Assembly (NCBI GenBank): GCA_947625005.1
Contig: CANQNA010000001.1
Span: 1-64,000 of the forward strand
Direction of reading: 5' to 3'
DNA length: 64,000 nucleotides
Origin: an uncultured Bacilli bacterium
Lineage (GTDB): Bacteria > Bacillota_I > Bacilli_A > RF39 > UBA660
Of the stretch, positions 1-64,000 are shown piece by piece (within the stretch, counting starts at the first letter, position 1; the number at the start of each line of letters is the position of its first letter). The position numbers were made by a program, and so were the translations under genes. The notes below the pieces were generated by a model. It saw only the letters and a program-made list of their open reading frames with translations, was not told the DNA's origin and searched no databases.

Positions 1-51
1 CATCTCAGCCTTCCCGCTTAATACCGCAGTTTATCCTTGGCAAATTATCCT

Positions 52-171
52 TTACCAAGCGCCATCTCCGCCCCAGCCATTATCATTTGAGTTTCTACCA
101 TTATTGCCCGTAGCAGCAGCAATATCAGCTAAACTATAACCACTACCGCAACAGTTACCTCCATTAAACAT
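52..171 (-). CDS. Small Gly/Asn-rich phage protein (39 aa)
   Basis: A 39-residue frame starts at an ATG (169-171) preceded by a strong AAGGAGG site and ends in TAA. It begins MFNGGNCCGSGYSLADIAAA, is rich in Gly and Asn and ends GWGGDGAW. Small proteins with a YSLADIAAATG core are common near the lysis/tail-fiber end of Bacillota phage late operons; their role is not known to me. It is the last complete gene of the leftward late operon. Another gene probably starts at the very edge, with its ATG at positions 1-3 and a GGGAAGG site upstream, but its body lies outside the window. Confidence 0.6.
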   Translation of the reverse strand: MFNGGNCCGSGYSLADIAAATGNNGRNSNDNGWGGDGAW

Positions 172-204
172 CTCGTTACCTCCTTGAGTAATTTAATTTT
201 TTAT

Positions 205-450
205 TTATTTAAAAATTCCAAGATAATGCTTGAAATTGTTAAACTCTTTATCAAAATCTAATCCTTTTTCTGCCATTAAGTTACGAGCGACTTGTTCTAT
301 ATCTTCTTCTCTATGCTCTTTTGCAAGAGATAAAACATTAGATAAAATAGGATTAGATGAAGCATTTTCCTCTAACATTTGTAACATTAACTGTTGAGGA
401 TTCTCGCCATTTTTTATCATTTGTATTATTTGAATAGGATTAATAGGCAC
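205..450 (-). CDS. Small conserved phage protein (81 aa), function unknown
   Basis: An 81-residue soluble protein starts at a GTG codon (448-450) with AAGGAGG nine bases upstream. The start overlaps the end of the preceding gene by 11 bp, which suggests translational coupling. It begins MPINPIQIIQMIKNGENPQQ and is helical and acidic in its C-terminal half. Proteins of this size and start are common beside the lysis genes of clostridial phages. I do not recognise a domain and assign no function. Confidence 0.7.
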   Translation of the reverse strand: MPINPIQIIQMIKNGENPQQLMLQMLEENASSNPILSNVLSLAKEHREEDIEQVARNLMAEKGLDFDKEFNNFKHYLGIFK

Positions 451-934
451 TTATATTAACCTCCTTCTTGGCGGCGGTTTGAGCAGTAGATTTATTACTT
501 CCGCCTATTATATTATCTAGTTTATTTTCTAATTGCTCAACCTTTTCTAATATTTTATCTATAGTATCATTGTTTTTAATTTCTGGAGTATTGTTCTCTT
601 CTTGTTGTGTTGGAATAACAGGCTGATATTTTATAATTCTTGTTGTACCGTTATTATTCCAAGTCTTAATATATATCTCACTTAAATCTGCTTTTGGGAA
701 TACTCCATAGCTACCTATTGGCACTTCTGTAGCTTTTACAATATCCTCACTATCAACAATTTTACCATTTAAAGTGTTTAAAACATTCTGTGGAATTTGT
801 TGTGTTACCTATGACATTTGTGGCATTGGTTGAGGAGATGGAATATTATAATTATTATTGTTATTATTTCCAAAATTATTGTAAGGCTATCCCATATTAT
901 TACTATTGTATAAATTAGGATTATAATAACTCAT
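440..934 (-). CDS. Low-complexity virion-associated protein with two sense TAG codons (164 aa)
   Basis: The frame runs from ATG 932-934 (GGAGGG upstream) to TAA and contains in-frame TAG at 887-889 and 809-811. With a standard code only the last ~95 residues are seen. The N-terminal ~45 residues are rich in Asn, Tyr and Pro (SYYNPNLYNSNNMG), followed by a compact domain (VPIGSYGVFPKADLSEIYIK) and a C-terminal coiled coil. The first TAG sits between MG and PYNNFG in a Tyr/Asn repeat, where tyrosine would be natural. Similar proteins lie near holin genes in Bacillota phages. Function unknown. Confidence 0.75.
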
Positions 935-1089
935 GTTTTATTTCCCTCCTTCTTTGTTCTTTCACTATTATATTAAATTTTAATTAAAACTTCTTTCTTA
1001 CTTTGTCCAAAATTTTAATTAAAATTTAAAATTTGGCACATAAGTTAAACTCATTTTTAAAGTAATATAAAATTAAAGACAATAAAAAA

Positions 1090-1117
1090 AGAGCTTATTT
1101 AAATAAATAAGCTCTTA
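1090..1117 (-). terminator. Rho-independent terminator after the holin gene
   Basis: On the minus strand an AAGAGCTTATTT stem pairs with AAATAAGCTCTT and is followed by a run of T. It lies 15 bases beyond the stop of the holin gene, so it would trim the transcript between the holin and the last small genes. Confidence 0.7.
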
Positions 1118-1132
1118 AAATTTAATATATTT

Positions 1133-1522
1133 TTATTTATGTTGTTGTGCAATTATACTTTCTATCATTGTTTGTATAAAAGTGTCTACATTACCATAAT
1201 TTTTATTTATATCTTCTTTTATTTTATCATTCATTAAATTCAATGCTCTGCTTTTAGCAACCTCAAAGGCTTCTTCTTGTGCTTTTGTATCAAAAAGGTT
1301 GCTCTTTTTTAAGCTATCTACCTATGATTGCTGAACATAATTTACTGAATCAACAATAATATCTGTTGCTTTTTTAAGATTCTCTGCTTCTTGATTTGAA
1401 AAATGTTTATCAATAATTAAATCAATATATTTTTTAAAATAAAAAGTAATTATTGAAGTTATTGCAGGAACAAAAATTATAATTATTATTTTTAAAACTA
1501 GCATAATAATTTCTTGTATCAT
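1133..1522 (-). CDS. Holin, LL-H-like family (129 aa, one sense TAG)
   Basis: This small membrane protein probably forms the lysis pore. Residues 1-30 are one long hydrophobic segment (IIMLVLKIIIIIFVPAITSI), followed by a charged cytoplasmic tail, the layout of LL-H-type phage holins. An in-frame TAG (1322-1324) divides the tail between VQQS and VDSLKKSNLFD. From memory, related holins read QTYVDALK here, so tyrosine fits the amber position. Translation in the standard code would stop at 66 aa and lose the helical tail. Start ATG 1520-1522 has a good ribosome site. No endolysin is visible; it may lie left of the window. Confidence 0.75.
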
Positions 1523-1546
1523 ATTATTTTTTACCTCCTTTTATTA

Positions 1547-2470
1547 TTAAAAAGGTGTTAATTGTCCATTTTGTTTCTAATATACTTGTAAAGGTATTAA
1601 TTGTTCTTGTCGTTTATAATATACTGTTAGTTGAATTAATTTATCTTGTTGTTTCTAATAAATTTGATTACCTATACCACCACTAGTATAACCAAATATC
1701 CATGGATAGCCATTATTATTGCTATCTATTTTCCAGGCTTGTAATGGTGTACCGTCTGTATATCCTTTAAACGGTTCATTTTTTACAAAATCCATTGATT
1801 TTGGACGTGGATAAATATCCATAGCCATTTCAAAATTTTTTTCGCAGGAATATTCTATTTTTATATCGCCAATGCTCGTCGCACTACTTGATGTAACTCC
1901 CATAGGCATGAAGATTATTAATCCATCTCGGCATTGCGCCTGAAGATTATATGGACTTACAATACTTCTTTTATTTACATGGGTTGATTTAGAATATCTT
2001 AAAGTATGTGACACTTTTTCATTATCTACGTAAGTCCATGAATATGTTCCACTAAAATTTCTTCCATATATCGTGATTTGACCATATGACCCCATTGGTA
2101 CCGTAACTTGATCATTTTCATTTAATATAATAGAATATTCTGCAATTTCATTATCAGTACTTAATTTTGATTCCGCAGAATAATAACCTGTACGATGTAA
2201 TAAACTATATGTATTATTACGTTTGTCTTTATCATAAGTGTAAAACTCAATATAAACTTCTCCTAATGCAGGATTTGGTATGTCATCTAAACTTTGTCCA
2301 TACCAATCACCTATTGTAGTTGTTGTGGTTGACGCACGAAATGTTACAGATTTAATTATTGTGTTGAAGTATGCTAAAAAATCTAAACGTTCATTAATAG
2401 TACTGTTCGTTTGAGTTATTGTAGCATTATCAAATTCACTAGTATCGAAAAAGCCATTTATGTAATCCAT
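1547..2470 (-). CDS. Tail/receptor-side structural protein with C-terminal repeats (307 aa, two sense TAG)
   Basis: A 307-residue beta-rich protein from ATG 2468-2470 to TAA. It carries amber codons at 1655-1657 and 1577-1579. The C-terminal ~40 residues are three tandem repeats of about 13 residues with the pattern (I/V)Y-x-KxxxxLxxL. In the middle repeat x is a TAT tyrosine (VYYKRQ), in the first and third it is TAG (Y-TAG-KQQ, Y-TAG-KQN), so the repeat itself suggests tyrosine for TAG. The position between fiber genes and holin suggests a tail-tip or fiber accessory protein. No catalytic motif is visible. Confidence 0.65.
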
Positions 2471-2488
2471 TTATACACACCGCCTTGA

Positions 2489-3448
2489 TCAAATCGGCCA
2501 ATGAGATTTACGCAAGAAATCAGCATCTTTTAGTTCTTGTGAAGTAATTTGTTTTATTGTAGTACTTGTATCTAAAGAATAAATATATTCTTCTCCACTT
2601 TCTATACAAAAAAAACTTTCAAAATTTGCGGGGTCTGCACTATTGTTAGTAAACCTAAAATTTTTACTACCGTCATTAGATGAAAATCGTCCAACAAAAT
2701 AACAACAAATACAAGAATTACCACCAAAATGATATAACATTGTTATATACGATGCAAGAGCAGAAGGCGGGCCAATATAATTAAAATTTACTATACAATA
2801 ACAACCATATGTAGAACTTACGAGAGACCTAAATATAGTAATATACGTTTCATACAAGTGTGTTATATTTATAGTAATGTTGATTGCTACATTTGATATA
2901 GCACCACGCGAGTTTAACGAATAGTCAAAAATATTACTATCATTACTCATACTTAAATAATATGTCCCCGAAATTTTAATATTTTTATTTCGTCTATATT
3001 GTGTTGAGTTCATATTACTTGCGGAAAAATATATAACATCTAAAGTAGATGCTGTTATGGTATTTGTTCCTTCTATATCAATATCTAGTATATCGAGATA
3101 ATCTGTGGACGGACGAGAACCATATTGAACATATATAAATCTAAATATATGAGTCTTGTCGACAGAAATAAAATTATTGCTGAATTTAACATTTTGAACT
3201 AAACCTTCAAAATTTAAAAAGTTAAAATTAGAATTACTATGATTATAAACCATATTCTTAAATGTGTGACCTTGACCATCGAAATCGGTATAAGATTTTC
3301 TTGAATTTATATAAGAGGATACAATAACATCTTTAAAGTCAATGTCATTAGCTAAGCTCACTTTTAAAATATCATCAGCAGTTCCAGCTTGACTACTATT
3401 GACAAAATTCAGCCATTCTTCTGGTGTTGATATAACGAGTTCACTCAT
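2489..3448 (-). CDS. Beta-helix tail fiber-like protein (319 aa)
   Basis: A 319-residue protein beginning MSELVISTPEEWLNFVNSS and containing the FDGQGHTFKNM motif typical of GLUG/beta-helix repeat proteins, followed by many short strands rich in Asn, Ser and aromatic residues. This is the composition of trimeric or solenoid tail fibers that contact the host surface. It ends in TGA (2489-2491) with no continuation, so TGA is a real stop here. No in-frame TAG. It lies just downstream of the tail endopeptidase gene. Confidence 0.65.
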   Translation of the reverse strand: MSELVISTPEEWLNFVNSSQAGTADDILKVSLANDIDFKDVIVSSYINSRKSYTDFDGQGHTFKNMVYNHSNSNFNFLNFEGLVQNVKFSNNFISVDKTHIFRFIYVQYGSRPSTDYLDILDIDIEGTNTITASTLDVIYFSASNMNSTQYRRNKNIKISGTYYLSMSNDSNIFDYSLNSRGAISNVAINITINITHLYETYITIFRSLVSSTYGCYCIVNFNYIGPPSALASYITMLYHFGGNSCICCYFVGRFSSNDGSKNFRFTNNSADPANFESFFCIESGEEYIYSLDTSTTIKQITSQELKDADFLRKSHWPI

Positions 3449-3466
3449 ATCTTTTTAGCTCCTTCC

Positions 3467-6400
3467 TTATTGTTCTTTTAAAGCACCTACAAAAACTAAT
3501 AAATTATCTGGTAATTGTTGTGCTTCTTGTAAATTATTTACCACAGCGAAAGGATGATAAGCAATATTTCTATCTCCAAAAGCTTGATATAAATTATCAT
3601 CTTTCATGATAAATCCTCTCCTAAATCCGGCGGAAACCTGTGCTCCCTCCTCAGGAGTAACACCTCTTGATATATAAACAAAACCACCGCTGTCTTGATT
3701 TTTTATAAAAGTCTATTGTCCTTGATTTACTTCAACATCAGAATTTCCAGTACCCTCATTCACATTTCCTTTATAGGTAATTCCATTTCCTGCTCCCTAA
3801 ATAGTATAAGGCTCATATGTTGTATTATTATTACTAGCATGAGTTTTCCTTAAGCTCTGATTAAATTTAACAAATTTTTTATTTAAAGATTTTAAAATTC
3901 TAACTTTATAAAAATCATTTATAATGCTGTCTTTGTTAGATAAACTATCATAAGTAATAGGTGGACTAAAACTAATAGAATCAAAAGCATTATTACCTTC
4001 AACCGCAGTCCAATATAAATTATGATTATTTATAGTTAATTCTTCTAATTCATCTAAGGTTATTTTATTCCAATTTTCAGGTTTATTTAACCACTTTTCC
4101 TCATAAGTCATCTTTTCTTTTACAAGATGAATATAAGGACGAAGTATAGCTTGTTTTGTTTCTTCTCCGTCTACTAAAGTATCCGCACTTAAAGAATTAG
4201 TATTTGTATAATTTTTTTCACTCTCATTATTCCAAGCTGGATATTTTATTTGAGTCTTTCCCTCTGTTGTTTTCATTACAAATCCTGTCGGCTTACATAA
4301 ATAAGCTTTAATATTTGTTTCTAATTCATCTATATATATTCCATCTACTAATAAACCAAGCCCACCAACACTGGAAATTCCACCGCTTGATATAACTTTA
4401 TTTAAATTATCTATATCATCCGTAAAGTCTTTTGAATATAAGCCAGTAGGGGTCTTTATTAATCCATTATCTTTTCCACTATTTAAAACAAGACCTCCCG
4501 CATTAGCAATTACATTTCCAGTACCATCTTTTATTAAATTATTACCTGTATTAAGTTCTGAATTATCTAATAAAATTTTATCTTTCATATCTGAAAAATT
4601 CTTCCATAAGGATTGATAATAATCCATTTTATCAGACAATTTTAAAGTATATCCTAATATATTCTTTGACAATATGTGTAAAGTATCAGTAATCTCATCT
4701 TCATTACTAAATGTTAAAACAATAGTATTAGAAGAATGTGTATAAGTATAAGAAATAAATTTTATTTTTTCTAACTGTATTAAATCTTGCGGTGAAGATA
4801 TATAAACATATTTTCCTATATTTAATATATTACACCATTGATAAAAATAATTATTATTTTTTAATAAATTAACGATGTTTATTGTTACTTGAATAGGTAT
4901 TTTTTGAATTTGTTTTAAATATTGTTGTGCATAATAATAGGCTTGTTTTTCATCATATAAATAATTGACATCTAAATCTCCTTCTATAATAAATTCCGCC
5001 AATTCAGAATATAAATCTTCTTTATTATGATTAAAAAAATATCTTTTTAATTCATATTGAGATTGTAAGTCAACTATCTTTTTAGTTATAACACCAATAG
5101 CATACTCAAATTTAACCTTTATTTCTGTAACTTCGTCAATATCTACTCCACTATATACACTTCTTTTATAATTATCATAAGAATTATATATAGTGCCATC
5201 AACAATAGCAGGTTCAGAGAAATTACTATTATCCACATCATATTTTAATGCAGTTGTTCTTAAATTTCCAAGTAATTCTTCTGCCGCCCAAAAATCATTT
5301 TGTTGTTTAACGGTTCTCTGTTCAACAGGTACTAAAGAATATTCTTCATCTGCGGTTTTAGCAGCTTCATACTGGTAATAATACGTCATATAATCAGCTT
5401 TTTCATTCTCTAACCGTAAAGCTTCAGATTGATATTTATTTAATATATCTTCAACATTATTTGTTTTTATTTCATTATAATAACTATCTAAGAAATCTTT
5501 TAACTCTTTTGACATAAAACTTTCAAAATATGAAAAATCATCAATATAAGTTTGTCCTGTTGGATTAATTCCTGCAATAGTTAAATTATCTTTACCTTTT
5601 ATGTATAATCTAGTAATTATTTTAGAGAAATCTGGTTGATAGTTTATATCCATAACATAATTATCTGGAGTTAATATAAACATAGAGTCTTGATTTAAAC
5701 TTTCTCTACTATATATAGAAATTGTTTTATTAACATTATCAAATTTAAATACACATAAATAATTTTCTTCTAACTGCTGAAATATAGAAGATAAATTATC
5801 GTTCTCAAAAGCTAAATCTCTATAAATAAATTTACTAGGAATATTAACAAAATCCGCCAATAAAGGTAAAATATCTTTTATTAAAATTTGATAAATAATT
5901 GAACTATCATTAATTAAATTATTATATTCATCTATATCTAATTTAATATTTGATAAATCTATATTATAAGTCAACATAACATTTAAATAATTTAAATATT
6001 CAGCAGTTGCCTCTTCTAAATCTGAATAGAATTTAGTTATATATTGGGGGTCAGCATATACTTTATTATCAAAATCACTTCCCCTAAAAGGTTCAAGAGC
6101 GTCAGATATTTTTTCCTACATTGTTTCAAAATTATTTTTTAAAGTATACCAAGAAGTATATCCACTTTGTATATTAAAAAAATACTCAATAGGGTCAGAA
6201 GCTATTATATTGTGCATTTCTGTTAAAGCATTATATAATGTTCTTTTATTCCTATCATCATTAAAAGTAAAATACTTCCAATCAGTATATTCTCTTTCCA
6301 TATAAGCTTGTTTAACTTTTGTAAATAATTCTTTAATTTTATAAGCCATTGTTCCTTCAACAGTTTTATTATTTAATAAAGAATTTATATTATATATCTG

Positions 6401-7066
6401 TAATCGCATATCATCCTAATAGTGATTTATTATAGGGTCATAATATTCTACTGTCCAATCATTCAATCTATATTCTAAAATATAGTTTAATATTCCACCC
6501 TCTAAATAATTATCAAAATTATAAGTAGATTTTGTACCATCTTTTAAAGTATATATAGGCATTTTTATTTTCTTTTTATTATTTTTAGGATTATTTTCAT
6601 ATAAAGGAGTATCATCCCCCTCATATTGTAAGAGTTTTCTAACATCACTATATCCTCTTACTTTTGTTGTTTCAAATAAATGTTGATGATATGGAATGCA
6701 ACTAACATCTTTATGTCCATTCATATCAACAGAAGGTTGATTTACATAAAAATATTCTTGAAATACTAAACTACTTTGAGTATCTTCAATAGTTTTTATT
6801 CCATATATTCTAAAATCTATAATCATACCTTCTTTTAATTGCCTCCAAGCAGGCTGCTCAATTTTTTGCTTTTTTCCATTAAAATAATTTTCACAATACC
6901 GCTCTAAGGAAAAAGTTAATGTATCATAATTCACTGTGTCTTTATAATTTTTATTAAAAGTAAAATCATTTATAATAACAAAACAAAGTGGTCTATCCTT
7001 TTGACTTGGGTTAGCTAATAAAAAGGTATAATTATAATCAATATTATTTTTTGTTTTATAATACAT
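3467..7066 (-). CDS. Tail endopeptidase / tail-associated fiber protein (about 1199 aa, four sense TAG)
   Basis: One frame from ATG 7064-7066 to TAA 3467-3469, interrupted only by TAG at 6416, 6116, 3797 and 3713. In a standard code it would look like three separate proteins plus a lost C-terminus. The order tape measure - Dit - this gene and the N-terminal part fit the phage minor structural/Tal-like proteins that form the tail tip below Dit. The central part has long alpha-helical stretches, the C-terminal third is strand-rich and Gly/Asn-rich (NQDSGGFVYISRG), probably a fiber or carbohydrate-contacting module. The TAG at 6116 lies in ETM-TAG-EKISDALEPF. Enzymatic activity is not shown by any motif I can point to. 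Confidence 0.75.
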
Positions 7067-7083
7067 ATTTTATCACCATACTT

Positions 7084-7977
7084 TTATTGCATTACTGCAA
7101 AATCAAAATATAAATCTAGTAAATAATGAGGATATTTTACCCCTGAAAGAGTACGTTTATATATAATATTTTCTCCTTTTTCAAGATAAAATCCTTTTCC
7201 TGTTTTAAATAACATTCCTCTGTTAGCTAACATAGGATTATCACCTGCCAAAACATTGCTGCCATCACTTGTATGTATAAATAATGTTTTATTATCTATT
7301 TCTAAAGTAACACCCGGGTTATATTTTTCAAAAATAAACCATCTATCACCTGTATCTTCATTTTCTTTCACAGGGGCATCAATAACTAAATTAGAACCAA
7401 AACTAATATATTGTCCTGTTTCTTCTGCTCCTAAATCTTTTATAATCATATAAGGATAAGCTCTATAAGTACCATTTTCATCTTTTACATTTGTTTTATT
7501 TACTATTTTTGGAACCGCCTCAAACCAAGTTTCTTCACTAATATCATATGAATAATGCTCACTAATCCATCCATGACCCGCATCACACACAAAATCAATA
7601 GTAAAATATCCTTCATTATCCGCATAAAATGTATGTAAATCTTGTTGACTTGTTAAAGGCATAACATTCTAATAAAAATCTGGGTCTTGTGAAAAAGAAA
7701 TTGGTGCATAATTATCTACATCAAAATATTCAAATATTTCTCTTCTGCGTTCAAGAGAGAATCCAGTATCAAGCCCAGTAAATGTAAGCGAAAAAGTAAG
7801 GGGATTTGTGCTTATATTAGTTATTATGTTTCTATCCCCATAAATCGCTCTTGCGGTTGTTAGCTCTTTTGCCCCATTAAATAAGTGTACTACATCACTC
7901 TGATTTACTTTTACATTATATAAATTCATATCTGTAGAACTTATACCATTAAAAGTAAAATCAATATCATACATCAT
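7084..7977 (-). CDS. Distal tail protein (Dit-like, 297 aa, one sense TAG)
   Basis: The frame 7084-7977 carries a single TAG at 7669-7671, which would otherwise split it in two. It starts MMYDIDFTFNGISSTDMN, and the segment FSLERRREIFEYFDVD resembles Dit-family (SPP1 gp19.1-like) N-terminal domains that form the hexameric ring joining tail tube and tip. The second half has GYFTIDFVCDAGHGW, matching the domain that follows in long Dits. A TTG nine bases upstream is too close to the GGTGG ribosome site, so ATG 7975-7977 is preferred. Gene order after the tape measure supports the call. Confidence 0.75.
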
Positions 7978-8043
7978 AAATATCAATCCACCTTTTATCT
8001 CTTATTGCTATTGCTTTATTATATCAAAAAAATTTAAGAAAGT

Positions 8044-8073
8044 CAAGGCTAATAAAGAAAATTATTAGCCTTG
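8044..8073 (-). terminator. Terminator after the tape measure gene
   Basis: A 12-bp perfect stem (CAAGGCTAATAA / TTATTAGCCTTG) with a short AT loop lies directly downstream of the tape measure stop and is followed on the minus strand by T-rich sequence. It probably lowers read-through into the tail-tip genes. Confidence 0.8.
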
Positions 8074-8079
8074 ATAAAA

Positions 8080-11000
8080 TTAAAATTTCTTTCTATTTGC
8101 GGATGGGTTTGCCCCCATTTTACCAACTAATTTATTAGAAAAATCTTTTATTTTGCTATCAATCATTCTCTCCATTTTAATTAAAGTATTATTATCCGCA
8201 TTTCCATCTATTCTAATAGTTGTATCACCTATATTTATATCTACATTATTATTTATATTTATTCCTTTTGAAGCTTCTTTAGCATCTACATCTATAGAAT
8301 CTAACATTCCTTTTGCTATATTAGAAACAACAGTATCATTAGAATCCAATAAAGTTTGAACTAAAGAAGGTAAAGCCTTTATAGTAGCTATTGTGCCACC
8401 AGAAGATGTGGCGGAAGTAGGCGTAGCAGCGGTAGTACCTCCAGTTGTTTTTGCGAGAGTTGAGGTAGTTGTAGCACCAGTCAATGCACTATTCATTTTG
8501 TCAAGAGATTCTGCTGTATTATCCGCACTAACACTTACCTTATCCATAGATTCAGCAGCGGTATCTGCTGGCAATCCAAGGATTTCCTCTAAGCTAGTAT
8601 TAATTCCCGCATTAGCTAATACTTGTTGCATTTGTTCGCCAGTAGCATAATGATAATAGTCAGATTCCATATTACCTAAAACCGCTTCAGGGTCTAAGGT
8701 ATAAGTTTTACCATCTTTACTGATTGTGGTTTTATATGAATCTTTGTCATAACTCTCAACAGTATAACCTAATTGAGTGAGCCAATCCCTCATCTTCTTA
8801 CGTTCATCTTTGAGAGAATCAGCTATAATCATACCATAATCAGTTTGTGTAATCTTTGTATAACCGCCAGTAATAGGATTATAATATTGTAATCCCTGTT
8901 GTAGAGCTTTTTGGGTTATAGTGGGGTCGTAAGTAGCTTTATAATACTCTCCACTAGCTTTATCTGCAAGAGTACCCATATTGCTCATATCAAATGTTTG
9001 ACCTATAGCGGTTCCAGTCCCCTTAGCCAGTATATCCGCCACTAAAGCCGCCATTTGTTCTGGGTCATCTTCAAGTGTTTTTCTTAAATCTTGGAAAGCT
9101 TCTAATTGGTCTCGTAAAACTTCTGTCTGCTTATCTAACTCATCATCTATATTATCAAGTTGGTCTATCTGGTCTTGAATAGCATCTCTTATTGCTTGCC
9201 GCCAAGCTTCTATAGCGTCTTCTTTTAATTCTTCATCTAATTCTTCAAGCTCTTTCTGTTTATCTTGTGCGGATGAGAGTGCCTCCAAATCACCTGTGGC
9301 GCCCGCAGTTAAATATCTATTACGCTCTTGTACTATTTCACTGCGTTGTTGTAATTTCTTTTGTCGCTCATTTTCTTTATCTTCTGCATCCCAGATTTTC
9401 TCAAGCATATCAAGATAAGCCTGTAAAGCATCTCTCTTATCATCATTAGCTTTTTTGATAGCATCCGCATTTTTTTCAGCAGCATCCGCCTCTTTTTGCA
9501 GTCCATCCTCAATTTCATCTAACTGTTCTGTAATACCAGATTTAATCAAGTCTTCCGCATTATCAACTGCTTCTTTTGTTTTGTTGTTTAATTCTTCAAA
9601 ACCATCTTCTATACTTTTCTGGTCTTTCTGATATTGTCTAGCTTCTTTTTGTAAGTCTTTAAGATAATCTAATAAGCCTTGATTAGCGGGGTCTTTCTCT
9701 AATGCTTTTCTTACACGTTCAATTTCTGTTGCATTAGCAGCCATTTCACTACGTAAAACCGCAGCTTGCCTAGAAAGTAAATCTGCTTTATCCGCCAAAT
9801 AAGTAGGTGAATCCTCATCAAGTAAATCTATATAATCTTGAAGCTCATCATTCATATCCTCATATTCTTGAATAATAGCTTGATGATTCTCTTTATAAGC
9901 TTCTGTTATACCCTTTTGGTTTTCTTCTATTTGTTTAGCTATTTTTTTACTTGTCTCACTTTCTTTACCTGCATTAAGATATAAAGCTTTTTCATACTTT
10001 TCTTGCAATTTAGGAATAGCATCTGTATATATATCAACTTTTTCTAATCCAGAAACCGCATTTTCTATTCTATCATTTACTTGTTCATTAAACCAGTCAA
10101 AATCATCATTAAGAGCTGATAATACAGGGTCAAAAGTACTTTTATAGTCCTTGCCATATTCTCCCTCGCCGGGATTAAGTCCAATCTTTTCTAAAAAAGT
10201 ATTAATATATTCTTTAGTTATATCAAAACCTGTTTTTTGAGATTCAAGGTCTTGTTTTCTTTTTTCTAATACTTCTTTTTGTTTCTCATCTGTTGTTTTG
10301 CTAATTTCGTCATCAATTTTATGAATAGCAGCTTCTAAATCATCAGATGCGTGTTGCCACTCTTCATTAGTTATAGATGATAAATCTCTTCCTTGAAATT
10401 GTGGAACATAAGATTTAATTAATTCACTAGCAATTTGTTTGCCATTTTCTCTAAGTTTTGAAGTTTTGCCACTTAATCCTTTTTGGAAATTAATAGCTTC
10501 TTGCTCCATTGTCTTTTGAATATTATTAATAGCTTCTTCATCACCATCAAGAATAGCTTGTTTAAGCTGTTCTTCAAGGTCTTCCATTCTATTATTATAT
10601 TCTTCAACAAAAGCATCAACATCAGCTAATTGTGAGGAAAGATTTTTAGCTAAATCCTTCATATAAGGAGCTACTGATTTTGTGGTAGTTCCTTCTTCAT
10701 CTCCTATTACGAAAGCTTCACCTGAAACGATTGAATTTAATATTCCATCTAAAGTAGACTCTCTTTCGTATAAATCAGCAAGTCTTTTGTCTATCTCATC
10801 AACATCACCAAATGTAGATTTTATAACTTCTTGAACTCCACTAAGGTTATCATCATCTACTGTTGTATCTGTTAATTCTTTGATTTCAGAATCATATGTT
10901 TGAATAGTTTTTATCCAATTTTTAAAAGTTTGTCTATATTTATCTAATTTTGCTATATCGTTTACACTATCTTCATTAAAAGTTGAGATTGTTCCACCAT

Positions 11001-14000
11001 GTACTTTATCTTCTTTGGTAAAAAATTTATCTTTTAAAATTGAATTTATAATATCATCTGTCCAAAATTGAGCTGATTTAAAATTTACACCCTACGCTTG
11101 TTCAAAATTACTTAATTCAAAATCTCTAGTCTTTGTTTTTTCTGTTATTGAATTTTGATTCGCAGACACTTGAGCTTCTTTATTGTTTTGTATTAATTGT
11201 AGAGTATTATCATATAAGGCTTGAGATTGTGCTTCAGTTGCATCTTTAGCTTGTAAAATAGCTTTAGCAGATTCTAATTTCTGCTTTTCATTCTCTATTT
11301 CTAATTTCAAATTATTAATTTTTTCAGCAGTTTCATCTTTTAACGCATTTGTATCTAATTCAATGCCATTTTTAGTAAACTTAAGAGCTGTAGCATAATT
11401 TTCATTAGCTTCTATTAAACTTAATGCAGTTTCAGCAGAAATTTCTCCATTTTCTTCATATTCTTTCATGGCTTCTGCTACTGTTTTTATTTCTTTATCC
11501 ATTCCAGATAAAGCTTCTGTAAATTGTTTTGCAGATAAAGTTAATCCTTTAAACGGGTCAACTTCTTCTAAATCAGAAATATCATAATATTTAGTAAACT
11601 CTTCAATCGATAAACCTGCTTCAGAGGTCCAAGGTTGATTTAACTGTTCTTGTTTTATCTCTTTTATTTTAGTTTTTATTTGTTCAAGAATTTCCGTTTC
11701 AGTTAAACCTTGTTTTTGTAAATCTACAATTAATTCTTCTGAACCTTTAGATTTTCTAATTAAATCATCTAAACTTGTTATTTCTGTTCCTATGTTTGAT
11801 ATTTCTTCTGCAACTTCTTTATATTTTTCATTATCCCAAATTTCATCAAACTGTTCAGTTTTATAACTTGCTGGATCTAATGTTTTAAAAATATTATCCC
11901 GCATTTCTTTAATACTAAGAGCAGAAGCTGAAGAACCTTGCCCACTTTTTACTAAAGCTTCATATTGTTCATCTAAACTTTCAACAATTAAAATTAAATT
12001 GTTTTGATATGTAGATAGATTTCTATTAGTATTATCTAATTCTTGTTGATTAAACTCTTGATTTTTTCCACCTTGCTTAACAGCTTCATTCTATTGTTCT
12101 TGTTGCTCTTTTAATTTATTAAATTGGTCTATTTGTTGCTGTATATCAATCCTTTTGCCAGATTCTATATCTTCTTTAGAAAAAGCTTGCGCTCCAAGTA
12201 CAGGAGAAGCCCAGTTTCTTATCGCTTGACCTGCGTCTTCCCACCAAGCTTGAGTCTATCCAATCGTGCCAACAGTATTTTGACCAAATTGTTTTTGAAC
12301 AGAAAATCCAGCAGAATCTGCATAAGCCTCAGCAGCTGTTTTAGCTAAATCTTCTTGTAATTTTTTTTGACTTTCAAGTAAACTTTGAGTTTCTTTTAAT
12401 TTGTCTAATTCTTGTTGTTCTATAAAAGTTAAGCTATCTTTTTTTTCTAGCTCTTCTATTCTTTCTTTTGTTTGTTCCAAAGAGCTATTTAATTCTTCTA
12501 CTTTGGAAGAAACTTCTTCATAACTATCTTTTAAATTATTAGTTTGCTCAACAGCTTCTTTTGAAGAAATTGTAAGAGCATCATAAACTTTCATGGCTAT
12601 TAGAATTGCGGCTGCTGCTGCAATCCCTGCAATTCCAGCTTTAGCAGTAGTGCCTAAAGCAGCCCAAGATTGTTTTAATTTTGTGATAACTCCGATATTA
12701 GTTGATTGTAAATCACTTAATCGTTGTTGTTGTGATGATAATGTTTCATTTAAAACAATCTCTTGCTCTTTTATATCATTATTAATTTTTTCTTCTTGTG
12801 CTACTATACGAGTTTGGTTTGCATAAGCTCCTTTTGCATTGTTTAATTGATTTTCTGTAACCGATAAGTTTCTTTCAGTAGTATAAACTTCTTTTTGAGT
12901 TTGCTCCAATAATTCTTGAGCAATTTGACTATCTTGTGTTGCTTTATTAAATTTATTTTGTGCTGTAGAAGCTTTTTTGGTAAAATCTTCATAAGAAATC
13001 ATACCTCTATTGAGGTCATCTATAGCAGTTTGATATTCTTGTACTGCCTCTATTTCTGCTTGCTTAGCAATATCTAACTGTTGTTGTGCTTGTTCACGTT
13101 GCTTCTTTTTAAAATTTAAATCATTGACTAAACTTTGTTTTTGTAATTCGAGAGTATCTTTTTGGTCTAATAATACTTGTTGTTTTTTTAATTCTTTTTT
13201 TAATTTTTCTGACTGTAATTCTTTTTCATTAGCTACTTGTTTAAGAGAATCTTGAGTTGTTGATATATCTGTTTGAGTTTTTCTTTCAAAACTTTTAAAA
13301 AATTCTTCTCTAAAAGAAGAAAATTCTTTTAGTCCACTTATAAGACTAGGAATTACAAAACTTAATGAAACAAAAGTTTGAAGTATTTTTTCTCCTGTTG
13401 TAGAATCTTTATCTGACCAAATATCACCTAAATTTGTAATTTGCTCTAATCCAAAAGCAATTTGTCCTAATCCTCCAACAAATTTAACAATTTGAGTAGT
13501 ATCAAAAGCTTGACTTATTCTTGCTTTATTAGCTTCTAACTGTTGAGAATAAGCTTCTGCACCATTTTTTGCTTTATTATATTCTTCAACATTTTTGTCT
13601 ATTGCACTACCAGCAATAGTAGCAGAATCAACCGCTTCTTTTCCATATTGTTTAATTAATAAAATTAAGTCATTAACAATATTGTTAAGTTTTTCTATTT
13701 CTCCGGGGTTTGCAGGTAATTGTCCAGAATTTTCAATTACACCTTTGTTCCCATATGAATTTAACTGTTGTACTAATTCATTTATTCTTCTAAATTGCTC
13801 TTCATTTAAAGCATTTGTATTAAGTAAATCTTCAGCACTTTTTTTAATTCCGTTAAAAATTTCTATTCCATTTTCTGTTTTTTCTATATCATAAGATAAA
13901 GTATTAAAATTTTCACTAACTCTACTAATCCACTTATAAATATTCTCAAGAACAGTTTGAATTTTACCAAATTTATTTAAAACAGATTCATCTACATTAT

Positions 14001-15876
14001 CGCCAAGAATATTTAAATTTGTAGCTCCTGTAACTTTAGAAATAAATTCCTCCGCAGCCTGTGTATTTTGTTCAATAGCTTGCTTTTGTTGTTCATAACT
14101 TGCTATTTTAGCTATCAAATCTTTATTTTCATTTATGTCACCTTCTGACATAACTGAATAATATTGTTGCATAGCGGCAGTGCGATCTACTATACCCTTA
14201 ATTACTGTATCTTCATATCCTTTAGATTGAGCTAAAGATTGAGTTATTTCTAATTCTGCATTTAATTGAGCAACTCTATCTTTACTTGCTTGAAAATTAC
14301 TAACAAAAGTACTAATAGCCGTACCAATCTGTCTACTACCAATTTGTAATAATAAGCTACCTAATAATTGTAAAAGGGGTAAACCGCCCCCAAGACTATC
14401 AAAAAGAGTAGCTGTTACATCTCCAAAAGTAGCAAACCCATCTATAAAATTTTTTAATGTTTCTTGAAAATCCTCATTAAAGAAAGAATCAGCAACTGAT
14501 TCCCAACTAGTCCTCATCTCCTGAATATGTGCGGTGATTCTCTGACTATATATATCTTGTTGTTTAGCTAACTCACCAGTAGCATTTAAAGAAGTATCTA
14601 ATGCTTCTGAATACATACCATTCCAGTTATTAAACAAAGTAACAAGAGAGTTGTACTGATATTTACCTGCTAATAACTGTGCGGCTGATGTCTGTGTCTT
14701 GGTATCCCACTCATTCCAGTGTCCAGCAATATCACCTAAAATATCATCCATGTTTCTCAGTTCACCAGAAGTATCTAATACTTGGATACCTAAATCTGCT
14801 AAACCACCTGATACTTTACCTAATTCGCCATCTATCTTTAAATCAGCAATTCTTGCATATATTGTACGCAGCGCATTACCTACAGTTTCTGGAGCTTGGC
14901 GGGTAACAGAAACAATAGTTGAAATTTGTGCATTTAAGGAATCAAAATCTACTCCAACTTGATTAGCAACAGAAGCAACCTTTGACATACCTGTTGCAAC
15001 TTCTGCTAGGTCTGATGCGGTGGTAGCAGCAACCGCAGCTAATTTATCAACATATTCAGTATAGACTCCCATACCTTCTTTTGCGGCTTGGTTTGCTACT
15101 TGATAACCATTCCATACCGCAGTTAAGTAATCAGACATTTCATCTGGGTCTATGCCAGATACATTTGCGGCGGAAGTAGTTACTTGAGCCTTATACATAG
15201 CTTCGGCGTTTTCATCACCTTGCTGATAGTAAATCAAAGCGGCTTCTGCTATATCTCTAGTACTAGCACTAAGATTTCTAGCTGCCTCGTTCGCCTGAAC
15301 CGCAAATCTACTCATCTCATCTGCAGATTTGCCTGTTACTATTCGTATATCATTTAAAGAAGAATCTAACCCCTGAACATAACTATAAGCTGATTGTATA
15401 CTCATAGTGATAGAGTTGAATACAGAAGATGCAACTCCCCACTTAACAGTATTAATCATTGTGTTAGCAATTTCATCCATCCATTTAACACTTTGTTTTA
15501 ACTGAATATTAGTTGTTAAAACCTCGGATGTTAAATTTTGAAATGCCTGTTGTCCTATAGGTCCAAGAGTTTGAAATCTTGACTATAATTCATTTATATT
15601 TAAATTTTTTAATTCATTATTAAATTTAGATATATTTATTGTACCTAAATCTGTATTAAAGGCTTTATTTAAGGCAGATTGTAATTGTCCTACAGAGCCT
15701 TTTATTTTATCTAACTCATCAACTGCATCTCTAAAAGATAAATTCTTATTCATCTTAGAAAAAGTAGCGGCTGACATATTTTGTATCTTTTCTAAATCTG
15801 ATTGTAATGTTCTTAAACCCTGTTGGTCTACATTAAATCCAATTCCAAATTTTATTTGTCCGCCATTTACAGCCAT
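8080..15876 (-). CDS. Tail tape measure protein (about 2598 aa, four sense TAG)
   Basis: A single frame from ATG 15874-15876 (AGGAGGG upstream) to TAA 8080-8082, with TAG at 15583, 12256, 12091 and 11092. All segments share one reading frame. Residues ~130-330 match the TP901-type tape measure core (VKWGVASSVFN, LNDIRIVTGKSADEM, AEAALIYYQQG). The rest is mostly coiled coil; a hydrophobic segment rich in Ala/Ile lies near residue ~1080 (AKAGIAGIAAAAAILIAMKV). The first TAG precedes SRFQTLGPIGQQAF, where related proteins as I recall them carry Tyr. At about 0.15 nm per residue the length predicts a tail near 390 nm. It also chaperones tube polymerisation and probably enters the cell with DNA. 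Confidence 0.9.
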
Positions 15877-15910
15877 GTCCTTTTCCCTCCTAAATACGAT
15901 ATAAAAAAAT

Positions 15911-15941
15911 CCTATCCTATTTTATATCACAATAGGATAGG
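15911..15941 (-). terminator. Hairpin terminator between chaperone and tape measure genes
   Basis: A 10-bp perfect stem CCTATCCTAT / ATAGGATAGG with an 11-base loop is followed on the minus strand by ATTTTTTTAT. It sits between the 173-aa gene and the tape measure, so it may attenuate transcription and set the ratio of upstream tail proteins to tape measure. Confidence 0.75.
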
Positions 15942-15951
15942 AAGATTTATC

Positions 15952-16473
15952 TTATTTTGCCCTGTTATTATTAATAGCATTATAGAAGTTTAATATTTCT
16001 CCATACTTTTCTGGATTAAAACTTTCTACTATCTGGGCGGCAGCTGCAGCATTTTTTGGCAAATCTGTTATTATAGAATTTAATATTCCCGCTGTAGAAT
16101 GATAATATTTTATATTATGTTCCACCTGTTTATTAAGTGCATCTGTTAAAGAATAATATTCTTCATCTGGGATAGCATCAATAACCGCTTGTATTATTCC
16201 ATTTGATTCTAAATTATCATATATAGCATAAACCGCCTCTTCATTGTCATCCTCTATATTAAATTCAATATCAGTATACATTTTTATAAGATAACAATAA
16301 AAATATATTTCTTTTTTTATTACATTTATTACATTATTCTCAATACATTTTTGTAAAGTAATAGCTATTAAATCATTTTTATTACTTGCGGTAATATATT
16401 GTTTTACTTTAATGATTTCATCATTAAATTTTATTTCTTTTGTTTCTATTTTATTTGTTGTAGGTAGTTTCAT
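15952..16473 (-). CDS. Putative tail assembly chaperone (173 aa)
   Basis: A 173-residue mostly helical acidic protein (starts MKLPTTNKIETKEIKFNDEI) directly upstream of the tape measure gene, the place where siphophages keep the tail assembly chaperone that coats the tape measure. No slippery heptamer leading into a second frame is evident near its 3' end, so no G/GT-type frameshift product is claimed. The call rests on position and size, not on a recognised motif. Confidence 0.5.
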   Translation of the reverse strand: MKLPTTNKIETKEIKFNDEIIKVKQYITASNKNDLIAITLQKCIENNVINVIKKEIYFYCYLIKMYTDIEFNIEDDNEEAVYAIYDNLESNGIIQAVIDAIPDEEYYSLTDALNKQVEHNIKYYHSTAGILNSIITDLPKNAAAAAQIVESFNPEKYGEILNFYNAINNNRAK

Positions 16474-16538
16474 AATCCTTTTATCTCCTTTATAATATTA
16501 TTCTTATTATATAAAAAATTTTTAGAAAAGTCAAGTAA

Positions 16539-18227
16539 TTATAATATGCCTTCAATACCTGAAAAGTCTAATGTGTTAAAATTAGCATTTAATTTTATAG
16601 CTATAAGTAATCCTCTTATAGCTTCTATAATATTATTAGACCTTATATTAGCAGAATGTTTATCAGGAGTCCATATATTACCATCTCTTTCGGCGGGGAC
16701 TCTTTTATGTAAAGTGATAAGTTGTCTTTGTAAATTAGGTAAGTTATGAGAAAGATTTAATCCTCCTTTTTTCCCATCATCTTGTATTACTTTCGCAACA
16801 ATTTTATCTGCTGTATAAACTTTATCATTTACTACAAAAAAGAAAGCAAAGTCATCTTTATTTTGACTACCTGTTAACGCAGGAACAAGAGCTAAATATC
16901 TAAACCATTTATATACAGCCGTCATTTCATCATCATAAATTATCCTATCTTTATTTGCTTTTTTTTCTGAAACTTTAGCTGAAATAACTTCATTTTTTTC
17001 ATTCCTTTTAGCTTTATATTTAGCAAAAGCATTATAAAATGCTTCTTGTAACATATCTTGTCTTTTTTTATTTGTTTCACCAAAAGCTTGTTTGATTTCA
17101 AAAAAATGACCTAATTTTGTATCAGTTTTTAAATTAATAGATTGTCTTTTCCCTTGTTTAACGAAAGTCCTTTTTAAAGAAACACTTGGAAATGATACAG
17201 AAAAAGTGCCTATTGATTCTCCATCTATCATTTTTTCTATATTTATATCTAAACTAACATCGCTTGTTTTTTTACTAAATACTAAACTACTTTCAGCACC
17301 TGTAACCGCAGATTCAAAAGTGCCTGTAATTGTAACTCCATTTTGATTTTTATTATTTTTTGACAAAGATTGATTTATTGCTTCTTTAACTTTTTTAGAA
17401 TTTACTAACGCAGTACTTAATCTTTCCTCTGACATAAAGCCTATAATATTTCTATTTAACATTGCCCATGTTGAACCTATTAATTGTTGCATCATAGTAG
17501 ACCTTACCTTAACTGGTAAATTTTTAAGGTTGTCTTCTGTTTTAAAGCTTTCGAGGATTATTAAATTAGCTTCAACCATAGCTACTGTTTTTAAATAACT
17601 ATCTACTCCATTCTTATATTTGCCTTTTAAATCAATAGAAAATTCTTCACTACCCATAATATCTTCTCTTAATTTTCTTCTAAAAGCATTAGTTTCTGTT
17701 GATAATTCTGAACTAACTTGAGTATTACCACTTACAAGAGCATTTAATTCTTTATCTGAAATTAAAGCAGTAATTGTTTCTGGCTTTTTAAAATCAGATT
17801 CTACTTTTTTTAGAGTTTTTCTTACTTTATCTATAAATACTTGTAAATTTTGTATTACCACATTAAGATTGGGGTTTTCTGTATCTATCTTATCCCAAGG
17901 CACCATCTGCAATTCTTTAACCATTGTTGCGGCAGCTTGAGGTAATGCTTGTTCTTGAACATCTCTAACAAGATTTAAATATTCTTCTCTTGCAACTTCT
18001 TTATTTTTAATACTTTTTATTTCACTCATTTTTGCTATATTAGGTTGAACAAATTTCTTTTCAAAAGTTTGCTTAACTAAATCTAGAGCTACTTTTTTTT
18101 GTCTTTCAATCATAGCAGTTGTAAATATCTTTAAAAATCCTCTTTCATCAGCATTTACACCAGAAAGTTTATCATTTTTTTCAAAATAATGTCTTGTCCA
18201 CCAATTTACATAAAAAGCACTTGGCAT
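16539..18227 (-). CDS. Unrecognised tail-associated protein (562 aa)
   Basis: A 562-residue lysine-rich, largely helical protein starting MPSAFYVNWWTRHYFEKND with a good ribosome site and TAA stop. It lies between the tail tube gene and the chaperone/tape measure, so it is probably a virion or assembly protein. The C-terminal third has the strand-helix region DDFAFFFVVNDKVYTADKIV and RDGNIWTPDKHSAN. I recognise no family. No in-frame TAG. Confidence 0.7.
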   Translation of the reverse strand: MPSAFYVNWWTRHYFEKNDKLSGVNADERGFLKIFTTAMIERQKKVALDLVKQTFEKKFVQPNIAKMSEIKSIKNKEVAREEYLNLVRDVQEQALPQAAATMVKELQMVPWDKIDTENPNLNVVIQNLQVFIDKVRKTLKKVESDFKKPETITALISDKELNALVSGNTQVSSELSTETNAFRRKLREDIMGSEEFSIDLKGKYKNGVDSYLKTVAMVEANLIILESFKTEDNLKNLPVKVRSTMMQQLIGSTWAMLNRNIIGFMSEERLSTALVNSKKVKEAINQSLSKNNKNQNGVTITGTFESAVTGAESSLVFSKKTSDVSLDINIEKMIDGESIGTFSVSFPSVSLKRTFVKQGKRQSINLKTDTKLGHFFEIKQAFGETNKKRQDMLQEAFYNAFAKYKAKRNEKNEVISAKVSEKKANKDRIIYDDEMTAVYKWFRYLALVPALTGSQNKDDFAFFFVVNDKVYTADKIVAKVIQDDGKKGGLNLSHNLPNLQRQLITLHKRVPAERDGNIWTPDKHSANIRSNNIIEAIRGLLIAIKLNANFNTLDFSGIEGIL

Positions 18228-18257
18228 ATCTTCTTTCCTCCTTTCTCCTAATAAAAA

Positions 18258-18284
18258 AGAAAGCGGTTTTTACCACCGCTTTCT
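18258..18284 (-). terminator. Terminator after the tail tube gene
   Basis: An AGAAAGCGG stem pairs with CCGCTTTCT (with a bulge) and runs on the minus strand into TTTTTTATT. It lies just beyond the end of the possible frameshifted tail tube extension and before the 562-aa gene. Confidence 0.75.
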
Positions 18285-18289
18285 CCTTG

Positions 18290-18416
18290 TTATATATTAA
18301 GCTCTTCAGTTTCGTCAATTTCATCAGTTTCACTAACGTTGAGTGCGACTTCTGGCATTTTATAAGCAGGTCTTATTACTTTTGGAGCCATTACTTTACT
18401 CAGACTGTTTTTTTTT
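18290..18416 (-). other. Possible -1 frameshift extension of the tail tube protein
   Basis: The minus strand reads CCA GAA AAA AAA ACA GTC TGA, a run of nine A (plus-strand T run 18408-18416) just before the stop. The -1 frame is open from there to TAA at 18290-18292 and would add about 41 residues (NSLSKVMAPKVIRPAYKMPE... ending in an acidic tail). No ribosome site precedes the internal ATG at 18391, so independent initiation is unlikely. Ribosomal or polymerase slippage on the A run is plausible; a sequencing length error in the homopolymer is the main alternative. Confidence 0.45.
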
Positions 18417-20355
18417 CTGGATGTGTACCATTATTTTTAGGGTCTGTCTGATAAGTTGTTGTTTCACCTGTTGCATGGTCCATAACAGACTCAAATTCCT
18501 TAGTAGCTTGGTCGCTCTCTTCTACTACTTGGATTACACAAAGCACTTCCCTAGTCTTATCAAAGTAGGTATATCCGGGGAAGGCGTCCATTGTGAAAGA
18601 GAAGGTGCTTGGATCTCCAGTAGACGCCATTGTGAACGTAAAGTTGGACTGAATCTTAACTTTAGGGAATGTAAATACAGCAGGATAATCCTTACCATCT
18701 TTATCTCTCCAAAGTGTATCTCCCTCAACATAGAAGTATCCACCAAAGTTCTCTGCATCTATCTGTAATTCGGTAACTTTATTACCTTTCTTTAATACAT
18801 AATAATCAACTTGTACAGTTGTTCCAGCCTCACCTGAAATAAGCGTAATAGCTGTCTTAGGCTCTGTTACTGCACCAGTTTCATCTATTGTTTGGCTATT
18901 CTCGCCTTCTGCTAACTCATATAACTCACCTGTTAATGAGCCATCTGTATCTACTCCCATAACAAAAATAGGAGCATCAAAACATAAAATATCATTACCT
19001 AATGCTTCTTTTAACTCTACTTTATGTTCAGCACCAATAGTTGTCTTTGTGGTTGTATGAACATGTACCATAGGAGTTGCATTATTCTGCTTAATTACGC
19101 CTGCACCTGATAAAGCGGCGAAACTAACTGGAGAGATGAGGGCATCTTCCACAGTCAGTGTTAATGTTTTTTCACCTCAATAATCTTCCACCTAGGTCGT
19201 TACACCTAGATGCGTTCTCTTATGAACTGCTATACTTTTATGTATATGTATAGATGAGACTATATCTTCATCCTATTTAAATAGGAGCTCCGCACTTCGA
19301 GCTACTTAGCTCTACATCCTAAGAGGATTAGTCGTTGAACCTTCCTTGTTTTAAACAATTTTCTTGTTGAGTAATTTTTTGTAAATTATCTAAATTATTA
19401 TTTTTTGGATTAGCATCAATATGGTCTATTACATACCCTTCTAAATCATAGTCATTATTAAAAACACAATATACCAACCTATGTAAATAATATTTCTTTT
19501 TTCCTAATTGTATTCTACAATATTTTTGATTTTCATCTATATATAATAAACGATTAGTATTATTATTTTTTACTCTTCCACAAGAAGAAACAGAATAATT
19601 CTCATTTTCTGGAAATATTAACCACTCTTCGTTAGGAAGATTATTTACATGATATTTAGGTTCTCTTCTTTGTGATTGTTTTATTTTATTGTGTTCTTGC
19701 ATATTCTCTTTAGGCGTAACCCAAGCTAAATTATCAACATTATTATTTAATTTGTTTTCATCTTTATGATGGACATAAGGTAAATTATTTGGATTATCTA
19801 AAAAATATTCAGCTACTAATCTATGAGCATAGACCATTTTATTTAACTTATGCCCTGATACAGACAATTTATCTTCAATAGCTAAAGCATAGACTCGATA
19901 ACCAACATTGTCTATTTTTCCTTTTAAAAATCTATTAGTTTTTTTACTAAATAATCTTCCATCATTCTATATTAAATAATCTGAATCTTCTTTTAATTCT
20001 TTAAAACAAAGGCTTGGCTGCTGATTGTCTTTTGTTTTCATAAAAAATCTCCTTTTTCTTTTAAAATAGCATAATTTTTATAAAAAGTCAAAGAGTTCCC
20101 AGCAATTCACGGAGTTTTTCTTTATACTGTTACCAGTATTCTTGAGCCGGTTTAAATACTATCCCAAGCAATAAGTTGCGCATTTCCTCTTCCTCCAGTT
20201 GCATAAACTGTAGTAGCAGCTCCTTCAATAGTAGAGGTCTTAGCAGAATCTATAACAAAAACTGGTTGGTTTGGCTTATATGTTACATTGCCTATCTTTT
20301 GTTCACTTATGGCTCTAAATGTAACATCAAGTGTTTCTCTAATACCAAAACGCAT
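18400..20355 (-). CDS. Major tail (tube) protein, interrupted by a group I intron (about 325 aa)
   Basis: Exon 1 is 20154-20355 and exon 2 is 18400-19175; joined they give an open frame of 326 codons ending in TGA. Exon 1 encodes MRFGIRETLDVTFRAISEQK... and a segment (DSAKTSTIEGAATTVYATGG, GNAQLIAWD) typical of clostridial phage tail tube proteins; exon 2 continues KTLTLTVEDALISP. The protein polymerises into the tail tube through which DNA passes. The 5' splice site is set by a 7-bp helix between AGTATTT and GAATACT ending in a U-G pair. Exact splice position is inferred. Near the 3' end a run of nine A precedes the TGA (see the separate frameshift entry). Confidence 0.75.
19176..20153 (-). 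mobile_element. Group I intron in the tail tube gene, carrying an HNH endonuclease
   Basis: A 978-nt insertion splits the tail tube frame. P1 pairs exon AGTATTT with GAATACT and ends in the expected U-G wobble; the last intron base is G. The core words AATTGCTGGGAACTC, AATCAGCAGCC and, near the 3' end, GAAGATATAGTC are typical of phage group I introns and are shared with the terminase intron in this window. Splicing restores an open frame (202 + 776 nt). The endonuclease frame starts inside the core (the AATCAGCAGCC word is coding). Confidence 0.8.
19328..20041 (-). CDS. Intron-encoded HNH homing endonuclease (237 aa, one sense TAG)
   Basis: The frame from ATG 20039-20041 (AAGGAGATTTTTT upstream) holds an N-terminal NUMOD4-like part (YLI-TAG-NDGRLFSKKTNRF), an HNH motif (YVHHKDENKLNNNVDNLAWV), a second NUMOD4-like part (FPENENYSVSSCGRV) and a second HNH copy (VIDHIDANPKNNNLDNLQKI). 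Such enzymes cut intronless alleles and spread the intron. The TAG at 19967-19969 lies before the first HNH motif, so full-length enzyme depends on amber suppression. An internal start could still give an HNH fragment. Confidence 0.85.
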
Positions 20356-20376
20356 ATAGATTTTCCTCCTTTATTT

Positions 20377-21168
20377 TTAAAAACCGAATTGAATATCTTT
20401 CATCCAATTTTCAATTTCTTTTTCATTTTCCATTTTTCCGCCAGCAAGTTTTACTCTTAAATAAGTATCATATTCTTCTTTTAAGATAAACCGCTGAAAC
20501 TCATCAAATAATTGATAAATAGTGTAATTAGCTAAATCATTCTTATCTTTTTTTAATCCAACAGAAAGAATAGAAATATATTTATTAAAAACCCCAATAT
20601 CTTGATTAGGAGATTGAGCTCTTTTTATTCTTTCAAGTTCAGCATGGCGTTTTTTCAATCTTTCTACCATTTTTCTTGAAGTTTCTCCTGCGGGATTATA
20701 CTCATCTTCTTTATTTGCTCTTTTAGTTAAACAAAAAATTTCAATAAGTATAGAACGTAGCTCATCAAAATTATCTCTATCTATAGAGTATATTTTTTCT
20801 TTATCTTGTTTATCAATTAATATTATACTATCATTTTGTACATATATCTCCTATTGCGGAAAAATTAATACAAAAATAGTCATCATACTTAACACCTTAG
20901 ATTGTTTTAAAGCATCTTTTTGTTTTAGTATTGTCATTATTATATCAAAATCATTTAATAGGCTTAAATCTAATTCGCCCATACTATTATTACTTAAAGA
21001 TTGTAATGTATCTTTTGCAAACAAAAGTATAGAACATCCTAAGAAAAAATTATTCTCTCCACCTAACTCCGCAATCTCCTTTATGCTAGGTTGATGTAAC
21101 ATTACACCAATTCCCGCACAATTCACATTAGAACCAGTATTTAATATTGAAGTATCTATTTTCTTCAT
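20377..21168 (-). CDS. Tail/neck-region structural protein (263 aa, one sense TAG)
   Basis: The frame runs from ATG 21166-21168 to TAA, with TAG at 20851-20853 in IFPQ-TAG-EIYVQNDSIIL. The start lies a few bases after the stop of the preceding gene. The N-terminal half is an alpha/beta domain (MKKIDTSILNTGSNVNCAGI), the C-terminal half is helical and charged (LKKRHAELERIKRAQS, EKEIENWMKDIQFGF). Position between neck genes and tail tube fits a tail completion or tube-capping protein. From memory the family reads FPDYEI near the amber codon. Function is inferred from position only. Confidence 0.65.
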
Positions 21169-21172
21169 ATTT

Positions 21173-21757
21173 TTACTGTAAAGGTGCAGGTGGAATAAGG
21201 TCGTCTGAACCATGAATAGCTGAAAAGAATATGCTATACCCAGCCCAATCTTCATTCAAAACTAATTCATTACAGCCTAAAAATTGAAACAATCCAATTC
21301 CAGATAATCTAGTTTTATTTAATATACCATCTATATAACCACATATCATAATAGGTCTAAGACGATAATCACCTAAATCCCAATAATCTGTATGACATAT
21401 AACATCAAAATTAACTATACAATCTCTAAATTCTGGATTAGTCGCATTAGCAGTATAGCTATCAGAAGAAATCATAATACAAGATTTTATTTCTTCATGC
21501 TCAAAAAAATCTAATTTTGGTTCAAGTTTTATATAGCCATCTTTTTTTAATCGAGAAAGATTCATATCTTTTAATTTATTATTATAAACCTGACTGGTTT
21601 TATTATCTAAACAATCTTTTGTATTTATAACAAGCAAGCGTTTTAATTCTTCGCTTAAATTTCCACTTTCTATAAATAACTTACGAATTATTGTTCCATA
21701 GTCTTTACCACAAGAGAGGAATGAAGAATGTAATTCCTTAACTAAATCTCTTTTCAT
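21173..21757 (-). CDS. Putative tail terminator/neck protein (194 aa)
   Basis: A 194-residue soluble protein (starts MKRDLVKELHSSFLSCGKD) with a strand-rich C-terminal half (VNFDVICHTDYWDLGDYRLRP, GIGLFQFLGCNEL). It sits between the connector genes and the tail tube, where tail terminator proteins that cap the tube are encoded. No in-frame TAG. The call rests on gene order; no diagnostic motif. Confidence 0.55.
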   Translation of the reverse strand: MKRDLVKELHSSFLSCGKDYGTIIRKLFIESGNLSEELKRLLVINTKDCLDNKTSQVYNNKLKDMNLSRLKKDGYIKLEPKLDFFEHEEIKSCIMISSDSYTANATNPEFRDCIVNFDVICHTDYWDLGDYRLRPIMICGYIDGILNKTRLSGIGLFQFLGCNELVLNEDWAGYSIFFSAIHGSDDLIPPAPLQ

Positions 21758-21775
21758 AAATCCTTTTATCTCCTA

Positions 21776-22747
21776 TTAAAACGGTTGTATTGCAATTTCC
21801 CTAGTTACAAGTATTTTATCATCTTTTTTATAGCTTAAAGTAAAAATATTCTGTCTACTTGTTAAAATTTGAATAGTAATAGTTTTGTCATTTTGTTCAA
21901 GAGGTTTAACAATCTTAGTTTTTTGGAGTTCCCAAGTACCACCTTCCGCATTAACAATATTACATTCTATTGTTTCAAGCGGTTTGATGGATGCTGGAAC
22001 ATCTATCCAGACTTCACCTTCCGCAGGCACTTCTGGCGCAATTTGTTTTTGCATTTCATTTTCCATTTCCTCTATACTATTGTTATATTCCTCTTTTAGA
22101 CAAACCTCAATTATTCCCTCTGAAAAGTAAGGATCAACTACCTGTACTTCCCACATATTATTATCAATCTTTACTTTTGTAAATCTATGAAAATAATCTA
22201 AAGTGTTCTCATCTTTTGTTATATACATAACCTCTGAATAATTGATACTATTCCATAAAATACCTAATTTTTGATTCCAAGGTATTTTAGTTTCTACTGG
22301 ACCTCTTAAATAAACCCAATATTTTTTACCATTTATCTCCAATTCTGCTTTACATTTTCTAATCTCCGCTCTGAAATAGGCTTTTTCTTCTAGCTTTTGT
22401 AAATAAACTATCCAGTGAGTATTAGTACTATTCCAGAAGAAAGTATCACCAGATTTAAGCCCAATCTCTTGTAATCCTTCACTTTTTTTATCTTGCGGAT
22501 TTGGCACTTCATTTAAACAAATATCTTTCTATGGAATAGATAAGATTTTGTCATCATAATCTGGTTTATTTTTATCTGGATTTATCAAACATCTAAATTG
22601 TCTACCATCATTTAATTCAATAGTTTGAGATTGATAGGAATATAATAGAGCTTTCTTTAGACTGCGTAATTTATCTTCTGTCATTCTTTTCTCTTGGTTA
22701 CCGCCATAATAATTAAGGCGGGTATTTAAATGATTTAAGGCGTCCAT
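21776..22747 (-). CDS. Head-tail connector/neck protein (323 aa, one sense TAG)
   Basis: The frame 21776-22747 has TAG at 22529-22531 between ILSIP and KDICLNEVPN. The N-terminal ~70 residues (MDALNHLNTRLNYYGGNQ, SLKKALLYSYQSQTIELND) form one helical domain and the region after TAG a strand-rich domain (SGDTFFWNSTNTHWIVYLQK). The chosen ATG 22745-22747 overlaps the end of the preceding gene; an upstream TTG at 22778 is possible. The gene lies between capsid and tail tube genes, so a connector role is likely. The last ~100 residues are Ig-like in composition. Confidence 0.65.
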
Positions 22748-23058
22748 AATTGAATTAGAGTATTTATTATCCCAATGCAATCAAAGATTGTTCTTCTATA
22801 TAAGAAAAAATCTTCTTTATGGTCTAATGAATACAATCCTTCCAATTTACAAATTAATGAAAAGATAATTACCTCATGCTCCAGACTTAATCTATTCATT
22901 CCTACAAACTCTTCAATAATAGTTTCAAGCGGTTTTTTCCAATCGTTACCTTCTTCTCTGCTTGGTAAAAGTTTATATGTTTGATTTAATAATCTTTTTA
23001 AGTTTATAACAACTACTTCATTGTCTATTTCTTCTCTTGATTTATATTTAATAAGCAT
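22735..23058 (-). CDS. Small neck-region protein (107 aa)
   Basis: A 107-residue mostly helical protein (starts MLIKYKSREEIDNEVVVINL). Its start overlaps the end of the upstream gene by 11 bp (ATGCTTATTAA) and its stop overlaps the start of the next gene, the tight packing of translationally coupled connector genes. No TAG, no recognised domain. Confidence 0.65.
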   Translation of the reverse strand: MLIKYKSREEIDNEVVVINLKRLLNQTYKLLPSREEGNDWKKPLETIIEEFVGMNRLSLEHEVIIFSLICKLEGLYSLDHKEDFFLYRRTIFDCIGIINTLIQLWTP

Positions 23059-23533
23059 TGTTTTTCTTCCAATTAGGCAGTGTTTCCATTATTGTATCAA
23101 ATGTTGAGCGCATAATGCCTTTGTCATCTTGCGCTCTGCGCTTGTACAATCTTTGTAAATGGAAACCCGTCCTTTCCTAGTCTTTCTTGAGTTGAAGCAC
23201 CTTGGAGAGATGATTAGCTTGGCTGGTGAATTTCTAGTCAGCACCTGAATACTTCATCCGCACATTTTCTATGCTTGCTAACTGTTGGTCTAGCCAAGTA
23301 ACTATCATATAAGTAGCTAAAATATTTTTTTCTTCTGTTGTTAAATCTATATTAAACTGATTTAAAGCTAAATCATAATTATAAATATCTTGTCTAGGAA
23401 ATTCAAAAAAGTGCATTGAACTCATCAATAATTCAGTAAGCATAGCTTCTGTATCACTTTTAGTAAGTTCCATATACATATCATCCGTTATTTTTGATAA
23501 AAATAAATTATATATATCTGTAAAAGGTGTCAT
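23048..23533 (-). CDS. Connector-region protein (161 aa, two sense TAG)
   Basis: In a standard code this gene would end after 99 residues; reading through TAG at 23234 and 23177 gives 161 residues ending in TAA. The C-terminal part reads FTSQANHLSKVLQLKKD-TAG-ERTGFHLQRLYKRR. From memory, homologs in clostridial phages carry DYxRT...LQRLYSRR here, so tyrosine fits the second amber codon. The basic, arginine-rich C-terminus suggests nucleic-acid or neck interface contact. Position right after the 192-aa gene suggests a head completion protein. Confidence 0.75.
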
Positions 23534-23548
23534 CTCTACACCTCCATA

Positions 23549-24127
23549 TTATTTATCCTCAGAAACTGGTTTTGCTCTGCGGATTACTTTTGGTTGTTCT
23601 TCACTCTCTGTGGACGTGTAAGGCTGTGCCCTCCGCACCTTAGAATTAGTTTCATTCTGTGTTTCATCTTCTGCGCTTGCTTTATTTGCTTCAATAGCCT
23701 TAGTAACATTAAAACCAGTTTTATCAAAAATAGCTTCTCTTTTAGAAATATCATTAAGTTTAAGCTCAACCGCATAATTCTTAATTAATTCAATTACACC
23801 TTCTGGTGCAAAATCAAGAGTATCTAAAAATTGGTCTAATGTACCATTAAGAAGCAATTCTTTTATTTGTTGTTCTGAATAATTATATTCTGGTTCTACA
23901 GTTCCAAGAATTTCTTTTATTGCTTGTGGATTATCCATTACTAAATAATTTTTTAGAATAAACATTCCACCCGGAATATATGATAATTTTTTAATCTCTT
24001 CAAAACTTATTTCTTTTTCCTCTTGATTTTGGAAATTTCTATGTAAGTTATTTAAATCTGGAATTGTATAACCTACAGAACCATTACTTCTATTTTTTAC
24101 TTTTATAATAGTATTATTATCTAACAT
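23549..24127 (-). CDS. Conserved head-region protein with basic repeat tail (192 aa)
   Basis: A 192-residue protein starting MLDNNTIIKVKNRSNGSVGY; the segment VGYTIPDLNNLHRNF and DFAPEGVIELIKNYAVELKL are typical of a conserved family next to major capsid genes of clostridial phages. The last ~40 residues have a repeated VRRAQP / VIRRAKP pattern, a flexible basic tail. No TAG. Exact role unknown; probably a virion or head-tail adaptor protein. Confidence 0.7.
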   Translation of the reverse strand: MLDNNTIIKVKNRSNGSVGYTIPDLNNLHRNFQNQEEKEISFEEIKKLSYIPGGMFILKNYLVMDNPQAIKEILGTVEPEYNYSEQQIKELLLNGTLDQFLDTLDFAPEGVIELIKNYAVELKLNDISKREAIFDKTGFNVTKAIEANKASAEDETQNETNSKVRRAQPYTSTESEEQPKVIRRAKPVSEDK

Positions 24128-24160
24128 TGTTTATTTTATCTCCTTTTATCTCCTATATAT

Positions 24161-24186
24161 AAAAGGGGCGGGCAACCGCCCCTTTA
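24161..24186 (-). terminator. Terminator after the major capsid gene
   Basis: An unusually GC-rich stem AAAGGGGCGG / CCGCCCCTTT with a 4-base loop lies 20 bases past the capsid stop and is followed on the minus strand by TTTTATATATA. It probably limits read-through so that capsid mRNA is in excess over downstream genes. Confidence 0.85.
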
Positions 24187-24202
24187 TAACTTTATTTAAA
24201 TA

Positions 24203-25243
24203 TTAATCCTCGTCACCTTTTTTAAGGCTTGTAATCTGATATACACAAATATTGTTTGTTATAATAGCTGCAACACCAATCTTCTTGTATACCTGAATTT
24301 CTCTTGACCAATCATCATTTTCAGACTCTTTTACTGCGGTTTCACCCTCAAAAGCTACTTTAACAGGCTTTTCATTAGCACCTGTAGGTATAATATAAGC
24401 ATAAGAAGGATTAATAACCTTAACTTTATTGGTTTCATCTTCAAATGACTGAGGAAGTATAATTACTCTATGTCCTTTATAATTACCAAGATAACCATTC
24501 TCCCACATCTGATTCTTCATTTCATTAGAAATCCAACCAGTTGAAGGCACCATCTCCGCAGCAAACTCAAAAGTACAATAAATTGTAGACTGACCATATG
24601 AATCTGCTACTGCAATAAGCTTATCCATTTCACCTTCATTAAATACATTCTCAGAATGTACATTTGCATCTTGAAGATTAGCTACAGCGCCCTCAAGAGC
24701 CTTAGCAATCTCACGGTAAATTGCCTCATCAAGACCTTCCATTACTATATCAATAAGGTCTGCAAAATCAACTCTACCATCAAGGAACTCTTCAAAGCTT
24801 ATCTGAGCGGCTCCACCATAAGCGGTTGTAGGAACTTCAAAGCTTTTACCATCAAGCTTGAATACTTCATAACGACCCGCAAGTCCAACTTTTGTTATAA
24901 ACTGCTTAGCTCTTCTACGAGAAGCTTCAGAAATCTTCTGCTTAAATATTGCCTTGTCACCCTGCGCATAAGTCTTAATCTCAGCAAACTGTCCATACTG
25001 CTCAAGGACTCTCCTAGGCAGAACATCTGTAATAACCTCTTCAATAAGAGCAAAAAGAGTGTTCTTATTTTCTCTATAAAGAGCATAAGTACCAGCTATG
25101 TCATTAAGCTCTTTTCTAAGAGTTTCATTTAATTCAGAGTAGCTAAAATTTTCCTTACCAAAAGAATAAGCTATTTTGGAGGTAGGATTAGCATTAGCTA
25201 CAGTCTTAGCTAACTTTATTAATTCTGTTCTTTCTAAACTCAT
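24203..25243 (-). CDS. Major capsid protein, HK97-fold (346 aa)
   Basis: A 346-residue protein starting MSLERTELIKLAKTVANANP, with a perfect AAAGGAGGT site. The order decoration protein - capsid - connectors and the features FVPTTAYGG-like loop (EVPTTAYGGAAQISFEEFLD), the AADSYGQ/TFEFAAEMVP region and the C-terminal EIQVYKKIGVAAI strand fit HK97-fold capsid proteins of clostridial siphophages. It assembles the icosahedral head. A strong hairpin follows the gene. No in-frame TAG, notable because the most abundant protein avoids dependence on suppression. Confidence 0.85.
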   Translation of the reverse strand: MSLERTELIKLAKTVANANPTSKIAYSFGKENFSYSELNETLRKELNDIAGTYALYRENKNTLFALIEEVITDVLPRRVLEQYGQFAEIKTYAQGDKAIFKQKISEASRRRAKQFITKVGLAGRYEVFKLDGKSFEVPTTAYGGAAQISFEEFLDGRVDFADLIDIVMEGLDEAIYREIAKALEGAVANLQDANVHSENVFNEGEMDKLIAVADSYGQSTIYCTFEFAAEMVPSTGWISNEMKNQMWENGYLGNYKGHRVIILPQSFEDETNKVKVINPSYAYIIPTGANEKPVKVAFEGETAVKESENDDWSREIQVYKKIGVAAIITNNICVYQITSLKKGDED

Positions 25244-25263
25244 TTTTCTTTTACCTCCTTTTA

Positions 25264-25797
25264 TTAAGCTATTCTTTGTATTTTAACACCGGGCTGTCCA
25301 TCTGGCATTGTGTAAACTTTTACTACCTGCCAAACCATTTTACCCTCTTCTGGTGCATCCTTCTTTTCAAGATAACCATTATTATTTACAACAAGCTTAG
25401 AGCCTACAGTAAGGTCATCCTCAACCTCAGTTTTACCATTTTTATCTGTTGCAGCCTTCTTAAAGCAGTTAGTTGTGAAAATATCACCAACGTCTGTCTT
25501 AAAAAGTCTAGGGGTAATAACACCACCCATAAAATCTGTTTTCTTTAATGCAAAATCTTTGTAACTATCTCTCTCATCATAAACCTTAACTTCATTAAAT
25601 ACAAGAAAAGGCTCTGTAAGATTCTCAGAGGTCTTAGCAACTTTGCCTGCTGCATAATCATAGAACATAAACTGACCATTTTCAAGAATCTCAATAGACT
25701 CATCAAGAGAGAGCTGAGCATAAATCTTGCCGTTCTTTTGAGCACTAAGGTGGTTAGGCTCCACCTGACCGAATCCGATTCTGTTTATCTGTGCCAT
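25264..25797 (-). CDS. Capsid decoration/head accessory protein (177 aa)
   Basis: A 177-residue protein starting MAQINRIGFGQVEPNHLSAQ, a start I recall from head accessory proteins encoded just before the major capsid gene. It is strand-rich (GQFMFYDYAAGKVAKTSE, GSKLVVNNNGYLEKK) and lacks membrane segments. Likely decorates or stabilises the capsid. Immediately follows the protease/scaffold gene (3-bp gap). No TAG. Confidence 0.65.
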   Translation of the reverse strand: MAQINRIGFGQVEPNHLSAQKNGKIYAQLSLDESIEILENGQFMFYDYAAGKVAKTSENLTEPFLVFNEVKVYDERDSYKDFALKKTDFMGGVITPRLFKTDVGDIFTTNCFKKAATDKNGKTEVEDDLTVGSKLVVNNNGYLEKKDAPEEGKMVWQVVKVYTMPDGQPGVKIQRIA

Positions 25798-25799
25798 TT

Positions 25800-27080
25800 T
25801 TAATCTTCCTCCATTCTATTCTTCATTACTGCAGCGACCCAAGCTGGAACTTCCTCAGTAACCGTGTCATTTAAAGAAAACGTTGTGATTGAATCCTCTG
25901 TATCTTCAGTAGCTGTAGTATCTTCATTATCTAAATTAAAATTAATCTTTTTTCTAAAACAAATAACAGAAAGTTTAGCTTCAATATCTTCAAGAGAATA
26001 ATTAGCTTTGTTTTCTATCACTTCTTTTTTATCCTCATCAGAAAGCATATAAAATCTAGAAATCATTTCATCTTTCTGCTTGTCCTCAATATTTGCTTTA
26101 AAAGCTAATAATTCATTATATTTTGTTTCAAGCTCTGCATACTGAACCTTTATATCATTTAATTCTTGTTCCATAAGAGTGTATTTTTCTTTATCTTTAT
26201 CTTCTTTTTCAGTGCTTTCAGTAGCAGTTTCCTCTGCCTCTTCTTTTTCTTCCTTCTTCTCAAAAGAGGAAGTAGTTTCCTCTATTGATGCTTGTTCATC
26301 TTTTATTATATTTTCTGTACTACTTGTACTCTCTTCCGCTATAAAAGAAGTTTCTACAATTTCATTATCCATTGTATTGTCTGGCATTTCTGTCTGTCCT
26401 CCTTCTTTTAATACAAATTTTAAATCTTGTATCATACTATATAAAGTTTTATTAAAATCTTCTAAACTATAATTTGAAGTATTAGTTATATTACTACCCT
26501 CAAAACAAGGCTCTATATCTTCACCAAGTATACATAGTTTAGAAAAAATTGCGTCATTGATAATAAAAAAGCTCATTTGTTTTTTACTATCATAACCAGA
26601 TTCACCTTGTAAAGTTTTTTCATCTAATTCCATAGATTGGGGTCTACCCTCATCTATTACTATCTGAGCTTCTGGATATTGACCAGTCCATAAAAATCCA
26701 GTAGTCATTAAATATTCTCTTTCAATAACATTTCCAAAATCATCTGTATCTTCAAATTTTTGAAACCATACTTTTGCGTCTGGTGATACAAAACCATAAG
26801 GCTTTGTTAAAGATGAAAAATGAACTCCATCCCCATCTATAGTAATTTTTTCACCGTGGTCTCTAAAATCCTCATTATCTTCTTTATACTAACCTACAAT
26901 AGGAGCTCCTCGTAACGTTTTAGACATTTCTATAGCTACTTCTTTTGTTATATAGCTACCATTGCGGTTTTGCCCTGTATAAAGAACTTTTATCTGGCAA
27001 CTTGACATTAAAGGATTAATATCAAGAGGTTGAAGATTAATAAATTCTGGAGAATCAATTGTTGCAACAGATTGGTGCAT
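25800..27080 (-). CDS. Prohead protease-scaffold fusion (426 aa, one sense TAG)
   Basis: The frame from ATG 27078-27080 to TAA has one TAG at 26889-26891 (residue 64). Residues 1-190 resemble prohead maturation proteases: RGAPIVG-TAG-YKEDNEDFRDHG, with the conserved DHG histidine, then TTGFLWTGQ and GRPQSMELDEKTL. From memory the family reads PIVGYYKE here. Residues ~190-330 are a very acidic Glu/Thr/Ser-rich coiled coil, as expected for an internal scaffold that is degraded during maturation. It lies between portal and decoration protein, the usual place. Without suppression the protease would stop at 63 aa. Confidence 0.8.
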
Positions 27081-27151
27081 ACTATCTCTCCTTATTATCT
27101 ATTATAAATTATTTTCATTTAATATCTTTTTATCAGACTTGCCCAAAATTT

Positions 27152-28717
27152 TTAAGATAAACTTTCTTCATTTTTAATAGTTTTTTCTGTTTTTTTGTCA
27201 TCATCTAATTTTGGGCGTCCTGCCCCCTCGTTACCTGTTATTTGCTGTAATGATTCAGCGTTCATTGTGTTAGAGGTAAGAGGTGGTATAAATACATTAA
27301 CTAAATCAAGCACATCATTCTCAAAATAAGCGGTTGCTAATATAGAACTTTGAGAATGTCCAAGAGCTATCTGTGGTAATAATTTAGAATAACCTAATTG
27401 AGTTTGCTCTTTATACAACTTAGATAATTCTTTATAATTATAAATTGTTGTAGTTAATAATTGTGCTTTATAAAGTATTTTCTTAGGTGATTTATTAAAA
27501 GGTTTTAATAAACGATTTAAAAATACCTCAAACTGCGTTAAAAGATTATACATTGAAGCTTCATCATTTAATATAGATTTTTCAAGAGCTATATTACCAT
27601 CCGTGTTGAATTGCATTTGAGATACGCCCGCAGCATTATAAACCGCACGCTCTACCTTTTCAAGCTCATCTTTGGAGGTTGTGGTGTTATTATCCGCCAT
27701 ATCCGCAACATCAACATCCGCAAATGTAGTTAAAACATCAATACCTATTGCTTTTCCTAACATTCTAACCGCATTATTATGTAACTGCTGAGCCTCATCT
27801 ACATCAAATACCAAATCACCATTTTTGTCTATTGGCATTTTCTGAATTATTATCTTTAACAACTGTTGTTGCATTTTTTTTCTATCCAGTCCTTGAGCTT
27901 CATCTAAGTCAATAATAGCTGGAATAACAGATATAAAAGGTGGATATTCATCCCCATTTAAATCAAATTTTATTGCACTATTAATATCCAATAGATACCA
28001 ACCATTTGAATCTCCATTAAAATCTGGTTTTAACTTACCTTCTTTAAATAACAAATATGCTTTTCTAAACTCTTTTGGGAATAAATTTAATACTCTAATT
28101 CTTTGATTAGCATCTGAATAATAATCATCAAAAAATTTTAAATTAAACTCTATAGCGGGTTGCCCATTTACCTCAAACCTAGACCTACAATAAGCTACAG
28201 GTAGCTCTTGTACTATCATTCTATCGGCTTGAGGGATACAATAGCCATAATAACAGCCATATTTAACAACTTTAAGTGCAACATCACCAAAAAATTGCTT
28301 AACTTGAAAATTATCTAAATACATTAAAGCTTTATTAAAACCTTCAACAATTTTCTCATCACTTATAGTTTTAGAATTTACATAAGGTGTAATCATCCAA
28401 TCGTATCTATATAAATAAGCCATATACTTACACAATCTAGCATATATACCACTTGTCTTATAAAAAAAATCTGAAATTTTCCTTAATGTTGCTATATCAC
28501 CTTTGTTTATAGCTCTAAGGACATTTTCTTTATCTCCTAATTGGGGGGCTATTTTTTTATAAGAATTAACAGATATAGTTGCATCTTCAAGAGTTTTTAA
28601 TCCAACTCTTATTTTTGAGAAATCTAAAGAGGCAGGTCTATATTCTTCATTATATTTTTCATTATCGTTCTATATAGATAAATCTGTTGTTCTTTTCTTT
28701 TTAATCAGATTAGACAC
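27152..28717 (-). CDS. Portal protein (521 aa, one sense TAG)
   Basis: The frame starts at GTG 28715-28717 (AGAAAGGTG upstream) and has TAG at 28670-28672 (residue 16). The position between terminase and prohead protease and segments such as SGIYARLCKYMAYLYRYDWM, YCIPQADRMIVQELPVAYCR and TDGNIALEKSILNDEAS fit siphophage portals, which form the 12-mer DNA channel at the head vertex. C-terminal tail is charged and flexible. If TAG were a stop only an internal start at 28435 would remain, dropping the first ~95 residues. Confidence 0.8.
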
Positions 28718-28728
28718 CACCTTTCTTT

Positions 28729-29092
28729 TTAATATCCTGCTGCTTTCATTATATAATCATAAGTTATTCTTGCTTCATCCCAATAGGGAATAATAACAAG
28801 AGTGATGTTATGTTTCATACACTATTCTCTTTTTAATAAATCATAAAACTGCTGCTTGCGGAGACCAGAAAGTCCGCCAAATTTATCTTTAGCTATCTAA
28901 TGTTGACATCCTTGATATTCAATTAAAAAATCTAAGTTATCCTCATCATCAAAAACCGCAAAATCAAAACAGTTATCGAAGAGGGCGCCCATTTGCACTT
29001 AATAAATCTGGAAAGCTATACTCTTCTTTAAAATTTAAATCAGCCATATTTAAAATATCTTCTATTTTTATTTCTCCTCTTGATGCCCTCAT
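28729..29092 (-). pseudogene. Free-standing endonuclease-like gene with two sense TAG and a +1 frameshift
   Basis: ATG 29090-29092 opens a frame (RGEIKIEDILNMADL, FPDLLSANGRPLR) that meets TAA at 28973-28975; the +1 frame continues to TAA 28729-28731 with FDFAVFDDEDNLDFLIEYQG, CQH-TAG-IAKDKFGG and LLKRE-TAG-CMKHNITLV. This is the same domain as the C-terminus of the terminase-intron endonuclease (IEYNGKQHY, NRKRQYCKDNNIDLLEIPYY). The two TAGs align with TAT tyrosines there. The gene sits between terminase and portal, a common site for free-standing homing endonucleases. The frameshift may be real decay, programmed (CGA TAA), or a sequence error. Confidence 0.7.
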
Positions 29093-29178
29093 TCTATTAC
29101 TCACCTTCTCTTATAAAATTTCCTATTTTATGTTCTCTCATAATATATTAAAAAATTTTAAATTTTCCTTTAACTATT

Positions 29179-32176
29179 TTAACCAAAAAATAACATTTTT
29201 GATAAATCTCTACTACTTTTCTTTTTTCTTTTATCTTCTATTTGTTTTATATAATATAAACCATAAGTAAAAGCACTAAATTTATCTTTTTTAATTGACC
29301 TTGTTACTTGTTTAAGAACAATATTTGCTCCCTCATTTTCTTCTACTAAATTAAGTAGTTCTTCTCTTAAAATAGTTGTTAAAGTAAATGGTTTAAGATA
29401 TTCTGCCCTTTTATCAGGGGTCATTTCTTGTCCTAATTTTTTAGACATAAGTTTTAATTTTGCAGTACGTTCATCTATTAAAAATTTAATTTTTCCACTT
29501 AACATTTGAGTTTGTACATAGGAATAAGCTTCTGTATTTATTCCGGGGTTAGCTTTTATGATATATATAGCATCATTTTCTACCTCTGGACCTTTTATTT
29601 TTTTATATAAAGTTAAAGATTCCTCATTGGTACCTCCATTTACGCCAAAAGCAGGCAGAGTTTCACCTGTTTCAGGGTCGATTTGAGGGCGTGTAAGGAA
29701 GTCTATGAGACCAATACCCAGCCCATTACCATCTACAGCCAGCGTTCTCGCCTTCTATTTATAATATAACTTCTTTAAATTAATAGCTTGTTCTTCAAAA
29801 TGCTCAGCTTCATAACTATATATATTAACAATAGTCTTTAATGCTGAACCTTGAACTTGAGGAGTTACCTTTATCACAACTGCTTCTGTTGTACATTTTA
29901 CTCTACCAACATCCACGCCTATTACATAATAGGCTGATTTATTACTCCTACCGCTCTACTCATACTCTGGCTGTTGAAGCACTCTATGTTTATCAAACTG
30001 GTCTGAGGAGAAAAAGGCGTTTTCCGCATCTCCGCTCCACTTTGATTTATATTCTCTATCAAAAGCATTTTCATTATATGTTCCATCCATCTTTAAATCT
30101 CGAATAAAGTTTTTGCTTAATAACTCCTCCATAACAGGAATTTTATATGTTCCGCCTAATACTATTGCCTTCTCTGGTTCAATAATTTGTTGCATTAAAA
30201 GAGTCATCAGTTTATCCTAGGCAAAGGAGTTTTTCCACCCAGCTGTTGTAACGTATATCTGGCTTTTGTTTGTAACTTCATTCTCATCATAAGAACCATC
30301 TGGTAAACGCCTATTAATATTCATTAAAGGTAATATAACTTCATTTAATGCAGCTTCATCAATAAGAATAACCTCTTCCATCAAACCGCCTGTTCTTCTT
30401 TGTCCTCTGGCACTTTGTCTTGCTGCAACTATATCAAGAGTACTACCATTTTTAAATTCCTAAGTTACCATATCTTTTGCGGAGCGGGTATGTCCCGGTC
30501 TCCAATCTATTTCCCTAGTAAGTCCGGGTATTAATTTACATAATTCTTCTACTTTAGACTTTGTTATACTAGATGCTTGTTCTTTACCTCCAGTAGTAAC
30601 AAATAGCTTTGAGTTAGGAAATAAAATAGCTCTTAACATAAGTATTAAAACCGCTAAAAAAGATTTAGAATAACCTCTAGGAAATGTGTTCTAAGAATAT
30701 TTATGTCGCATTGCTGCTCTTAAAAAACCTTGTATTTATATAACTACGCTACTAGTTATACCAACTATAATAGTTGCTCATACTTTCGTATGAGAGTAGA
30801 CTATATCTTCTTCTCTTTTTAAAAGAAGGGTACCATTTCCACTACCAATTACTTGTAGTGTACTCCCTTATGGGATAGTCGTTGAACTTAGAAAATTTAA
30901 AACCTGTATTTCTATTTCTTCTTTAGATAAATAATATGGAATTTCTAATAAATCTATATTATTATCTTTACAATATTGTCTTTTTCGATTATCTCTTTCT
31001 TTCTAAATTACAAGAGAACCGCTAAAATGAGGAACTTCTTCATAATGCTGTTTACCATTATATTCAATAGCTTTAGGGTAGTCACCATTACTAAAATAAA
31101 AATCAAATCGCTGTAAAGAATTATTTAATCTAACTTCTCTTTCATAAGGAATATTATTATCTTCTAATATTTTACAAATCTATTTTACTCCTTTACTTTC
31201 ATAAGAGCCACATCTTGGACAAAAACTTTTTCCCTTTATAACATCAGCAGGTCGTGCATTCCAAATAAAACCACAAGAGTGTTTTAAAAGAACTTTTGTA
31301 GTTTGATTAATATACTCTCCAATGAGTTCATAAGAGCCTTCTATACAATTTTTATTTACTTCATTTAAAAATTCTTCTTTTGTACGATTCCTTATTGTGT
31401 TGGTCTCACATCCACATTTCAAATGATTATAAATATTAGTTAAAGTAGATTTTCTAACATGACCACATTTTTTACATTCTATTATATAGTATGTGTGAGT
31501 TCCTATTAATTCTGTTGATACTATATTATAAAGTGCCTTTATTTCATTTAATTTTCTTTCTCTTTCTCTCCATAAGCCATAACAATTTTTACAACCATAA
31601 ACTTTACTTTTTGCAAAAAAATTAGAAGCTTTAGATATATCTATTATTTCTTTACATTGACAACATTGAATTTTACAAGGCTTACCTAAAGTTGTATATT
31701 CTATAATGTTAAATTTTTCTTCTGGAAACCTTTGCTTGATTCTTTCTTTAAAATCTGTTAATGTTACAGGTTTACTCATATTATTTTTCTCCTTTTCTAA
31801 GCTGCTGATTATCCATTAGTAAAACTTAGGATTACTCCATATTTCATTCAAATTCTTGTTTCTGCTTTCGCACCTTCATATTTATTGAGAAATAAATAAA
31901 TATTGTGGCAATTTGACTTTAGGATTTCCCAGCAATTAAGTACCTTTTCTATACTATTTACATAATATAGGGACCTTCTTTGATCCTTTGCTAGAACTAC
32001 AAATGGAAATTTTCTGGGTTACTGCCTACTAAAAAATCAACAAATATATCTGGGTATTCCCGCCAAAAAGAAACATATTGTCTTAAAGCAGGTAAAATTT
32101 TCTTTAATCTTTCTTCTGATATACCTATTTTTTTGTTTTTAGACAAAGATAATTGAATTAAATCTTTTAATGCCAT
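29179..32176 (-). CDS. terL: Terminase large subunit, interrupted by a group I intron (580 aa, seven sense TAG)
   Basis: Exon 1 is 31983-32176 and exon 2 is 29179-30727; together they give 581 codons ending in TAA. The protein packages DNA: an ATPase domain with Walker A-like PRGYSKSF (residues ~81-88), Walker B VILIDEA (~180), and an RNase H-fold nuclease starting GVDVGR (~336) with VDGNGLGIGL (~397). TAG occurs at residues 60, 62, 77, 154, 235, 322 and 389. Residues 60-65 read TAG-F-TAG-QRI and 75-80 read YS-TAG-NTF; the family motif as I know it is YFYQR...YxYxTFPR. The splice junction is set by that motif and by a short P1 (GGAT with GTCC). Confidence 0.9.
30728..31982 (-). mobile_element. 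Group I intron in the terminase gene, carrying an endonuclease gene
   Basis: A 1255-nt insertion lies within the most conserved part of terL, just before the Walker A motif. Removing it joins ...CAAAGGAT to TTTTTTAAGAGC in frame. P1 pairs exon GGAT with intron GTCC ending in U-G; the last intron base is G. Core words AATTGCTGGGAAATC, AATCAGCAGC and GAAGATATAGTC match the tail tube intron, so the two are related group IA-like introns. It contains the 303-aa endonuclease frame at 30868-31779. Confidence 0.85.
30868..31779 (-). CDS. Intron-encoded homing endonuclease with zinc ribbons (303 aa, two sense TAG)
   Basis: The N-terminal ~200 residues hold repeated CxxC pairs (CQCKEII, CKNC, CKKCGHV, CPRCGS), zinc-ribbon DNA-binding modules. 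After TAG 31180-31182 the C-terminal ~100 residues form a nuclease-like domain: FDFYFSNGDYPKAIEYNGKQ with HY, a second TAG at 31003-31005, then RKRQYCKDNNIDLLEIPYY, the pattern of phage-associated VSR/PD-(D/E)XK-like homing enzymes. Without suppression only the zinc-ribbon part would be made. The gene lies inside the terminase intron and presumably spreads it. Confidence 0.85.
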
Positions 32177-32179
32177 AAA

Positions 32180-33361
32180 TCATTCCTCCTCATAGATAAG
32201 ATTGTCTTGCTCTATCTGAGATTCTATATCATTATAATATTCTTCAAAATCTTCATCTTTTAAAGGAACAGCATCTTCTTGTTTCTCTATTTCATTCTGA
32301 ATTTGTATTTTCTTTAACGCATTCTCTATTTGTTGTCCAAAACCTAAATCTTCAGTAACAAGAGTATAAAGATATTGATTCATATCTTTTAATGTAGCAT
32401 CTACTTTATCCTGCGGAATATCTGTACAATAGCGAGGAATGAACCCCTCTCTTTCACAAATTGCAACTATTTCACCTACAGAATCTATTGCATTGCCGTC
32501 TTTATCCTTATTCTGGGCAGCGGTGAACTTACACGACTTGCGCAAGGATTCATATATCTTTGCTAATTTTTGGAATCCATCTATATCTCCCATATTTAAT
32601 GCTTGATTCATTTTTAAATAAGCTTTATTTATTAAAATAAGAGATTGTTGAGTATCCGCATCTTGTATATCAAAAGAATTAATCATTTCATTATATAATC
32701 TTTCTAACTCTATCCATTCATTAGGTCTAAATTCTCTTCCCCACTTCATAAATAAATATTTTTTATCTTCCTCAGTAAGCTCATTAGACAAATCAAATTG
32801 TTCTGCATCCATAAAAGCATTATCTGTATAAGGATTATCTCCGCCGCCTGTAACAAGTAAAGCTGGGTCAGACTATACAGGTTGTTGGGGCTGTTGTAAA
32901 TTAGTTTGAACTAGAGTCATATATTGAGCTTCACTAATTTCACCTTTATTTAATTGTTCTTTTAAATATTGCTCTTTTTCTTTTGCGGATTCTTCATCTT
33001 CTATTAATAAATTATTTCTAGCAAGAAAATCTTTTTGTAATTTTTCAGAATCTTCAAAACTATACTTATTCTATTGTTGAAGTTTCATTTTTGCAAGGTA
33101 TTTACCAAAAACCGTTCCTCCTGTCATTTTAAGAGGGTTTTTGGCATAATCTTTATCTCTAGTGATATTCCATTCACCTTCTATATAAGGAATATCCATA
33201 TCTTTTAATATCCAAACGAAAGTTTTTGGCTCAAAAGGATTAACATGCATCGTTAAACATTTCTTACAAAGCTTTGTTCTAGTACCATCTCTACATTTAT
33301 AGTAATGTTTGTCTGCAAGCTCTCTATGACATTTTTCACAGAGATAGAGTTCTTCTTTCAT
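32180..33361 (-). CDS. Zinc-ribbon packaging-associated protein, possible small terminase (393 aa, two sense TAG)
   Basis: One frame from ATG 33359-33361 to TAA 32180-32182 with TAG at 33071 and 32873. The N-terminus has a four-cysteine ribbon (LCEKCHREL...CKKCLTMH), the middle is a charged linker with Gln/Pro-rich stretch, and the C-terminal half is helical with LTEEDKKYLFMKWGREFRPN. It lies directly upstream of terL (3-bp gap). Such long zinc-ribbon proteins precede terL in clostridial phages and may act as the small terminase or a recruitment factor; this is inferred from position. Confidence 0.65.
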
Positions 33362-33425
33362 TACTTTTTCACTTCCTTTTTATTATAAAAAACAAACTTT
33401 AATACTTTTAAACAAAAATGACCAA

Positions 33426-34478
33426 TTATTTTTTCTTTTTATTTCTACATTTTTTACATATACTATAAAATCCATCTTTACTTCCACTATTCTTAGAAAA
33501 GAAAAAAGAATGAGCTAATTTGATTTCACCGCAGCAAGAGCATCTTTTCCATTTGCCCTTTTCTTTATTAGTATAATACCATATTAAATATTCTTCTTGT
33601 GCTTTTTCCGCAATTAATTTAGGTATCTTATTTCGCCATAAACAAGAGAGCCATTCAATAGTATAAGATATATTATATTTATCTTTTAATATTTGTTGTA
33701 TTTCTAAATTTTGTCTACCTGATATTTTTAATTGTATTAAATCCTAATAAATAGGATAATCCACCAAGGCGGTTTTTATTAAATTATCTAATTCATCTAT
33801 TATACAAAATAAATCATTAATTATTTTATCTTCACTATTCTCTTTTAATAAAGAATAGTTTTGTAATAATATAGAAATATGTTTAGGATTAAAAAAAGAA
33901 GGCATACCATCACTAGAAACCGCCCCATTTTCATCAATAGTAATATGTTCATTAAAATCAGTCTTTAAATTAGATTTTATGGTTGTTGTGCTATATATTG
34001 GTTTTTTATAGGCGGTTTTTATTGTATATTGGTCTCTCCGCATTTGTATTAATTGTTTTTTTAATAAATATTTATTTTTCCCTGTTGCTTTTTTTTCCAT
34101 TTCTTCAACTGATTTAATTGCATCTATTAATGTTTTAAGAGGAGGAATATCTTTAATATCTTTTTCAGTAATTGAAATTTTAGGTGTAAATAAAATAGAT
34201 TTATCGTCCGCCGCCATCATATTATAAACACCATCTTCGCCATTCTCAAGCTTGCTAGACAAACCTTCATAAGAAATTTCTCTTTTATTAATAGTTACTA
34301 ATCTATTATTAGTTAAGATTCTTTTTTCCTTTTTTTCTTCTTTTGTCATAGCTTGAATAATATAATCACTTAAAATATTTAACTATTTTTGAGTTAATTT
34401 TTCTGGCGGAGTCTGGCTTATAATTTTTTCTACTAGTTTAGAACGCTCTTCCGCACTTTTTATAGAATAATCAAGCAT
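33426..34478 (-). CDS. First late gene: conserved protein with C-terminal zinc finger (350 aa, two sense TAG)
   Basis: The frame from ATG 34476-34478 (AAAGGAGGG upstream) to TAA has TAG at 34383 and 33744. The start reads MLDYSIKSAEERSKLVEKII; after the first TAG comes LNILSDYIIQAMTKEEKKEK then RLVTINKREISYEGLSSKLE, a conserved phage family found upstream of terminase. The C-terminus has a zinc finger (CSCCGEIK...CKKC). From memory homologs read LTxxYLExLADYI at the first amber codon. A consensus promoter lies about 50 bp upstream, so this gene begins the late operon. Molecular role unknown. Confidence 0.7.
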
Positions 34479-34523
34479 ATTTAGATTTCCCTCCTTTCTA
34501 TCTTCTTTATCTAAGTTATTTAT

Positions 34524-34552
34524 ATTATACCAAAAATTTTTTGTGATGTCAA
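34524..34552 (-). promoter_or_regulatory. Consensus promoter for the leftward late operon
   Basis: On the minus strand TTGACA and TATAAT are separated by 17 bp, a full host-type vegetative promoter, placed ~45 bp before the first late gene. No other obvious promoter precedes the structural genes. It is back to back with a rightward promoter at 34583-34600. How it is kept late is not visible; an activator or antiterminator may be needed. Confidence 0.75.
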
Positions 34553-34582
34553 ACTGGTTTAAAGTTCTTTATTGAAAAATAT

Positions 34583-34600
34583 AAAAATTTTTGTTATAAT
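34583..34600 (+). promoter_or_regulatory. AT-tract extended -10 promoter (AAAATTTTTGTTATAAT)
   Basis: A member of a family with an A/T tract directly before TGTTATAAT and no -35 hexamer. It precedes the three-paralog operon at 34634 and faces away from the late promoter. Confidence 0.75.
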
Positions 34601-34633
34601 AACAATAGAAAAAGAAAAGAGGTAAACCACGAT

Positions 34634-34915
34634 ATGAAAAAAGTTGATATAAATATAATACATGAAATAAATAATGTTAATGATTTGTATATAATATATG
34701 ATTTTATGATGTGTGAACTTGAATATTATGCTGCTAATCCAGAAAAAATTTTCTCAAAACCGCAACTAGAAATGAAAAGATTAGAAAAGGAATTAAGAGA
34801 ACATTGGGAAACTTATTCTACCTATAAAACAATTATTAAAGATACTTTAGAAAAAATGCAGATAGAAGCAGCAGGATATATAAATAGATATAATAAATTA
34901 GTTGAGGAAAAATAA
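34634..34915 (+). CDS. Small tandem-paralog protein 1 (93 aa)
   Basis: First of three adjacent genes for ~95-residue, all-helical proteins. It has the shared pattern: acidic N-terminus, (N/E)xxDLxIIYxxM, a central helix with xxMKRLEKEL, and a C-terminal YNKLVEE-like end. Ribosome site AAAAGAGG upstream. No TAG. Function unknown; small helical phage proteins in such clusters often act on host factors, but nothing here shows that. Confidence 0.65.
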   Translation: MKKVDINIIHEINNVNDLYIIYDFMMCELEYYAANPEKIFSKPQLEMKRLEKELREHWETYSTYKTIIKDTLEKMQIEAAGYINRYNKLVEEK

Positions 34916-34921
34916 TATAAT

Positions 34922-35221
34922 ATGAAAACAATAGATAAAAATGAATTAATGCCAGAAATGCAGGAAATGGAAGATGTGTATATTTTATTTAGGACTATGT
35001 CTGCTAAATTACAGTTTGTTAGTAGTTCAACTGAAAAAGAATTTTCTGCGTTAAGATTTAAGATGAAGCGGTTTATGAGAAGACTCGAAGATTTAATAAG
35101 CTATTGGAGAGAACAAGGAAAGGATTATACTTCTTCATTAGATAAAGAAACAGTAATAAATGTAGAAAAAAGCATAGATAAATATAATGAATTAATTGAA
35201 AAATATGAAGAGGAGAAATAA
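34922..35221 (+). CDS. Small tandem-paralog protein 2 (99 aa)
   Basis: Second of the tandem set, 6 bp after gene 1. It shares EMQEMEDVYILFRTM, RFKMKRFMRRLEDLISYW and the closing KYNELIEKYEEE with its neighbours, showing duplication and divergence. All-helical by composition. Function unknown. Confidence 0.65.
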   Translation: MKTIDKNELMPEMQEMEDVYILFRTMSAKLQFVSSSTEKEFSALRFKMKRFMRRLEDLISYWREQGKDYTSSLDKETVINVEKSIDKYNELIEKYEEEK

Positions 35222-35225
35222 TATT

Positions 35226-35522
35226 ATGTTATTTTTAAAGAAAGAAGAAATATTACCTGAAATAAAAGAAATAGAAGATTTAAAACTTTTAATTTATTGC
35301 ATATACAATGAAACATTTATGATGTATAGCCAATTAGAGGGGTTTACTGCATTACATATTCAGATAATGCGGTTTAGAAGAGAAGTTAGTAATCTTATTG
35401 ATTATTATGAAGATAAAGATTTACCAATAGCAACAAAAGAAATAGAAGAAGCAAGCAGGCTTATAGATGAATATAATACGCTGGTTGCCGATGTGACGGA
35501 TGAGCTAGCTGAGGAATATTAA
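35226..35522 (+). CDS. Small tandem-paralog protein 3 (98 aa)
   Basis: Third of the tandem set. The chosen ATG follows GAGGAGAAATAATATT and lies 4 bp after the previous stop; an in-frame start 30 bp upstream would overlap gene 2. It shares LPEIKEIEDLKLLIY, HIQIMRFRREVSNLIDYY and LIDEYNTLV with the other two. Function unknown. Confidence 0.65.
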   Translation: MLFLKKEEILPEIKEIEDLKLLIYCIYNETFMMYSQLEGFTALHIQIMRFRREVSNLIDYYEDKDLPIATKEIEEASRLIDEYNTLVADVTDELAEEY

Positions 35523-35535
35523 GGGGGAAACCGCG

Positions 35536-35874
35536 TTGAGTGGAAATAATATATTTAATATGATATTTTGTAATAGTTGCATCCATAAAGAGGTATGCAG
35601 AAAAAGAGAAGAGTTTGAAAGCCTTGAAAGTCAATCTTTAGAAGAAGAAAAGAAACAAGAATGTAAGGATTTTAGAGAAGATATAGATTATAAAAGATAT
35701 GGTAATATATATGAGATTTTTCAGCCTATTTTTAAATGGTTGCAGATGCACTATCCGCATGGTGAAGTAAAATTTTTAGTAGACCATAGTTCCGCATTAA
35801 TGTTACAAGAGCATGGAATTGCGGTTTATGATAAAGATTTAGCAAAACGAGTTAATCAAATAGAAGAGGAATAA
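35536..35874 (+). CDS. Small cysteine-containing protein (112 aa)
   Basis: Starts at TTG 35536 after AAGGGGGAAA. The N-terminus has CNSCIHKEVC, a likely metal-binding CxxC...C cluster, followed by an acidic helix and a domain with HYPHGEVKFLVDHSSALML. Fourth gene of the 34.6-36.5 kb operon. Function unknown. Confidence 0.6.
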   Translation: MSGNNIFNMIFCNSCIHKEVCRKREEFESLESQSLEEEKKQECKDFREDIDYKRYGNIYEIFQPIFKWLQMHYPHGEVKFLVDHSSALMLQEHGIAVYDKDLAKRVNQIEEE

Positions 35875-35880
35875 TTTATA

Positions 35881-36081
35881 ATGGAAGAAATTATTACAGA
35901 ATTAAAAGATGTCTTTGAATATATGCCATATATGAGATTTATTTACCTTATTTATGAAGATTATTTAAAATATTTATATGGAGATTATTCAGAGGAAGAA
36001 AAAGCTCGTATAGTTAATAACATTATATATAGTTATGAGTGGTATAAGGAAGAAAGAGAGAATAATGATAGAATTAAATAA
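35881..36081 (+). CDS. Small acidic helical protein (66 aa)
   Basis: ATG 35881 follows the preceding stop by 6 bp. The product is Tyr-rich and acidic (MRFIYLIYEDYLKYLYGDYS). Its 3' end overlaps the start of the next gene. Function unknown. Confidence 0.55.
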   Translation: MEEIITELKDVFEYMPYMRFIYLIYEDYLKYLYGDYSEEEKARIVNNIIYSYEWYKEERENNDRIK

Positions 36082-36460
36082 AGAAGCTTCAGTGATTTTA
36101 GCGCTAGAGTTAGAATGGGATAAATATGCTGCGGTTCGTGGGTGGAGGAATTATAAAGGCGGTTTTGTGAACACTGAACCAATCAATGAAAATAGAGTTA
36201 AGATAGAACTAGAAACCGCAGGATATACAATTTTAAATATTAGTTATTTTATAGATATAAATGGTATAAAACAAAAACTTTATATGGTAAGATTAAATTA
36301 TGATTTACCTTATGTAAAAGAAAGTTTAATAGAATATTATAGATTTATGTTTAAAGGAATTAAAGAACAATTAGGACGAGTACAAGCTTATAAGTTTTTA
36401 GTAGGGGATAAAGATTGGATAAAAGTTAAATATTTACCTGTTGAATATGGAGATGATTAA
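36065..36460 (+). CDS. Unrecognised protein (131 aa)
   Basis: The ATG at 36065 lies within the end of the previous gene and follows GAAAGAGAGA. The protein is mixed alpha/beta (ELNKEASVILALELEWDKYA, KQKLYMVRLNYDLPYVKES). It is the last gene of the operon; a hairpin terminator follows at once. Function unknown. Confidence 0.6.
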   Translation: MIELNKEASVILALELEWDKYAAVRGWRNYKGGFVNTEPINENRVKIELETAGYTILNISYFIDINGIKQKLYMVRLNYDLPYVKESLIEYYRFMFKGIKEQLGRVQAYKFLVGDKDWIKVKYLPVEYGDD

Positions 36461-36462
36461 AG

Positions 36463-36494
36463 AAAGAGCGGTTTTTGATAACTGCTCTTTTGTC
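36463..36494 (+). terminator. Terminator of the 34.6-36.5 kb operon
   Basis: AAAGAGCGGTT pairs imperfectly with AACTGCTCTTT and ends in TTTTGTCTTTT, directly after the last stop. Confidence 0.7.
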
Positions 36495-36751
36495 TTTTGA
36501 TTAGTTGTCGTTATCTAAAAAGAGAGAGAAGTCTAGTCGCTTTTTAAATATAAAAAAGTTTTGGAGAGAGTTGTGATGTGATAGTATCCTTTTATCAATT
36601 TTTGATTTTTTTATCCTAAAAATGCCTCCCCCGTATATCATATATTGATTTTTTAATCATCCATTGGGTCAAACCATCCCCAACGTAAAATTGCACAAAA
36701 ACAGGACTAAAAAAATGTAATTATTTGTGTGAATTTTTTGTTATATATATA
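36495..36751. other. Non-coding gap between operons
   Basis: No convincing gene. It contains a partial match (GAGTTGTGATGTGATAG near 36560) to the box that flanks the 52.9 kb regulator gene, and otherwise mixed AT-rich sequence. Confidence 0.4.
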
Positions 36752-36779
36752 TTGACTTTTTTTTTTAAATTGCTATAAT
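36752..36779 (+). promoter_or_regulatory. Consensus early promoter
   Basis: TTGACT and TATAAT with 16-bp spacing, about 50 bp before the 59-aa gene. A small hairpin (GCCCTTGTAAAGGGC) lies between promoter and ribosome site. Confidence 0.7.
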
Positions 36780-36829
36780 AATAAGTGAAAATAAAAAAAG
36801 CCCTTGTAAAGGGCAGGGAGGTTTTTATT

Positions 36830-37009
36830 ATGAAGCAAATTAAATTTACAACTGGTAATTTATTAAGGGCAGAGCACATATTGTCAATTATTGACAATAT
36901 GTTCCCTGATACGGCTTTAGCTTCTGCAACTAGGGTAAATAAGTATGTTTGGAGTGTATGTATTGAGTGCATACCTTCAGAATATGAAAATATAAGGAGG
37001 TGTTTATAA
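36830..37009 (+). CDS. Small early protein (59 aa)
   Basis: ATG 36830 follows GGGAGGTTTTTATT; an in-frame ATG 45 bp upstream has no ribosome site. The product begins MKQIKFTTGNLLRAEHILSI. Its TAA stop overlaps the ATG of the next gene by one base, so the two are probably co-translated. Function unknown. Confidence 0.6.
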   Translation: MKQIKFTTGNLLRAEHILSIIDNMFPDTALASATRVNKYVWSVCIECIPSEYENIRRCL

Positions 37010-37290
37010 TGAAAAAAGTGGAAATAAAAAGGGGTTTCCAAGTACCTGAATTATTGTTGAATGATACAATCAAGTACTTAATTGTAGCACCAATCTCCGA
37101 AAGGAACGTATATAGGATATACGCCCACCATGGAGAGGGGAAGTGGAGCATTTTTTATCAAAACCCTAAAAAAGGGTTTTGCCATTTATATAGTACCGAC
37201 TTCCCTACAAATACGTTGAATATTTGTAGGGACTTATTAAACATTTTGGATATTGGCGGAAAATTGTCAATATCCATAAAAGAGGGGTAA
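37009..37290 (+). CDS. Small early protein (93 aa)
   Basis: Starts at ATG 37009 after AAGGAGG, overlapping the previous stop. The protein is strand-rich (TIKYLIVAPISERNVYRIYA, KWSIFYQNPKKGFCHLYS). Function unknown. Confidence 0.6.
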   Translation: MKKVEIKRGFQVPELLLNDTIKYLIVAPISERNVYRIYAHHGEGKWSIFYQNPKKGFCHLYSTDFPTNTLNICRDLLNILDIGGKLSISIKEG

Positions 37291-37302
37291 AACCCTCTTT
37301 TT
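37278..37302 (+). terminator. Terminator after the 93-aa gene
   Basis: AAAGAGGGG pairs with CCCTCTTTTT around a short AAAA loop, overlapping the stop codon and followed by T-rich sequence. Confidence 0.8.
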
Positions 37303-37343
37303 ATTTTTAATGGTAAATTTTACTATTTATAGTATTTTTTATC

Positions 37344-37460
37344 ATGAATAAGTATTAAATTTGTACTTATTCATATGTTTAATTGTACATATGAATAAGT
37401 ATTCATATGAATAAGTGTTCATATGTACATATAAAAAGTTAGTTAGGGCTAACTTCCTTC
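37344..37460. repeat. Cluster of ATGAATAAGT boxes plus an inverted repeat
   Basis: The 10-mer ATGAATAAGT occurs at 37344, 37391 and 37407 and inverted at 37365, interleaved with CATATG and TGTACATAT words. AAGTTAGTTAGGGCTAACTT follows. The cluster sits in a gene-free gap before a promoter, which suggests operator sites for a phage regulator. Nothing else was found in 37303-37566. Confidence 0.6.
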
Positions 37461-37567
37461 ACGTAACGCATTTACAAAAAGCCCACATGTAAGGCGAAGA
37501 CCTTGTAACTCTGTAAGGCGTTTATATAAACACGGGTACAAAAATTTAAAAAAGTTATATAAAATTA

Positions 37568-37596
37568 TTGATTTTTTTATAACTCTATGGTATAAT
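37568..37596 (+). promoter_or_regulatory. Consensus early promoter
   Basis: TTGATT and TATAAT with 17-bp spacing, ~40 bp upstream of the 100-aa gene. An ATAACTCTA word lies in the spacer. Confidence 0.7.
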
Positions 37597-37635
37597 TATA
37601 AATGTAAATAAAAAGACTTTAAGGAGGTCGTAATT

Positions 37636-37938
37636 ATGGAAAAATTTGATAACAATACAATAAGTCTTGCATTGTGTGAAGCAAGGCATGCAATGCCTGA
37701 ATGTGTAAAGGGTAGTATATTTAATAATACGCTTGACCCTTTAGATGTAAAAGGGCTTGAAGCTGAAGCAAGTGCAAAACTTGCAAGCCTTAACGTTAAG
37801 GCAGTAAATATCTATGTTACTGGTTTAACCGTTGCTTTAATAGCTGTATTAAACGCAGCTAAAAACCTTGAAATAAAAGTTACATTGTATCACTACAATA
37901 GGGATACGAATAGTTACTATATACAGGAGGTGCTTTAA
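37636..37938 (+). CDS. Small alpha/beta early protein (100 aa)
   Basis: ATG 37636 follows AAGGAGGTCG. The second half alternates strands and a helix (VKAVNIYVTGLTVALIAVLN then LEIKVTLYHYNRDTNSYY), a Rossmann-like layout. This could be a small nucleotide- or ligand-binding fold, such as those used by some anti-defence proteins, but there is no catalytic motif and the idea is speculative. The next gene starts 1 bp after its stop. Confidence 0.6.
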   Translation: MEKFDNNTISLALCEARHAMPECVKGSIFNNTLDPLDVKGLEAEASAKLASLNVKAVNIYVTGLTVALIAVLNAAKNLEIKVTLYHYNRDTNSYYIQEVL

Positions 37939-37939
37939 T

Positions 37940-38122
37940 ATGTTAAATAAGTTAAACAGAATTTTAACTAAAAAAGAAATGAAAAAAATATTATACTTGT
38001 ATGATCAATATTATTATGCAAGTTATAAAAGTAAAGTTGCGGAAGGTAGAAGCCGCAAAAAATACTTTAAATATTTAAATAAATTGTTTAACAAGTATCA
38101 AAAAATACTTGCTAACACTTAA
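37940..38122 (+). CDS. Small basic protein (60 aa)
   Basis: A Lys/Tyr-rich 60-residue protein (KEMKKILYLYDQYYYASYK) starting one base after the previous gene. A strong terminator follows. Probably co-expressed with the 100-aa protein. Function unknown; the charge would suit nucleic-acid binding. Confidence 0.55.
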   Translation: MLNKLNRILTKKEMKKILYLYDQYYYASYKSKVAEGRSRKKYFKYLNKLFNKYQKILANT

Positions 38123-38125
38123 GAA

Positions 38126-38153
38126 TAAAGGGCTTATATTAAAGCCCTTTATT
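38126..38153 (+). terminator. Terminator after the 60-aa gene
   Basis: ATAAAGGGCTT pairs with AAGCCCTTTAT around a TATATT-type loop, directly after the stop codon. Confidence 0.8.
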
Positions 38154-38203
38154 ATATATCAATAGTATAAATAAAAAATAATTCTAAAAGAATTTTTAAT
38201 TTT

Positions 38204-38232
38204 TTGATTTTCAAAAAATTTTTTGGTATAAT
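38204..38232 (+). promoter_or_regulatory. Consensus early promoter
   Basis: TTGATT and TATAAT with 17-bp spacing, upstream of the 54-aa gene. Confidence 0.65.
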
Positions 38233-38269
38233 AACTTTAAGAAAAAATAGAAGAGGTGAAAAAAGGTCT

Positions 38270-38434
38270 ATGTTAAATATGAATGAACAAGCCGCACTTC
38301 AATTAGTATTTAATTTTATAAATACTAAAAGTCTTTTAAGTGCTGCGGTTGAAGGCTTTAATAATGAAGGTACTTCTGCATCCGCCGAAGCTGCCGACCT
38401 TATAAATAAAGCAATTGTAACATACTTAAAGTAA
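38270..38434 (+). CDS. Small early protein (54 aa)
   Basis: ATG 38270 follows AGAGGTGAAAAAAGG. The product MLNMNEQAALQLVFNFINTK... is helical and Ala-rich. Function unknown. Confidence 0.5.
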   Translation: MLNMNEQAALQLVFNFINTKSLLSAAVEGFNNEGTSASAEAADLINKAIVTYLK

Positions 38435-38512
38435 TAAACTTTAAGGCAAGCTCAAGTAAAACGCCGAGAGCTTGCGACCTACTCCACACCCCTACTTTAC
38501 GGATTTTTTAAC

Positions 38513-38541
38513 TGCCTTGATTCAATTCAAGGCTTTTTTAT
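38513..38541 (+). terminator. Terminator after the 54-aa gene
   Basis: GCCTTGA pairs with TCAAGGC around a short loop and is followed by TTTTTTATTTTT; the reverse strand also has a T run, so it can stop the antisense transcript starting near 38570. Confidence 0.8.
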
Positions 38542-38576
38542 TTTTGCCCAAAAACCGCCAAAACAGACCAAATCTA

Positions 38577-38606
38577 ATTATAACATATTGATCAGCATTT
38601 TGTCAA
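38577..38606 (-). promoter_or_regulatory. Antisense-facing consensus promoter
   Basis: On the minus strand TTGACA and TATAAT face back toward the preceding terminator, about 40 bp away. No gene follows. The predicted transcript would be a short RNA containing GGCGGTTTTTGGGC and ending at the terminator hairpin. Confidence 0.65.
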
Positions 38607-38681
38607 GTAGTTTTTTAAAATTTTTTAAAAAATTTTTTAGCCTAAAAATAAATAAATAAATAAATAAACAAACATAAATTT

Positions 38682-38826
38682 AAAAATAAATTTTTTAAAA
38701 CATACATATTTTAAAAATGAATTTTTGAATTTATATATATTGTAAGTTTTTAAAAATGAATTTTTAAAACTATAAATATTGATGGATTTTTAAAAATGAA
38801 TTTTTGGAAATAAATATATTGCAAAA
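38682..38826. repeat. Tandem AT-rich repeats (TTTTAAAAATGAATTTTT units)
   Basis: Four diverged copies of a ~45-bp unit with the core TTTTAAAAATGAATTTTT and an ATATTG end lie in tandem, next to AAATAAATAAATAAAT. Two further partial copies occur at 41345 and 41396. They lie upstream of promoters and could be binding sites or AT-rich upstream elements. Confidence 0.7.
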
Positions 38827-38841
38827 AATTAAAAAAAGCTA

Positions 38842-38870
38842 TTGACTTTTATTTGAATATAGTGTATAAT
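38842..38870 (+). promoter_or_regulatory. Consensus early promoter
   Basis: TTGACT and TATAAT with 17-bp spacing, ~30 bp before the 96-aa gene. Confidence 0.75.
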
Positions 38871-38901
38871 GATATTATCAAATAAAAAGGAGGTCATTCA
38901 C

Positions 38902-39192
38902 ATGACAAAAACAGAAAAGGAAATAAATATTAAAATGATACAAACTGAAGTAAAATTTATCAATGGAATAGTATCATTGTACAATGATGTTTTTCTATTG
39001 GCTATTGCTAACAATAAGCCCGTAATAATGATACAAAAACAAGAAACTTTAAAAATATGTAAAACTTTTCAATGTTTATTACAATCGGCAAAAAACATAA
39101 GAAAATATCTTGAATTGCATAATACTTTTTTTAGCAAGGAAAAAATAAAATTTGAAGTAAATGATAATATCTTATCATTTACTATTAAATAA
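38902..39192 (+). CDS. Small early protein (96 aa)
   Basis: ATG 38902 follows AAAAGGAGGTCATTCAC; an in-frame ATG at 38869 overlaps the promoter. The product starts MTKTEKEINIKMIQTEVKFI and is mixed alpha/beta. Monocistronic with its own promoter and terminator. Function unknown. Confidence 0.6.
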   Translation: MTKTEKEINIKMIQTEVKFINGIVSLYNDVFLLAIANNKPVIMIQKQETLKICKTFQCLLQSAKNIRKYLELHNTFFSKEKIKFEVNDNILSFTIK

Positions 39193-39195
39193 ACA

Positions 39196-39221
39196 AAAAG
39201 GGCTATAAAAAGCCCTTTTAT
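39196..39221 (+). terminator. Terminator after the 96-aa gene
   Basis: AAAAAGGGCT pairs with AGCCCTTTT around an ATAAAA-type loop right after the stop. Confidence 0.8.
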
Positions 39222-39234
39222 TTATAAAAAAGTA

Positions 39235-39263
39235 TTGACTTTTATATTATAATATGATATTAT
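39235..39263 (+). promoter_or_regulatory. Consensus early promoter
   Basis: TTGACT and TATTAT with 17-bp spacing. The downstream stretch (ATAATATGATATTATAATATT) and leader AACAAAAxCAAGTAAAATTTTAAGGAGG are almost copied at 44765, before another gene, so promoter and leader were duplicated as a unit. Confidence 0.7.
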
Positions 39264-39309
39264 AATATTATAAACAAAAGCAAGTAAAATTTTAAGGAGG
39301 TTTTTAACT

Positions 39310-39570
39310 ATGTTAAACAAAAATAAGGAGTATATTATTACAACAGATACTAATAAAAAAATTACTTTTTTAGCAGCTTCAAACGAAGAAGCTTTTAAAA
39401 AATTTGAAGAGATTATGGGCTCTTTAGCAAAAATTAATAAAATAACCGATGATTATATTTATATTTATTGTGACCTTCGTGAAAAAGGAAACACGGAAGT
39501 TATTGCTACTTCTGGATTAAGTTTTAAAGTAGAGTATTGTATTACTTATCCACAAAGAGAAAATTATTAA
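39310..39570 (+). CDS. Small early protein (86 aa)
   Basis: ATG 39310 follows AAGGAGGTTTTTAACT. The product reads MLNKNKEYIITTDTNKKITF and continues as a small alpha/beta protein. Own promoter and terminator. Function unknown. Confidence 0.6.
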   Translation: MLNKNKEYIITTDTNKKITFLAASNEEAFKKFEEIMGSLAKINKITDDYIYIYCDLREKGNTEVIATSGLSFKVEYCITYPQRENY

Positions 39571-39594
39571 AGAAGCTTGCAGATATACCAATAA

Positions 39595-39622
39595 CAAAAA
39601 GTCCTTGTAAAAGGGCTTTTTT
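39595..39622 (+). terminator. Terminator after the 86-aa gene
   Basis: AAAAAGTCCTT pairs with AAGGGCTTTTTT through an imperfect stem followed by T. It also has an A/T-rich flank on the other side and can end an antisense transcript. Confidence 0.7.
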
Positions 39623-39664
39623 AATTTTCTAAATAATCAAAAACCGCCGGGCAAAACCGAATCC

Positions 39665-39694
39665 ATTATACCACATTTAAAGCATATTTGTCAA
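39665..39694 (-). promoter_or_regulatory. Antisense-facing consensus promoter
   Basis: Minus-strand TTGACA and TATAAT face the terminator of the preceding gene. The start of the predicted RNA (GGATTCGGTTTTGCCCGGCGG) has the same TGATTCG/GGATTCG plus GGCGGTTTTT layout as the copies at 38577 and 45143. Confidence 0.65.
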
Positions 39695-39752
39695 TAAGCA
39701 ATTTATACAAATTTTTAATAAAAAGTTATCCTAAAATTAGAGATTTTACCTA

Positions 39753-39894
39753 TTGATTAGAATTTAATTTTATAGTATAATAAATTCGGGGGATAGTTGA
39801 GTTAGCCTATGCTAACTACAGTTAACATAAGCTAACCCGCACTACATTGTAAAAAGCCGAATCCATTATAACATAAAACCCAGCAAAAAGTCAA
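39753..39894. ncRNA. Face-to-face promoter cassette 1 with palindromic core
   Basis: A plus-strand promoter (TTGATT/TATAAT, -10 at 39776) and a minus-strand promoter (TTGACT/TATAAT, -10 at 39865) point at each other across ~84 bp. The sequence between holds CGGGGGA, TTAGCCTATGCTAACT and GCTAACCCG palindromic words. It is homologous to the cassette at 45232. No protein could be encoded; short overlapping RNAs are expected. Confidence 0.55.
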
Positions 39895-39984
39895 TAGGCA
39901 ATTTGTACAAAAATATACAAAATTTTTATCCTAATTTTGTTAAAAATTCCGGTATTTACAAGTTCTTTAAACTGTGATATACTA

Positions 39985-40150
39985 TAATATGATAGTATAA
40001 GCATAAGTATGCCTTTTGGGAGGAGTCCGCTCCTTAGAAGGTTCTATTTGTGTACAAAAAATACATATGCTATATCACTATAACTCTAGCCTTATTATAT
40101 AATAAAAAACTATAACTCTAAGGCTATACGGCATAGGGTTATAACTCTAC
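39985..40150 (+). other. Non-coding stretch with hairpins and ATAACTCTA repeats
   Basis: A -10-like TATAAT (39987 region) precedes GGGAGGAGTCCGCTCCTTAG, which can form a GGAG/CTCC hairpin, and three copies of ATAACTCTA (40080, 40112, 40141) with a TAGCCTTA/TAAGGCTA inverted repeat. No ORF. It may be a small RNA gene or regulator-binding region; evidence is limited to these words. Confidence 0.35.
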
Positions 40151-40179
40151 TAAAAAATAAAAAAAATTTTTAAAAACTC

Positions 40180-40208
40180 TTGACTTTATTTATAAAATAT
40201 GTTATTAT
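40180..40208 (+). promoter_or_regulatory. Consensus early promoter
   Basis: TTGACT and TATTAT with 17-bp spacing, before the 40.25-41.2 kb operon. Confidence 0.7.
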
Positions 40209-40251
40209 TATATTGTAAGGAAAACAAGAAAGGAAGTTTTATTAAAAAATA

Positions 40252-40416
40252 ATGAATACACCTAGCAGACAATTAAAAAAGGAGGTAACTAAAATTAAAA
40301 AATATGAAAATAAAGTAAAAACAGACAATATAATCATCACAGAAAAACAAGACTTATTTAAAACAATAATAAAATATTGTACTATAAAAGATATGATAAA
40401 TAGTAAGGAGGAGTAA
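40252..40416 (+). CDS. Small protein with uncertain start (54 or 40 aa)
   Basis: The frame opens at ATG 40252 with a distant AGGAAG site and closes at TAA 40414. A perfect AAAAAAGGAGGTAACTAAA site lies inside the frame, seven bases before an ATT codon near 40294 and with no ATG, GTG or TTG there. Either the upstream ATG is used or an ATT start gives ~40 residues (IKKYENKVKTDNIIITEKQD). Function unknown. Confidence 0.45.
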   Translation: MNTPSRQLKKEVTKIKKYENKVKTDNIIITEKQDLFKTIIKYCTIKDMINSKEE

Positions 40417-40419
40417 TTT

Positions 40420-40695
40420 ATGCAAAATGCAAATAATATAAAAACATTTAAACAGATTCGTTTTACTATTGTACGCCCTATAACAGTACATGTTACATCA
40501 GAAAGAGTGAGTGAAGCAACGGAAATACCTCTTGAAAGAATAACAGATCAAGATATTATTAATTTTGCAAAAAAACTTATCGAAGAAAACACTTATTTAT
40601 TTAATGATATTGATATTAAAACCGATATGATGTTTAATGACATTTCAACAGTTTATACAGATGATGTTGAAAAAGGTGAAGAAATTTTATATTAA
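40420..40695 (+). CDS. Small early protein (91 aa)
   Basis: ATG 40420 follows AAGGAGGAGTAATTT. The product starts MQNANNIKTFKQIRFTIVRP and is mixed alpha/beta with an acidic end. Second gene of a short operon. Function unknown. Confidence 0.6.
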   Translation: MQNANNIKTFKQIRFTIVRPITVHVTSERVSEATEIPLERITDQDIINFAKKLIEENTYLFNDIDIKTDMMFNDISTVYTDDVEKGEEILY

Positions 40696-40712
40696 AAAGG
40701 AGGTTATATAAT

Positions 40713-41243
40713 ATGAGTTCATACAATTTTACAATTCAGTCAATAGGAATAAACACAACAGGTGTAACAGAATCTAAAATATTAGAAAATAAAAAACTTT
40801 TAGAATCTACAAATATAACAACGCCAATAGGTGAACTTTCATATTTAGATAATACAATTACAATGGAAAACTTATCTACTCTTGAATATAATGCTATTTA
40901 TAATTTTTTAACTAGTTTAAAAAAGAAAAATTTAATTGTTGATTTTAATACTACATCAACGAAAACAACAACAGAAGAAGAAAGAGAAAAACAAGAAACA
41001 GAGCCAAAGTATATAAATACTATTTTAAAAATTAATGATATTGATGATGAAATAATACATAAACTTAAATTAACCCCCGAACAATTAAAGATATTTAAAA
41101 TAGCTTATTATTTGCTTAATAAATTTTTAATTGATTATGATATAACTATTAATTTTTCTGCTTTTACTCCTAATGATTTCAAGGATATAAAAGAAATAGA
41201 AGAAAGTAGCTTTTATCAAACGAGGGAAGAAAAACATTCATAA
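40713..41243 (+). CDS. Early protein, member of a local paralog family (176 aa)
   Basis: ATG 40713 after AAAAGGAGGTTATATAAT. The C-terminal half (KYINTILKINDIDDEIIHKL then LTPEQLKIFKIAYYLLNKFL, IKEIEESSFYQ) is clearly related to the 92-aa product at 41499 (KYVDTVLQLINRDYDEEENI, LTQEERRVAEVLCYYISDLL, IKEIENDEDYKQ). Function unknown. Confidence 0.65.
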   Translation: MSSYNFTIQSIGINTTGVTESKILENKKLLESTNITTPIGELSYLDNTITMENLSTLEYNAIYNFLTSLKKKNLIVDFNTTSTKTTTEEEREKQETEPKYINTILKINDIDDEIIHKLKLTPEQLKIFKIAYYLLNKFLIDYDITINFSAFTPNDFKDIKEIEESSFYQTREEKHS

Positions 41244-41245
41244 TT

Positions 41246-41322
41246 AAAAAACAAGGCGGTTTTTACTTTTTCATGATAAAACCTCCATAAAATAAAATAT
41301 ACCAAAAACCGCCTTGTTTTTA
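41246..41322. terminator. Long-loop inverted repeat, likely bidirectional terminator
   Basis: AAAACAAGGCGGTTTTT and its complement AAAAACCGCCTTGTTTT are separated by ~40 AT-rich bases just after the 176-aa gene. The arms are 17 bp and perfect. It may terminate in both directions. Confidence 0.65.
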
Positions 41323-41498
41323 AATATTACATTGTGTAATTTAAAAATCATTTTTCTAAACATTTACTATTGTTAAATACATACAAGTTGCACAAATTTT
41401 AAAAATGAATTTTGTAAATATTGTATATTGCAAAATTTTAAAAATAAGTGTATAATAAATACATAAAGAAAAATAAAACAAAGAAAGGAAGTATAATT

Positions 41499-41777
41499 AT
41501 GAACGAAAACAACGAAAATAAAAAGTATGTAGACACTGTTTTGCAGCTGATAAACAGGGACTATGATGAAGAAGAAAATATTTTTCTTAAATTAACACAA
41601 GAGGAAAGAAGAGTAGCCGAAGTATTATGTTATTATATAAGTGACCTTTTGAGAAGCTCTGATTATTATGTTCGGGTAAATGATTCATCAATAAATAAAT
41701 TTCTCACAATAAAAGAAATTGAAAATGATGAAGATTATAAACAATGGCAAAAAAATAAATATGGTTATGATTATTAA
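41499..41777 (+). CDS. Early protein, local paralog family (92 aa)
   Basis: ATG 41499 follows AAGAAAGGAAGTATAATT; an upstream in-frame ATG overlaps the promoter-like GTGTATAATAAA. It is related to the C-terminal half of the preceding gene's product. Function unknown. Confidence 0.6.
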   Translation: MNENNENKKYVDTVLQLINRDYDEEENIFLKLTQEERRVAEVLCYYISDLLRSSDYYVRVNDSSINKFLTIKEIENDEDYKQWQKNKYGYDY

Positions 41778-41821
41778 ATAACAAATAAGAAATAAAAATT
41801 AAGGAGAAAAAGAAGTAAAAA

Positions 41822-42262
41822 ATGAAAATAAAAATACCATTAAAAAATACTTTCTATGATGAAGATGACAAAAAAACACGCTTTAAAGAAGCTGTTTATG
41901 AAACAACAAAAGAACATTTACCAATTATTCTTAAACTTATTGATATAATAATAAAAAATAAACTTATTTATCAAGATAATATTACTATAGAAACAAAAGA
42001 ATTTAATAATATTAATATAAATAATATTAATGAACAAGAAGAATATTCAAAAAGGGTGAATCTTTATAATGAAAATATAGATTATGGATACCTTTATAGA
42101 GCAAATTTCACAACTATAATTACAACTGAAGAAAAAGTAAAAATTATACTTGATTTTATACATTTTTTATATATAGAATTATTATATTATAGTATGATTA
42201 ATAATGAAATTGTTGATTATAAAAAAGAGCATGGAATGCCTAAAGAATGGATAAAACTATAA
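41822..42262 (+). CDS. Early protein (146 aa)
   Basis: ATG 41822 follows AAGGAGAAAAAG. Asn/Ile/Lys-rich protein with FTTIITTEEKVKIILDFIHF and a long helical C-terminus ending GMPKEWIKL. Its layout (N-terminal strands, TTEEK helix block) resembles its operon neighbours. Function unknown. Confidence 0.6.
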   Translation: MKIKIPLKNTFYDEDDKKTRFKEAVYETTKEHLPIILKLIDIIIKNKLIYQDNITIETKEFNNININNINEQEEYSKRVNLYNENIDYGYLYRANFTTIITTEEKVKIILDFIHFLYIELLYYSMINNEIVDYKKEHGMPKEWIKL

Positions 42263-42275
42263 GGAGGAGTAAAAA

Positions 42276-42659
42276 ATGAACAAAACAAAAGAAAAAGAAA
42301 CAATGTATTTTACAGTAGATGGAAAATCAGCAGACTTTGAAATAAATTCTAATTATGAGCGGTCAATCATAGTAAATTTTGCAGGAGTTCTTAATGATTA
42401 TCTTGAAGGCAGGGGACTGCATATAGATAGAAGAGATATTGAGTTGGCGGAGGACTATTCAACAGACAGTAAATACTTTAATATTATGGCGGTTTTAGAA
42501 ATAGATGATGATGAAGGAGAAACAGTTTTTACAATTCCATTTTTAACTACTAAAGAAAATTTAGAAGTTATTTATCGCTTTGAAAAAATAATAAATCCTT
42601 TATTAGACAATTATTATATAAGTGCTCTTGACCTTAACTATGATTATTTGATAATTTAA
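42276..42659 (+). CDS. Early protein (127 aa)
   Basis: ATG 42276 after AAGGAGGAGTAAAAA. Acidic alpha/beta protein (MYFTVDGKSADFEINSNYER, FTIPFLTTKENLEVIYRFEK). The TTKEN-helix block parallels the TTEEK block of the previous protein, suggesting distant paralogy. Function unknown. Confidence 0.6.
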   Translation: MNKTKEKETMYFTVDGKSADFEINSNYERSIIVNFAGVLNDYLEGRGLHIDRRDIELAEDYSTDSKYFNIMAVLEIDDDEGETVFTIPFLTTKENLEVIYRFEKIINPLLDNYYISALDLNYDYLII

Positions 42660-42676
42660 AAGGAGTGTACTTAAGT

Positions 42677-43156
42677 ATGAGTAATAAAGAGATAATTGAG
42701 CAAGAAGTTTATTATAATGATAATATACTAAATATTATGTACTCTATTATAAAACAGTGTGCTAGATTTTGGGATACTCATAGTGAATATGACAATCCAG
42801 ATATTACTGAATTTTTATATACAATATGTAATGATTCTTTAAATTCAGAAAAATTTGTTTTACAATTTTTGGCAAATATAACAGATACTTTTATAACGGA
42901 AGCAAGTAAAAACGCATATGACTATTTTATAAATTTTATTCAATCACATTTAACGGTATCAGTAAAAGCAAAAAACAACTTAATTAAAATAATAAATATT
43001 GTTTTAGAAAATAACAGAGATTTTATTTTTACAGATACTTTAACAGAAAACCAAATAACAGAACTAAAAGCAAAATATAAAAGGACTATTAAATTGCGGT
43101 TTGAGGACAGCGACGAGCAGTATAAGGTATCCTACAAATGGACAGATGATTATTAA
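42677..43156 (+). CDS. Early protein (159 aa)
   Basis: ATG 42677 follows AAAAGGAGTGTACTTAAGT. Helical protein (SNKEIIEQEVYYNDNILNIM) with a strand-rich end (RTIKLRFEDSDEQYKVSYKW). Last gene of the operon. Function unknown. Confidence 0.6.
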   Translation: MSNKEIIEQEVYYNDNILNIMYSIIKQCARFWDTHSEYDNPDITEFLYTICNDSLNSEKFVLQFLANITDTFITEASKNAYDYFINFIQSHLTVSVKAKNNLIKIINIVLENNRDFIFTDTLTENQITELKAKYKRTIKLRFEDSDEQYKVSYKWTDDY

Positions 43157-43183
43157 GAAAGAAGGCGCAAGCCTTCTTTCTTA
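43156..43183 (+). terminator. Terminator of the 40.2-43.2 kb operon
   Basis: AGAAAGAAGGC pairs with GCCTTCTTTCT around a GCAA-type loop, followed by TATTTTTTG. Confidence 0.85.
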
Positions 43184-43757
43184 TTTTTTGTCTATTTTTA
43201 CTCTTGACAAACCTTGTCAATAGGCAGAATGAATAAAAATGTAATGCGGTTTTTGTTATTTTTATCTATTGACAAGAAAAGTCAATATACAAATTGTACA
43301 AAAATACCGGCGGTTTTGAGATGAATTTTGTGGAAAATGCCCATTGACAAATGAGAGAGAATATGTTATAATGGGCGGCTTGCTTGCGCTGAAGCAAGCC
43401 GCAATATTATATCACACACCCCTGTCACTTGTCAAGTGGTAAAACTGCACAAAGATTCCGCCACCTAATATCCCAAAATTTGTGCAACATTTTCCCTTGA
43501 CAAATCACCCTTTGTGCAATCTTAACAAACTTTTAGCCATCCTAGTGCAACTTTTTATGCAATTTGTACATTCAATTCATGTCAAGCACTTTTTTATAAA
43601 AAATTATACAAAATTTTATAGCAAAAACCGCATTATTTTTATATAAATTTACCTGTTGACAGATACAGCTCATTTATTCTATGACACAATGCACAAAAAT
43701 AAATAAAAAGTGTACAAAAGTTTATATATTTTGTACACTTAACAAATAAAAATATAC
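43184..43757. other. Gene-free region with dispersed promoter-like repeats
   Basis: No coding frame is convincing. The stretch holds repeated TTGTCAATAGGCA / CTATTGACAA words, several GTACAAAAAT words and the face-to-face cassette at 43344-43435. It also separates rightward genes from the leftward genes at 43804-44573. Confidence 0.5.
43344..43435. ncRNA. Face-to-face promoter cassette 3 with perfect hairpin
   Basis: A plus-strand TTGACA-17-TATAAT (-10 at 43367) and a minus-strand TTGACA-TATAAT (-10 at 43406) face each other only ~35 bp apart. Between them lies GCGGCTTGCTT/GAAGCAAGCCGC, a 10-bp GC-rich stem. A similar GGCGGCTCGAC hairpin occurs at 49953 with degenerate promoters. No coding capacity. 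Confidence 0.6.
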
Positions 43758-43786
43758 AAAAAGGATAGTTAAAAACTATCCTTTTT
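43758..43786 (-). terminator. Terminator for the leftward 43.8-44.6 kb genes
   Basis: AAAAAGGATAGTT pairs with AACTATCCTTTTT around a short loop, just past the stop of the 64-aa gene. T runs on both sides make it bidirectional. Confidence 0.85.
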
Positions 43787-43803
43787 ATAACCTCCTCTTT
43801 TTA

Positions 43804-43998
43804 TTAAATGGTATTCATAAATTCGTCTTTACTTATTATGTCAACATCAAGTTCTTCAATCTCATCATGGTCTTGCATTATTTCATTAAAATAATTTTCT
43901 GCTTCGTCCATTGCGGCATCTTCATCTACGGCATTTACAAAATATTCTTCTGTGTAATATTCTCCTCTTGATATATGTGCAATCACTTTATAATACAT
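43804..43998 (-). CDS. Small acidic early protein (64 aa)
   Basis: Starts ATG 43996-43998 after AAGGAGGACTAAAT and follows the upstream gene closely. Very acidic (MDEAENYFNEIMQDHDEIEE), the charge of DNA-mimic-like or inhibitor proteins, but this is only composition. Function unknown. Confidence 0.6.
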   Translation of the reverse strand: MYYKVIAHISRGEYYTEEYFVNAVDEDAAMDEAENYFNEIMQDHDEIEELDVDIISKDEFMNTI

Positions 43999-44000
43999 AT

Positions 44001-44249
44001 TTAGTCCTCCTTATAATAATATTCTTCTAAACCTTTATAAATTTTATCTAACAAATGCTCACCTTTAGTATTTATTTGTGAATTTTCTAAAAGTGTTTGT
44101 AAAGTTTCTAAGCAGCCCATCCAATAATAATAATCTATTTTATATTTGTCTTTCTCTTTCGTTTTTATTTTATTATAGGCTTTTCTTAACTCATCAATAG
44201 TAAAAGTTACATCAGAAGATATAATATTGTCCGATATTTTTATTTTCAT
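44001..44249 (-). CDS. Small early protein, paralog of the next gene (82 aa)
   Basis: ATG 44247-44249 follows AAAGGAGGAGTAAAT; an upstream in-frame ATG lacks a ribosome site. It contains DYYYWMGCLETLQTLLEN, which parallels CIYLLGYMDCINMLILSNKS of the neighbouring 84-aa protein. Function unknown. Confidence 0.6.
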   Translation of the reverse strand: MKIKISDNIISSDVTFTIDELRKAYNKIKTKEKDKYKIDYYYWMGCLETLQTLLENSQINTKGEHLLDKIYKGLEEYYYKED

Positions 44250-44293
44250 ATTTACTCCTCCTTTAATTTGCTTTTGTTTTATCTTATGTATAT

Positions 44294-44322
44294 ATAATAC
44301 CATATATTGCTATATTTGTCAA
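44294..44322 (-). promoter_or_regulatory. Consensus early promoter (leftward)
   Basis: TTGACA and TATTAT with 17-bp spacing on the minus strand, overlapping the end of the 84-aa gene and preceding the 82-aa gene. Confidence 0.75.
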
Positions 44323-44573
44323 CCCCTTTTTAAAATTTTATAAATATTTATATATGCTTTTTCTAATTTTTTGACTTCTTCTTCATTAATAAAATTAGAT
44401 TTATTACTTAAAATTAACATATTTATACAATCCATATACCCTAATAAATAGATACATTCATTTTTAACATTTTCTCCTTCTTGAAAAGCTGATATTAATT
44501 TTTCAACGCTGGTTAAAATATTTTTTATTTCTGCTAATATAATATTTTTTATTTTGTTCTTTATTAAAAACAT
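44319..44573 (-). CDS. Small early protein (84 aa)
   Basis: ATG 44571-44573 follows AAGGAGGAGTAAAT. Helical Lys/Ile-rich protein, paralog of the 82-aa protein downstream. Function unknown. Confidence 0.6.
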   Translation of the reverse strand: MFLIKNKIKNIILAEIKNILTSVEKLISAFQEGENVKNECIYLLGYMDCINMLILSNKSNFINEEEVKKLEKAYINIYKILKRG

Positions 44574-44617
44574 ATTTACTCCTCCTTATCTGTTTAATAA
44601 AAACCACATACATTTCT

Positions 44618-44668
44618 TTAGCCATCTTTTATAACTGATTTAACTATTTTGGCTATAGAATTTTTCAT
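44618..44668 (-). CDS. Possible 16-residue leader peptide
   Basis: A 16-codon frame (MKNSIAKIVKSVIKDG) starts after GGGAGGGAATAAAAAAT and is the first frame behind the leftward promoter at 44704. Its stop overlaps an ATG of a further short frame (MAKEMYVVFIKQIRR) that runs into the 84-aa gene. It may be a leader or a small basic peptide; support is the ribosome site and promoter only. Confidence 0.35.
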   Translation of the reverse strand: MKNSIAKIVKSVIKDG

Positions 44669-44703
44669 ATTTTTTATTCCCTCCCTTTTTATTTTCTATA
44701 ATA

Positions 44704-44732
44704 ATTATAACAAATTACATAGTATTTGTCAA
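44704..44732 (-). promoter_or_regulatory. Consensus early promoter (leftward)
   Basis: TTGACA and TATAAT with 17-bp spacing on the minus strand, back to back with the rightward promoter at 44765. Confidence 0.75.
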
Positions 44733-44764
44733 GAAAAAAATTTAAAAAATTTTTGAAAAAAGCA

Positions 44765-44793
44765 TTGACAAATATATTATAATATGATATTAT
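44765..44793 (+). promoter_or_regulatory. Consensus early promoter (rightward)
   Basis: TTGACA and TATTAT with 17-bp spacing. Promoter, start region and leader are nearly the same as those at 39235. Confidence 0.75.
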
Positions 44794-44837
44794 AATATTG
44801 TAAACAAAAACAAGTAAAATTTTAAGGAGGTATAAAT

Positions 44838-45092
44838 ATGAAAATATTACAAGATGTAGAAGGAATTGAAAATAAAACAATTTTAATGTTAAATTTTTTT
44901 GAGCAGCCGCAACAAGTTTGGGAATGTGATAATATTGAAGAAGGAAAAGAAGCTTACAACGAATTTAACGAAAAGATATTAAAGTATGGTACATACTTTA
45001 ATATAAGCTCCATTACTTTAATTTGTAAAAATAATCTTATAGCGCATAAAATGAAAATGCTTGATAAATGGATTATTATAAAAGAGGCGTAA
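44838..45092 (+). CDS. Small early protein (84 aa)
   Basis: ATG 44838 after AAGGAGGTATAAAT. Acidic alpha/beta product (MKILQDVEGIENKTILMLNF, IEEGKEAYNEFNEKI). Own promoter and terminator. Function unknown. Confidence 0.6.
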   Translation: MKILQDVEGIENKTILMLNFFEQPQQVWECDNIEEGKEAYNEFNEKILKYGTYFNISSITLICKNNLIAHKMKMLDKWIIIKEA

Positions 45093-45104
45093 AGCCTCTT
45101 TTTT
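45082..45104 (+). terminator. Terminator after the 84-aa gene
   Basis: AAGAGGC pairs with GCCTCTTTTTT overlapping the stop codon. Confidence 0.8.
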
Positions 45105-45142
45105 GTTAGCTTATTGCTAAAACGCCGACAAAAATCGAATCA

Positions 45143-45172
45143 ATTATAACACATCTCCCCAGCATTTGTCAA
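45143..45172 (-). promoter_or_regulatory. Antisense-facing consensus promoter
   Basis: Minus-strand TTGACA and TATAAT face the terminator of the preceding gene 40 bp away. The predicted RNA begins TGATTCGATTTTTGTCGGCG and would end at that terminator. Third member of the family also seen at 38577 and 39665. Confidence 0.65.
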
Positions 45173-45231
45173 TAGGCAAAATACATAAATTTTAATAAAA
45201 TTTTAATCCCAAAATTGTACACTTTTACCTA

Positions 45232-45373
45232 TTGACTGCTTAGGCGGTTTTGTGGTATAATATTATCGGGGGACGCCCAAATTAGCCTATGCTAACTCTG
45301 GTTAGTCCGTGCTAACCATAATACGCCAAATAGACTCGAATCCATTATAACACACCCGGCACACTTTTGTCAA
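45232..45373. ncRNA. Face-to-face promoter cassette 2 with palindromic core
   Basis: A plus promoter (TTGACT/TATAAT, -10 at 45256) and a minus promoter (TTGACA/TATAAT, -10 at 45344) converge across ~83 bp. The core shares CGGGGGA and TTAGCCTATGCTAACT with cassette 1 but diverges elsewhere, with GGTTAG...CTAACC pairing kept. No coding frame. The rest of 45374-45758 shows nothing else I can support. Confidence 0.55.
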
Positions 45374-45758
45374 TAGGCAATTTCAACAAAAATTATCCGT
45401 TTTAGTATCCCAAAATTTGTTAAAATTGTACAATAGTAACAAAAGTCAAGAGGGCAAAAGTAATAAAAAATCATGCGGTTTTTGCTTATTTTTTATCAGT
45501 TTATACAAATAGTATAACTTTACTTTTTATACATTTTGAACAAACCCGTTAGAAAAAATTTGTTACTTCTGTACATTGACAAGCTGAAGTTTGTGTACCT
45601 TAACTAGCATCCGCAGCTCACTTATGCTACTTTTTGTATATATTGTACATAATATAAAAAAAACACATAAAAAATATACAAAACATTATATAAATTTTGT
45701 ATATTATTACTATTGTTTTTTATCTTTTAATATTTTTATACAAATTTTTTAAATACAA

Positions 45759-45785
45759 AAAAGCTAGGTATTTTTATACCTAGCT
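45759..45785 (-). terminator. Terminator for the leftward 45.8-47.1 kb operon
   Basis: AAGCTAGGTAT pairs with ATACCTAGCTT around a short T loop and lies directly past the 91-aa gene. Confidence 0.85.
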
Positions 45786-45794
45786 TGTATATTT

Positions 45795-46070
45795 TTAATC
45801 AATGTCAATACTTATTGTATCTATATCAAGCACATCTTTTTGTATTATATAATCTCTTAAAATATCCCTCATCACTTCATATAAATACTCATTGAACGCA
45901 ACTTGTATATCTGTATCAATTATTCCATTTGTAACAGTTTCAAAACCTTCATTTATGATAGCTTCACAAAATGATACAATAGCTTCTTTGAATAGCTTGT
46001 TATCCATATGTAAAGTTACATTCATTTCCAACCTATCTGATATTATTTTCTTTAATTCCTTATTATACAT
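45795..46070 (-). CDS. Small acidic early protein (91 aa)
   Basis: ATG 46068-46070 follows AAAGGAGGTTATATT. Helical protein (MYNKELKKIISDRLEMNVTL) with a very acidic C-terminus ending DIDTISIDID. Function unknown. Confidence 0.6.
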   Translation of the reverse strand: MYNKELKKIISDRLEMNVTLHMDNKLFKEAIVSFCEAIINEGFETVTNGIIDTDIQVAFNEYLYEVMRDILRDYIIQKDVLDIDTISIDID

Positions 46071-46083
46071 AATATAACCTCCT

Positions 46084-46563
46084 TTATAATCTTTTTGGTA
46101 CTTCTGAAATATTATATAATACATTATAATTATTTAAAATATTCCGTATTATATGTGAATCTTTGCGGTTTTTACTAAAAGCTTCAATTAGATATACTTT
46201 TTTATTATTCAATAGCACCTCTTGTACAAGGCAGTCTATACTAAAAGGCTTCAACTTTTCTACTATATCAATACTTTTTGCAGTTATTGATATTTTCCAT
46301 AAAGAATCCTTTTTGATTTTTTCAAGTAACCATATACTGAAATATGTGCCAAATAAATTTGCAACGGCTGTTATTATAGCGGATGCAGCTAAAGGCATAT
46401 TTGCAGTATATTGGATAATAATAGTATAAAAACCATATGTTACCGCTGAAATTATACTAGCATTTATTGGTTTTTCTGTTTTTACTGTTACAATCTGTTT
46501 AATTGTCTGTAAAATAACATTTACCAAACTTGCAATACTAAATACTATAATTGTTTTTATCAT
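46084..46563 (-). CDS. Membrane protein with C-terminal alpha/beta domain (159 aa)
   Basis: Residues 1-80 contain three or more hydrophobic segments (TIIVFSIASLVNVILQTIKQ, ISAVTYGFYTIIIQYTANMP, ASAIITAVANLFGTYFSIWL). A soluble C-terminal ~75 residues (LWKISITAKSIDIVEKLKPF, VYLIEAFSKNRKDSHIIRNI) follow. The layout resembles small DUF5698/DUF2179-like membrane proteins. It acts in the host membrane; a role in exclusion or host takeover is speculative. Its start overlaps the stop of the preceding gene. Confidence 0.65.
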   Translation of the reverse strand: MIKTIIVFSIASLVNVILQTIKQIVTVKTEKPINASIISAVTYGFYTIIIQYTANMPLAASAIITAVANLFGTYFSIWLLEKIKKDSLWKISITAKSIDIVEKLKPFSIDCLVQEVLLNNKKVYLIEAFSKNRKDSHIIRNILNNYNVLYNISEVPKRL

Positions 46564-47051
46564 TTTTTAGACTCCTCCTCTAATAATTTAATAATATTCT
46601 CTTGATTGAACATTTCACAAAATTGCTTTGTTGTCAAAGTCCTTTTGCAACAATCTATCGTCCAGCCATTCAATATATCAATTTTCATTGGGCTTTTAAT
46701 ATAATAATAAAAATATCTACAATAAAAATCGAATGGAACAAAATCTCCTAAATGTACTTTATTGTCAAAATACATAGATGATATACAAGAGATAGTTTTA
46801 TCTCTTATCCCATTATATTTTTTCAAATTTTCAAACATATCTAAGTATGTTTGTAAAATCTTTTTATACTCTTCCTCTTGACATATTAAATCAAGATAAA
46901 AACTACTCTCATAAATTGTTAAATTTTTATCTTTTTTAGATTTTTTGCAAGGGTAATTGTCGGGGTCGGGGAACGGATACCGACTTATTATTGTTCTATA
47001 TCCCCTAACTTGATAATAAACAGGTGTTCTATAAAAATAATACTTTACCAT
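46560..47051 (-). CDS. Unrecognised early protein (163 aa)
   Basis: ATG 47049-47051 follows AAAAGGAGGTTTACAAAT; an upstream ATG is less well placed. Tyr- and Cys-rich (MVKYYFYRTPVYYQVRGYRT, FDFYCRYFYYYIKSPMKIDI). First gene of a leftward early operon. Function unknown. Confidence 0.6.
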   Translation of the reverse strand: MVKYYFYRTPVYYQVRGYRTIISRYPFPDPDNYPCKKSKKDKNLTIYESSFYLDLICQEEEYKKILQTYLDMFENLKKYNGIRDKTISCISSMYFDNKVHLGDFVPFDFYCRYFYYYIKSPMKIDILNGWTIDCCKRTLTTKQFCEMFNQENIIKLLEEESKK

Positions 47052-47125
47052 ATTTGTAAACCTCCTTTTTTGCAAAGCTTTTATTTTATTTGACCTCCTT
47101 TATTTGTATTGCCTTGCTTGATATT

Positions 47126-47154
47126 ATAATACCATAATATGAATGTATTGTCAA
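47126..47154 (-). promoter_or_regulatory. Consensus early promoter (leftward)
   Basis: TTGACA and TATTAT with 17-bp spacing on the minus strand, ~75 bp before the 163-aa gene. Confidence 0.75.
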
Positions 47155-47242
47155 GCATTTTTTTCAAATTTTTAAAATTTTATTTCTGTTTTTTTATATA
47201 TAATAGGAAGATAAAATTTTTTGAAAAAATTTTTAAAAATGC

Positions 47243-47271
47243 TTGACAAACAAAAAGGCTTTTGGTATAAT
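47243..47271 (+). promoter_or_regulatory. Consensus early promoter (rightward)
   Basis: TTGACA and TATAAT with exact 17-bp spacing before the 53-aa gene. Confidence 0.8.
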
Positions 47272-47306
47272 GTAATTACAATTAAACAAAGAAAGGAGGC
47301 AAAAAA

Positions 47307-47468
47307 ATGCAAGAAAATACAAAAACCTATATTTTAAAGCCGTTAAGTGTTTCTAATGTAACTTTAGATTTAACTATTAAAGATAAAATAATCTTAAATA
47401 GTGCAATAGATATAATTAATGCTTATACAGATAATCAAATTGATTTATTTTTACTTGAAAAAAATTAA
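47307..47468 (+). CDS. Small early protein (53 aa)
   Basis: ATG 47307 follows AAAGGAGGCAAAAAA. The product begins MQENTKTYILKPLSVSNVTL. Short and acidic-neutral. Function unknown. Confidence 0.55.
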   Translation: MQENTKTYILKPLSVSNVTLDLTIKDKIILNSAIDIINAYTDNQIDLFLLEKN

Positions 47469-47477
47469 AAAAAGCAC

Positions 47478-47506
47478 TTGACAAAATTTAAAAATCATGC
47501 TAATAT
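47478..47506 (+). promoter_or_regulatory. Probable early promoter
   Basis: TTGACA and TAATAT with 17-bp spacing, overlapping the end of the 53-aa gene region. Confidence 0.55.
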
Positions 47507-47566
47507 ATAATTACAGTCAAGCAGAGCAGAATAAAAAAAGGAAGTAAAAAAAATAAAAAAAAATGC

Positions 47567-47595
47567 TTGACAAACTTAAAAAGCTATGCTATAAT
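47567..47595 (+). promoter_or_regulatory. Consensus early promoter with long leader
   Basis: TTGACA and TATAAT with 17-bp spacing. The ~90-bp leader to the 127-aa gene has an AAAAGGAGG at 47612 with no usual start codon behind it, so a lost or unusual leader peptide is possible. Confidence 0.75.
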
Positions 47596-47693
47596 AAAAG
47601 CATAGAAAAGAAAAGGAGGATAGAAACAAAAAATAACTTATCGGAAACTGCCAAAATAAAAACAAACAATATAATTTTAAGGAGGAGTAATTT

Positions 47694-48077
47694 ATGACAA
47701 ACACAAACACTACAGTAAAGACAACAAAAAGAGAATATTACAATCAGTTTTTAGAGATTGAAGCTGTAAGAGAAAATCCTAATCTTATTGAATTTATCAA
47801 TCATGAAATTGAATTGCTTAATCGTAAACATTCAAGCTCACAGGATGAGAAAAAGAGAGCTATTAACGAGCCTATAAAGACAGCCATCGTTGAAGTACTT
47901 AAAAACGCCGATAAGCCAATGACAGTAACTGAAATAATTGCTACTGAAACGGTAAAGGCAAGTAAAGAAGATGGAGTAAATAGCAGTAAAGCTACCGCCA
48001 TGTTGGGCAAGCTCCAGACCGAAGGCAAGGTTATAAGGGAGGAGATTAAAGGTAAAGCTTATTTCTCTATTAAGTAA
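47694..48077 (+). CDS. Winged-helix DNA-binding protein (127 aa)
   Basis: ATG 47694 after AAGGAGGAGTAATTT. The C-terminal half reads IVEVLKNADKPMTVTEIIAT, a helix-turn-helix with a wing (GKVIREEIKGKAYFSIK). The N-terminal ~45 residues are a charged helical segment. Such proteins in clostridial phages and hosts bind DNA and regulate or organise it. It heads the 47.7-49.6 kb operon with the exonuclease, so it may regulate the early block. Target unknown. Confidence 0.7.
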   Translation: MTNTNTTVKTTKREYYNQFLEIEAVRENPNLIEFINHEIELLNRKHSSSQDEKKRAINEPIKTAIVEVLKNADKPMTVTEIIATETVKASKEDGVNSSKATAMLGKLQTEGKVIREEIKGKAYFSIK

Positions 48078-48139
48078 CATAGTTATAAAGGGGAGTCAAT
48101 AAGACTCCCCCTTATCTTAAAAAAGGGAAGTGATATAAT

Positions 48140-48565
48140 TTGAATTATACCATTAAGGGGAAAAAAATCAGAATACCCGATGAAACAATCAAGAAATATA
48201 TAAAGGCTTTTGAACTAACAGAAGCCGAAGCAATTAATATGTATCTTGAAGAGGAAGGGGTTATTGATAACATAGAGATTGACAAATTAACAGAGCAAGC
48301 AAAAGAGAATAAAACCGCAAAAATGTATGTTAGCACAGAAAAAAAGCGACAGAACACTAACAGACAGCCAAAGGAAGATATACAAAAAGAGGGTATAATA
48401 AAAGACCTTGAAACATATCTTAAAAATAAAGGTTATCAAAATATTACTATTGTAAATAAAACAAAATTGATAACTTTTGAAATGGGTAATAATAGCTTTA
48501 AACTTGACTTGATAAGGACAAATTTAAAATTACAAGAAAAAAAGAAAAATAAAGGGGGCATATAA
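48140..48565 (+). CDS. Conserved early protein with TTG start (141 aa)
   Basis: The frame starts at TTG 48140 after AAGGGAAGTGATATAAT. The start reads MNYTIKGKKIRIPDETIKKY with LTEAEAINMYLEEEGVIDN, a pattern I recall from hypothetical proteins of clostridial phages. The C-terminal part is a small alpha/beta domain. It lies 4 bp before the exonuclease gene, so a link with DNA metabolism is possible. Function unknown. Confidence 0.6.
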   Translation: MNYTIKGKKIRIPDETIKKYIKAFELTEAEAINMYLEEEGVIDNIEIDKLTEQAKENKTAKMYVSTEKKRQNTNRQPKEDIQKEGIIKDLETYLKNKGYQNITIVNKTKLITFEMGNNSFKLDLIRTNLKLQEKKKNKGGI

Positions 48566-48569
48566 GCCG

Positions 48570-49586
48570 ATGGGCAAAAAAAAATTATATCTTATTGTAG
48601 ATACTGAAACTTGTACACTTCCATTTATAAAGGGGATGGACTTAACAGAAAAGGAAAGACAAAAAGTGTCTATTGCAAAACCTCTTATATATGATATAGG
48701 ATGGGTCATTATGGATAGCAAGGGAAATTATATCAAAAAGCAAAATTACTTGATACAAGAAACTTTTTTCGTGCCACAGGTATTTAATACTGCTTACTAT
48801 AAGGCAAAAAGACCTTTTTATATTGACTTATATAATAAAGGTGAATTGCCATCCGTTGAATGGTACACTGCATTAAAAGAGTTGTTAAAAGATATATCAA
48901 GATGTGACCTTGTATGCGCAAGTAATGCCACTTTTGACATAAAAAAAGCAATACCATTTACAAATAAATATATATGGCATTTACACCATAACGATTTTGA
49001 AGAATGGTTAAACAAGCAATATATAGAATGTCAAACCATCCTTTATGGCAGCGAAGGAGAACAGCCAAAAAACCCCGACTACTTAAATATAAATTGTAAT
49101 ATCTGGAATGTACCTTTTGTTATGTGTGATTTATGGGGGTTAGCTTGTGAACGACTTTTAAATAACAATAGATACAAAGATTTTTGTATCAAAAATAAAT
49201 TGTATACAAATAGTGTACAATATTTTTCAACCAATGTAGAAAATTGTTACAAGTATCTTTTTAAAAATACAGACTTTACAGAACAGCATACCGCATTAAG
49301 CGATGCAGAAGTAGAGAGTCAAATCCTATTAAAAATACTAAAACAAAAAAAGAAAAAAGTTGACGGATATTGTAAGCCATTCCCCTTTAGAGATTTGGGT
49401 ACTACAACGGAATATGTAATAAATCATAAACCAAAAGCAGCGGAAGAACTTGCCGAATTAATGTTACAATATTTAAATAATTGCAACACTACATCTATAA
49501 ATTATATTGCAAAAATAGAAGCGCAAATAAATGCACTTTTTGAATGTGCAGAAATGTATAACAAATGTGCAAAAGATTTTTGCTAA
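48570..49586 (+). CDS. DnaQ-like 3'-5' exonuclease (DEDDh, 338 aa)
   Basis: The N-terminus LYLIVDTETCTLPF supplies the first DxE of exonuclease motif I; ASNATFDIKKAI gives motif II with its aspartate, and HTALSDAEVESQIL gives the HxxxxD of motif III. This is the DEDDh family of 3'-5' exonucleases (proofreading or RNase T-like). The ~60-residue C-terminal extension is helical. Start ATG 48570, two bases inside the AAGGGGGCATATAA context of the previous gene's end. Likely role: DNA repair, replication proofreading or host nucleic-acid breakdown. A terminator follows. Confidence 0.8.
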   Translation: MGKKKLYLIVDTETCTLPFIKGMDLTEKERQKVSIAKPLIYDIGWVIMDSKGNYIKKQNYLIQETFFVPQVFNTAYYKAKRPFYIDLYNKGELPSVEWYTALKELLKDISRCDLVCASNATFDIKKAIPFTNKYIWHLHHNDFEEWLNKQYIECQTILYGSEGEQPKNPDYLNINCNIWNVPFVMCDLWGLACERLLNNNRYKDFCIKNKLYTNSVQYFSTNVENCYKYLFKNTDFTEQHTALSDAEVESQILLKILKQKKKKVDGYCKPFPFRDLGTTTEYVINHKPKAAEELAELMLQYLNNCNTTSINYIAKIEAQINALFECAEMYNKCAKDFC

Positions 49587-49591
49587 AAGAG

Positions 49592-49620
49592 AAACAAGGC
49601 GGGAACGCCTTGTTTTTTTT
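49592..49620 (+). terminator. Terminator after the exonuclease gene
   Basis: AAACAAGGCG pairs with CGCCTTGTTT around a GGAA loop and ends in eight T. Confidence 0.9.
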
Positions 49621-50287
49621 GTACAATATATACAAAAGAATACTATAAAATTTTGTGAAATGTATACAAACTTGCGGTTTTAGCAAGTTTTATTATTTTT
49701 GTACAAAAAATAAGTAAAAAATCAAAGAAAATTGTACAAAAATAAGTATTTTTATATAAAAATTAAGTAAAAAATACAAAAATTTTTGGTTATTTTGCCT
49801 ATTGACAAATAACCTTTGTGCATTCTATACAAAAAATCCGGTGGTTTGAGGGAGATTTTTGTGCAAAATGCCCCGTATAGGTATTGTCAAGATGGCAATA
49901 TGCACAAAATAGAGAGTGTAAATTTGTGCAATTTGCCTATTGAAATCCTATGGGCGGCTCGACGAGGAACGTGTCGAGCCGAATCCACCTCCACACTCCA
50001 TATGGCACTTTTCCATAACTCTGCCGCCTTTTTACTTCTTCCTCCTATTTTCCCAAAATTCATATGGCTCCCTCGCATAACTCTAACCGCTCTTTTTTCT
50101 AACAAAATTCTACCTTTCACACGTCTACACTTTCGTAGCAAATTAATTAACTAGCCTATTAAATTTATTAACATTTTTTGAGGCCTTCCTCTCTAAATTT
50201 TTACATAACTCAGGGGTTTTCCCTTTACTCTCTTCTATCTAGCTTTTGTCACCATAAGCCAAGCAACCACATCCTCATTTCTTTTAA
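49621..50287. other. Gene-free region with hairpins and promoter-like words
   Basis: Short frames on both strands here lack ribosome sites and are not called. The stretch has TTGACA at 49802, a GGCGGCTCGAC/GTCGAGCCG hairpin at 49953-49982 followed by CGAATCC as in the face-to-face cassettes, ATAACTCTA-type words near 50027 and 50084, and TTAACTAGCCTATT at ~50145 that recurs at 51640. It looks like a decayed fourth cassette plus regulatory sequence. Confidence 0.45.
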
Positions 50288-50306
50288 TAAAAATTTTTGT
50301 TATAAT
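50288..50306 (+). promoter_or_regulatory. AT-tract extended -10 promoter
   Basis: AAAAATTTTTGTTATAAT, followed by ATATATAGAAAG, before the 185-aa gene. Confidence 0.75.
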
Positions 50307-50354
50307 ATATATAGAAAGATAAAAAAGAACCAAGAAAAAAAAGGAGGCTAACCT

Positions 50355-50912
50355 ATGTTAGAATTACCAAACCTAAACCCACCTTATACAAGAACAGATT
50401 TTCTCCCCCAGCGGGAACAGAAAGACGGCTACATACTTAAGCTATTGATGGAGGATGAACAACGGAAAGCAGATAACAGCTCACTTCACGCACTTAATAT
50501 CTCCTATTACCACACCTTTGGTGATTTATTTGACCTAGAAAAGGATCTACAAAAGGCAGTTCAAGAATACAATAAAGTATATATAAGGGCGGTAGACCTA
50601 GGTCTATTCAATCCAAAAGCAGAGAAAGATGCTTCCATACTAGCCGATGATGATGGATACTATATAAATGATATTGGATATGTCCAGGTAACGTGTGGAC
50701 GTATGCAGATTATACTACATGAAACAGGGGATGACCAGATGACATATGAAGATAACCCGCAGTATATCCTTAGAGCTATCTATGCAACAGTACAGAGAGA
50801 TTTACTAGAAGCAGGAAGCAGGCTACAGAGGATAATAGACAAGTTTGAAGACAAATTCCCCGGCTATCTCAACAGAGATGCACTAGAAAACAAGAGCACA
50901 CTAGGATATTGA
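50355..50912 (+). CDS. Conserved phage protein, paralog of the 164-aa gene (185 aa)
   Basis: ATG 50355 after AAAAAGGAGGCTAACCT. Begins MLELPNLNPPYTRTDFLPQR; shares PPYxxTDFxPxxxxxxYILxLL, a central helix block and a closing RDLxxxxSxLxxxIxxFE / FPxYLN pattern with the product at 51989. Base composition is richer in GC than its neighbours. Function unknown. Confidence 0.65.
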   Translation: MLELPNLNPPYTRTDFLPQREQKDGYILKLLMEDEQRKADNSSLHALNISYYHTFGDLFDLEKDLQKAVQEYNKVYIRAVDLGLFNPKAEKDASILADDDGYYINDIGYVQVTCGRMQIILHETGDDQMTYEDNPQYILRAIYATVQRDLLEAGSRLQRIIDKFEDKFPGYLNRDALENKSTLGY

Positions 50913-50924
50913 CATAAAAGGGTA

Positions 50925-50997
50925 GCAGCTCACCGAACTAACCAAACAAGAGCATAGAAAATTAATATGTAAGATATATAAGTAGCGGGTGAGCTGC
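50925..50997 (+). ncRNA. Long-stem structured RNA candidate
   Basis: GCAGCTCACC (50925) and GGTGAGCTGC (50988) form a perfect 10-bp stem enclosing ~53 AT-rich bases, just behind the 185-aa gene. AGTGAGCTGCCCC recurs near 51530. It could be a terminator-linked structure or a small RNA. Confidence 0.4.
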
Positions 50998-51930
50998 CTC
51001 TACTCTCTTCTATCTAGCTTAATATTCTTCTAAGCACCAAACCGCTAAGCATAAAAAGGAGTCTATTTTGTGGTACATAACGCATTTGTTTTTTATTAAT
51101 ATATTAACTATTCTCTTCTTTTACTTAAGTATAGAACAAGAGTAAAGATATAGAAAGGCGGTTCTTCCCCTCTGTTCTCTTCTATCTACTTATATTCTAC
51201 TTTTGTCTAGGTAAGAGAATTAAAAACCAGTTTATAATACTTATAACTAAATAAAGGCGGTTTTAGCAAGGCAACCGCCTTTTTAGGATTCAATTTTTGA
51301 AATGTTCCTTTTGCTATTTTAGAAATGAAAAACCGCCTTGTTCCTTTTATATCTCCCTCTGTTGACTAATTTGTTAGACATCTCTATTAAAATTCTGCCT
51401 TGCGAACAAATATTCATAGCCCTAATAAAAATAGCACGAGAAAGGCAGTCGTATTAAGAAATCATATAAATTTGAAGGGGAGGATGGGTTAAAAAATCAT
51501 ATAAAAAATGAAAGCAACAAATTTATATAGTGAGCTGCCCCTATATAAATCTTCTAAAATATAACTGCTGTGCTATTCTTTTGTTAAGTTATATATTTTA
51601 TAAACAAACATTCGTAAGAGGTCTAAATCTTAACAAATTAATTAACTAGCCTATTGATTTTGTTAGCAAAATTTCAGCCCATCATGCCAAAATTTTTACT
51701 TTTTAATTTTAAAGTGGGCAAACGCTCCTTTTTTATTATTCCCTCCTTATTATAACAAAAATTTAAAAGAAAGTAAAAACTATAATCTTGCTAATCCCGC
51801 TCCTAAGTTCTATTTTTTACGAACAAATATTCATAACTGACCTCATTTTTAACAAATACATTAACAAGACTATTAATTTCATTAACAAAAATCTGGGGCA
51901 TGAAGGCTAATTTTTTCTTATATTTTGCTT
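50998..51930. other. Gene-free region with dispersed repeats
   Basis: No convincing gene in about 0.9 kb. Repeated words include CTCTTCTATCTA (near 50228, 51004, 51177), CGAACAAATATTCATA (51407, 51829) and AACAAATTAATTAACTAGCC (50142 in part, 51636). Repeats lie ahead of both paralogous genes, which suggests whole promoter-leader regions were duplicated and one gene copy was lost. Confidence 0.45.
51253..51284 (+). terminator. Hairpin terminator in the gene-free region
   Basis: AAAGGCGGTT pairs with AACCGCCTTT around a TTAGCAAGGC-type loop and ends in TTTTT. It implies that a transcript reaches this point although no gene is evident upstream. Confidence 0.7.
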
Positions 51931-51934
51931 TTGT

Positions 51935-51953
51935 ATGAAAATTTTATTATAAT
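51935..51953 (+). promoter_or_regulatory. AT-tract extended -10 promoter
   Basis: GAAAATTTTATTATAAT followed by ATATATAGAAA before the 164-aa gene. Confidence 0.7.
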
Positions 51954-51988
51954 ATATATAGAAAAAATAGAAAAGGAAGTGTTATACA

Positions 51989-52483
51989 ATGAATAAAAGA
52001 CTAATATTTAATATCCGCACCATAAAACCGCCCTACAAAAGCACAGATTTTATTCCAGAGGAATTATTTAAAAATGAATATATTTTAAGTCTACTAAAAA
52101 AAGAGGGACTAAGTGAAGAGGAACGCTATAATTCTGTTCAGCATTTTCTTGAGCTGGAAATGAAGTTAAAAAATAGTGTTTATAATTATAATAATGTTAT
52201 AAAGAAAGCCATAGATTTTAATTTTGTTGATACTGATTATAAAATGCTTTATATATCAATAGAAGAAAAAGATAATTTTTGCATTCGCATAAATACAAAA
52301 GAAATAAAAGGAAATATACCTCTATCCGCTGAAAGTATAGAATATATGATAAGAACAATGCGTTCTACAATAGCTAAAGATATAACTAGATATTATAGTG
52401 ATATACATAATTGTTTAATAGAATTTGAGCGGGACTACCCTAATTATTTAAATATAAATGAAGATGATTACTCATCACCTTAA
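51989..52483 (+). CDS. Conserved phage protein, paralog of the 185-aa gene (164 aa)
   Basis: ATG 51989 after AAAAGGAAGTGTTATACA. Begins MNKRLIFNIRTIKPPYKSTD and shares the PPYxxTDFxP start and the helical FERDYPNYLN end with the product at 50355. More AT-rich than its paralog. Function unknown. Confidence 0.65.
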   Translation: MNKRLIFNIRTIKPPYKSTDFIPEELFKNEYILSLLKKEGLSEEERYNSVQHFLELEMKLKNSVYNYNNVIKKAIDFNFVDTDYKMLYISIEEKDNFCIRINTKEIKGNIPLSAESIEYMIRTMRSTIAKDITRYYSDIHNCLIEFERDYPNYLNINEDDYSSP

Positions 52484-52503
52484 GTGATGAGTAATTTTTT
52501 TTA
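52468..52503 (+). terminator. Terminator after the 164-aa gene
   Basis: TTACTCATCACC pairs with GGTGATGAGTAA-type sequence overlapping the stop codon and is followed by eight T. Confidence 0.8.
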
Positions 52504-52673
52504 TACAACAGTAGAATAGATAAACTTGGCGGTTTACGGGTGTGAGAAAGGTGTCCTGCATATAGGATTTTTATAGGAAGTAGTACTTGGTTAAGTATTT
52601 TAATACGTAAAAGGGGAGAAAAATAAGTTTTATTCGCTTTTTGAGAAAAAAAGGGGTTGAAGAGAGGGCTCAC

Positions 52674-52780
52674 ACCTTCTCTTCAATTTTATTCAATTTT
52701 CTCTAATTCTCTTCAATTTTCTTTAAATTTATTTAATCCTCTTCAATTTTCTTCAAATCTTCTCAATTTTTCTCTTTACT
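52674..52780. repeat. Tandem TTCAATTTT repeats
   Basis: Seven or more imperfect copies of CTCTTCAATTTT-type units run in tandem with strong strand bias (T/C on the plus strand). They abut the first GTTGTGATATTTTT box. AT-rich direct repeats beside iterons are typical of origin unwinding regions. Confidence 0.75.
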
Positions 52781-52789
52781 AACTTTTTC

Positions 52790-52883
52790 AAAAGTTGTGA
52801 TATTTTTGTCGTACAGGGGTATAAAAAATATCACAACTTTTATTAGTTTTTAAAAAGTATGAACAAAAAATATCACAACTTTA
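52790..52883. promoter_or_regulatory. Three AAAAGTTGTGATATTTTT boxes (left flank of regulator gene)
   Basis: One box lies in direct orientation at 52790 and two inverted at 52823 and 52865, the last just past the stop of the leftward regulator gene. Boxes 1 and 2 form an inverted pair ~15 bp apart. Each is 18-19 bp and nearly identical. Confidence 0.75.
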
Positions 52884-52886
52884 TGT

Positions 52887-53576
52887 TTATTTATTATCTT
52901 CATGTAAGGTAGCTCTTATAATCTTATACCCAGTCTTTTCTTCAAAAAGATTAACCGCATCTATAAAATTATATTTTTCTTCTTGTAAATATTGCATTTC
53001 TTTTGCCATAATTTCCATACATTCTGTTGTTTCTATTGCAAAGAAATCCCATAAAATATCATTTAATCTATCTTCATAAAAAGCTCTCATTATTTGTATA
53101 AACAGTTGTTTTTCATCAGCGGTCATAGGTCTAAAATTATTACATCCATCTAGTTTTATAGCCCAATATCTTTTTCTGCGTCCATATATACCTCCAGTAG
53201 CATCATAAGGACCATAACCTATTGTTCCAGCTTTAGATAATCTTTCACAAGCTCCACTGATTTGTATGTTTTCATAATCTTCATTTTTATCTACATATTT
53301 TATTTCATTAGCCATGTCTTTTATGGTAGTAATCCCGTTTTCTGTCTGTAATACTTTTTGTCTATATAATTCTATATCTTTATAATTTTTAATATAATAA
53401 GGACATTTTATCTTAGTTATGTTAACTCCACCATAAATAACTTCAAAATCTGCAAAAAGTTTTAATTGCTTTAACTTTTGTTTTGACACTCTTCTATAAG
53501 AAGCATAAGTAATTCCAAACCATTCAGCAATCTCTTGCGATTTCATTTTACCTAATTTTAATTTTTTTTCTTCCAT
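52887..53576 (-). CDS. DNA-binding regulator or replication initiator candidate (229 aa)
   Basis: The N-terminus KMKSQEIAEWFGITYASYRR is a helix-turn-helix resembling a MerR/phage-excisionase type start, followed by a basic KQKLKQLKLFADFEV stretch. The middle has GGIYGRRKRYWAIKLDGCNN and the C-terminus is helical. Both flanks carry the same AAAAGTTGTGATATTTTT box (three left, two right), which makes this protein the likely box-binding factor, either autoregulator or origin-binding initiator. Start ATG 53574-53576 is closely preceded by GAAAGGATTTG. No recognised family. Confidence 0.6.
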   Translation of the reverse strand: MEEKKLKLGKMKSQEIAEWFGITYASYRRVSKQKLKQLKLFADFEVIYGGVNITKIKCPYYIKNYKDIELYRQKVLQTENGITTIKDMANEIKYVDKNEDYENIQISGACERLSKAGTIGYGPYDATGGIYGRRKRYWAIKLDGCNNFRPMTADEKQLFIQIMRAFYEDRLNDILWDFFAIETTECMEIMAKEMQYLQEEKYNFIDAVNLFEEKTGYKIIRATLHEDNK

Positions 53577-53616
53577 TTTTTAAATTTTCAAATCCTTTCT
53601 TTATCAATATTTTGCC

Positions 53617-53682
53617 AAAAGTTGTGATATTTTTGCCTCCTTAGAATATATAATAATGTGCGGCAAAAATATCACATCTTTT
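53617..53682. promoter_or_regulatory. Two GTTGTGATATTTTT boxes (right flank, upstream of regulator gene)
   Basis: A direct box at 53617-53635 and an inverted, slightly diverged copy at 53665-53682 lie upstream of the regulator start. Their place fits an operator for autoregulation. Confidence 0.75.
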
Positions 53683-53787
53683 CTTTTTTACTATTAAAAT
53701 GAAAGTGATAATAATAACACTTTTCTATATATATATTAAAATTATATTTATTATTTAAAACTTTTTTGTCCAAAAAGCTTAAAAGGT

Positions 53788-53905
53788 ACTCCACATCTAG
53801 TGATTTCGTTGCCCTAAAGGGCAACTCAATCAAGAGTGGAGCTAAAAGTTTAATTCAAGCAAGATTGTTCTAACGAACAATCTTTGCATAAATTAAACTT
53901 TTGTA
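53788..53905. other. Double cruciform-like structured element
   Basis: Two nested hairpins lie side by side. The first has CTCCAC/GTGGAG outside and GTTGCCC TAAA GGGCAAC inside. The second has AAAAGTTTAATT/AATTAAACTTTT outside and AAGATTGTTC TAAC GAACAATCTT inside. There is no coding frame. The density of perfect pairing suggests a folded RNA or a replication/recombination structure next to the box cluster. Confidence 0.55.
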
Positions 53906-53969
53906 ACTTCATTATATAAAGTATTATAATATAATATTATATATAAATCAAAAACTTTTTGTTTTTTAT

Positions 53970-53987
53970 AAAAATTTTTTATATAAT
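53970..53987 (+). promoter_or_regulatory. AT-tract extended -10 promoter
   Basis: AAAAATTTTTTATATAAT followed by ATATATAGAAA before the 116-aa gene. Confidence 0.65.
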
Positions 53988-54021
53988 ATATATAGAAATT
54001 AAAAAGAAAGAAGGCAATATT

Positions 54022-54372
54022 ATGAAAATAGAAGATATGTTAAGGGCGGAATTACTTAAAGGTAAATCAGTAGATACTATCTTAGATGAAATGAAAGATA
54101 TTCTCATTACAGAAAATGAAAATAAAATAAGGAATGACAAACAAAAAGAATTAATAAAAACCGCCTCTTCCAATCTTGTTGATGCTTATATAAATTATCT
54201 TAAAGCAAAAGAAGTAGATATAAGTGATATAGAAAATGAGGAACATAAAAATCATCTTATTAAATTCCTTACTAATTTAGAAATATCTTATGATAAAAAC
54301 ATAAAAAACATAAAAAATATAAAAGATATTAAATATCTTGATGACATATTTGATTTCTTTAACTTTTGGTAA
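54022..54372 (+). CDS. Small acidic helical protein (116 aa)
   Basis: ATG 54022 follows AAAGAAGGCAATATT. Begins MKIEDMLRAELLKGKSVDTI; the C-terminus has a short NIKNIKDIK repeat. All-helical by composition. Function unknown. Confidence 0.6.
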   Translation: MKIEDMLRAELLKGKSVDTILDEMKDILITENENKIRNDKQKELIKTASSNLVDAYINYLKAKEVDISDIENEEHKNHLIKFLTNLEISYDKNIKNIKNIKDIKYLDDIFDFFNFW

Positions 54373-54385
54373 TAAATAAATAAAT

Positions 54386-54417
54386 AAAAAGGCTACTCGT
54401 TTTCCGTAGCCTTTTTA
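54386..54417 (+). terminator. Terminator after the 116-aa gene
   Basis: AAAAAGGCTAC pairs with GTAGCCTTTTT around a TCGTTTTCC-type loop. Confidence 0.85.
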
Positions 54418-54448
54418 TTTTTATTTTTTCTTAGTTTATTTTGCGGTT

Positions 54449-54643
54449 TTAATTATTTTCTTCAAAATCATAAGTACTTTCATTCCATTCATTACTCTTT
54501 ACTAATAATCCCGTACTTAATTCCTTACAAACTCCTTGCGGATTTACGGTAAGAATTGGGGCTCTACATATACCCTTCTCCAACCAGTAATAAGGGCAAT
54601 TAATCTGACCGCCTACTTCGCATCTTACTATTGTATTTATCAT
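54449..54643 (-). CDS. Small cysteine-rich protein (64 aa)
   Basis: ATG 54641-54643 follows AAGAAAGGAATAAGTTT on the minus strand. Four cysteines (VRCEVGGQINCPYYWLEKGI, then ICRAP and VCKEL) suggest metal binding. It is the only minus-strand gene in this arm apart from the 229-aa regulator. Function unknown. Confidence 0.5.
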   Translation of the reverse strand: MINTIVRCEVGGQINCPYYWLEKGICRAPILTVNPQGVCKELSTGLLVKSNEWNESTYDFEENN

Positions 54644-54713
54644 AAACTTATTCCTTTCTTTCTTTTGCTTTATTATAACATAAAATACTTTCATAATCAA
54701 ATTTCATTTTTTT

Positions 54714-54731
54714 TAAAAAATAAGATATAAT
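54714..54731 (+). promoter_or_regulatory. AT-tract -10 promoter
   Basis: AAAAAATAAGATATAAT before the 55-aa membrane gene; weaker match to the family. Confidence 0.5.
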
Positions 54732-54765
54732 TTATATATAAAGAAAAAAAGAAAGGAAAGATATT

Positions 54766-54933
54766 ATGAGTAAATTTCAGATATTAATGCGGTTTTTGGT
54801 AGAAGTAACTCGTTATGCTTTTATTTATATGGCGGTTTTAGGTAGTTTATTCGTCATATTATCTCATCCGTGGGTACTAATTCCCGCTTTTATTAGCGGT
54901 TTCGTTTTCACTTTTGATAAGTGGACTAGTTAA
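54766..54933 (+). CDS. Small membrane protein (55 aa)
   Basis: ATG 54766 after AAAGGAAAGATATT. Two hydrophobic segments (YAFIYMAVLGSLFVIL and VLIPAFISGFVFTF) separated by SHPW, so a two-helix hairpin membrane protein, holin-like in size. It is far from the lysis gene, so exclusion or membrane roles are equally possible. Confidence 0.55.
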   Translation: MSKFQILMRFLVEVTRYAFIYMAVLGSLFVILSHPWVLIPAFISGFVFTFDKWTS

Positions 54934-54955
54934 AAATAGAAAGGAGAAATAAAAT

Positions 54956-55447
54956 ATGTTAAAAACTTTAAGAGAAGTAACAAAAGAAGAAATTGAAAAA
55001 CTCAATGAAGTAAACAAAGAAATATTAAATAAAGATGAACTATTTGAAGAAGGTTCTTGTGTTTTAGTAGAAAAGGATAATCAAAAGTACATTTATACAG
55101 AAAATCCTGATACTGGAATTAAATTGCTTATAGATACAAATACTTATGATATGAAAAAGGCAGAAAAATCACAAAGTCCATTAAGAGATTTTTATGATAT
55201 TTTTAATATGTTTTTATTTGGATTATTCACGCTTGTTACTTGTATTGCGGAAATAGTTGGAATTTCATATATAATAAGTATTGTTTTAATGCATCTTTCT
55301 AATATAAGCGGTTTAAGTGTAATTTTAGCAACAATTACAATAGGATTAATTACTTGGTTTATCTATGAATATAGAAACTATATTGCTTATAAATCTTCTT
55401 TCCTTGAAAGAATTTGCCCAGACGAAGAGAAGGAGGAACTTAAATAA
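54956..55447 (+). CDS. Membrane protein with soluble N-terminal domain (163 aa)
   Basis: ATG 54956 after AGAAAGGAGAAATAAAAT. Residues 1-75 are soluble and charged; two hydrophobic segments follow (FLFGLFTLVTCIAEIVGISY and SVILATITIGLITWFIY). Together with the 55-aa gene it forms a membrane pair. Function unknown. Confidence 0.6.
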   Translation: MLKTLREVTKEEIEKLNEVNKEILNKDELFEEGSCVLVEKDNQKYIYTENPDTGIKLLIDTNTYDMKKAEKSQSPLRDFYDIFNMFLFGLFTLVTCIAEIVGISYIISIVLMHLSNISGLSVILATITIGLITWFIYEYRNYIAYKSSFLERICPDEEKEELK

Positions 55448-55454
55448 AAATAAA

Positions 55455-55652
55455 ATGAAAGATAGATATGTACAATGCAAATATTATTTAAATGAGGGGA
55501 ACTGCGGGAAGGGGCATAGGGGAACATTCTACCAGTATTGTCAGAAATGCCCAGACTATTCCCCCATTAAGGGGAAACCGCCAGTAAAGAAAAACCTAAG
55601 AAAACAGAAAATGTATAAATATTTAGAAAACAAGAAAACTTGGCAAGATTAA
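55455..55652 (+). CDS. Small zinc-binding protein (65 aa)
   Basis: ATG 55455 lies just after the previous gene. The cysteine pattern CKYYLNEGNCGKGHRG followed by YCQKCPDYSP resembles a CCCH or four-Cys zinc site. Basic C-terminus. Could bind nucleic acid. Function unknown. Confidence 0.5.
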   Translation: MKDRYVQCKYYLNEGNCGKGHRGTFYQYCQKCPDYSPIKGKPPVKKNLRKQKMYKYLENKKTWQD

Positions 55653-55674
55653 GTCCTTCTATTGTTTTTTATTA

Positions 55675-55690
55675 AAAATTTTATTATAAT
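55675..55690 (+). promoter_or_regulatory. AT-tract extended -10 promoter
   Basis: AAAAATTTTATTATAAT followed by TATTATATAAAG before the 64-aa gene. Confidence 0.7.
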
Positions 55691-55723
55691 TATTATATAA
55701 AGAAAAAGAAAGAAGGAATTTAA

Positions 55724-55918
55724 ATGATAAACACTCCAATTAGACTTTTAACAGAAGAAAAGGTTGAATTAATCTTTTCTATCTATTGTGATTTTATGGA
55801 GGGAAAACCTGAATATGCGGAAATGCTTAATAAATTTAAAACAGCAACCGCATTAGAAGAAAAGAATCTTTTATGTATAGAGTTTGAACTCTTGTATAAG
55901 GAGAATAAAAAGAAATAA
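55724..55918 (+). CDS. Small helical protein (64 aa)
   Basis: ATG 55724 after AAAGAAGGAATTTAA. Begins MINTPIRLLTEEKVELIFSI. Function unknown. Confidence 0.5.
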   Translation: MINTPIRLLTEEKVELIFSIYCDFMEGKPEYAEMLNKFKTATALEEKNLLCIEFELLYKENKKK

Positions 55919-56018
55919 AAGAAAATAAAATTTTTTCAAATGAAATGTGTGACGTATGCACTATTTTTAGATTTTTTTGATAAATCATTAGTATATTATA
56001 AGGAGGTAATAAAACAAG

Positions 56019-56189
56019 ATGTATGCTTGTGTGTGTGATAGATGTGGAAAAATAATAAAGGATGAAGAACCTCGCAGCTCTATGATAATTTATGGACCAG
56101 ACGAAGAAGAAACAAAATATGAAATTGACTTATGTATAGAATGTTTTGATACTTTTGCAAAAAATTATATAGATAAGGAGAATGACTAA
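56019..56189 (+). CDS. Small zinc-finger protein (56 aa)
   Basis: ATG 56019 after AAGGAGGTAATAAAACAAG. Two CxxC pairs (CVCDRCGK and LCIECFDTF) about 35 residues apart form a likely zinc ribbon. Function unknown. Confidence 0.6.
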   Translation: MYACVCDRCGKIIKDEEPRSSMIIYGPDEEETKYEIDLCIECFDTFAKNYIDKEND

Positions 56190-56193
56190 TATT

Positions 56194-56571
56194 ATGGGTA
56201 TATATGATTATTATGATGCGGTTAAAGCAGATTTATTTGAATATTTAAAAGAAATAGCTGATTATGAATCATTCTATTATCCAGATATAGACCATATATG
56301 GGATGATTCATCACTCTATAATAGAATAACAGGTAATATAGATGGGAGTTATTATTGTAATACTTATCTTGCAGAAGAAGCTCTTTGTCATAATTGGAAT
56401 CTTTTATTTGAAGTTATTGAAGAATATGATTTAAGGAATGAAAATGTTATAAAAAGAGGGGCAGAGTATTGTGATGTTTTAGTTAGAGATTATGTATTAG
56501 GTCAAATTTTAAGTGAATATGATTCAATAGAAGAACTTTATGAGGATGCAGGAATCTCCTATAATTCTTAA
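56194..56571 (+). CDS. Acidic protein, function unknown (125 aa)
   Basis: The ATG at 56194 is preferred because an in-frame ATG at 56182 lies almost inside the AAGGAG site. Very acidic (VIEEYDLRNENVIKR, ILSEYDSIEELYEDAG) with Tyr-rich N-terminus GIYDYYDAVKADLFEYL. The charge resembles DNA-mimic antirestriction proteins, but no motif proves this. Confidence 0.55.
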   Translation: MGIYDYYDAVKADLFEYLKEIADYESFYYPDIDHIWDDSSLYNRITGNIDGSYYCNTYLAEEALCHNWNLLFEVIEEYDLRNENVIKRGAEYCDVLVRDYVLGQILSEYDSIEELYEDAGISYNS

Positions 56572-56609
56572 TAAAATAGGAGAAAATTAAAAAAATAGGA
56601 GGAGAAAGG

Positions 56610-57260
56610 ATGAAACTAGAAAGGGAAATACTTTTATTTGATAAAAATAATATACTTTATAGAAAAATACTTGAAGAGCTATCTAATTGTGACTTTGACA
56701 ATTTAGATGAATATACTTTTAAAAACCAAGTTATAAGAAAAATAGATTCAGAGTATTTTTATCATTATAAAACAGGAAGCACAAAATTAGTTCTTTTTAT
56801 TAATGGAATAAAGGATATTGTTGTTAAGATTCCATTCTCCTATGGTAAAAGAAGTCAACCATTAGCTCATAATTATTGTCACTTAGAGGAAAAGATATAT
56901 CAACAGGCGGTTAAAGTAGGATTCGAAGAGGTGTTTGCTAAAACAGAATGTATAGGTTTAATAGATGCTTATCCAATTTATGTTCAAGAAAGGGTAGATG
57001 CTTTAGCCGCAGAGGACTATTATGAAGAAGTAAGCCCCCAATCAAAAGCATTTGCTTCTAGTTTAACTAACTCTAACTCAGAATACGAAGAAATAGATGT
57101 AGATTGGTTAGCTACGGTAGTTGAATGTTATGGTGAAGAATATTGTTCTAGTTTGATGGATTTTTTCTATGAAAATGATATAAATGATTTACACGTTAAT
57201 AATTTAGGTTATTTACATGATTATCCTGTTGTTATTGATTATAGCGGCTATGAAAGCTAA
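56610..57260 (+). CDS. Kinase-fold protein (216 aa)
   Basis: ATG 56610 after AGGAGGAGAAAGG. Contains FINGIKDIVVKIPF (the lysine of a kinase N-lobe), then HLEEKIYQQAVKVGF (helix-C-like glutamate), and DLHVNNLGYLHDYPVVIDYS, where DLHxxN is a catalytic-loop pattern and VIDYS the metal-binding aspartate strand. This is the layout of small phage kinase-like or aminoglycoside-phosphotransferase-like proteins. Substrate unknown; host modification is a reasonable guess. The next gene begins 17 bp later. Confidence 0.65.
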   Translation: MKLEREILLFDKNNILYRKILEELSNCDFDNLDEYTFKNQVIRKIDSEYFYHYKTGSTKLVLFINGIKDIVVKIPFSYGKRSQPLAHNYCHLEEKIYQQAVKVGFEEVFAKTECIGLIDAYPIYVQERVDALAAEDYYEEVSPQSKAFASSLTNSNSEYEEIDVDWLATVVECYGEEYCSSLMDFFYENDINDLHVNNLGYLHDYPVVIDYSGYES

Positions 57261-57276
57261 GGAGGTATGCAAAACT

Positions 57277-58131
57277 ATGAATAATGAAAAAGGATTAAGA
57301 GGATATAAAGCTTTTAAAGATGATTTAACTTGTCTTGATTTTCAATATGAAATAGGCAAAACTTACGAAATGGATGAAAAAGAAATTTCATTATGCTCAA
57401 GAGGTTTTCATTTCTGTTTGGACGTAGCTAATTGCTTTAATTTTTATCCTTTTGATAAAGAAATAACCAGAATTGCAGAAGTTATAGCATACGATAGAAT
57501 TTTAGTTGATAAAATAGGAAATAAATATTGTACAAATAAAATTGAGATAGTAAGAGAACTTAATTGGGAAGAAGTTTTACAAAGAGCAAATTCTGGTAAC
57601 GAAAATATTGGGATATATAATTCTGGTTGTCATAATGTAGGTAACTATAATGCTGGACATTGGAACACTGGAGATAATAATTTAGGTAATGTAAATATAG
57701 GTTATTACAACACTGGTCATTGTAATGTAGGGGATTGGAATGCTGGAGATAATAATATAGGAAATAAAAATACAGGACATTATAATATTGGATATAATTG
57801 CACTGGTGATTGGAACAGGTGTGACTTTGCATATGGATATTTTAATACAATAAAACCAAAACTTAGAATATTTAATGCTCCTGTTGAAGTAACTGAAGAG
57901 ATAGAAAAACAGCTTTCAGAAGTAAAAGCAATTCTTGAAAGGATGCCTTCAAAAGTAATTAAACTAATTAATGAGCCAAGGATTAAGAAGAGAGAAGATG
58001 AAGAGTTAATAATTCTTAGACAAGATTGGTGGGAAAATACTCTTTGTTATAAAGAAAGACAAAAGATTCTTAATCTCCCTAATTTTGATAAATATATTTT
58101 TTACCAAATAACAGGAATAAGAACAGATTAA
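57277..58131 (+). CDS. NxGxx pentapeptide-repeat protein, copy 1 (284 aa)
   Basis: ATG 57277 after AAGGAGGTATGCAAAACT. Residues 1-105 are a globular domain (GLRGYKAFKDDLTCLDFQYE, CSRGFHFCLDVANCFNFYPF) like the DUF7666-type domains often found with pentapeptide repeats. Residues ~110-185 have about 13 repeats of the N-x-G-x-x type (YNSGC, HNVGN, YNAGH, WNTGD). The C-terminal ~85 residues are helical. Such repeats form a right-handed beta helix of unknown partner. The gene has a close paralog at 59115. Confidence 0.75.
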   Translation: MNNEKGLRGYKAFKDDLTCLDFQYEIGKTYEMDEKEISLCSRGFHFCLDVANCFNFYPFDKEITRIAEVIAYDRILVDKIGNKYCTNKIEIVRELNWEEVLQRANSGNENIGIYNSGCHNVGNYNAGHWNTGDNNLGNVNIGYYNTGHCNVGDWNAGDNNIGNKNTGHYNIGYNCTGDWNRCDFAYGYFNTIKPKLRIFNAPVEVTEEIEKQLSEVKAILERMPSKVIKLINEPRIKKREDEELIILRQDWWENTLCYKERQKILNLPNFDKYIFYQITGIRTD

Positions 58132-58191
58132 ATCTTATATTTCATTTTTCCAAAAATTTTTGTTATAATTATTATAGAAAATAAGAAAGGG
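58077..58191 (+). repeat. 115-bp direct repeat, copy 1
   Basis: These 115 bp, covering the last codons of the repeat protein gene, its stop, the AT-tract promoter and the start of the next leader, are identical to 59924-60038. Identity is far higher than in the rest of the two paralogs, so recent duplication or gene conversion is likely. Confidence 0.9.
58152..58169 (+). promoter_or_regulatory. AT-tract extended -10 promoter
   Basis: AAAAATTTTTGTTATAAT followed by TATTATAGAAAATAAGAAAG; identical to the copy at 59999. Precedes the 80-aa gene. Confidence 0.75.
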
Positions 58192-58201
58192 GAAATGAAA
58201 T

Positions 58202-58444
58202 ATGTTATCATACAATCTTTATATGGCGGAGGCGGAGGGTGTACTTCCCCCATCTGGAGAAAGAAAAAGAATAATTGATAAAGTTGTTGATGAATTGGTT
58301 ACGTTTGCTAGAGGCGGTGCGGATATAGATTCCGCAGAAATACAAGATGCCGCATTTACCGCACATAATATATCAAGCGCAGATTTAACAACTTCTGAAA
58401 TTAACTATCTTAAAAAGCAAGTTTTTAATAGACTAAGGAGGTAA
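58202..58444 (+). CDS. Small helical protein (80 aa)
   Basis: ATG 58202 after AAGAAAGGGGAAATGAAAT. Begins MLSYNLYMAEAEGVLPPSGE; Ala/Asp-rich middle. Next gene starts 5 bp later. Function unknown. Confidence 0.55.
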   Translation: MLSYNLYMAEAEGVLPPSGERKRIIDKVVDELVTFARGGADIDSAEIQDAAFTAHNISSADLTTSEINYLKKQVFNRLRR

Positions 58445-58449
58445 TAAAA

Positions 58450-58746
58450 ATGGCAAGAGGTACTGAAGCAAAAGAATATATTACTAATAAGCTCTTGGAA
58501 GTATTTGAAGGTGCCTTTCTTAATGAAAATGGCAAAGAAATTCGTATTCCTTATACAGAAGATGGAGAAGACCTTGAAATAAAAGTTTCTCTTACTTGTG
58601 CTAAAACTAATGTAAGAGAAATAGTAAATAAAAATGATTGGACTAAGAATGCAACAGTATATGAAAATCCGAATCCGCAGCTTATAGAACCAACAAAAGA
58701 AGAGAAAGAAAGAGTACAGGAATTTCTTAATAAATTAAATAGTTAA
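58450..58746 (+). CDS. Small conserved protein (98 aa)
   Basis: ATG 58450 after AAGGAGGTAATAAAA. Begins MARGTEAKEYITNKLLEVFE; FEGAFLNENGKEIRIPYTED and KEERVQEFLNKLN-like end. Proteins with this start occur near recombination/replication genes in clostridial phages, as I recall. Function unknown. Confidence 0.6.
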   Translation: MARGTEAKEYITNKLLEVFEGAFLNENGKEIRIPYTEDGEDLEIKVSLTCAKTNVREIVNKNDWTKNATVYENPNPQLIEPTKEEKERVQEFLNKLNS

Positions 58747-58767
58747 TAAATAAAAGGGGGTAAAGGT

Positions 58768-59061
58768 ATGCATCTATATTCAGCAACAGAATGGGAACAA
58801 AATGGGGTTTGGCATGTTAATGATGTCGAAGATTTAGCTGGTATGTCTGGTTTATGGTGGATACCTTGCCATATTTTAGATATTGCACCTATTGATTTTG
58901 TACAAATGCTTATAGAAGATTTTAATGCGGAAGTGAGGTATATCCACAATGAGGACTATTTTAAGGATATTTTAATATATTCTTTTAAAAATAATGCGGA
59001 TGCAAGAAAATATCGCTTGTTTATTAATCAAAAGGCGAGAGAAAAACAATTCTATATATAG
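58768..59061 (+). CDS. Small conserved protein (97 aa)
   Basis: ATG 58768 after AAAAGGGGGTAAAGGT. Trp-rich (MHLYSATEWEQNGVWHVNDV, MSGLWWIPCHILD) with a C-terminal basic helix. Third gene behind the 58.15 kb promoter. Function unknown. Confidence 0.6.
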   Translation: MHLYSATEWEQNGVWHVNDVEDLAGMSGLWWIPCHILDIAPIDFVQMLIEDFNAEVRYIHNEDYFKDILIYSFKNNADARKYRLFINQKAREKQFYI

Positions 59062-59079
59062 AATCTTTTTTGAAAAATA

Positions 59080-59097
59080 AAAAATTTTTATTATAAT
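59080..59097 (+). promoter_or_regulatory. AT-tract extended -10 promoter
   Basis: AAAAATTTTTATTATAAT directly before the second repeat-protein gene; start site and ribosome site nearly overlap. Confidence 0.7.
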
Positions 59098-59114
59098 TAT
59101 AAGGTGGTGTAACT

Positions 59115-59978
59115 ATGAATAATGAAAAAGGGGTTAAAGGATATAAAGCTTTTGAAAGAAATTGGACTTGTCAAGGATTTCAATATGAAGTAGGAAAAAC
59201 TTTTGAAATGGATAGAGAAGATATAGAAATGTGTAAAAGAGGTTTTCATTTCTGTTTGAATATACATGATTGTTTTAATTTTTATCCTTTTGATAAAGAT
59301 AGAGTTAGAATTGCAGAAGTTATAGCTTATGATAAAATTTTAAAAAATGAAATAGATAAAAAATATTGTACAAATAAAATTGAAATAATAAGAGAAGTTC
59401 CTTGGGATGAAGTATTGGGAGCAGTAAATCTTGGAATTAACAATATTGGAATGGGTAACTTGGGTTATTATAATCAAGGAAATTATAATATTGGAGATTG
59501 GAATATCGGTCATCGGAATGTAAGGGGTTACAATATCGGTTCTTATAATACTGGAAGTTTTAATATAGGTGATTGTAATTCTGGGTCTTTTAATAAAGGT
59601 AACAAAAATACAGGCGACCATAATATTGGTCACAATTGTACAGGTTGCTGGAATAAATGTGATTTTGCAAATGGATTTTTTAACACGGAAGAGCCAGAAT
59701 TAAAAATATTTAATATTCCTATTAAATTAACTGATAAAATAGAAACTCAACTTTTACAAGTAATAATGCTACTTGATACAATGCCTACTGAAATTAGCAG
59801 ACCAGATAATATATTTAATAGAAATAATGAATTGACACAAAAAAGTAGTCAAGAACTAGAATCACTTAGACAAAATTGGTGGAAAACTCTTACTGATGAA
59901 GAAAAACAAATAATTTTTAATATCCCTAATTTTGATAAATATATTTTTTACCAAATAACAGGAATAAGAACAGATTAA
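59115..59978 (+). CDS. NxGxx pentapeptide-repeat protein, copy 2 (287 aa)
   Basis: ATG 59115 after AAGGTGGTGTAACT. Same layout as the product at 57277: globular N-terminal domain (GVKGYKAFERNWTCQGFQYE, CKRGFHFCLNIHDCFNFYPF), ~12 NxGxx repeats (NNIGM, NLGYY, YNIGD, WNIGH) and a helical C-terminus that ends identically. The N-terminal domains are more alike than the repeats. Divergence of repeats but not flanks suggests the repeat face is under varying selection. Confidence 0.75.
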   Translation: MNNEKGVKGYKAFERNWTCQGFQYEVGKTFEMDREDIEMCKRGFHFCLNIHDCFNFYPFDKDRVRIAEVIAYDKILKNEIDKKYCTNKIEIIREVPWDEVLGAVNLGINNIGMGNLGYYNQGNYNIGDWNIGHRNVRGYNIGSYNTGSFNIGDCNSGSFNKGNKNTGDHNIGHNCTGCWNKCDFANGFFNTEEPELKIFNIPIKLTDKIETQLLQVIMLLDTMPTEISRPDNIFNRNNELTQKSSQELESLRQNWWKTLTDEEKQIIFNIPNFDKYIFYQITGIRTD

Positions 59979-60038
59979 ATCTTATATTTCATTTTTCCAA
60001 AAATTTTTGTTATAATTATTATAGAAAATAAGAAAGGG
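59924..60038 (+). repeat. 115-bp direct repeat, copy 2
   Basis: Identical to 58077-58191, spanning the 3' end of the repeat-protein gene and the promoter of the next gene. Confidence 0.9.
59999..60016 (+). promoter_or_regulatory. AT-tract extended -10 promoter (duplicated)
   Basis: AAAAATTTTTGTTATAAT within the second copy of the 115-bp repeat; it drives the 91-aa gene. Confidence 0.75.
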
Positions 60039-60051
60039 AAAAAGAAGATAA

Positions 60052-60327
60052 ATGGAAGAGAAAGCAAAATTTATACAAAAATATCCTATTTTTGGATATA
60101 ATCATAAATTTGAGGGGTATGAATTAGAATATGAGTATAGAGGACATACATATTCAGTTGAAGAATATATAAAAGGAAATGAGCCTTTATCTTGGCAACA
60201 TAAATTTGAACAATCTCGTATTGATAATCTTATTGAACTAGAAAAATTAGAAAAAGAAACAAAAAGTAGTACTCCTATATCTATTACTGAGGCTATGAAT
60301 GAATTGTTTGAGTATTGGAATGATTAA
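60052..60327 (+). CDS. Small acidic protein (91 aa)
   Basis: ATG 60052 after AAGAAAGGGAAAAAGAAGATAA. Begins MEEKAKFIQKYPIFGYNHKF. Helical C-terminus. Function unknown. Confidence 0.55.
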   Translation: MEEKAKFIQKYPIFGYNHKFEGYELEYEYRGHTYSVEEYIKGNEPLSWQHKFEQSRIDNLIELEKLEKETKSSTPISITEAMNELFEYWND

Positions 60328-60406
60328 AAATTTTTGGTATAAAAGCTTTAAACTTAATAAAATTATTTTTAAATAAAATATCAAATCCTTTCTTTTTGAA
60401 AATAAT

Positions 60407-60459
60407 AAAAATTTTTGTTATAATATTAGTATAAAAGATAGACAAACATTTGTTATAAT
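60407..60459 (+). promoter_or_regulatory. Two AT-tract promoters ahead of the suppressor tRNA
   Basis: AAAATTTTTGTTATAAT (-10 at 60419) and, 30 bp on, ACATTTGTTATAAT (-10 at 60454) precede the tRNA at 60518 with no gene between. The tRNA arm is therefore probably expressed with the accessory genes of this class, before the late operon. Confidence 0.65.
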
Positions 60460-60517
60460 TCCCCTTCTTTCGAGCAGGCAATATGGTGTAAAAATAACAG
60501 CACAGCTCTTTATATAA

Positions 60518-60601
60518 CCGTGAGAGGCAGATATTGGCTAGCTGCACGTAGCTCTAAACTACGCACCTCTGGTTTAGTGGGTTCGATTCCCACCTCACGG
60601 A
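60518..60601 (+). tRNA. Amber suppressor tRNA (anticodon CUA), tyrosine-like
   Basis: A full cloverleaf: acceptor CCGTGAG/CTCACGG, D stem GCAG/CTGC with TTGG in the loop, anticodon stem CGTAG/CTACG with loop CTCTAAA (anticodon CTA at 60554-60556), a 13-base variable arm with ACC/GGT pairing, and T stem GTGGG/CCCAC with loop TTCGATT. Discriminator A, CCA not encoded. The long variable arm excludes glutamine; a 13-base arm, A73, a TGGCTA D loop and a loop that differs from tRNA-Tyr CTGTAAA only at base 34 fit tyrosine (as in E. coli supF). The C1-G72 pair is unusual for bacterial tRNA-Tyr. Confidence 0.9.
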
Positions 60602-60800
60602 CTCTAAGGTAACCACACAGAGTGGAGTTAGTACCTTGCTATGGTTCTGATACTCGAGAGGACAGAACTCCTAAAACCTAACAAAAAGTCCTAAACCGTT
60701 TTGGTGCATGGTACCACATCTCTATTAAAAGTAAGGCAGGACTTAAAGAAAAGCCTTGAGGAAGAGTACAAAGGAGGTTCACCTTTTCCACTTAATAAAA
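60602..60800 (+). ncRNA. Structured non-coding segment after the suppressor tRNA
   Basis: Several stems stack in order: GGTA-CCAC/GTGG-TACC (60608-60636), GTTCTG/CAGAAC (60645-60670), and AAGTCCT/AGGACTT (60687-60751) enclosing ACC/GGT and TGGTACCA. No reading frame or tRNA T-loop is present. It may be a processed RNA, a Y-RNA-like molecule, or a leader of the next gene (AAAGGAGGTTCACC at 60770). Confidence 0.4.
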
Positions 60801-60822
60801 ATTTATAAAGGAAGTATAAATT

Positions 60823-61242
60823 ATGAGGTTATGGCACAAATATTTAATCCCAGTTTTACCAAGAGAACAACTAGTTGGACAATGGAGAGAACTTTCCGCA
60901 ATTGCTGGACTTATTCATAAAAATGGAACACCAAATCATATATTAGTAAATTTTGTAATGGATTTTGATTTTGATAATTTTATTTCTTTTGCTTATTATG
61001 TAAGAGAAGAAATGACAAAAAGAAATTATAGAACAACTAATGCGGTTTGGGAGAAAATAACTAATTTAAAACCTAATTTTACATTACTTCCTATTGAAGA
61101 AATTTATAAAGATAAAATGAATGATTTATACTTAACAATTTGTTATTCTAATTTATATGAAAAGTTTATATGTGGTGGAATTGCAGAAGAAGAATTTACG
61201 AAAATAAAAGAAGTCTTTGATAATTCAGAGCCAGAAATATAA
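60823..61242 (+). CDS. Pyrimidine-dimer glycosylase-related protein (TIGR02328-like, 139 aa)
   Basis: ATG 60823 after AAAGGAAGTATAAATT. The start MRLWHKYLIPVLPREQLVGQ and GTPNHILVNFVMDFDFDNFI closely resemble the TIGR02328 family, related to T4 endonuclease V-type pyrimidine-dimer glycosylases (PF03013). The Arg of MRLWH and the histidine-rich start are the family's conserved residues. It may act in DNA repair or as a nicking enzyme. Its stop abuts the tRNA-Leu, so tRNA processing would cut this mRNA's end. Confidence 0.7.
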   Translation: MRLWHKYLIPVLPREQLVGQWRELSAIAGLIHKNGTPNHILVNFVMDFDFDNFISFAYYVREEMTKRNYRTTNAVWEKITNLKPNFTLLPIEEIYKDKMNDLYLTICYSNLYEKFICGGIAEEEFTKIKEVFDNSEPEI

Positions 61243-61324
61243 GCGGGTATGGTGGAATTGGTATACACTAGGCACTTAAAATGCCTTGACCTAGGTCATA
61301 CGGGTTCGAGTCCCGTTACCCGCA
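61243..61324 (+). tRNA. tRNA-Leu (TAA)
   Basis: Acceptor GCGGGTA/TACCCGC, D arm GTGGAATTGGTATACAC, anticodon loop CTTAAAA with TAA at 61277-61279, a long variable arm and T arm ACGGGTTCGAGTCCCGT; A73. Reads TTA, the dominant Leu codon of this genome. CCA not encoded. Confidence 0.95.
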
Positions 61325-61352
61325 CTACTACTCAAGAGAGGAAATAAATTAT

Positions 61353-61508
61353 ATGACAATAGAAGAAAAATTAGTACAGTTAAATTCAAGATATAATATT
61401 CTTAGAGAAAGAGAAGCTAATATAAAATCAGGCGGTGTTTTAAGAAAACTTCGCAGAGAGATAAGGAATTTAAATAAAATTAAAGACCTAGACAGCAAAG
61501 AAAAGTAA
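61353..61508 (+). CDS. Small basic protein within the tRNA cluster (51 aa)
   Basis: ATG 61353 after AGAGAGGAAATAAATTAT. Begins MTIEEKLVQLNSRYNILRER and is rich in Arg/Lys with a GGVLRKLRREIRNL segment. Coiled-coil-like. Function unknown. Confidence 0.55.
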   Translation: MTIEEKLVQLNSRYNILREREANIKSGGVLRKLRREIRNLNKIKDLDSKEK

Positions 61509-61527
61509 TAGGCATTAATAGGTCTTG

Positions 61528-61617
61528 TATAGATACTTAAGTATTTAAAGGAAGTTAGATAGAACTCAACAGCATTACAAAAACGATATAGATACCTAGG
61601 TATTTAAAGGAAGTTAG
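61528..61617 (+). repeat. Pair of 31-bp direct repeats with conserved palindromes
   Basis: Two copies (61528-61558 and 61587-61617) share ATAGATAC..GTATTTAAAGG and end AAGTTAG. The central palindrome is ATACTTAAGTAT in one and ATACCTAGGTAT in the other: both arms changed together, so pairing is conserved. The second copy runs into the tRNA-like element, so the first may mark a lost copy of it. Confidence 0.7.
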
Positions 61618-61694
61618 TTTAAGAAGCACTCATGAAGTGTAAAACGCTCTTAGAAAACTTAGAGAAATATGAGGTTCAAATCCTCTTACTTCCT
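61609..61694 (+). ncRNA. tRNA-like element, possibly Y-RNA-related
   Basis: The ends GGAAGT/ACTTCC pair like an acceptor stem and GAGG-TTCAAAT-CCTC is a perfect T-arm. The middle does not fold as a tRNA: hairpins CACT/AGTG and CTCT/AGAG replace the D and anticodon arms, and no proper anticodon loop is present. Bacterial Y RNAs bound by Ro60 carry tRNA-like modules, and a TROVE gene lies 0.5 kb downstream. A decayed tRNA is the alternative. Confidence 0.45.
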
Positions 61695-61768
61695 ATCAGT
61701 TTACTTCTCCTCCTTAGAGTAACTTGGCGGGGGTGGCTATAAGTTTCTTATAACTGCCTTCGTATCTT

Positions 61769-61841
61769 GTGGCTGTAGCTTAGCTGGTAAAGCATCTGAC
61801 TTTTAATCAGAAGACCGTGGATTCAAGTTCCACCAGCCACA
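61769..61841 (+). tRNA. tRNA-Lys (TTT)
   Basis: Acceptor GTGGCTG/CAGCCAC, D arm GCTTAGCTGGTAAAGC, anticodon stem TCTGA/TCAGA with loop CTTTTAA (TTT at 61802-61804), T arm GTGGATTCAAGTTCCAC; A73. Reads AAA/AAG. Confidence 0.95.
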
Positions 61842-61850
61842 TTCTTTCTT

Positions 61851-61928
61851 AGCCTCGTCGCCAAGTGGTTAAGGCACCTGCCTTTGAAGCAGGCACTGTT
61901 TTCGCAGGTTCAAATCCTGCCGGGGCTG
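61851..61928 (+). tRNA. tRNA-Gln (TTG)
   Basis: Acceptor AGCCTCG/CGGGGCT with one G-T pair, anticodon stem CCTGC/GCAGG with loop CTTTGAA (TTG), short-to-medium variable region, T arm GCAGGTTCAAATCCTGC; G73. It reads CAA/CAG and cannot read TAG, so it is separate from the suppressor. Confidence 0.9.
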
Positions 61929-61929
61929 T

Positions 61930-62000
61930 GTGGATGTAGTTTAGTGGTAGAATATCTGCCTTCCAAGCAGAAAATGTGGGTTCGATTCCCATCATCCACT
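61930..62000 (+). tRNA. tRNA-Gly (TCC)
   Basis: Acceptor GTGGATG/CATCCAC, anticodon stem TCTGC/GCAGA with loop CTTCCAA (TCC), T arm with TTCGATT loop; U73 as usual for tRNA-Gly. One base separates it from tRNA-Gln. Reads GGA/GGG. Confidence 0.95.
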
Positions 62001-62220
62001 TTTTAAGCACTCACAGCAATTTATTTATTTTTTAATAACAGATAATTTTTAAAAATTGGATAAGTGCTTAGTATTTATTTATTTTTTAAAGGCAATTACA
62101 GCAAAATATATAATTAGTAAGTCTACACAGAAAAACTCCTATGTTTTTATTTTTATATTTATATTGCCTTGTTTTTATACTTTATATACTTTGACAAAAG
62201 TAGGAGGTAAATACTTAATT

Positions 62221-64000
62221 ATGACAGAAAAAGAAAATACTTTTTTAGATGAATTTGAGAAAGCAACCGCCTTAAAGAAAACAGAAAATGGAGCAACCGC
62301 ATATTCAACTACTTTTGATAAAGTAATGGATTTATTTGCTTTTGGTGGCGCTTATAGAAATAGAAGTGCTAACGCCCAAGTTAAATTATTTGAGAAAGCC
62401 TATAATGAAGACCCCCTTCTTGCTTTGAAATGTTTATTTTATTTGCGAGATTGTCGTGGAGGTAAGCTCATTGCCTGAGCCTCCCTATACAGTGATGTAT
62501 AGTAAAAAACTCTTTGAACCCATGTAAAAGGGGTGTTTAGTTTATACTAAGCTAACGGTTCAGAAGTAGAAAACTACATTATGAGTAAGGGAACCTAAGT
62601 CCGCAAGGATATGGCAATACCGTGCTAAGTTACATAAATTTTTGGACAATTTTATAAAAAATATTAAGATTATTTTTGAATTATTTATGAATAATTAAAA
62701 TAAGGAGAATATAATTTGGGATATATTTATAAGATTGTCAACAGAATTAATCAAATGACTTATATTGGTCAAACTATAAAAGAAAGGGCTACTGATAGAT
62801 ATAGTCAACACCGTTATTTAGCAAGGCATCCTGAACAAGAAAAAGGAAATAGCTATATTCATAGTGCGATGCGAGATTACGGATTAGACAATTTTTCTTT
62901 TGAAATTATTGAACAAGTAAATAATAATTTATTGAACGAGAGAGAAAAATATTGGATTAAACAATACGACTGTATAGCTCCAAAAGGTTATAATTTAACT
63001 GAAGGAGGTGCAAGAAAGATTGGTTTCTCTCATTCTCAAACAATAGAAGAAAAAGAAAAAAGGAGAAAGTCAAATAAGAAATTCTATATTAATCATCCAG
63101 AAGCAATTGAAACACAAAGAGAAAGAACTAAAAAATTGTGGGAAAATGAGGAATATAGAAAAAAAGTTACTGAGAGCAATCGTAAGTATTATGCTGAACA
63201 TCCCGATAAATTTAAAGGGAAAAATAATCCTTTTTATGGAAAGCATCATACTGAAGAATCTAAACAAAAAATAAGAGAAGCTGCAAGTAGGAAAAAACTT
63301 AAAATTGCTCAACTTGATAAAGATACTTTAGAAATTATAAAGATTCATAATGGAGTAAAAGACGCAGAAAAAGAATTGGGTGTCAGCCATGGATGGATTT
63401 CTAAAGCAGCCAAACAAGATAAAGTAGCTTATGGTTATAAATGGAAATTTATGTAAAAAGTGTAACGACTAATTGTAGAATAGAGATTGACACTATTCGA
63501 AGCGGAGAGCTCTTCTCTAAAATGAGGAGATGAAGAGATAGTCTGCAAAATTGTGAAAACAGTTTTAATTGTGCAAGGCGAGAGGTGCTTGTTTAGAGTA
63601 TGTTACTCTTGGTTAATTGATAATGATGTAGAAGTTGCAAAAAAGAACCTTAGTCTAATTCCAGAGTATGGGCGCTGGGATGATTTAATATATATTGGTT
63701 TATTTAGTGCTATTGAAAAAGAAACAATTTCAATAATTGAAAAGACTCTTATTGATGATATGAATCATTATATAAATAATGAGCCTGTTTCATTGCTTGG
63801 AAAATGGTGTCCTAGTGAAAATGCTTCAAATAAGACAACTAAATTTATGGCTAATCATTTAAGGGAAGAGCTTAAATTTTCACATAGAGTATATAGAAAA
63901 ATGCTCTCAGCTTTAAGAGAAAGGATAAACATAGTTGAAAAACTTATGTCATCCAATAATTGGAATGCTATTGAATTTGATAAGCTCCCTTCTAAAGCAG
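62221..64000 (+). CDS. TROVE (Ro60-like/DUF2828) protein, intron-interrupted and cut by the window end
   Basis: Exon 1 (62221-62463, 81 codons) encodes FAFGGAYRNRSANAQVKLFE and LFYLRDCRGG; exon 2 (63574-64000, open at the edge) continues QGERCLFRVCYSWL, LIPEYGRWDDLIYIG, LLGKWCPSENAS and LREELKFSHRVYRKML. These are hallmarks of the TROVE/DUF2828 ring proteins related to Ro60, which bind Y RNAs and misfolded RNAs; a von Willebrand-like domain would be expected past the edge. ATG 62221 follows TAGGAGGTAAATACTTAATT. An ATG at 62056 is in frame but lacks a ribosome site. No TAG seen. Confidence 0.8.
62464..63573 (+). mobile_element. Group I intron in the TROVE gene, carrying a GIY-YIG endonuclease
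   Basis: A 1110-nt insertion after codon 81. P1 pairs exon GGAGGT with intron GCCTCC (62477-62483 region) with the required U-G at the splice site, and the last intron base is G before CAAGGCGAG. Joining gives CRGG-QGER, the expected TROVE sequence. The 3' core has GAAGAGATAGTC. It differs from the other two introns in its 5' half, so it was probably acquired separately. Confidence 0.85.
62716..63456 (+). CDS. Intron-encoded GIY-YIG homing endonuclease (246 aa)
   Basis: Starts at TTG 62716 after TAAGGAGAATATAAT. The N-terminal ~95 residues form a GIY-YIG domain (GYIYKIVNRINQMTYIGQT with the catalytic Arg in KERATDRY and Glu in LLNEREKYWI). The middle has NUMOD3-like repeats (NPFYGKHHTEESKQKIREAA) and the C-terminus a helix-turn-helix-like DNA-binding part (GVKDAEKELGVSHGWISKAA). 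It promotes homing of the TROVE-gene intron. No in-frame TAG. Confidence 0.9.
   Translation: MGYIYKIVNRINQMTYIGQTIKERATDRYSQHRYLARHPEQEKGNSYIHSAMRDYGLDNFSFEIIEQVNNNLLNEREKYWIKQYDCIAPKGYNLTEGGARKIGFSHSQTIEEKEKRRKSNKKFYINHPEAIETQRERTKKLWENEEYRKKVTESNRKYYAEHPDKFKGKNNPFYGKHHTEESKQKIREAASRKKLKIAQLDKDTLEIIKIHNGVKDAEKELGVSHGWISKAAKQDKVAYGYKWKFM

Follow-up and report, generated by a model that had tools for sequence, protein, structure and literature searches.

In-frame TAG codons in the structural arm of a tailed phage probably specify tyrosine

The window, namely the whole 64,000-nt stretch of DNA analysed here, contains 36 in-frame TAG codons on the minus strand of its left, or structural, arm (809 to 34385), all of them in long frames that lack TAA and TGA, in agreement with the original prediction of about 36 sites in structural genes. 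The conserved phage genes carrying TAG, as identified by PHROGs, include those of the TerL, portal, Dit, tape measure and holin proteins. In the right arm TAA is the terminator of 37 of the 44 ORFs. The TAA or TGA endings of all left-arm gene models were dropped as evidence, as these models had been built with TAG open. According to the available text of two reports, the in-frame TAGs of code 15 phages (crAss-like and jumbo) lie chiefly in genes that are late or structural, and these phages often encode a tRNA of their own with anticodon CTA (PMC7886860, PMC13037316).

TerL is encoded by two exons on the minus strand, as are all other left-arm features given below. Exon 1 (31982–32176), which runs to QRI, holds TAG at 31997–31999 (relatives lacking in-frame TAG: Y 43, F 15, R 1) and at 31991–31993 (Y 58, T 1), while exon 2, assigned by PHROGs and taken from its first ATG (29179–30711), has TAGs with first bases 30691, 30460, 30217, 29956 and 29755, whose columns are Y in 59/59, 67/67, 61/62, 43/70 and 66/74, respectively. 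Both exons lie in one frame in the loci of 105 relatives. The sites originally named in TerL are found at the end of exon 1 (NFHL-TAG-F-TAG-QRI) and in exon 2 (MRHKYS-TAG-NTFPR), and the family motif given originally is YFYQR...YxYxTFPR; the 12 of the 105 loci that were listed read NF(H/Q)L-(Y/F)-F-Y-QR(I/L/V/M)-FLRAV-(M/I)RH(R/K)YAYATFPR. The TerL intron, whose ends we infer, extends roughly from 30727 to 31981; within it, 30777–30959 matches the model of group I introns (RF00028; 35.5 bits, under the gathering score of 50; E 5.3e-7), and it contains an intron endonuclease identified by PHROGs (30868–31779), whose TAGs at 31180–31182 and 31003–31005 stand on Lys and Arg columns, against tyrosine.

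The free-standing nuclease originally placed at 28729–29092 does not form one open frame: the frame changes near 28998, and the alignment covers the 3' piece (28729–28998). The two TAGs of this piece, QGCQH-TAG (28897–28899) and LLKRE-TAG-C (28822–28824), do fall on the proposed Tyr columns, with Y in 75/75 and 71/75 relatives without in-frame TAG. This change of frame speaks for decayed or misassembled genes in which TAG is a true stop, an explanation with almost no chance of being right, as the 36 TAGs lie in long frames without TAA or TGA and concentrate on Tyr columns, where neither decay nor error would place them.

A sigma-factor-like protein (phrog_5767; 33426–34478) contains TAG at 34383–34385 (Y 48/51) and 33744–33746 (Y 51/54); a scan with this protein gave 10 loci, which were left out of the counts. 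An uncharacterised protein (phrog_3314; 32180–33361) has TAG at 33071–33073 on a Trp column and at 32873–32875 on a variable one, and the portal protein (phrog_2739; 27152–28720) likewise has TAG at 28670–28672 on a variable column. The protein originally called a protease belongs to phrog_3313, of unknown function in PHROGs (25800–27080), and its TAG (26889–26891), for which a Tyr motif had been proposed, is Tyr in 47/62 relatives without in-frame TAG. Further TAGs are found in a head-tail region protein (phrog_3853; 23048–23533; 23234–23236, F 34/35; 23177–23179, Y 32/38), two uncharacterised proteins (21776–22780; TAG 22529–22531, Y 16 and F 11; and phrog_4051, 20377–21255; TAG 20851–20853, Y 25/27) and an HNH endonuclease (19328–20041; TAG 19967–19969, Y 7/11).

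The tail, tape-measure and holin genes are covered by a single relative, in which the residues are mixed (Tyr 4, Ile 2, Phe 1, Lys 1, Met 1, TAG 1). The tape measure protein (PHROGs; 8080–15876) has TAGs with first bases 15583, 12256, 12091 and 11092, opposite which this relative has TAG, Ile, none and Met, respectively, while those of the minor tail protein (phrog_6211; 3467–7066; first bases 6416, 6116, 3797 and 3713) correspond to Tyr, Phe, Lys and Tyr. The single relative has Tyr both at the TAG (7669–7671) of the distal tail protein Dit (phrog_202; 7084–7986), a column proposed for checking, and at that (1322–1324) of the holin (phrog_13712; 1133–1522), where Tyr had been proposed. Relatives sought by scanning with the minor tail protein and with Dit numbered none and one, respectively. 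In the protein with three C-terminal repeats (1547–2470), TAG, TAT and TAG share one position, as had been noticed, the TAGs at 1655–1657 and 1577–1579 thus lying opposite TAT, and the single relative has Ile at the first site. The last gene, encoding an uncharacterised protein (440–934), contains TAG at 887–889 and 809–811 and has no aligned relatives.

Twenty-two TAG columns, each covered by at least five relatives without in-frame TAG, were scored. Tyr is the majority residue in 16 of them and Glu in none, while Phe, Trp, Lys, Arg, Ala and Met take the other six; columns dominated by Gln, which the original prediction had named as the result to look for against it, amount to 0/22. Among columns at least 80% conserved, Tyr occupies 11/14 at TAG versus 120/2029 (5.9%) at non-TAG positions. 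The residue profile at TAG (Y 0.64, F 0.11) matches that of 217 columns at the phage's own TAT/TAC codons (Y 0.68, F 0.10), unlike that of 189 Gln-codon columns (Q 0.46, E 0.11). When every column counts once, Tyr is ahead of Phe by 23.3, of Glu by 62.4 and of Gln by 66.0 log units, and it is still first without TerL (15 columns), without TerL and the nucleases (10 columns), and in 1000/1000 column bootstraps, while random column sets favour Tyr in 7/1000. Six isolate phages speak partly against Tyr: among their seven TerL columns, five are mainly aromatic and two are not, and residues other than Tyr stand at several columns outside TerL. Alignment of fragment against fragment was abandoned, as it brought in sequence from incorrect frames and so produced spurious Leu signals, and alignments anchored on the window genes were used instead.

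That TAG is read ambiguously, or as a residue used much like Tyr, such as Phe, Trp or Leu, is very unlikely: Phe is second best, but at nine of the scored columns 90% or more of the relatives lacking in-frame TAG have Tyr, and Leu is absent from the four best-scoring residues. As the TAG columns are Tyr-like, the usual assumption that TAG encodes glutamine probably fails for this phage. Glutamine (NCBI code 15), with the Tyr columns arising by chance, is the published reading of amber-recoded phages, as given in the available text of four reports (PMC7886860, PMC10607447, PMC13037316, PMC9610469), and fits the distant relative phAss-1; here it is extremely improbable, given the scores above and the tRNA described below.

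A putative tRNA-Tyr(CUA), which would read TAG, was identified by ARAGORN at 60518–60602 on the plus strand. Its long variable arm (type II), C1-G72 pair and A73 fit tRNA-Tyr and not tRNA-Gln: the arm is of 13 nt, versus 5–10 nt in the compared tRNA-Gln, and C1-G72 occurs in 4/10 tRNA-Tyr but in 0/24 tRNA-Leu, 0/20 tRNA-Ser and 0/10 tRNA-Gln. Whole-sequence similarity (Leu 62.8, Tyr 61.4) does not separate Tyr from Leu, which lends something to a Leu reading, against which stands the acceptor pair. The gene was missed by Rfam RF00005 at the gathering score and by two permissive scans, and its fold is modestly better than those of shuffled sequences (z -1.82); Rfam named no ribozyme beside it. 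A scan for the acceptor-stem pattern combined with ARAGORN gave no CUA tRNA among the matches listed, which include one tRNA-Leu whose acceptor stem starts in the same way.

Judging from homology and tRNA type, it is highly probable that the phage reads the TAGs of its structural arm as tyrosine via its own CUA tRNA, so that the original claim of tyrosine and not glutamine is supported by the TAG columns. The phage CUA tRNA would be expressed, charged with Tyr by the host tyrosyl-tRNA synthetase and, once charged, would outcompete release factor 1 at TAG, a decoding that may serve late infection. Host charging of a tRNA with C1-G72 is a prediction, as three MAG tRNA-Tyr have G1-C72. A search for TyrRS (PF00579) in 17 records gave one match, below the cut-off, and release factor (PF00472) had no match in the records searched. 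Near-cognate reading of UAG by tRNA-Tyr occurs in other systems. An ordinary tRNA-Tyr of host or phage might thus insert Tyr here, the CUA tRNA not being the decoder, and a second contig fitting Tyr at TAG, 3300035522_000076, has no detected tRNA; but this contig is a 67-kb linear fragment, and the window itself holds an exact-CUA tRNA with Tyr-type features, which makes this route unlikely.

With decoding by the phage's own tRNA as the preferred reading, the relatives suggest that the amino acid at TAG may be set by which tRNA became the CUA reader. TAG use fits Glu in 61 of 146 relatives' loci, which form two separated groups of the same lineage; these close relatives probably made the same move with Glu-like tRNAs, TAG then likely meaning glutamate. 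In 27 loci of this type, the TAG profile (E 0.52, D 0.10, K 0.08, Q 0.06) compares with E 0.51 at GAA and Q 0.54 at CAA. In a separate count for the Glu-type relatives, the conserved TAG columns (n=126) comprise 96 Glu and 2 Gln. CUA tRNAs are found in the sequence stretches of 5/14 Glu-type records, and by mean similarity score four of the five are nearest Glu, while that of L100 is nearest Gln and Lys. An origin of these tRNAs from tRNA-Gln was considered and rejected, as the body of the L100 tRNA is nearest a tRNA-Gln, yet it carries C1-G72 and G2-U71.

The TerL of phAss-1 (OQ749652) is of the same family, with 44.7% identity. This phage shares amber recoding and has suppressor tRNAs, but its TAG is read as Gln by its authors, in the available text (PMC10607447), and by the column method applied here, and it is a positive control because the two agree. 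Tyr here, Glu in 61 loci and Gln in phAss-1 apparently make three TAG meanings in one lineage. It is very probable that this single tailed-phage lineage holds Tyr (this phage and one contig), Glu (the two separated groups) and Gln (phAss-1), that each shift came from a different tRNA turned CUA reader, and that amber recoding is open in amino acid, "code 15" labelling several codes.

The common annotation of recoded phages has TAG as Gln, selected by coding density, as the available text of two reports indicates (PMC13037316, PMC9610469). Coding density cannot discriminate amino acids, and if the codon stands for Tyr here and for Glu in many of the relatives, proteins deposited for such phages have wrong residues at conserved sites. 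The phage resembles code 15 phages in its in-frame TAGs in structural genes and its phage CUA tRNA, and differs in TAG columns that fit Tyr, with a Gln majority in 0/22, and in a type II tRNA with C1-G72. The lineage holds non-recoded phages alongside the three recodings, making genetic-code change and the choice of amino acid directly testable. Among 180 suppressor tRNAs of phages, 1.1% have been predicted to be of Tyr isotype, predictions that need validation according to the authors (PMC10879173); phage tRNA(CUA) is predicted as Tyr in both studies, theirs giving isotype predictions in the available text, to which residue columns are added here. Ciliate nuclear codes offer the same meanings, as far as the available text goes, with UAR as Tyr in Mesodinium and UAG as Glu in Oligohymenophorea sp. 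PL0344 (PMC10553269), matching for UAG this phage and its Glu relatives, respectively. Ciliates, however, are cellular eukaryotes, and in Mesodinium UAA is recoded too, whereas here TAA still ends 37/44 right-arm ORFs.

A tailed phage's structural arm takes up the window's left 34 kb on the minus strand; in it PHROGs names a holin, a minor tail protein, Dit, a tape measure, a portal and TerL. Its genes are long single frames if TAG is kept open, and many are broken if TAG is a stop. The 25 left-arm gene models contain 32 TAG, 461 TAT and 34 TAC among 10,545 codons, and two more TAGs each lie in TerL exon 1 and in a nuclease fragment, giving 36 in-frame TAGs in the arm, matching the approximate count first proposed. 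The TAA and TGA ends of these models were dropped as evidence, as such ends arise by construction. The TerL intron matches a group I family (35.5 bits, E 5.3e-7), below the gathering score of 50. The nuclease gene at 28729-29092 shifts frame near 28998; in a relative contig (L134) the aligned stretch is in one frame.

The window genes were aligned with 146 loci, comprising relatives from TerL and portal scans (the latter with 80 of 185 matches taken in), the published relative phAss-1 (OQ749652) and one human-faecal record; the loci outnumber the phages, as some nearly duplicate one another or share overlapping parts of a contig. Five overlapping loci were excluded from the one-vote-per-column window scoring and the bootstraps, and kept in the majority and conservation counts and the Glu analysis. 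TAG was masked as X and therefore favoured no residue, and positions three residues or fewer from a gap or from the end of an alignment were discarded. Scoring required at least 5 relatives free of in-frame TAG, as judged on the aligned part of each locus only, which left 18 of the 40 sites unscored (14 being left-arm sites).

Tyr is in the majority at 16 of the 22 scored TAG columns, with one each of Phe, Ala, Lys, Arg, Trp and Met and none of Gln, supporting the original suggestion that TAG encodes tyrosine, not glutamine, here. The 14 columns that are at least 80% conserved comprise 11 Tyr, one Phe, one Lys and one Trp, set against 120 Tyr among 2029 conserved columns other than TAG. The mean TAG profile (Y 0.64, F 0.11) resembles that of columns where the phage itself has a Tyr codon (Y 0.68, F 0.10) and differs from that of its Gln-codon columns (Q 0.46, E 0.11). 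When each column has a single vote, Tyr scores above Phe, Glu and Gln by 23.3, 62.4 and 66.0 log units, respectively; it stays first when TerL is left out (15 columns; Phe 13.0 lower) and when the nucleases are dropped as well (10 columns; Phe 7.1 lower). Tyr ranks first in all 1000 bootstraps, and among 1000 column sets drawn at random it is favoured by 7. Contrary to Tyr, both TAGs of the intron endonuclease (30868-31779) lie on Lys and Arg columns, and two others on a Trp and a Phe column. Ten sites have a single relative (contig 3300035522_000076), which shows Tyr at four, Ile at two, and Phe, Lys, Met and TAG at one each. In six isolate phages, aromatic residues predominate at five of seven TerL columns but not at the remaining two; the column in the putative protease (25800-27080; phrog_3313, unknown function) has Tyr in 3/5, and other columns hold mixed residues.

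The sole CUA tRNA found in the window by ARAGORN (60518-60602), labelled Pyl from its anticodon alone and not reported by Rfam scans of the window, has a perfect acceptor stem, C1-G72, A73, a 13-nt variable arm and A at position 8. In the phage loci and four MAGs, the tRNAs that could be parsed show C1-G72 in Tyr (4/10), Glu (3/12), Pro (10/13) and Arg (1/23), and in no Leu (0/24), Ser (0/20) or Gln (0/10), and G73 is found in all 20 Ser tRNAs. Variable arms in the phage set measure 13-16 nt in 6/7 Tyr, 16-22 nt in 13/13 Ser, 4-5 nt in 9/9 Glu, 5-10 nt in 6/6 Gln and 12-15 nt in 13/21 Leu tRNAs, the remaining Leu arms (3-5 nt) being probably misparsed. The long arm, C1-G72 and A73 together point to a tRNA of Tyr type, whereas its whole-sequence similarity is a little higher to Leu (62.8) than to Tyr (61.4). 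Phage tRNA-Tyr(GUA) genes of relatives L099, L100, L206 and L208 have C1-G72, and three MAG tRNA-Tyr instead have G1-C72.

The TAG codons, the alignment columns and the tRNA gene are observed in the sequence, and the mechanism built on them is inferred. The CUA tRNA most likely derives from a tRNA-Tyr gene whose GUA anticodon, one base away, changed to CUA, and the structural TAGs most likely from TAT or TAC; the tRNA would be expressed, charged with Tyr by a host TyrRS and compete with release factor 1, and the decoding would presumably serve late infection. Searches of 17 relatives' records gave neither a TyrRS above cut-off nor a release factor.

By best fit, 79 of the 146 loci lack in-frame TAG in their aligned part, 61 fit Glu (including L036, L038, L162, L164 and L195, and some with few TAGs and small margins, e.g. 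L146, L147 and L153), three Tyr, all from one contig, and one Gln (phAss-1), and two are weak, namely L035 (best Ser) and L165 (best Asp), with seven TAGs each. On L035 (contig 3300032038_000010), Glu scores 2.4 log units below Ser. In 27 strongly recoded loci, 1083 TAG positions face window Glu at 0.52, Asp 0.10, Lys 0.08 and Gln 0.06; their GAA likewise faces Glu (0.51), and CAA, unlike TAG, faces Gln (0.54). Glu-type loci have TAG at 479 distinct columns, where the majority residue of relatives without TAG is Glu at 261 and Gln at 28, and among 126 conserved ones Glu at 96 and Gln at 2. This pattern fits glutamate as a second non-Gln meaning of TAG within the same phage lineage. The portal proteins of L133 and L134 are identical in two records, of which L134 fits Tyr and L133 has no TAG within its short aligned part. 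TerL relatives L121-L129 belong to Erysipelotrichaceae, Bacilli and Clostridia bins and to a single Prevotella MAG, which hints that hosts may be mostly Bacillota.

Of 14 Glu-type records examined in stretches, 5 have CUA tRNAs (L099, L100, L206-L208), and another lies on an Erysipelotrichaceae MAG contig (L371); none was found in G005, a relative's record nearly complete here. The relatives' CUA tRNAs measured have variable arms of 4-5 nt, and by the mean of the best three matches four of five are nearest tRNA-Glu (L206 and L208 being identical), that of L100 being nearest Gln and Lys; the top single match of L207 is a tRNA-Cys. C1-G72 with G2-U71 is common to L100 and L206-L208. In a quick portal tree of 97 rows, the Glu rows form two starred groups of 26 (one being L165) and 24, 22 rows without TAG adjoin the latter, and both Tyr rows stand in a separate, weakly supported group.

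Phage TAG is described as Gln in passages of PMC7886860, PMC10607447, PMC13037316 and PMC9610469, in contrast to the window phage, where it fits Tyr, and the 61 relatives' loci fitting Glu. PMC10879173 gives a predicted Tyr isotype for 1.1% of 180 suppressor tRNAs, its authors calling for validation. No report of TAG as Tyr or Glu in phages appears in the titles and abstract openings of the top literature matches, bioRxiv and most subscription journals lying outside the search. Ciliates have UAR=Tyr and UAG=Glu codes (PMC10553269), sharing both UAG meanings proposed for these phages.

The right arm has 44 ORFs of 80 aa or longer under the standard code, of which 37 close with TAA, 4 with TGA and 3 with TAG. 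Its 33 read-through ORFs (5274 codons) contain 12 TAGs, none clearly gene-internal: five are near an ORF start, one near an end and six in two minus-strand ORFs. No synthetase was found among 30 right-arm ORFs searched with Pfam, and the genome may extend beyond the window. Two similar proteins (57217-58131 and 59115-59978) each contain DUF7666 and pentapeptide repeats, and a pyrimidine dimer DNA glycosylase (60823-61242; PF03013) adjoins the tRNA(CUA) gene.
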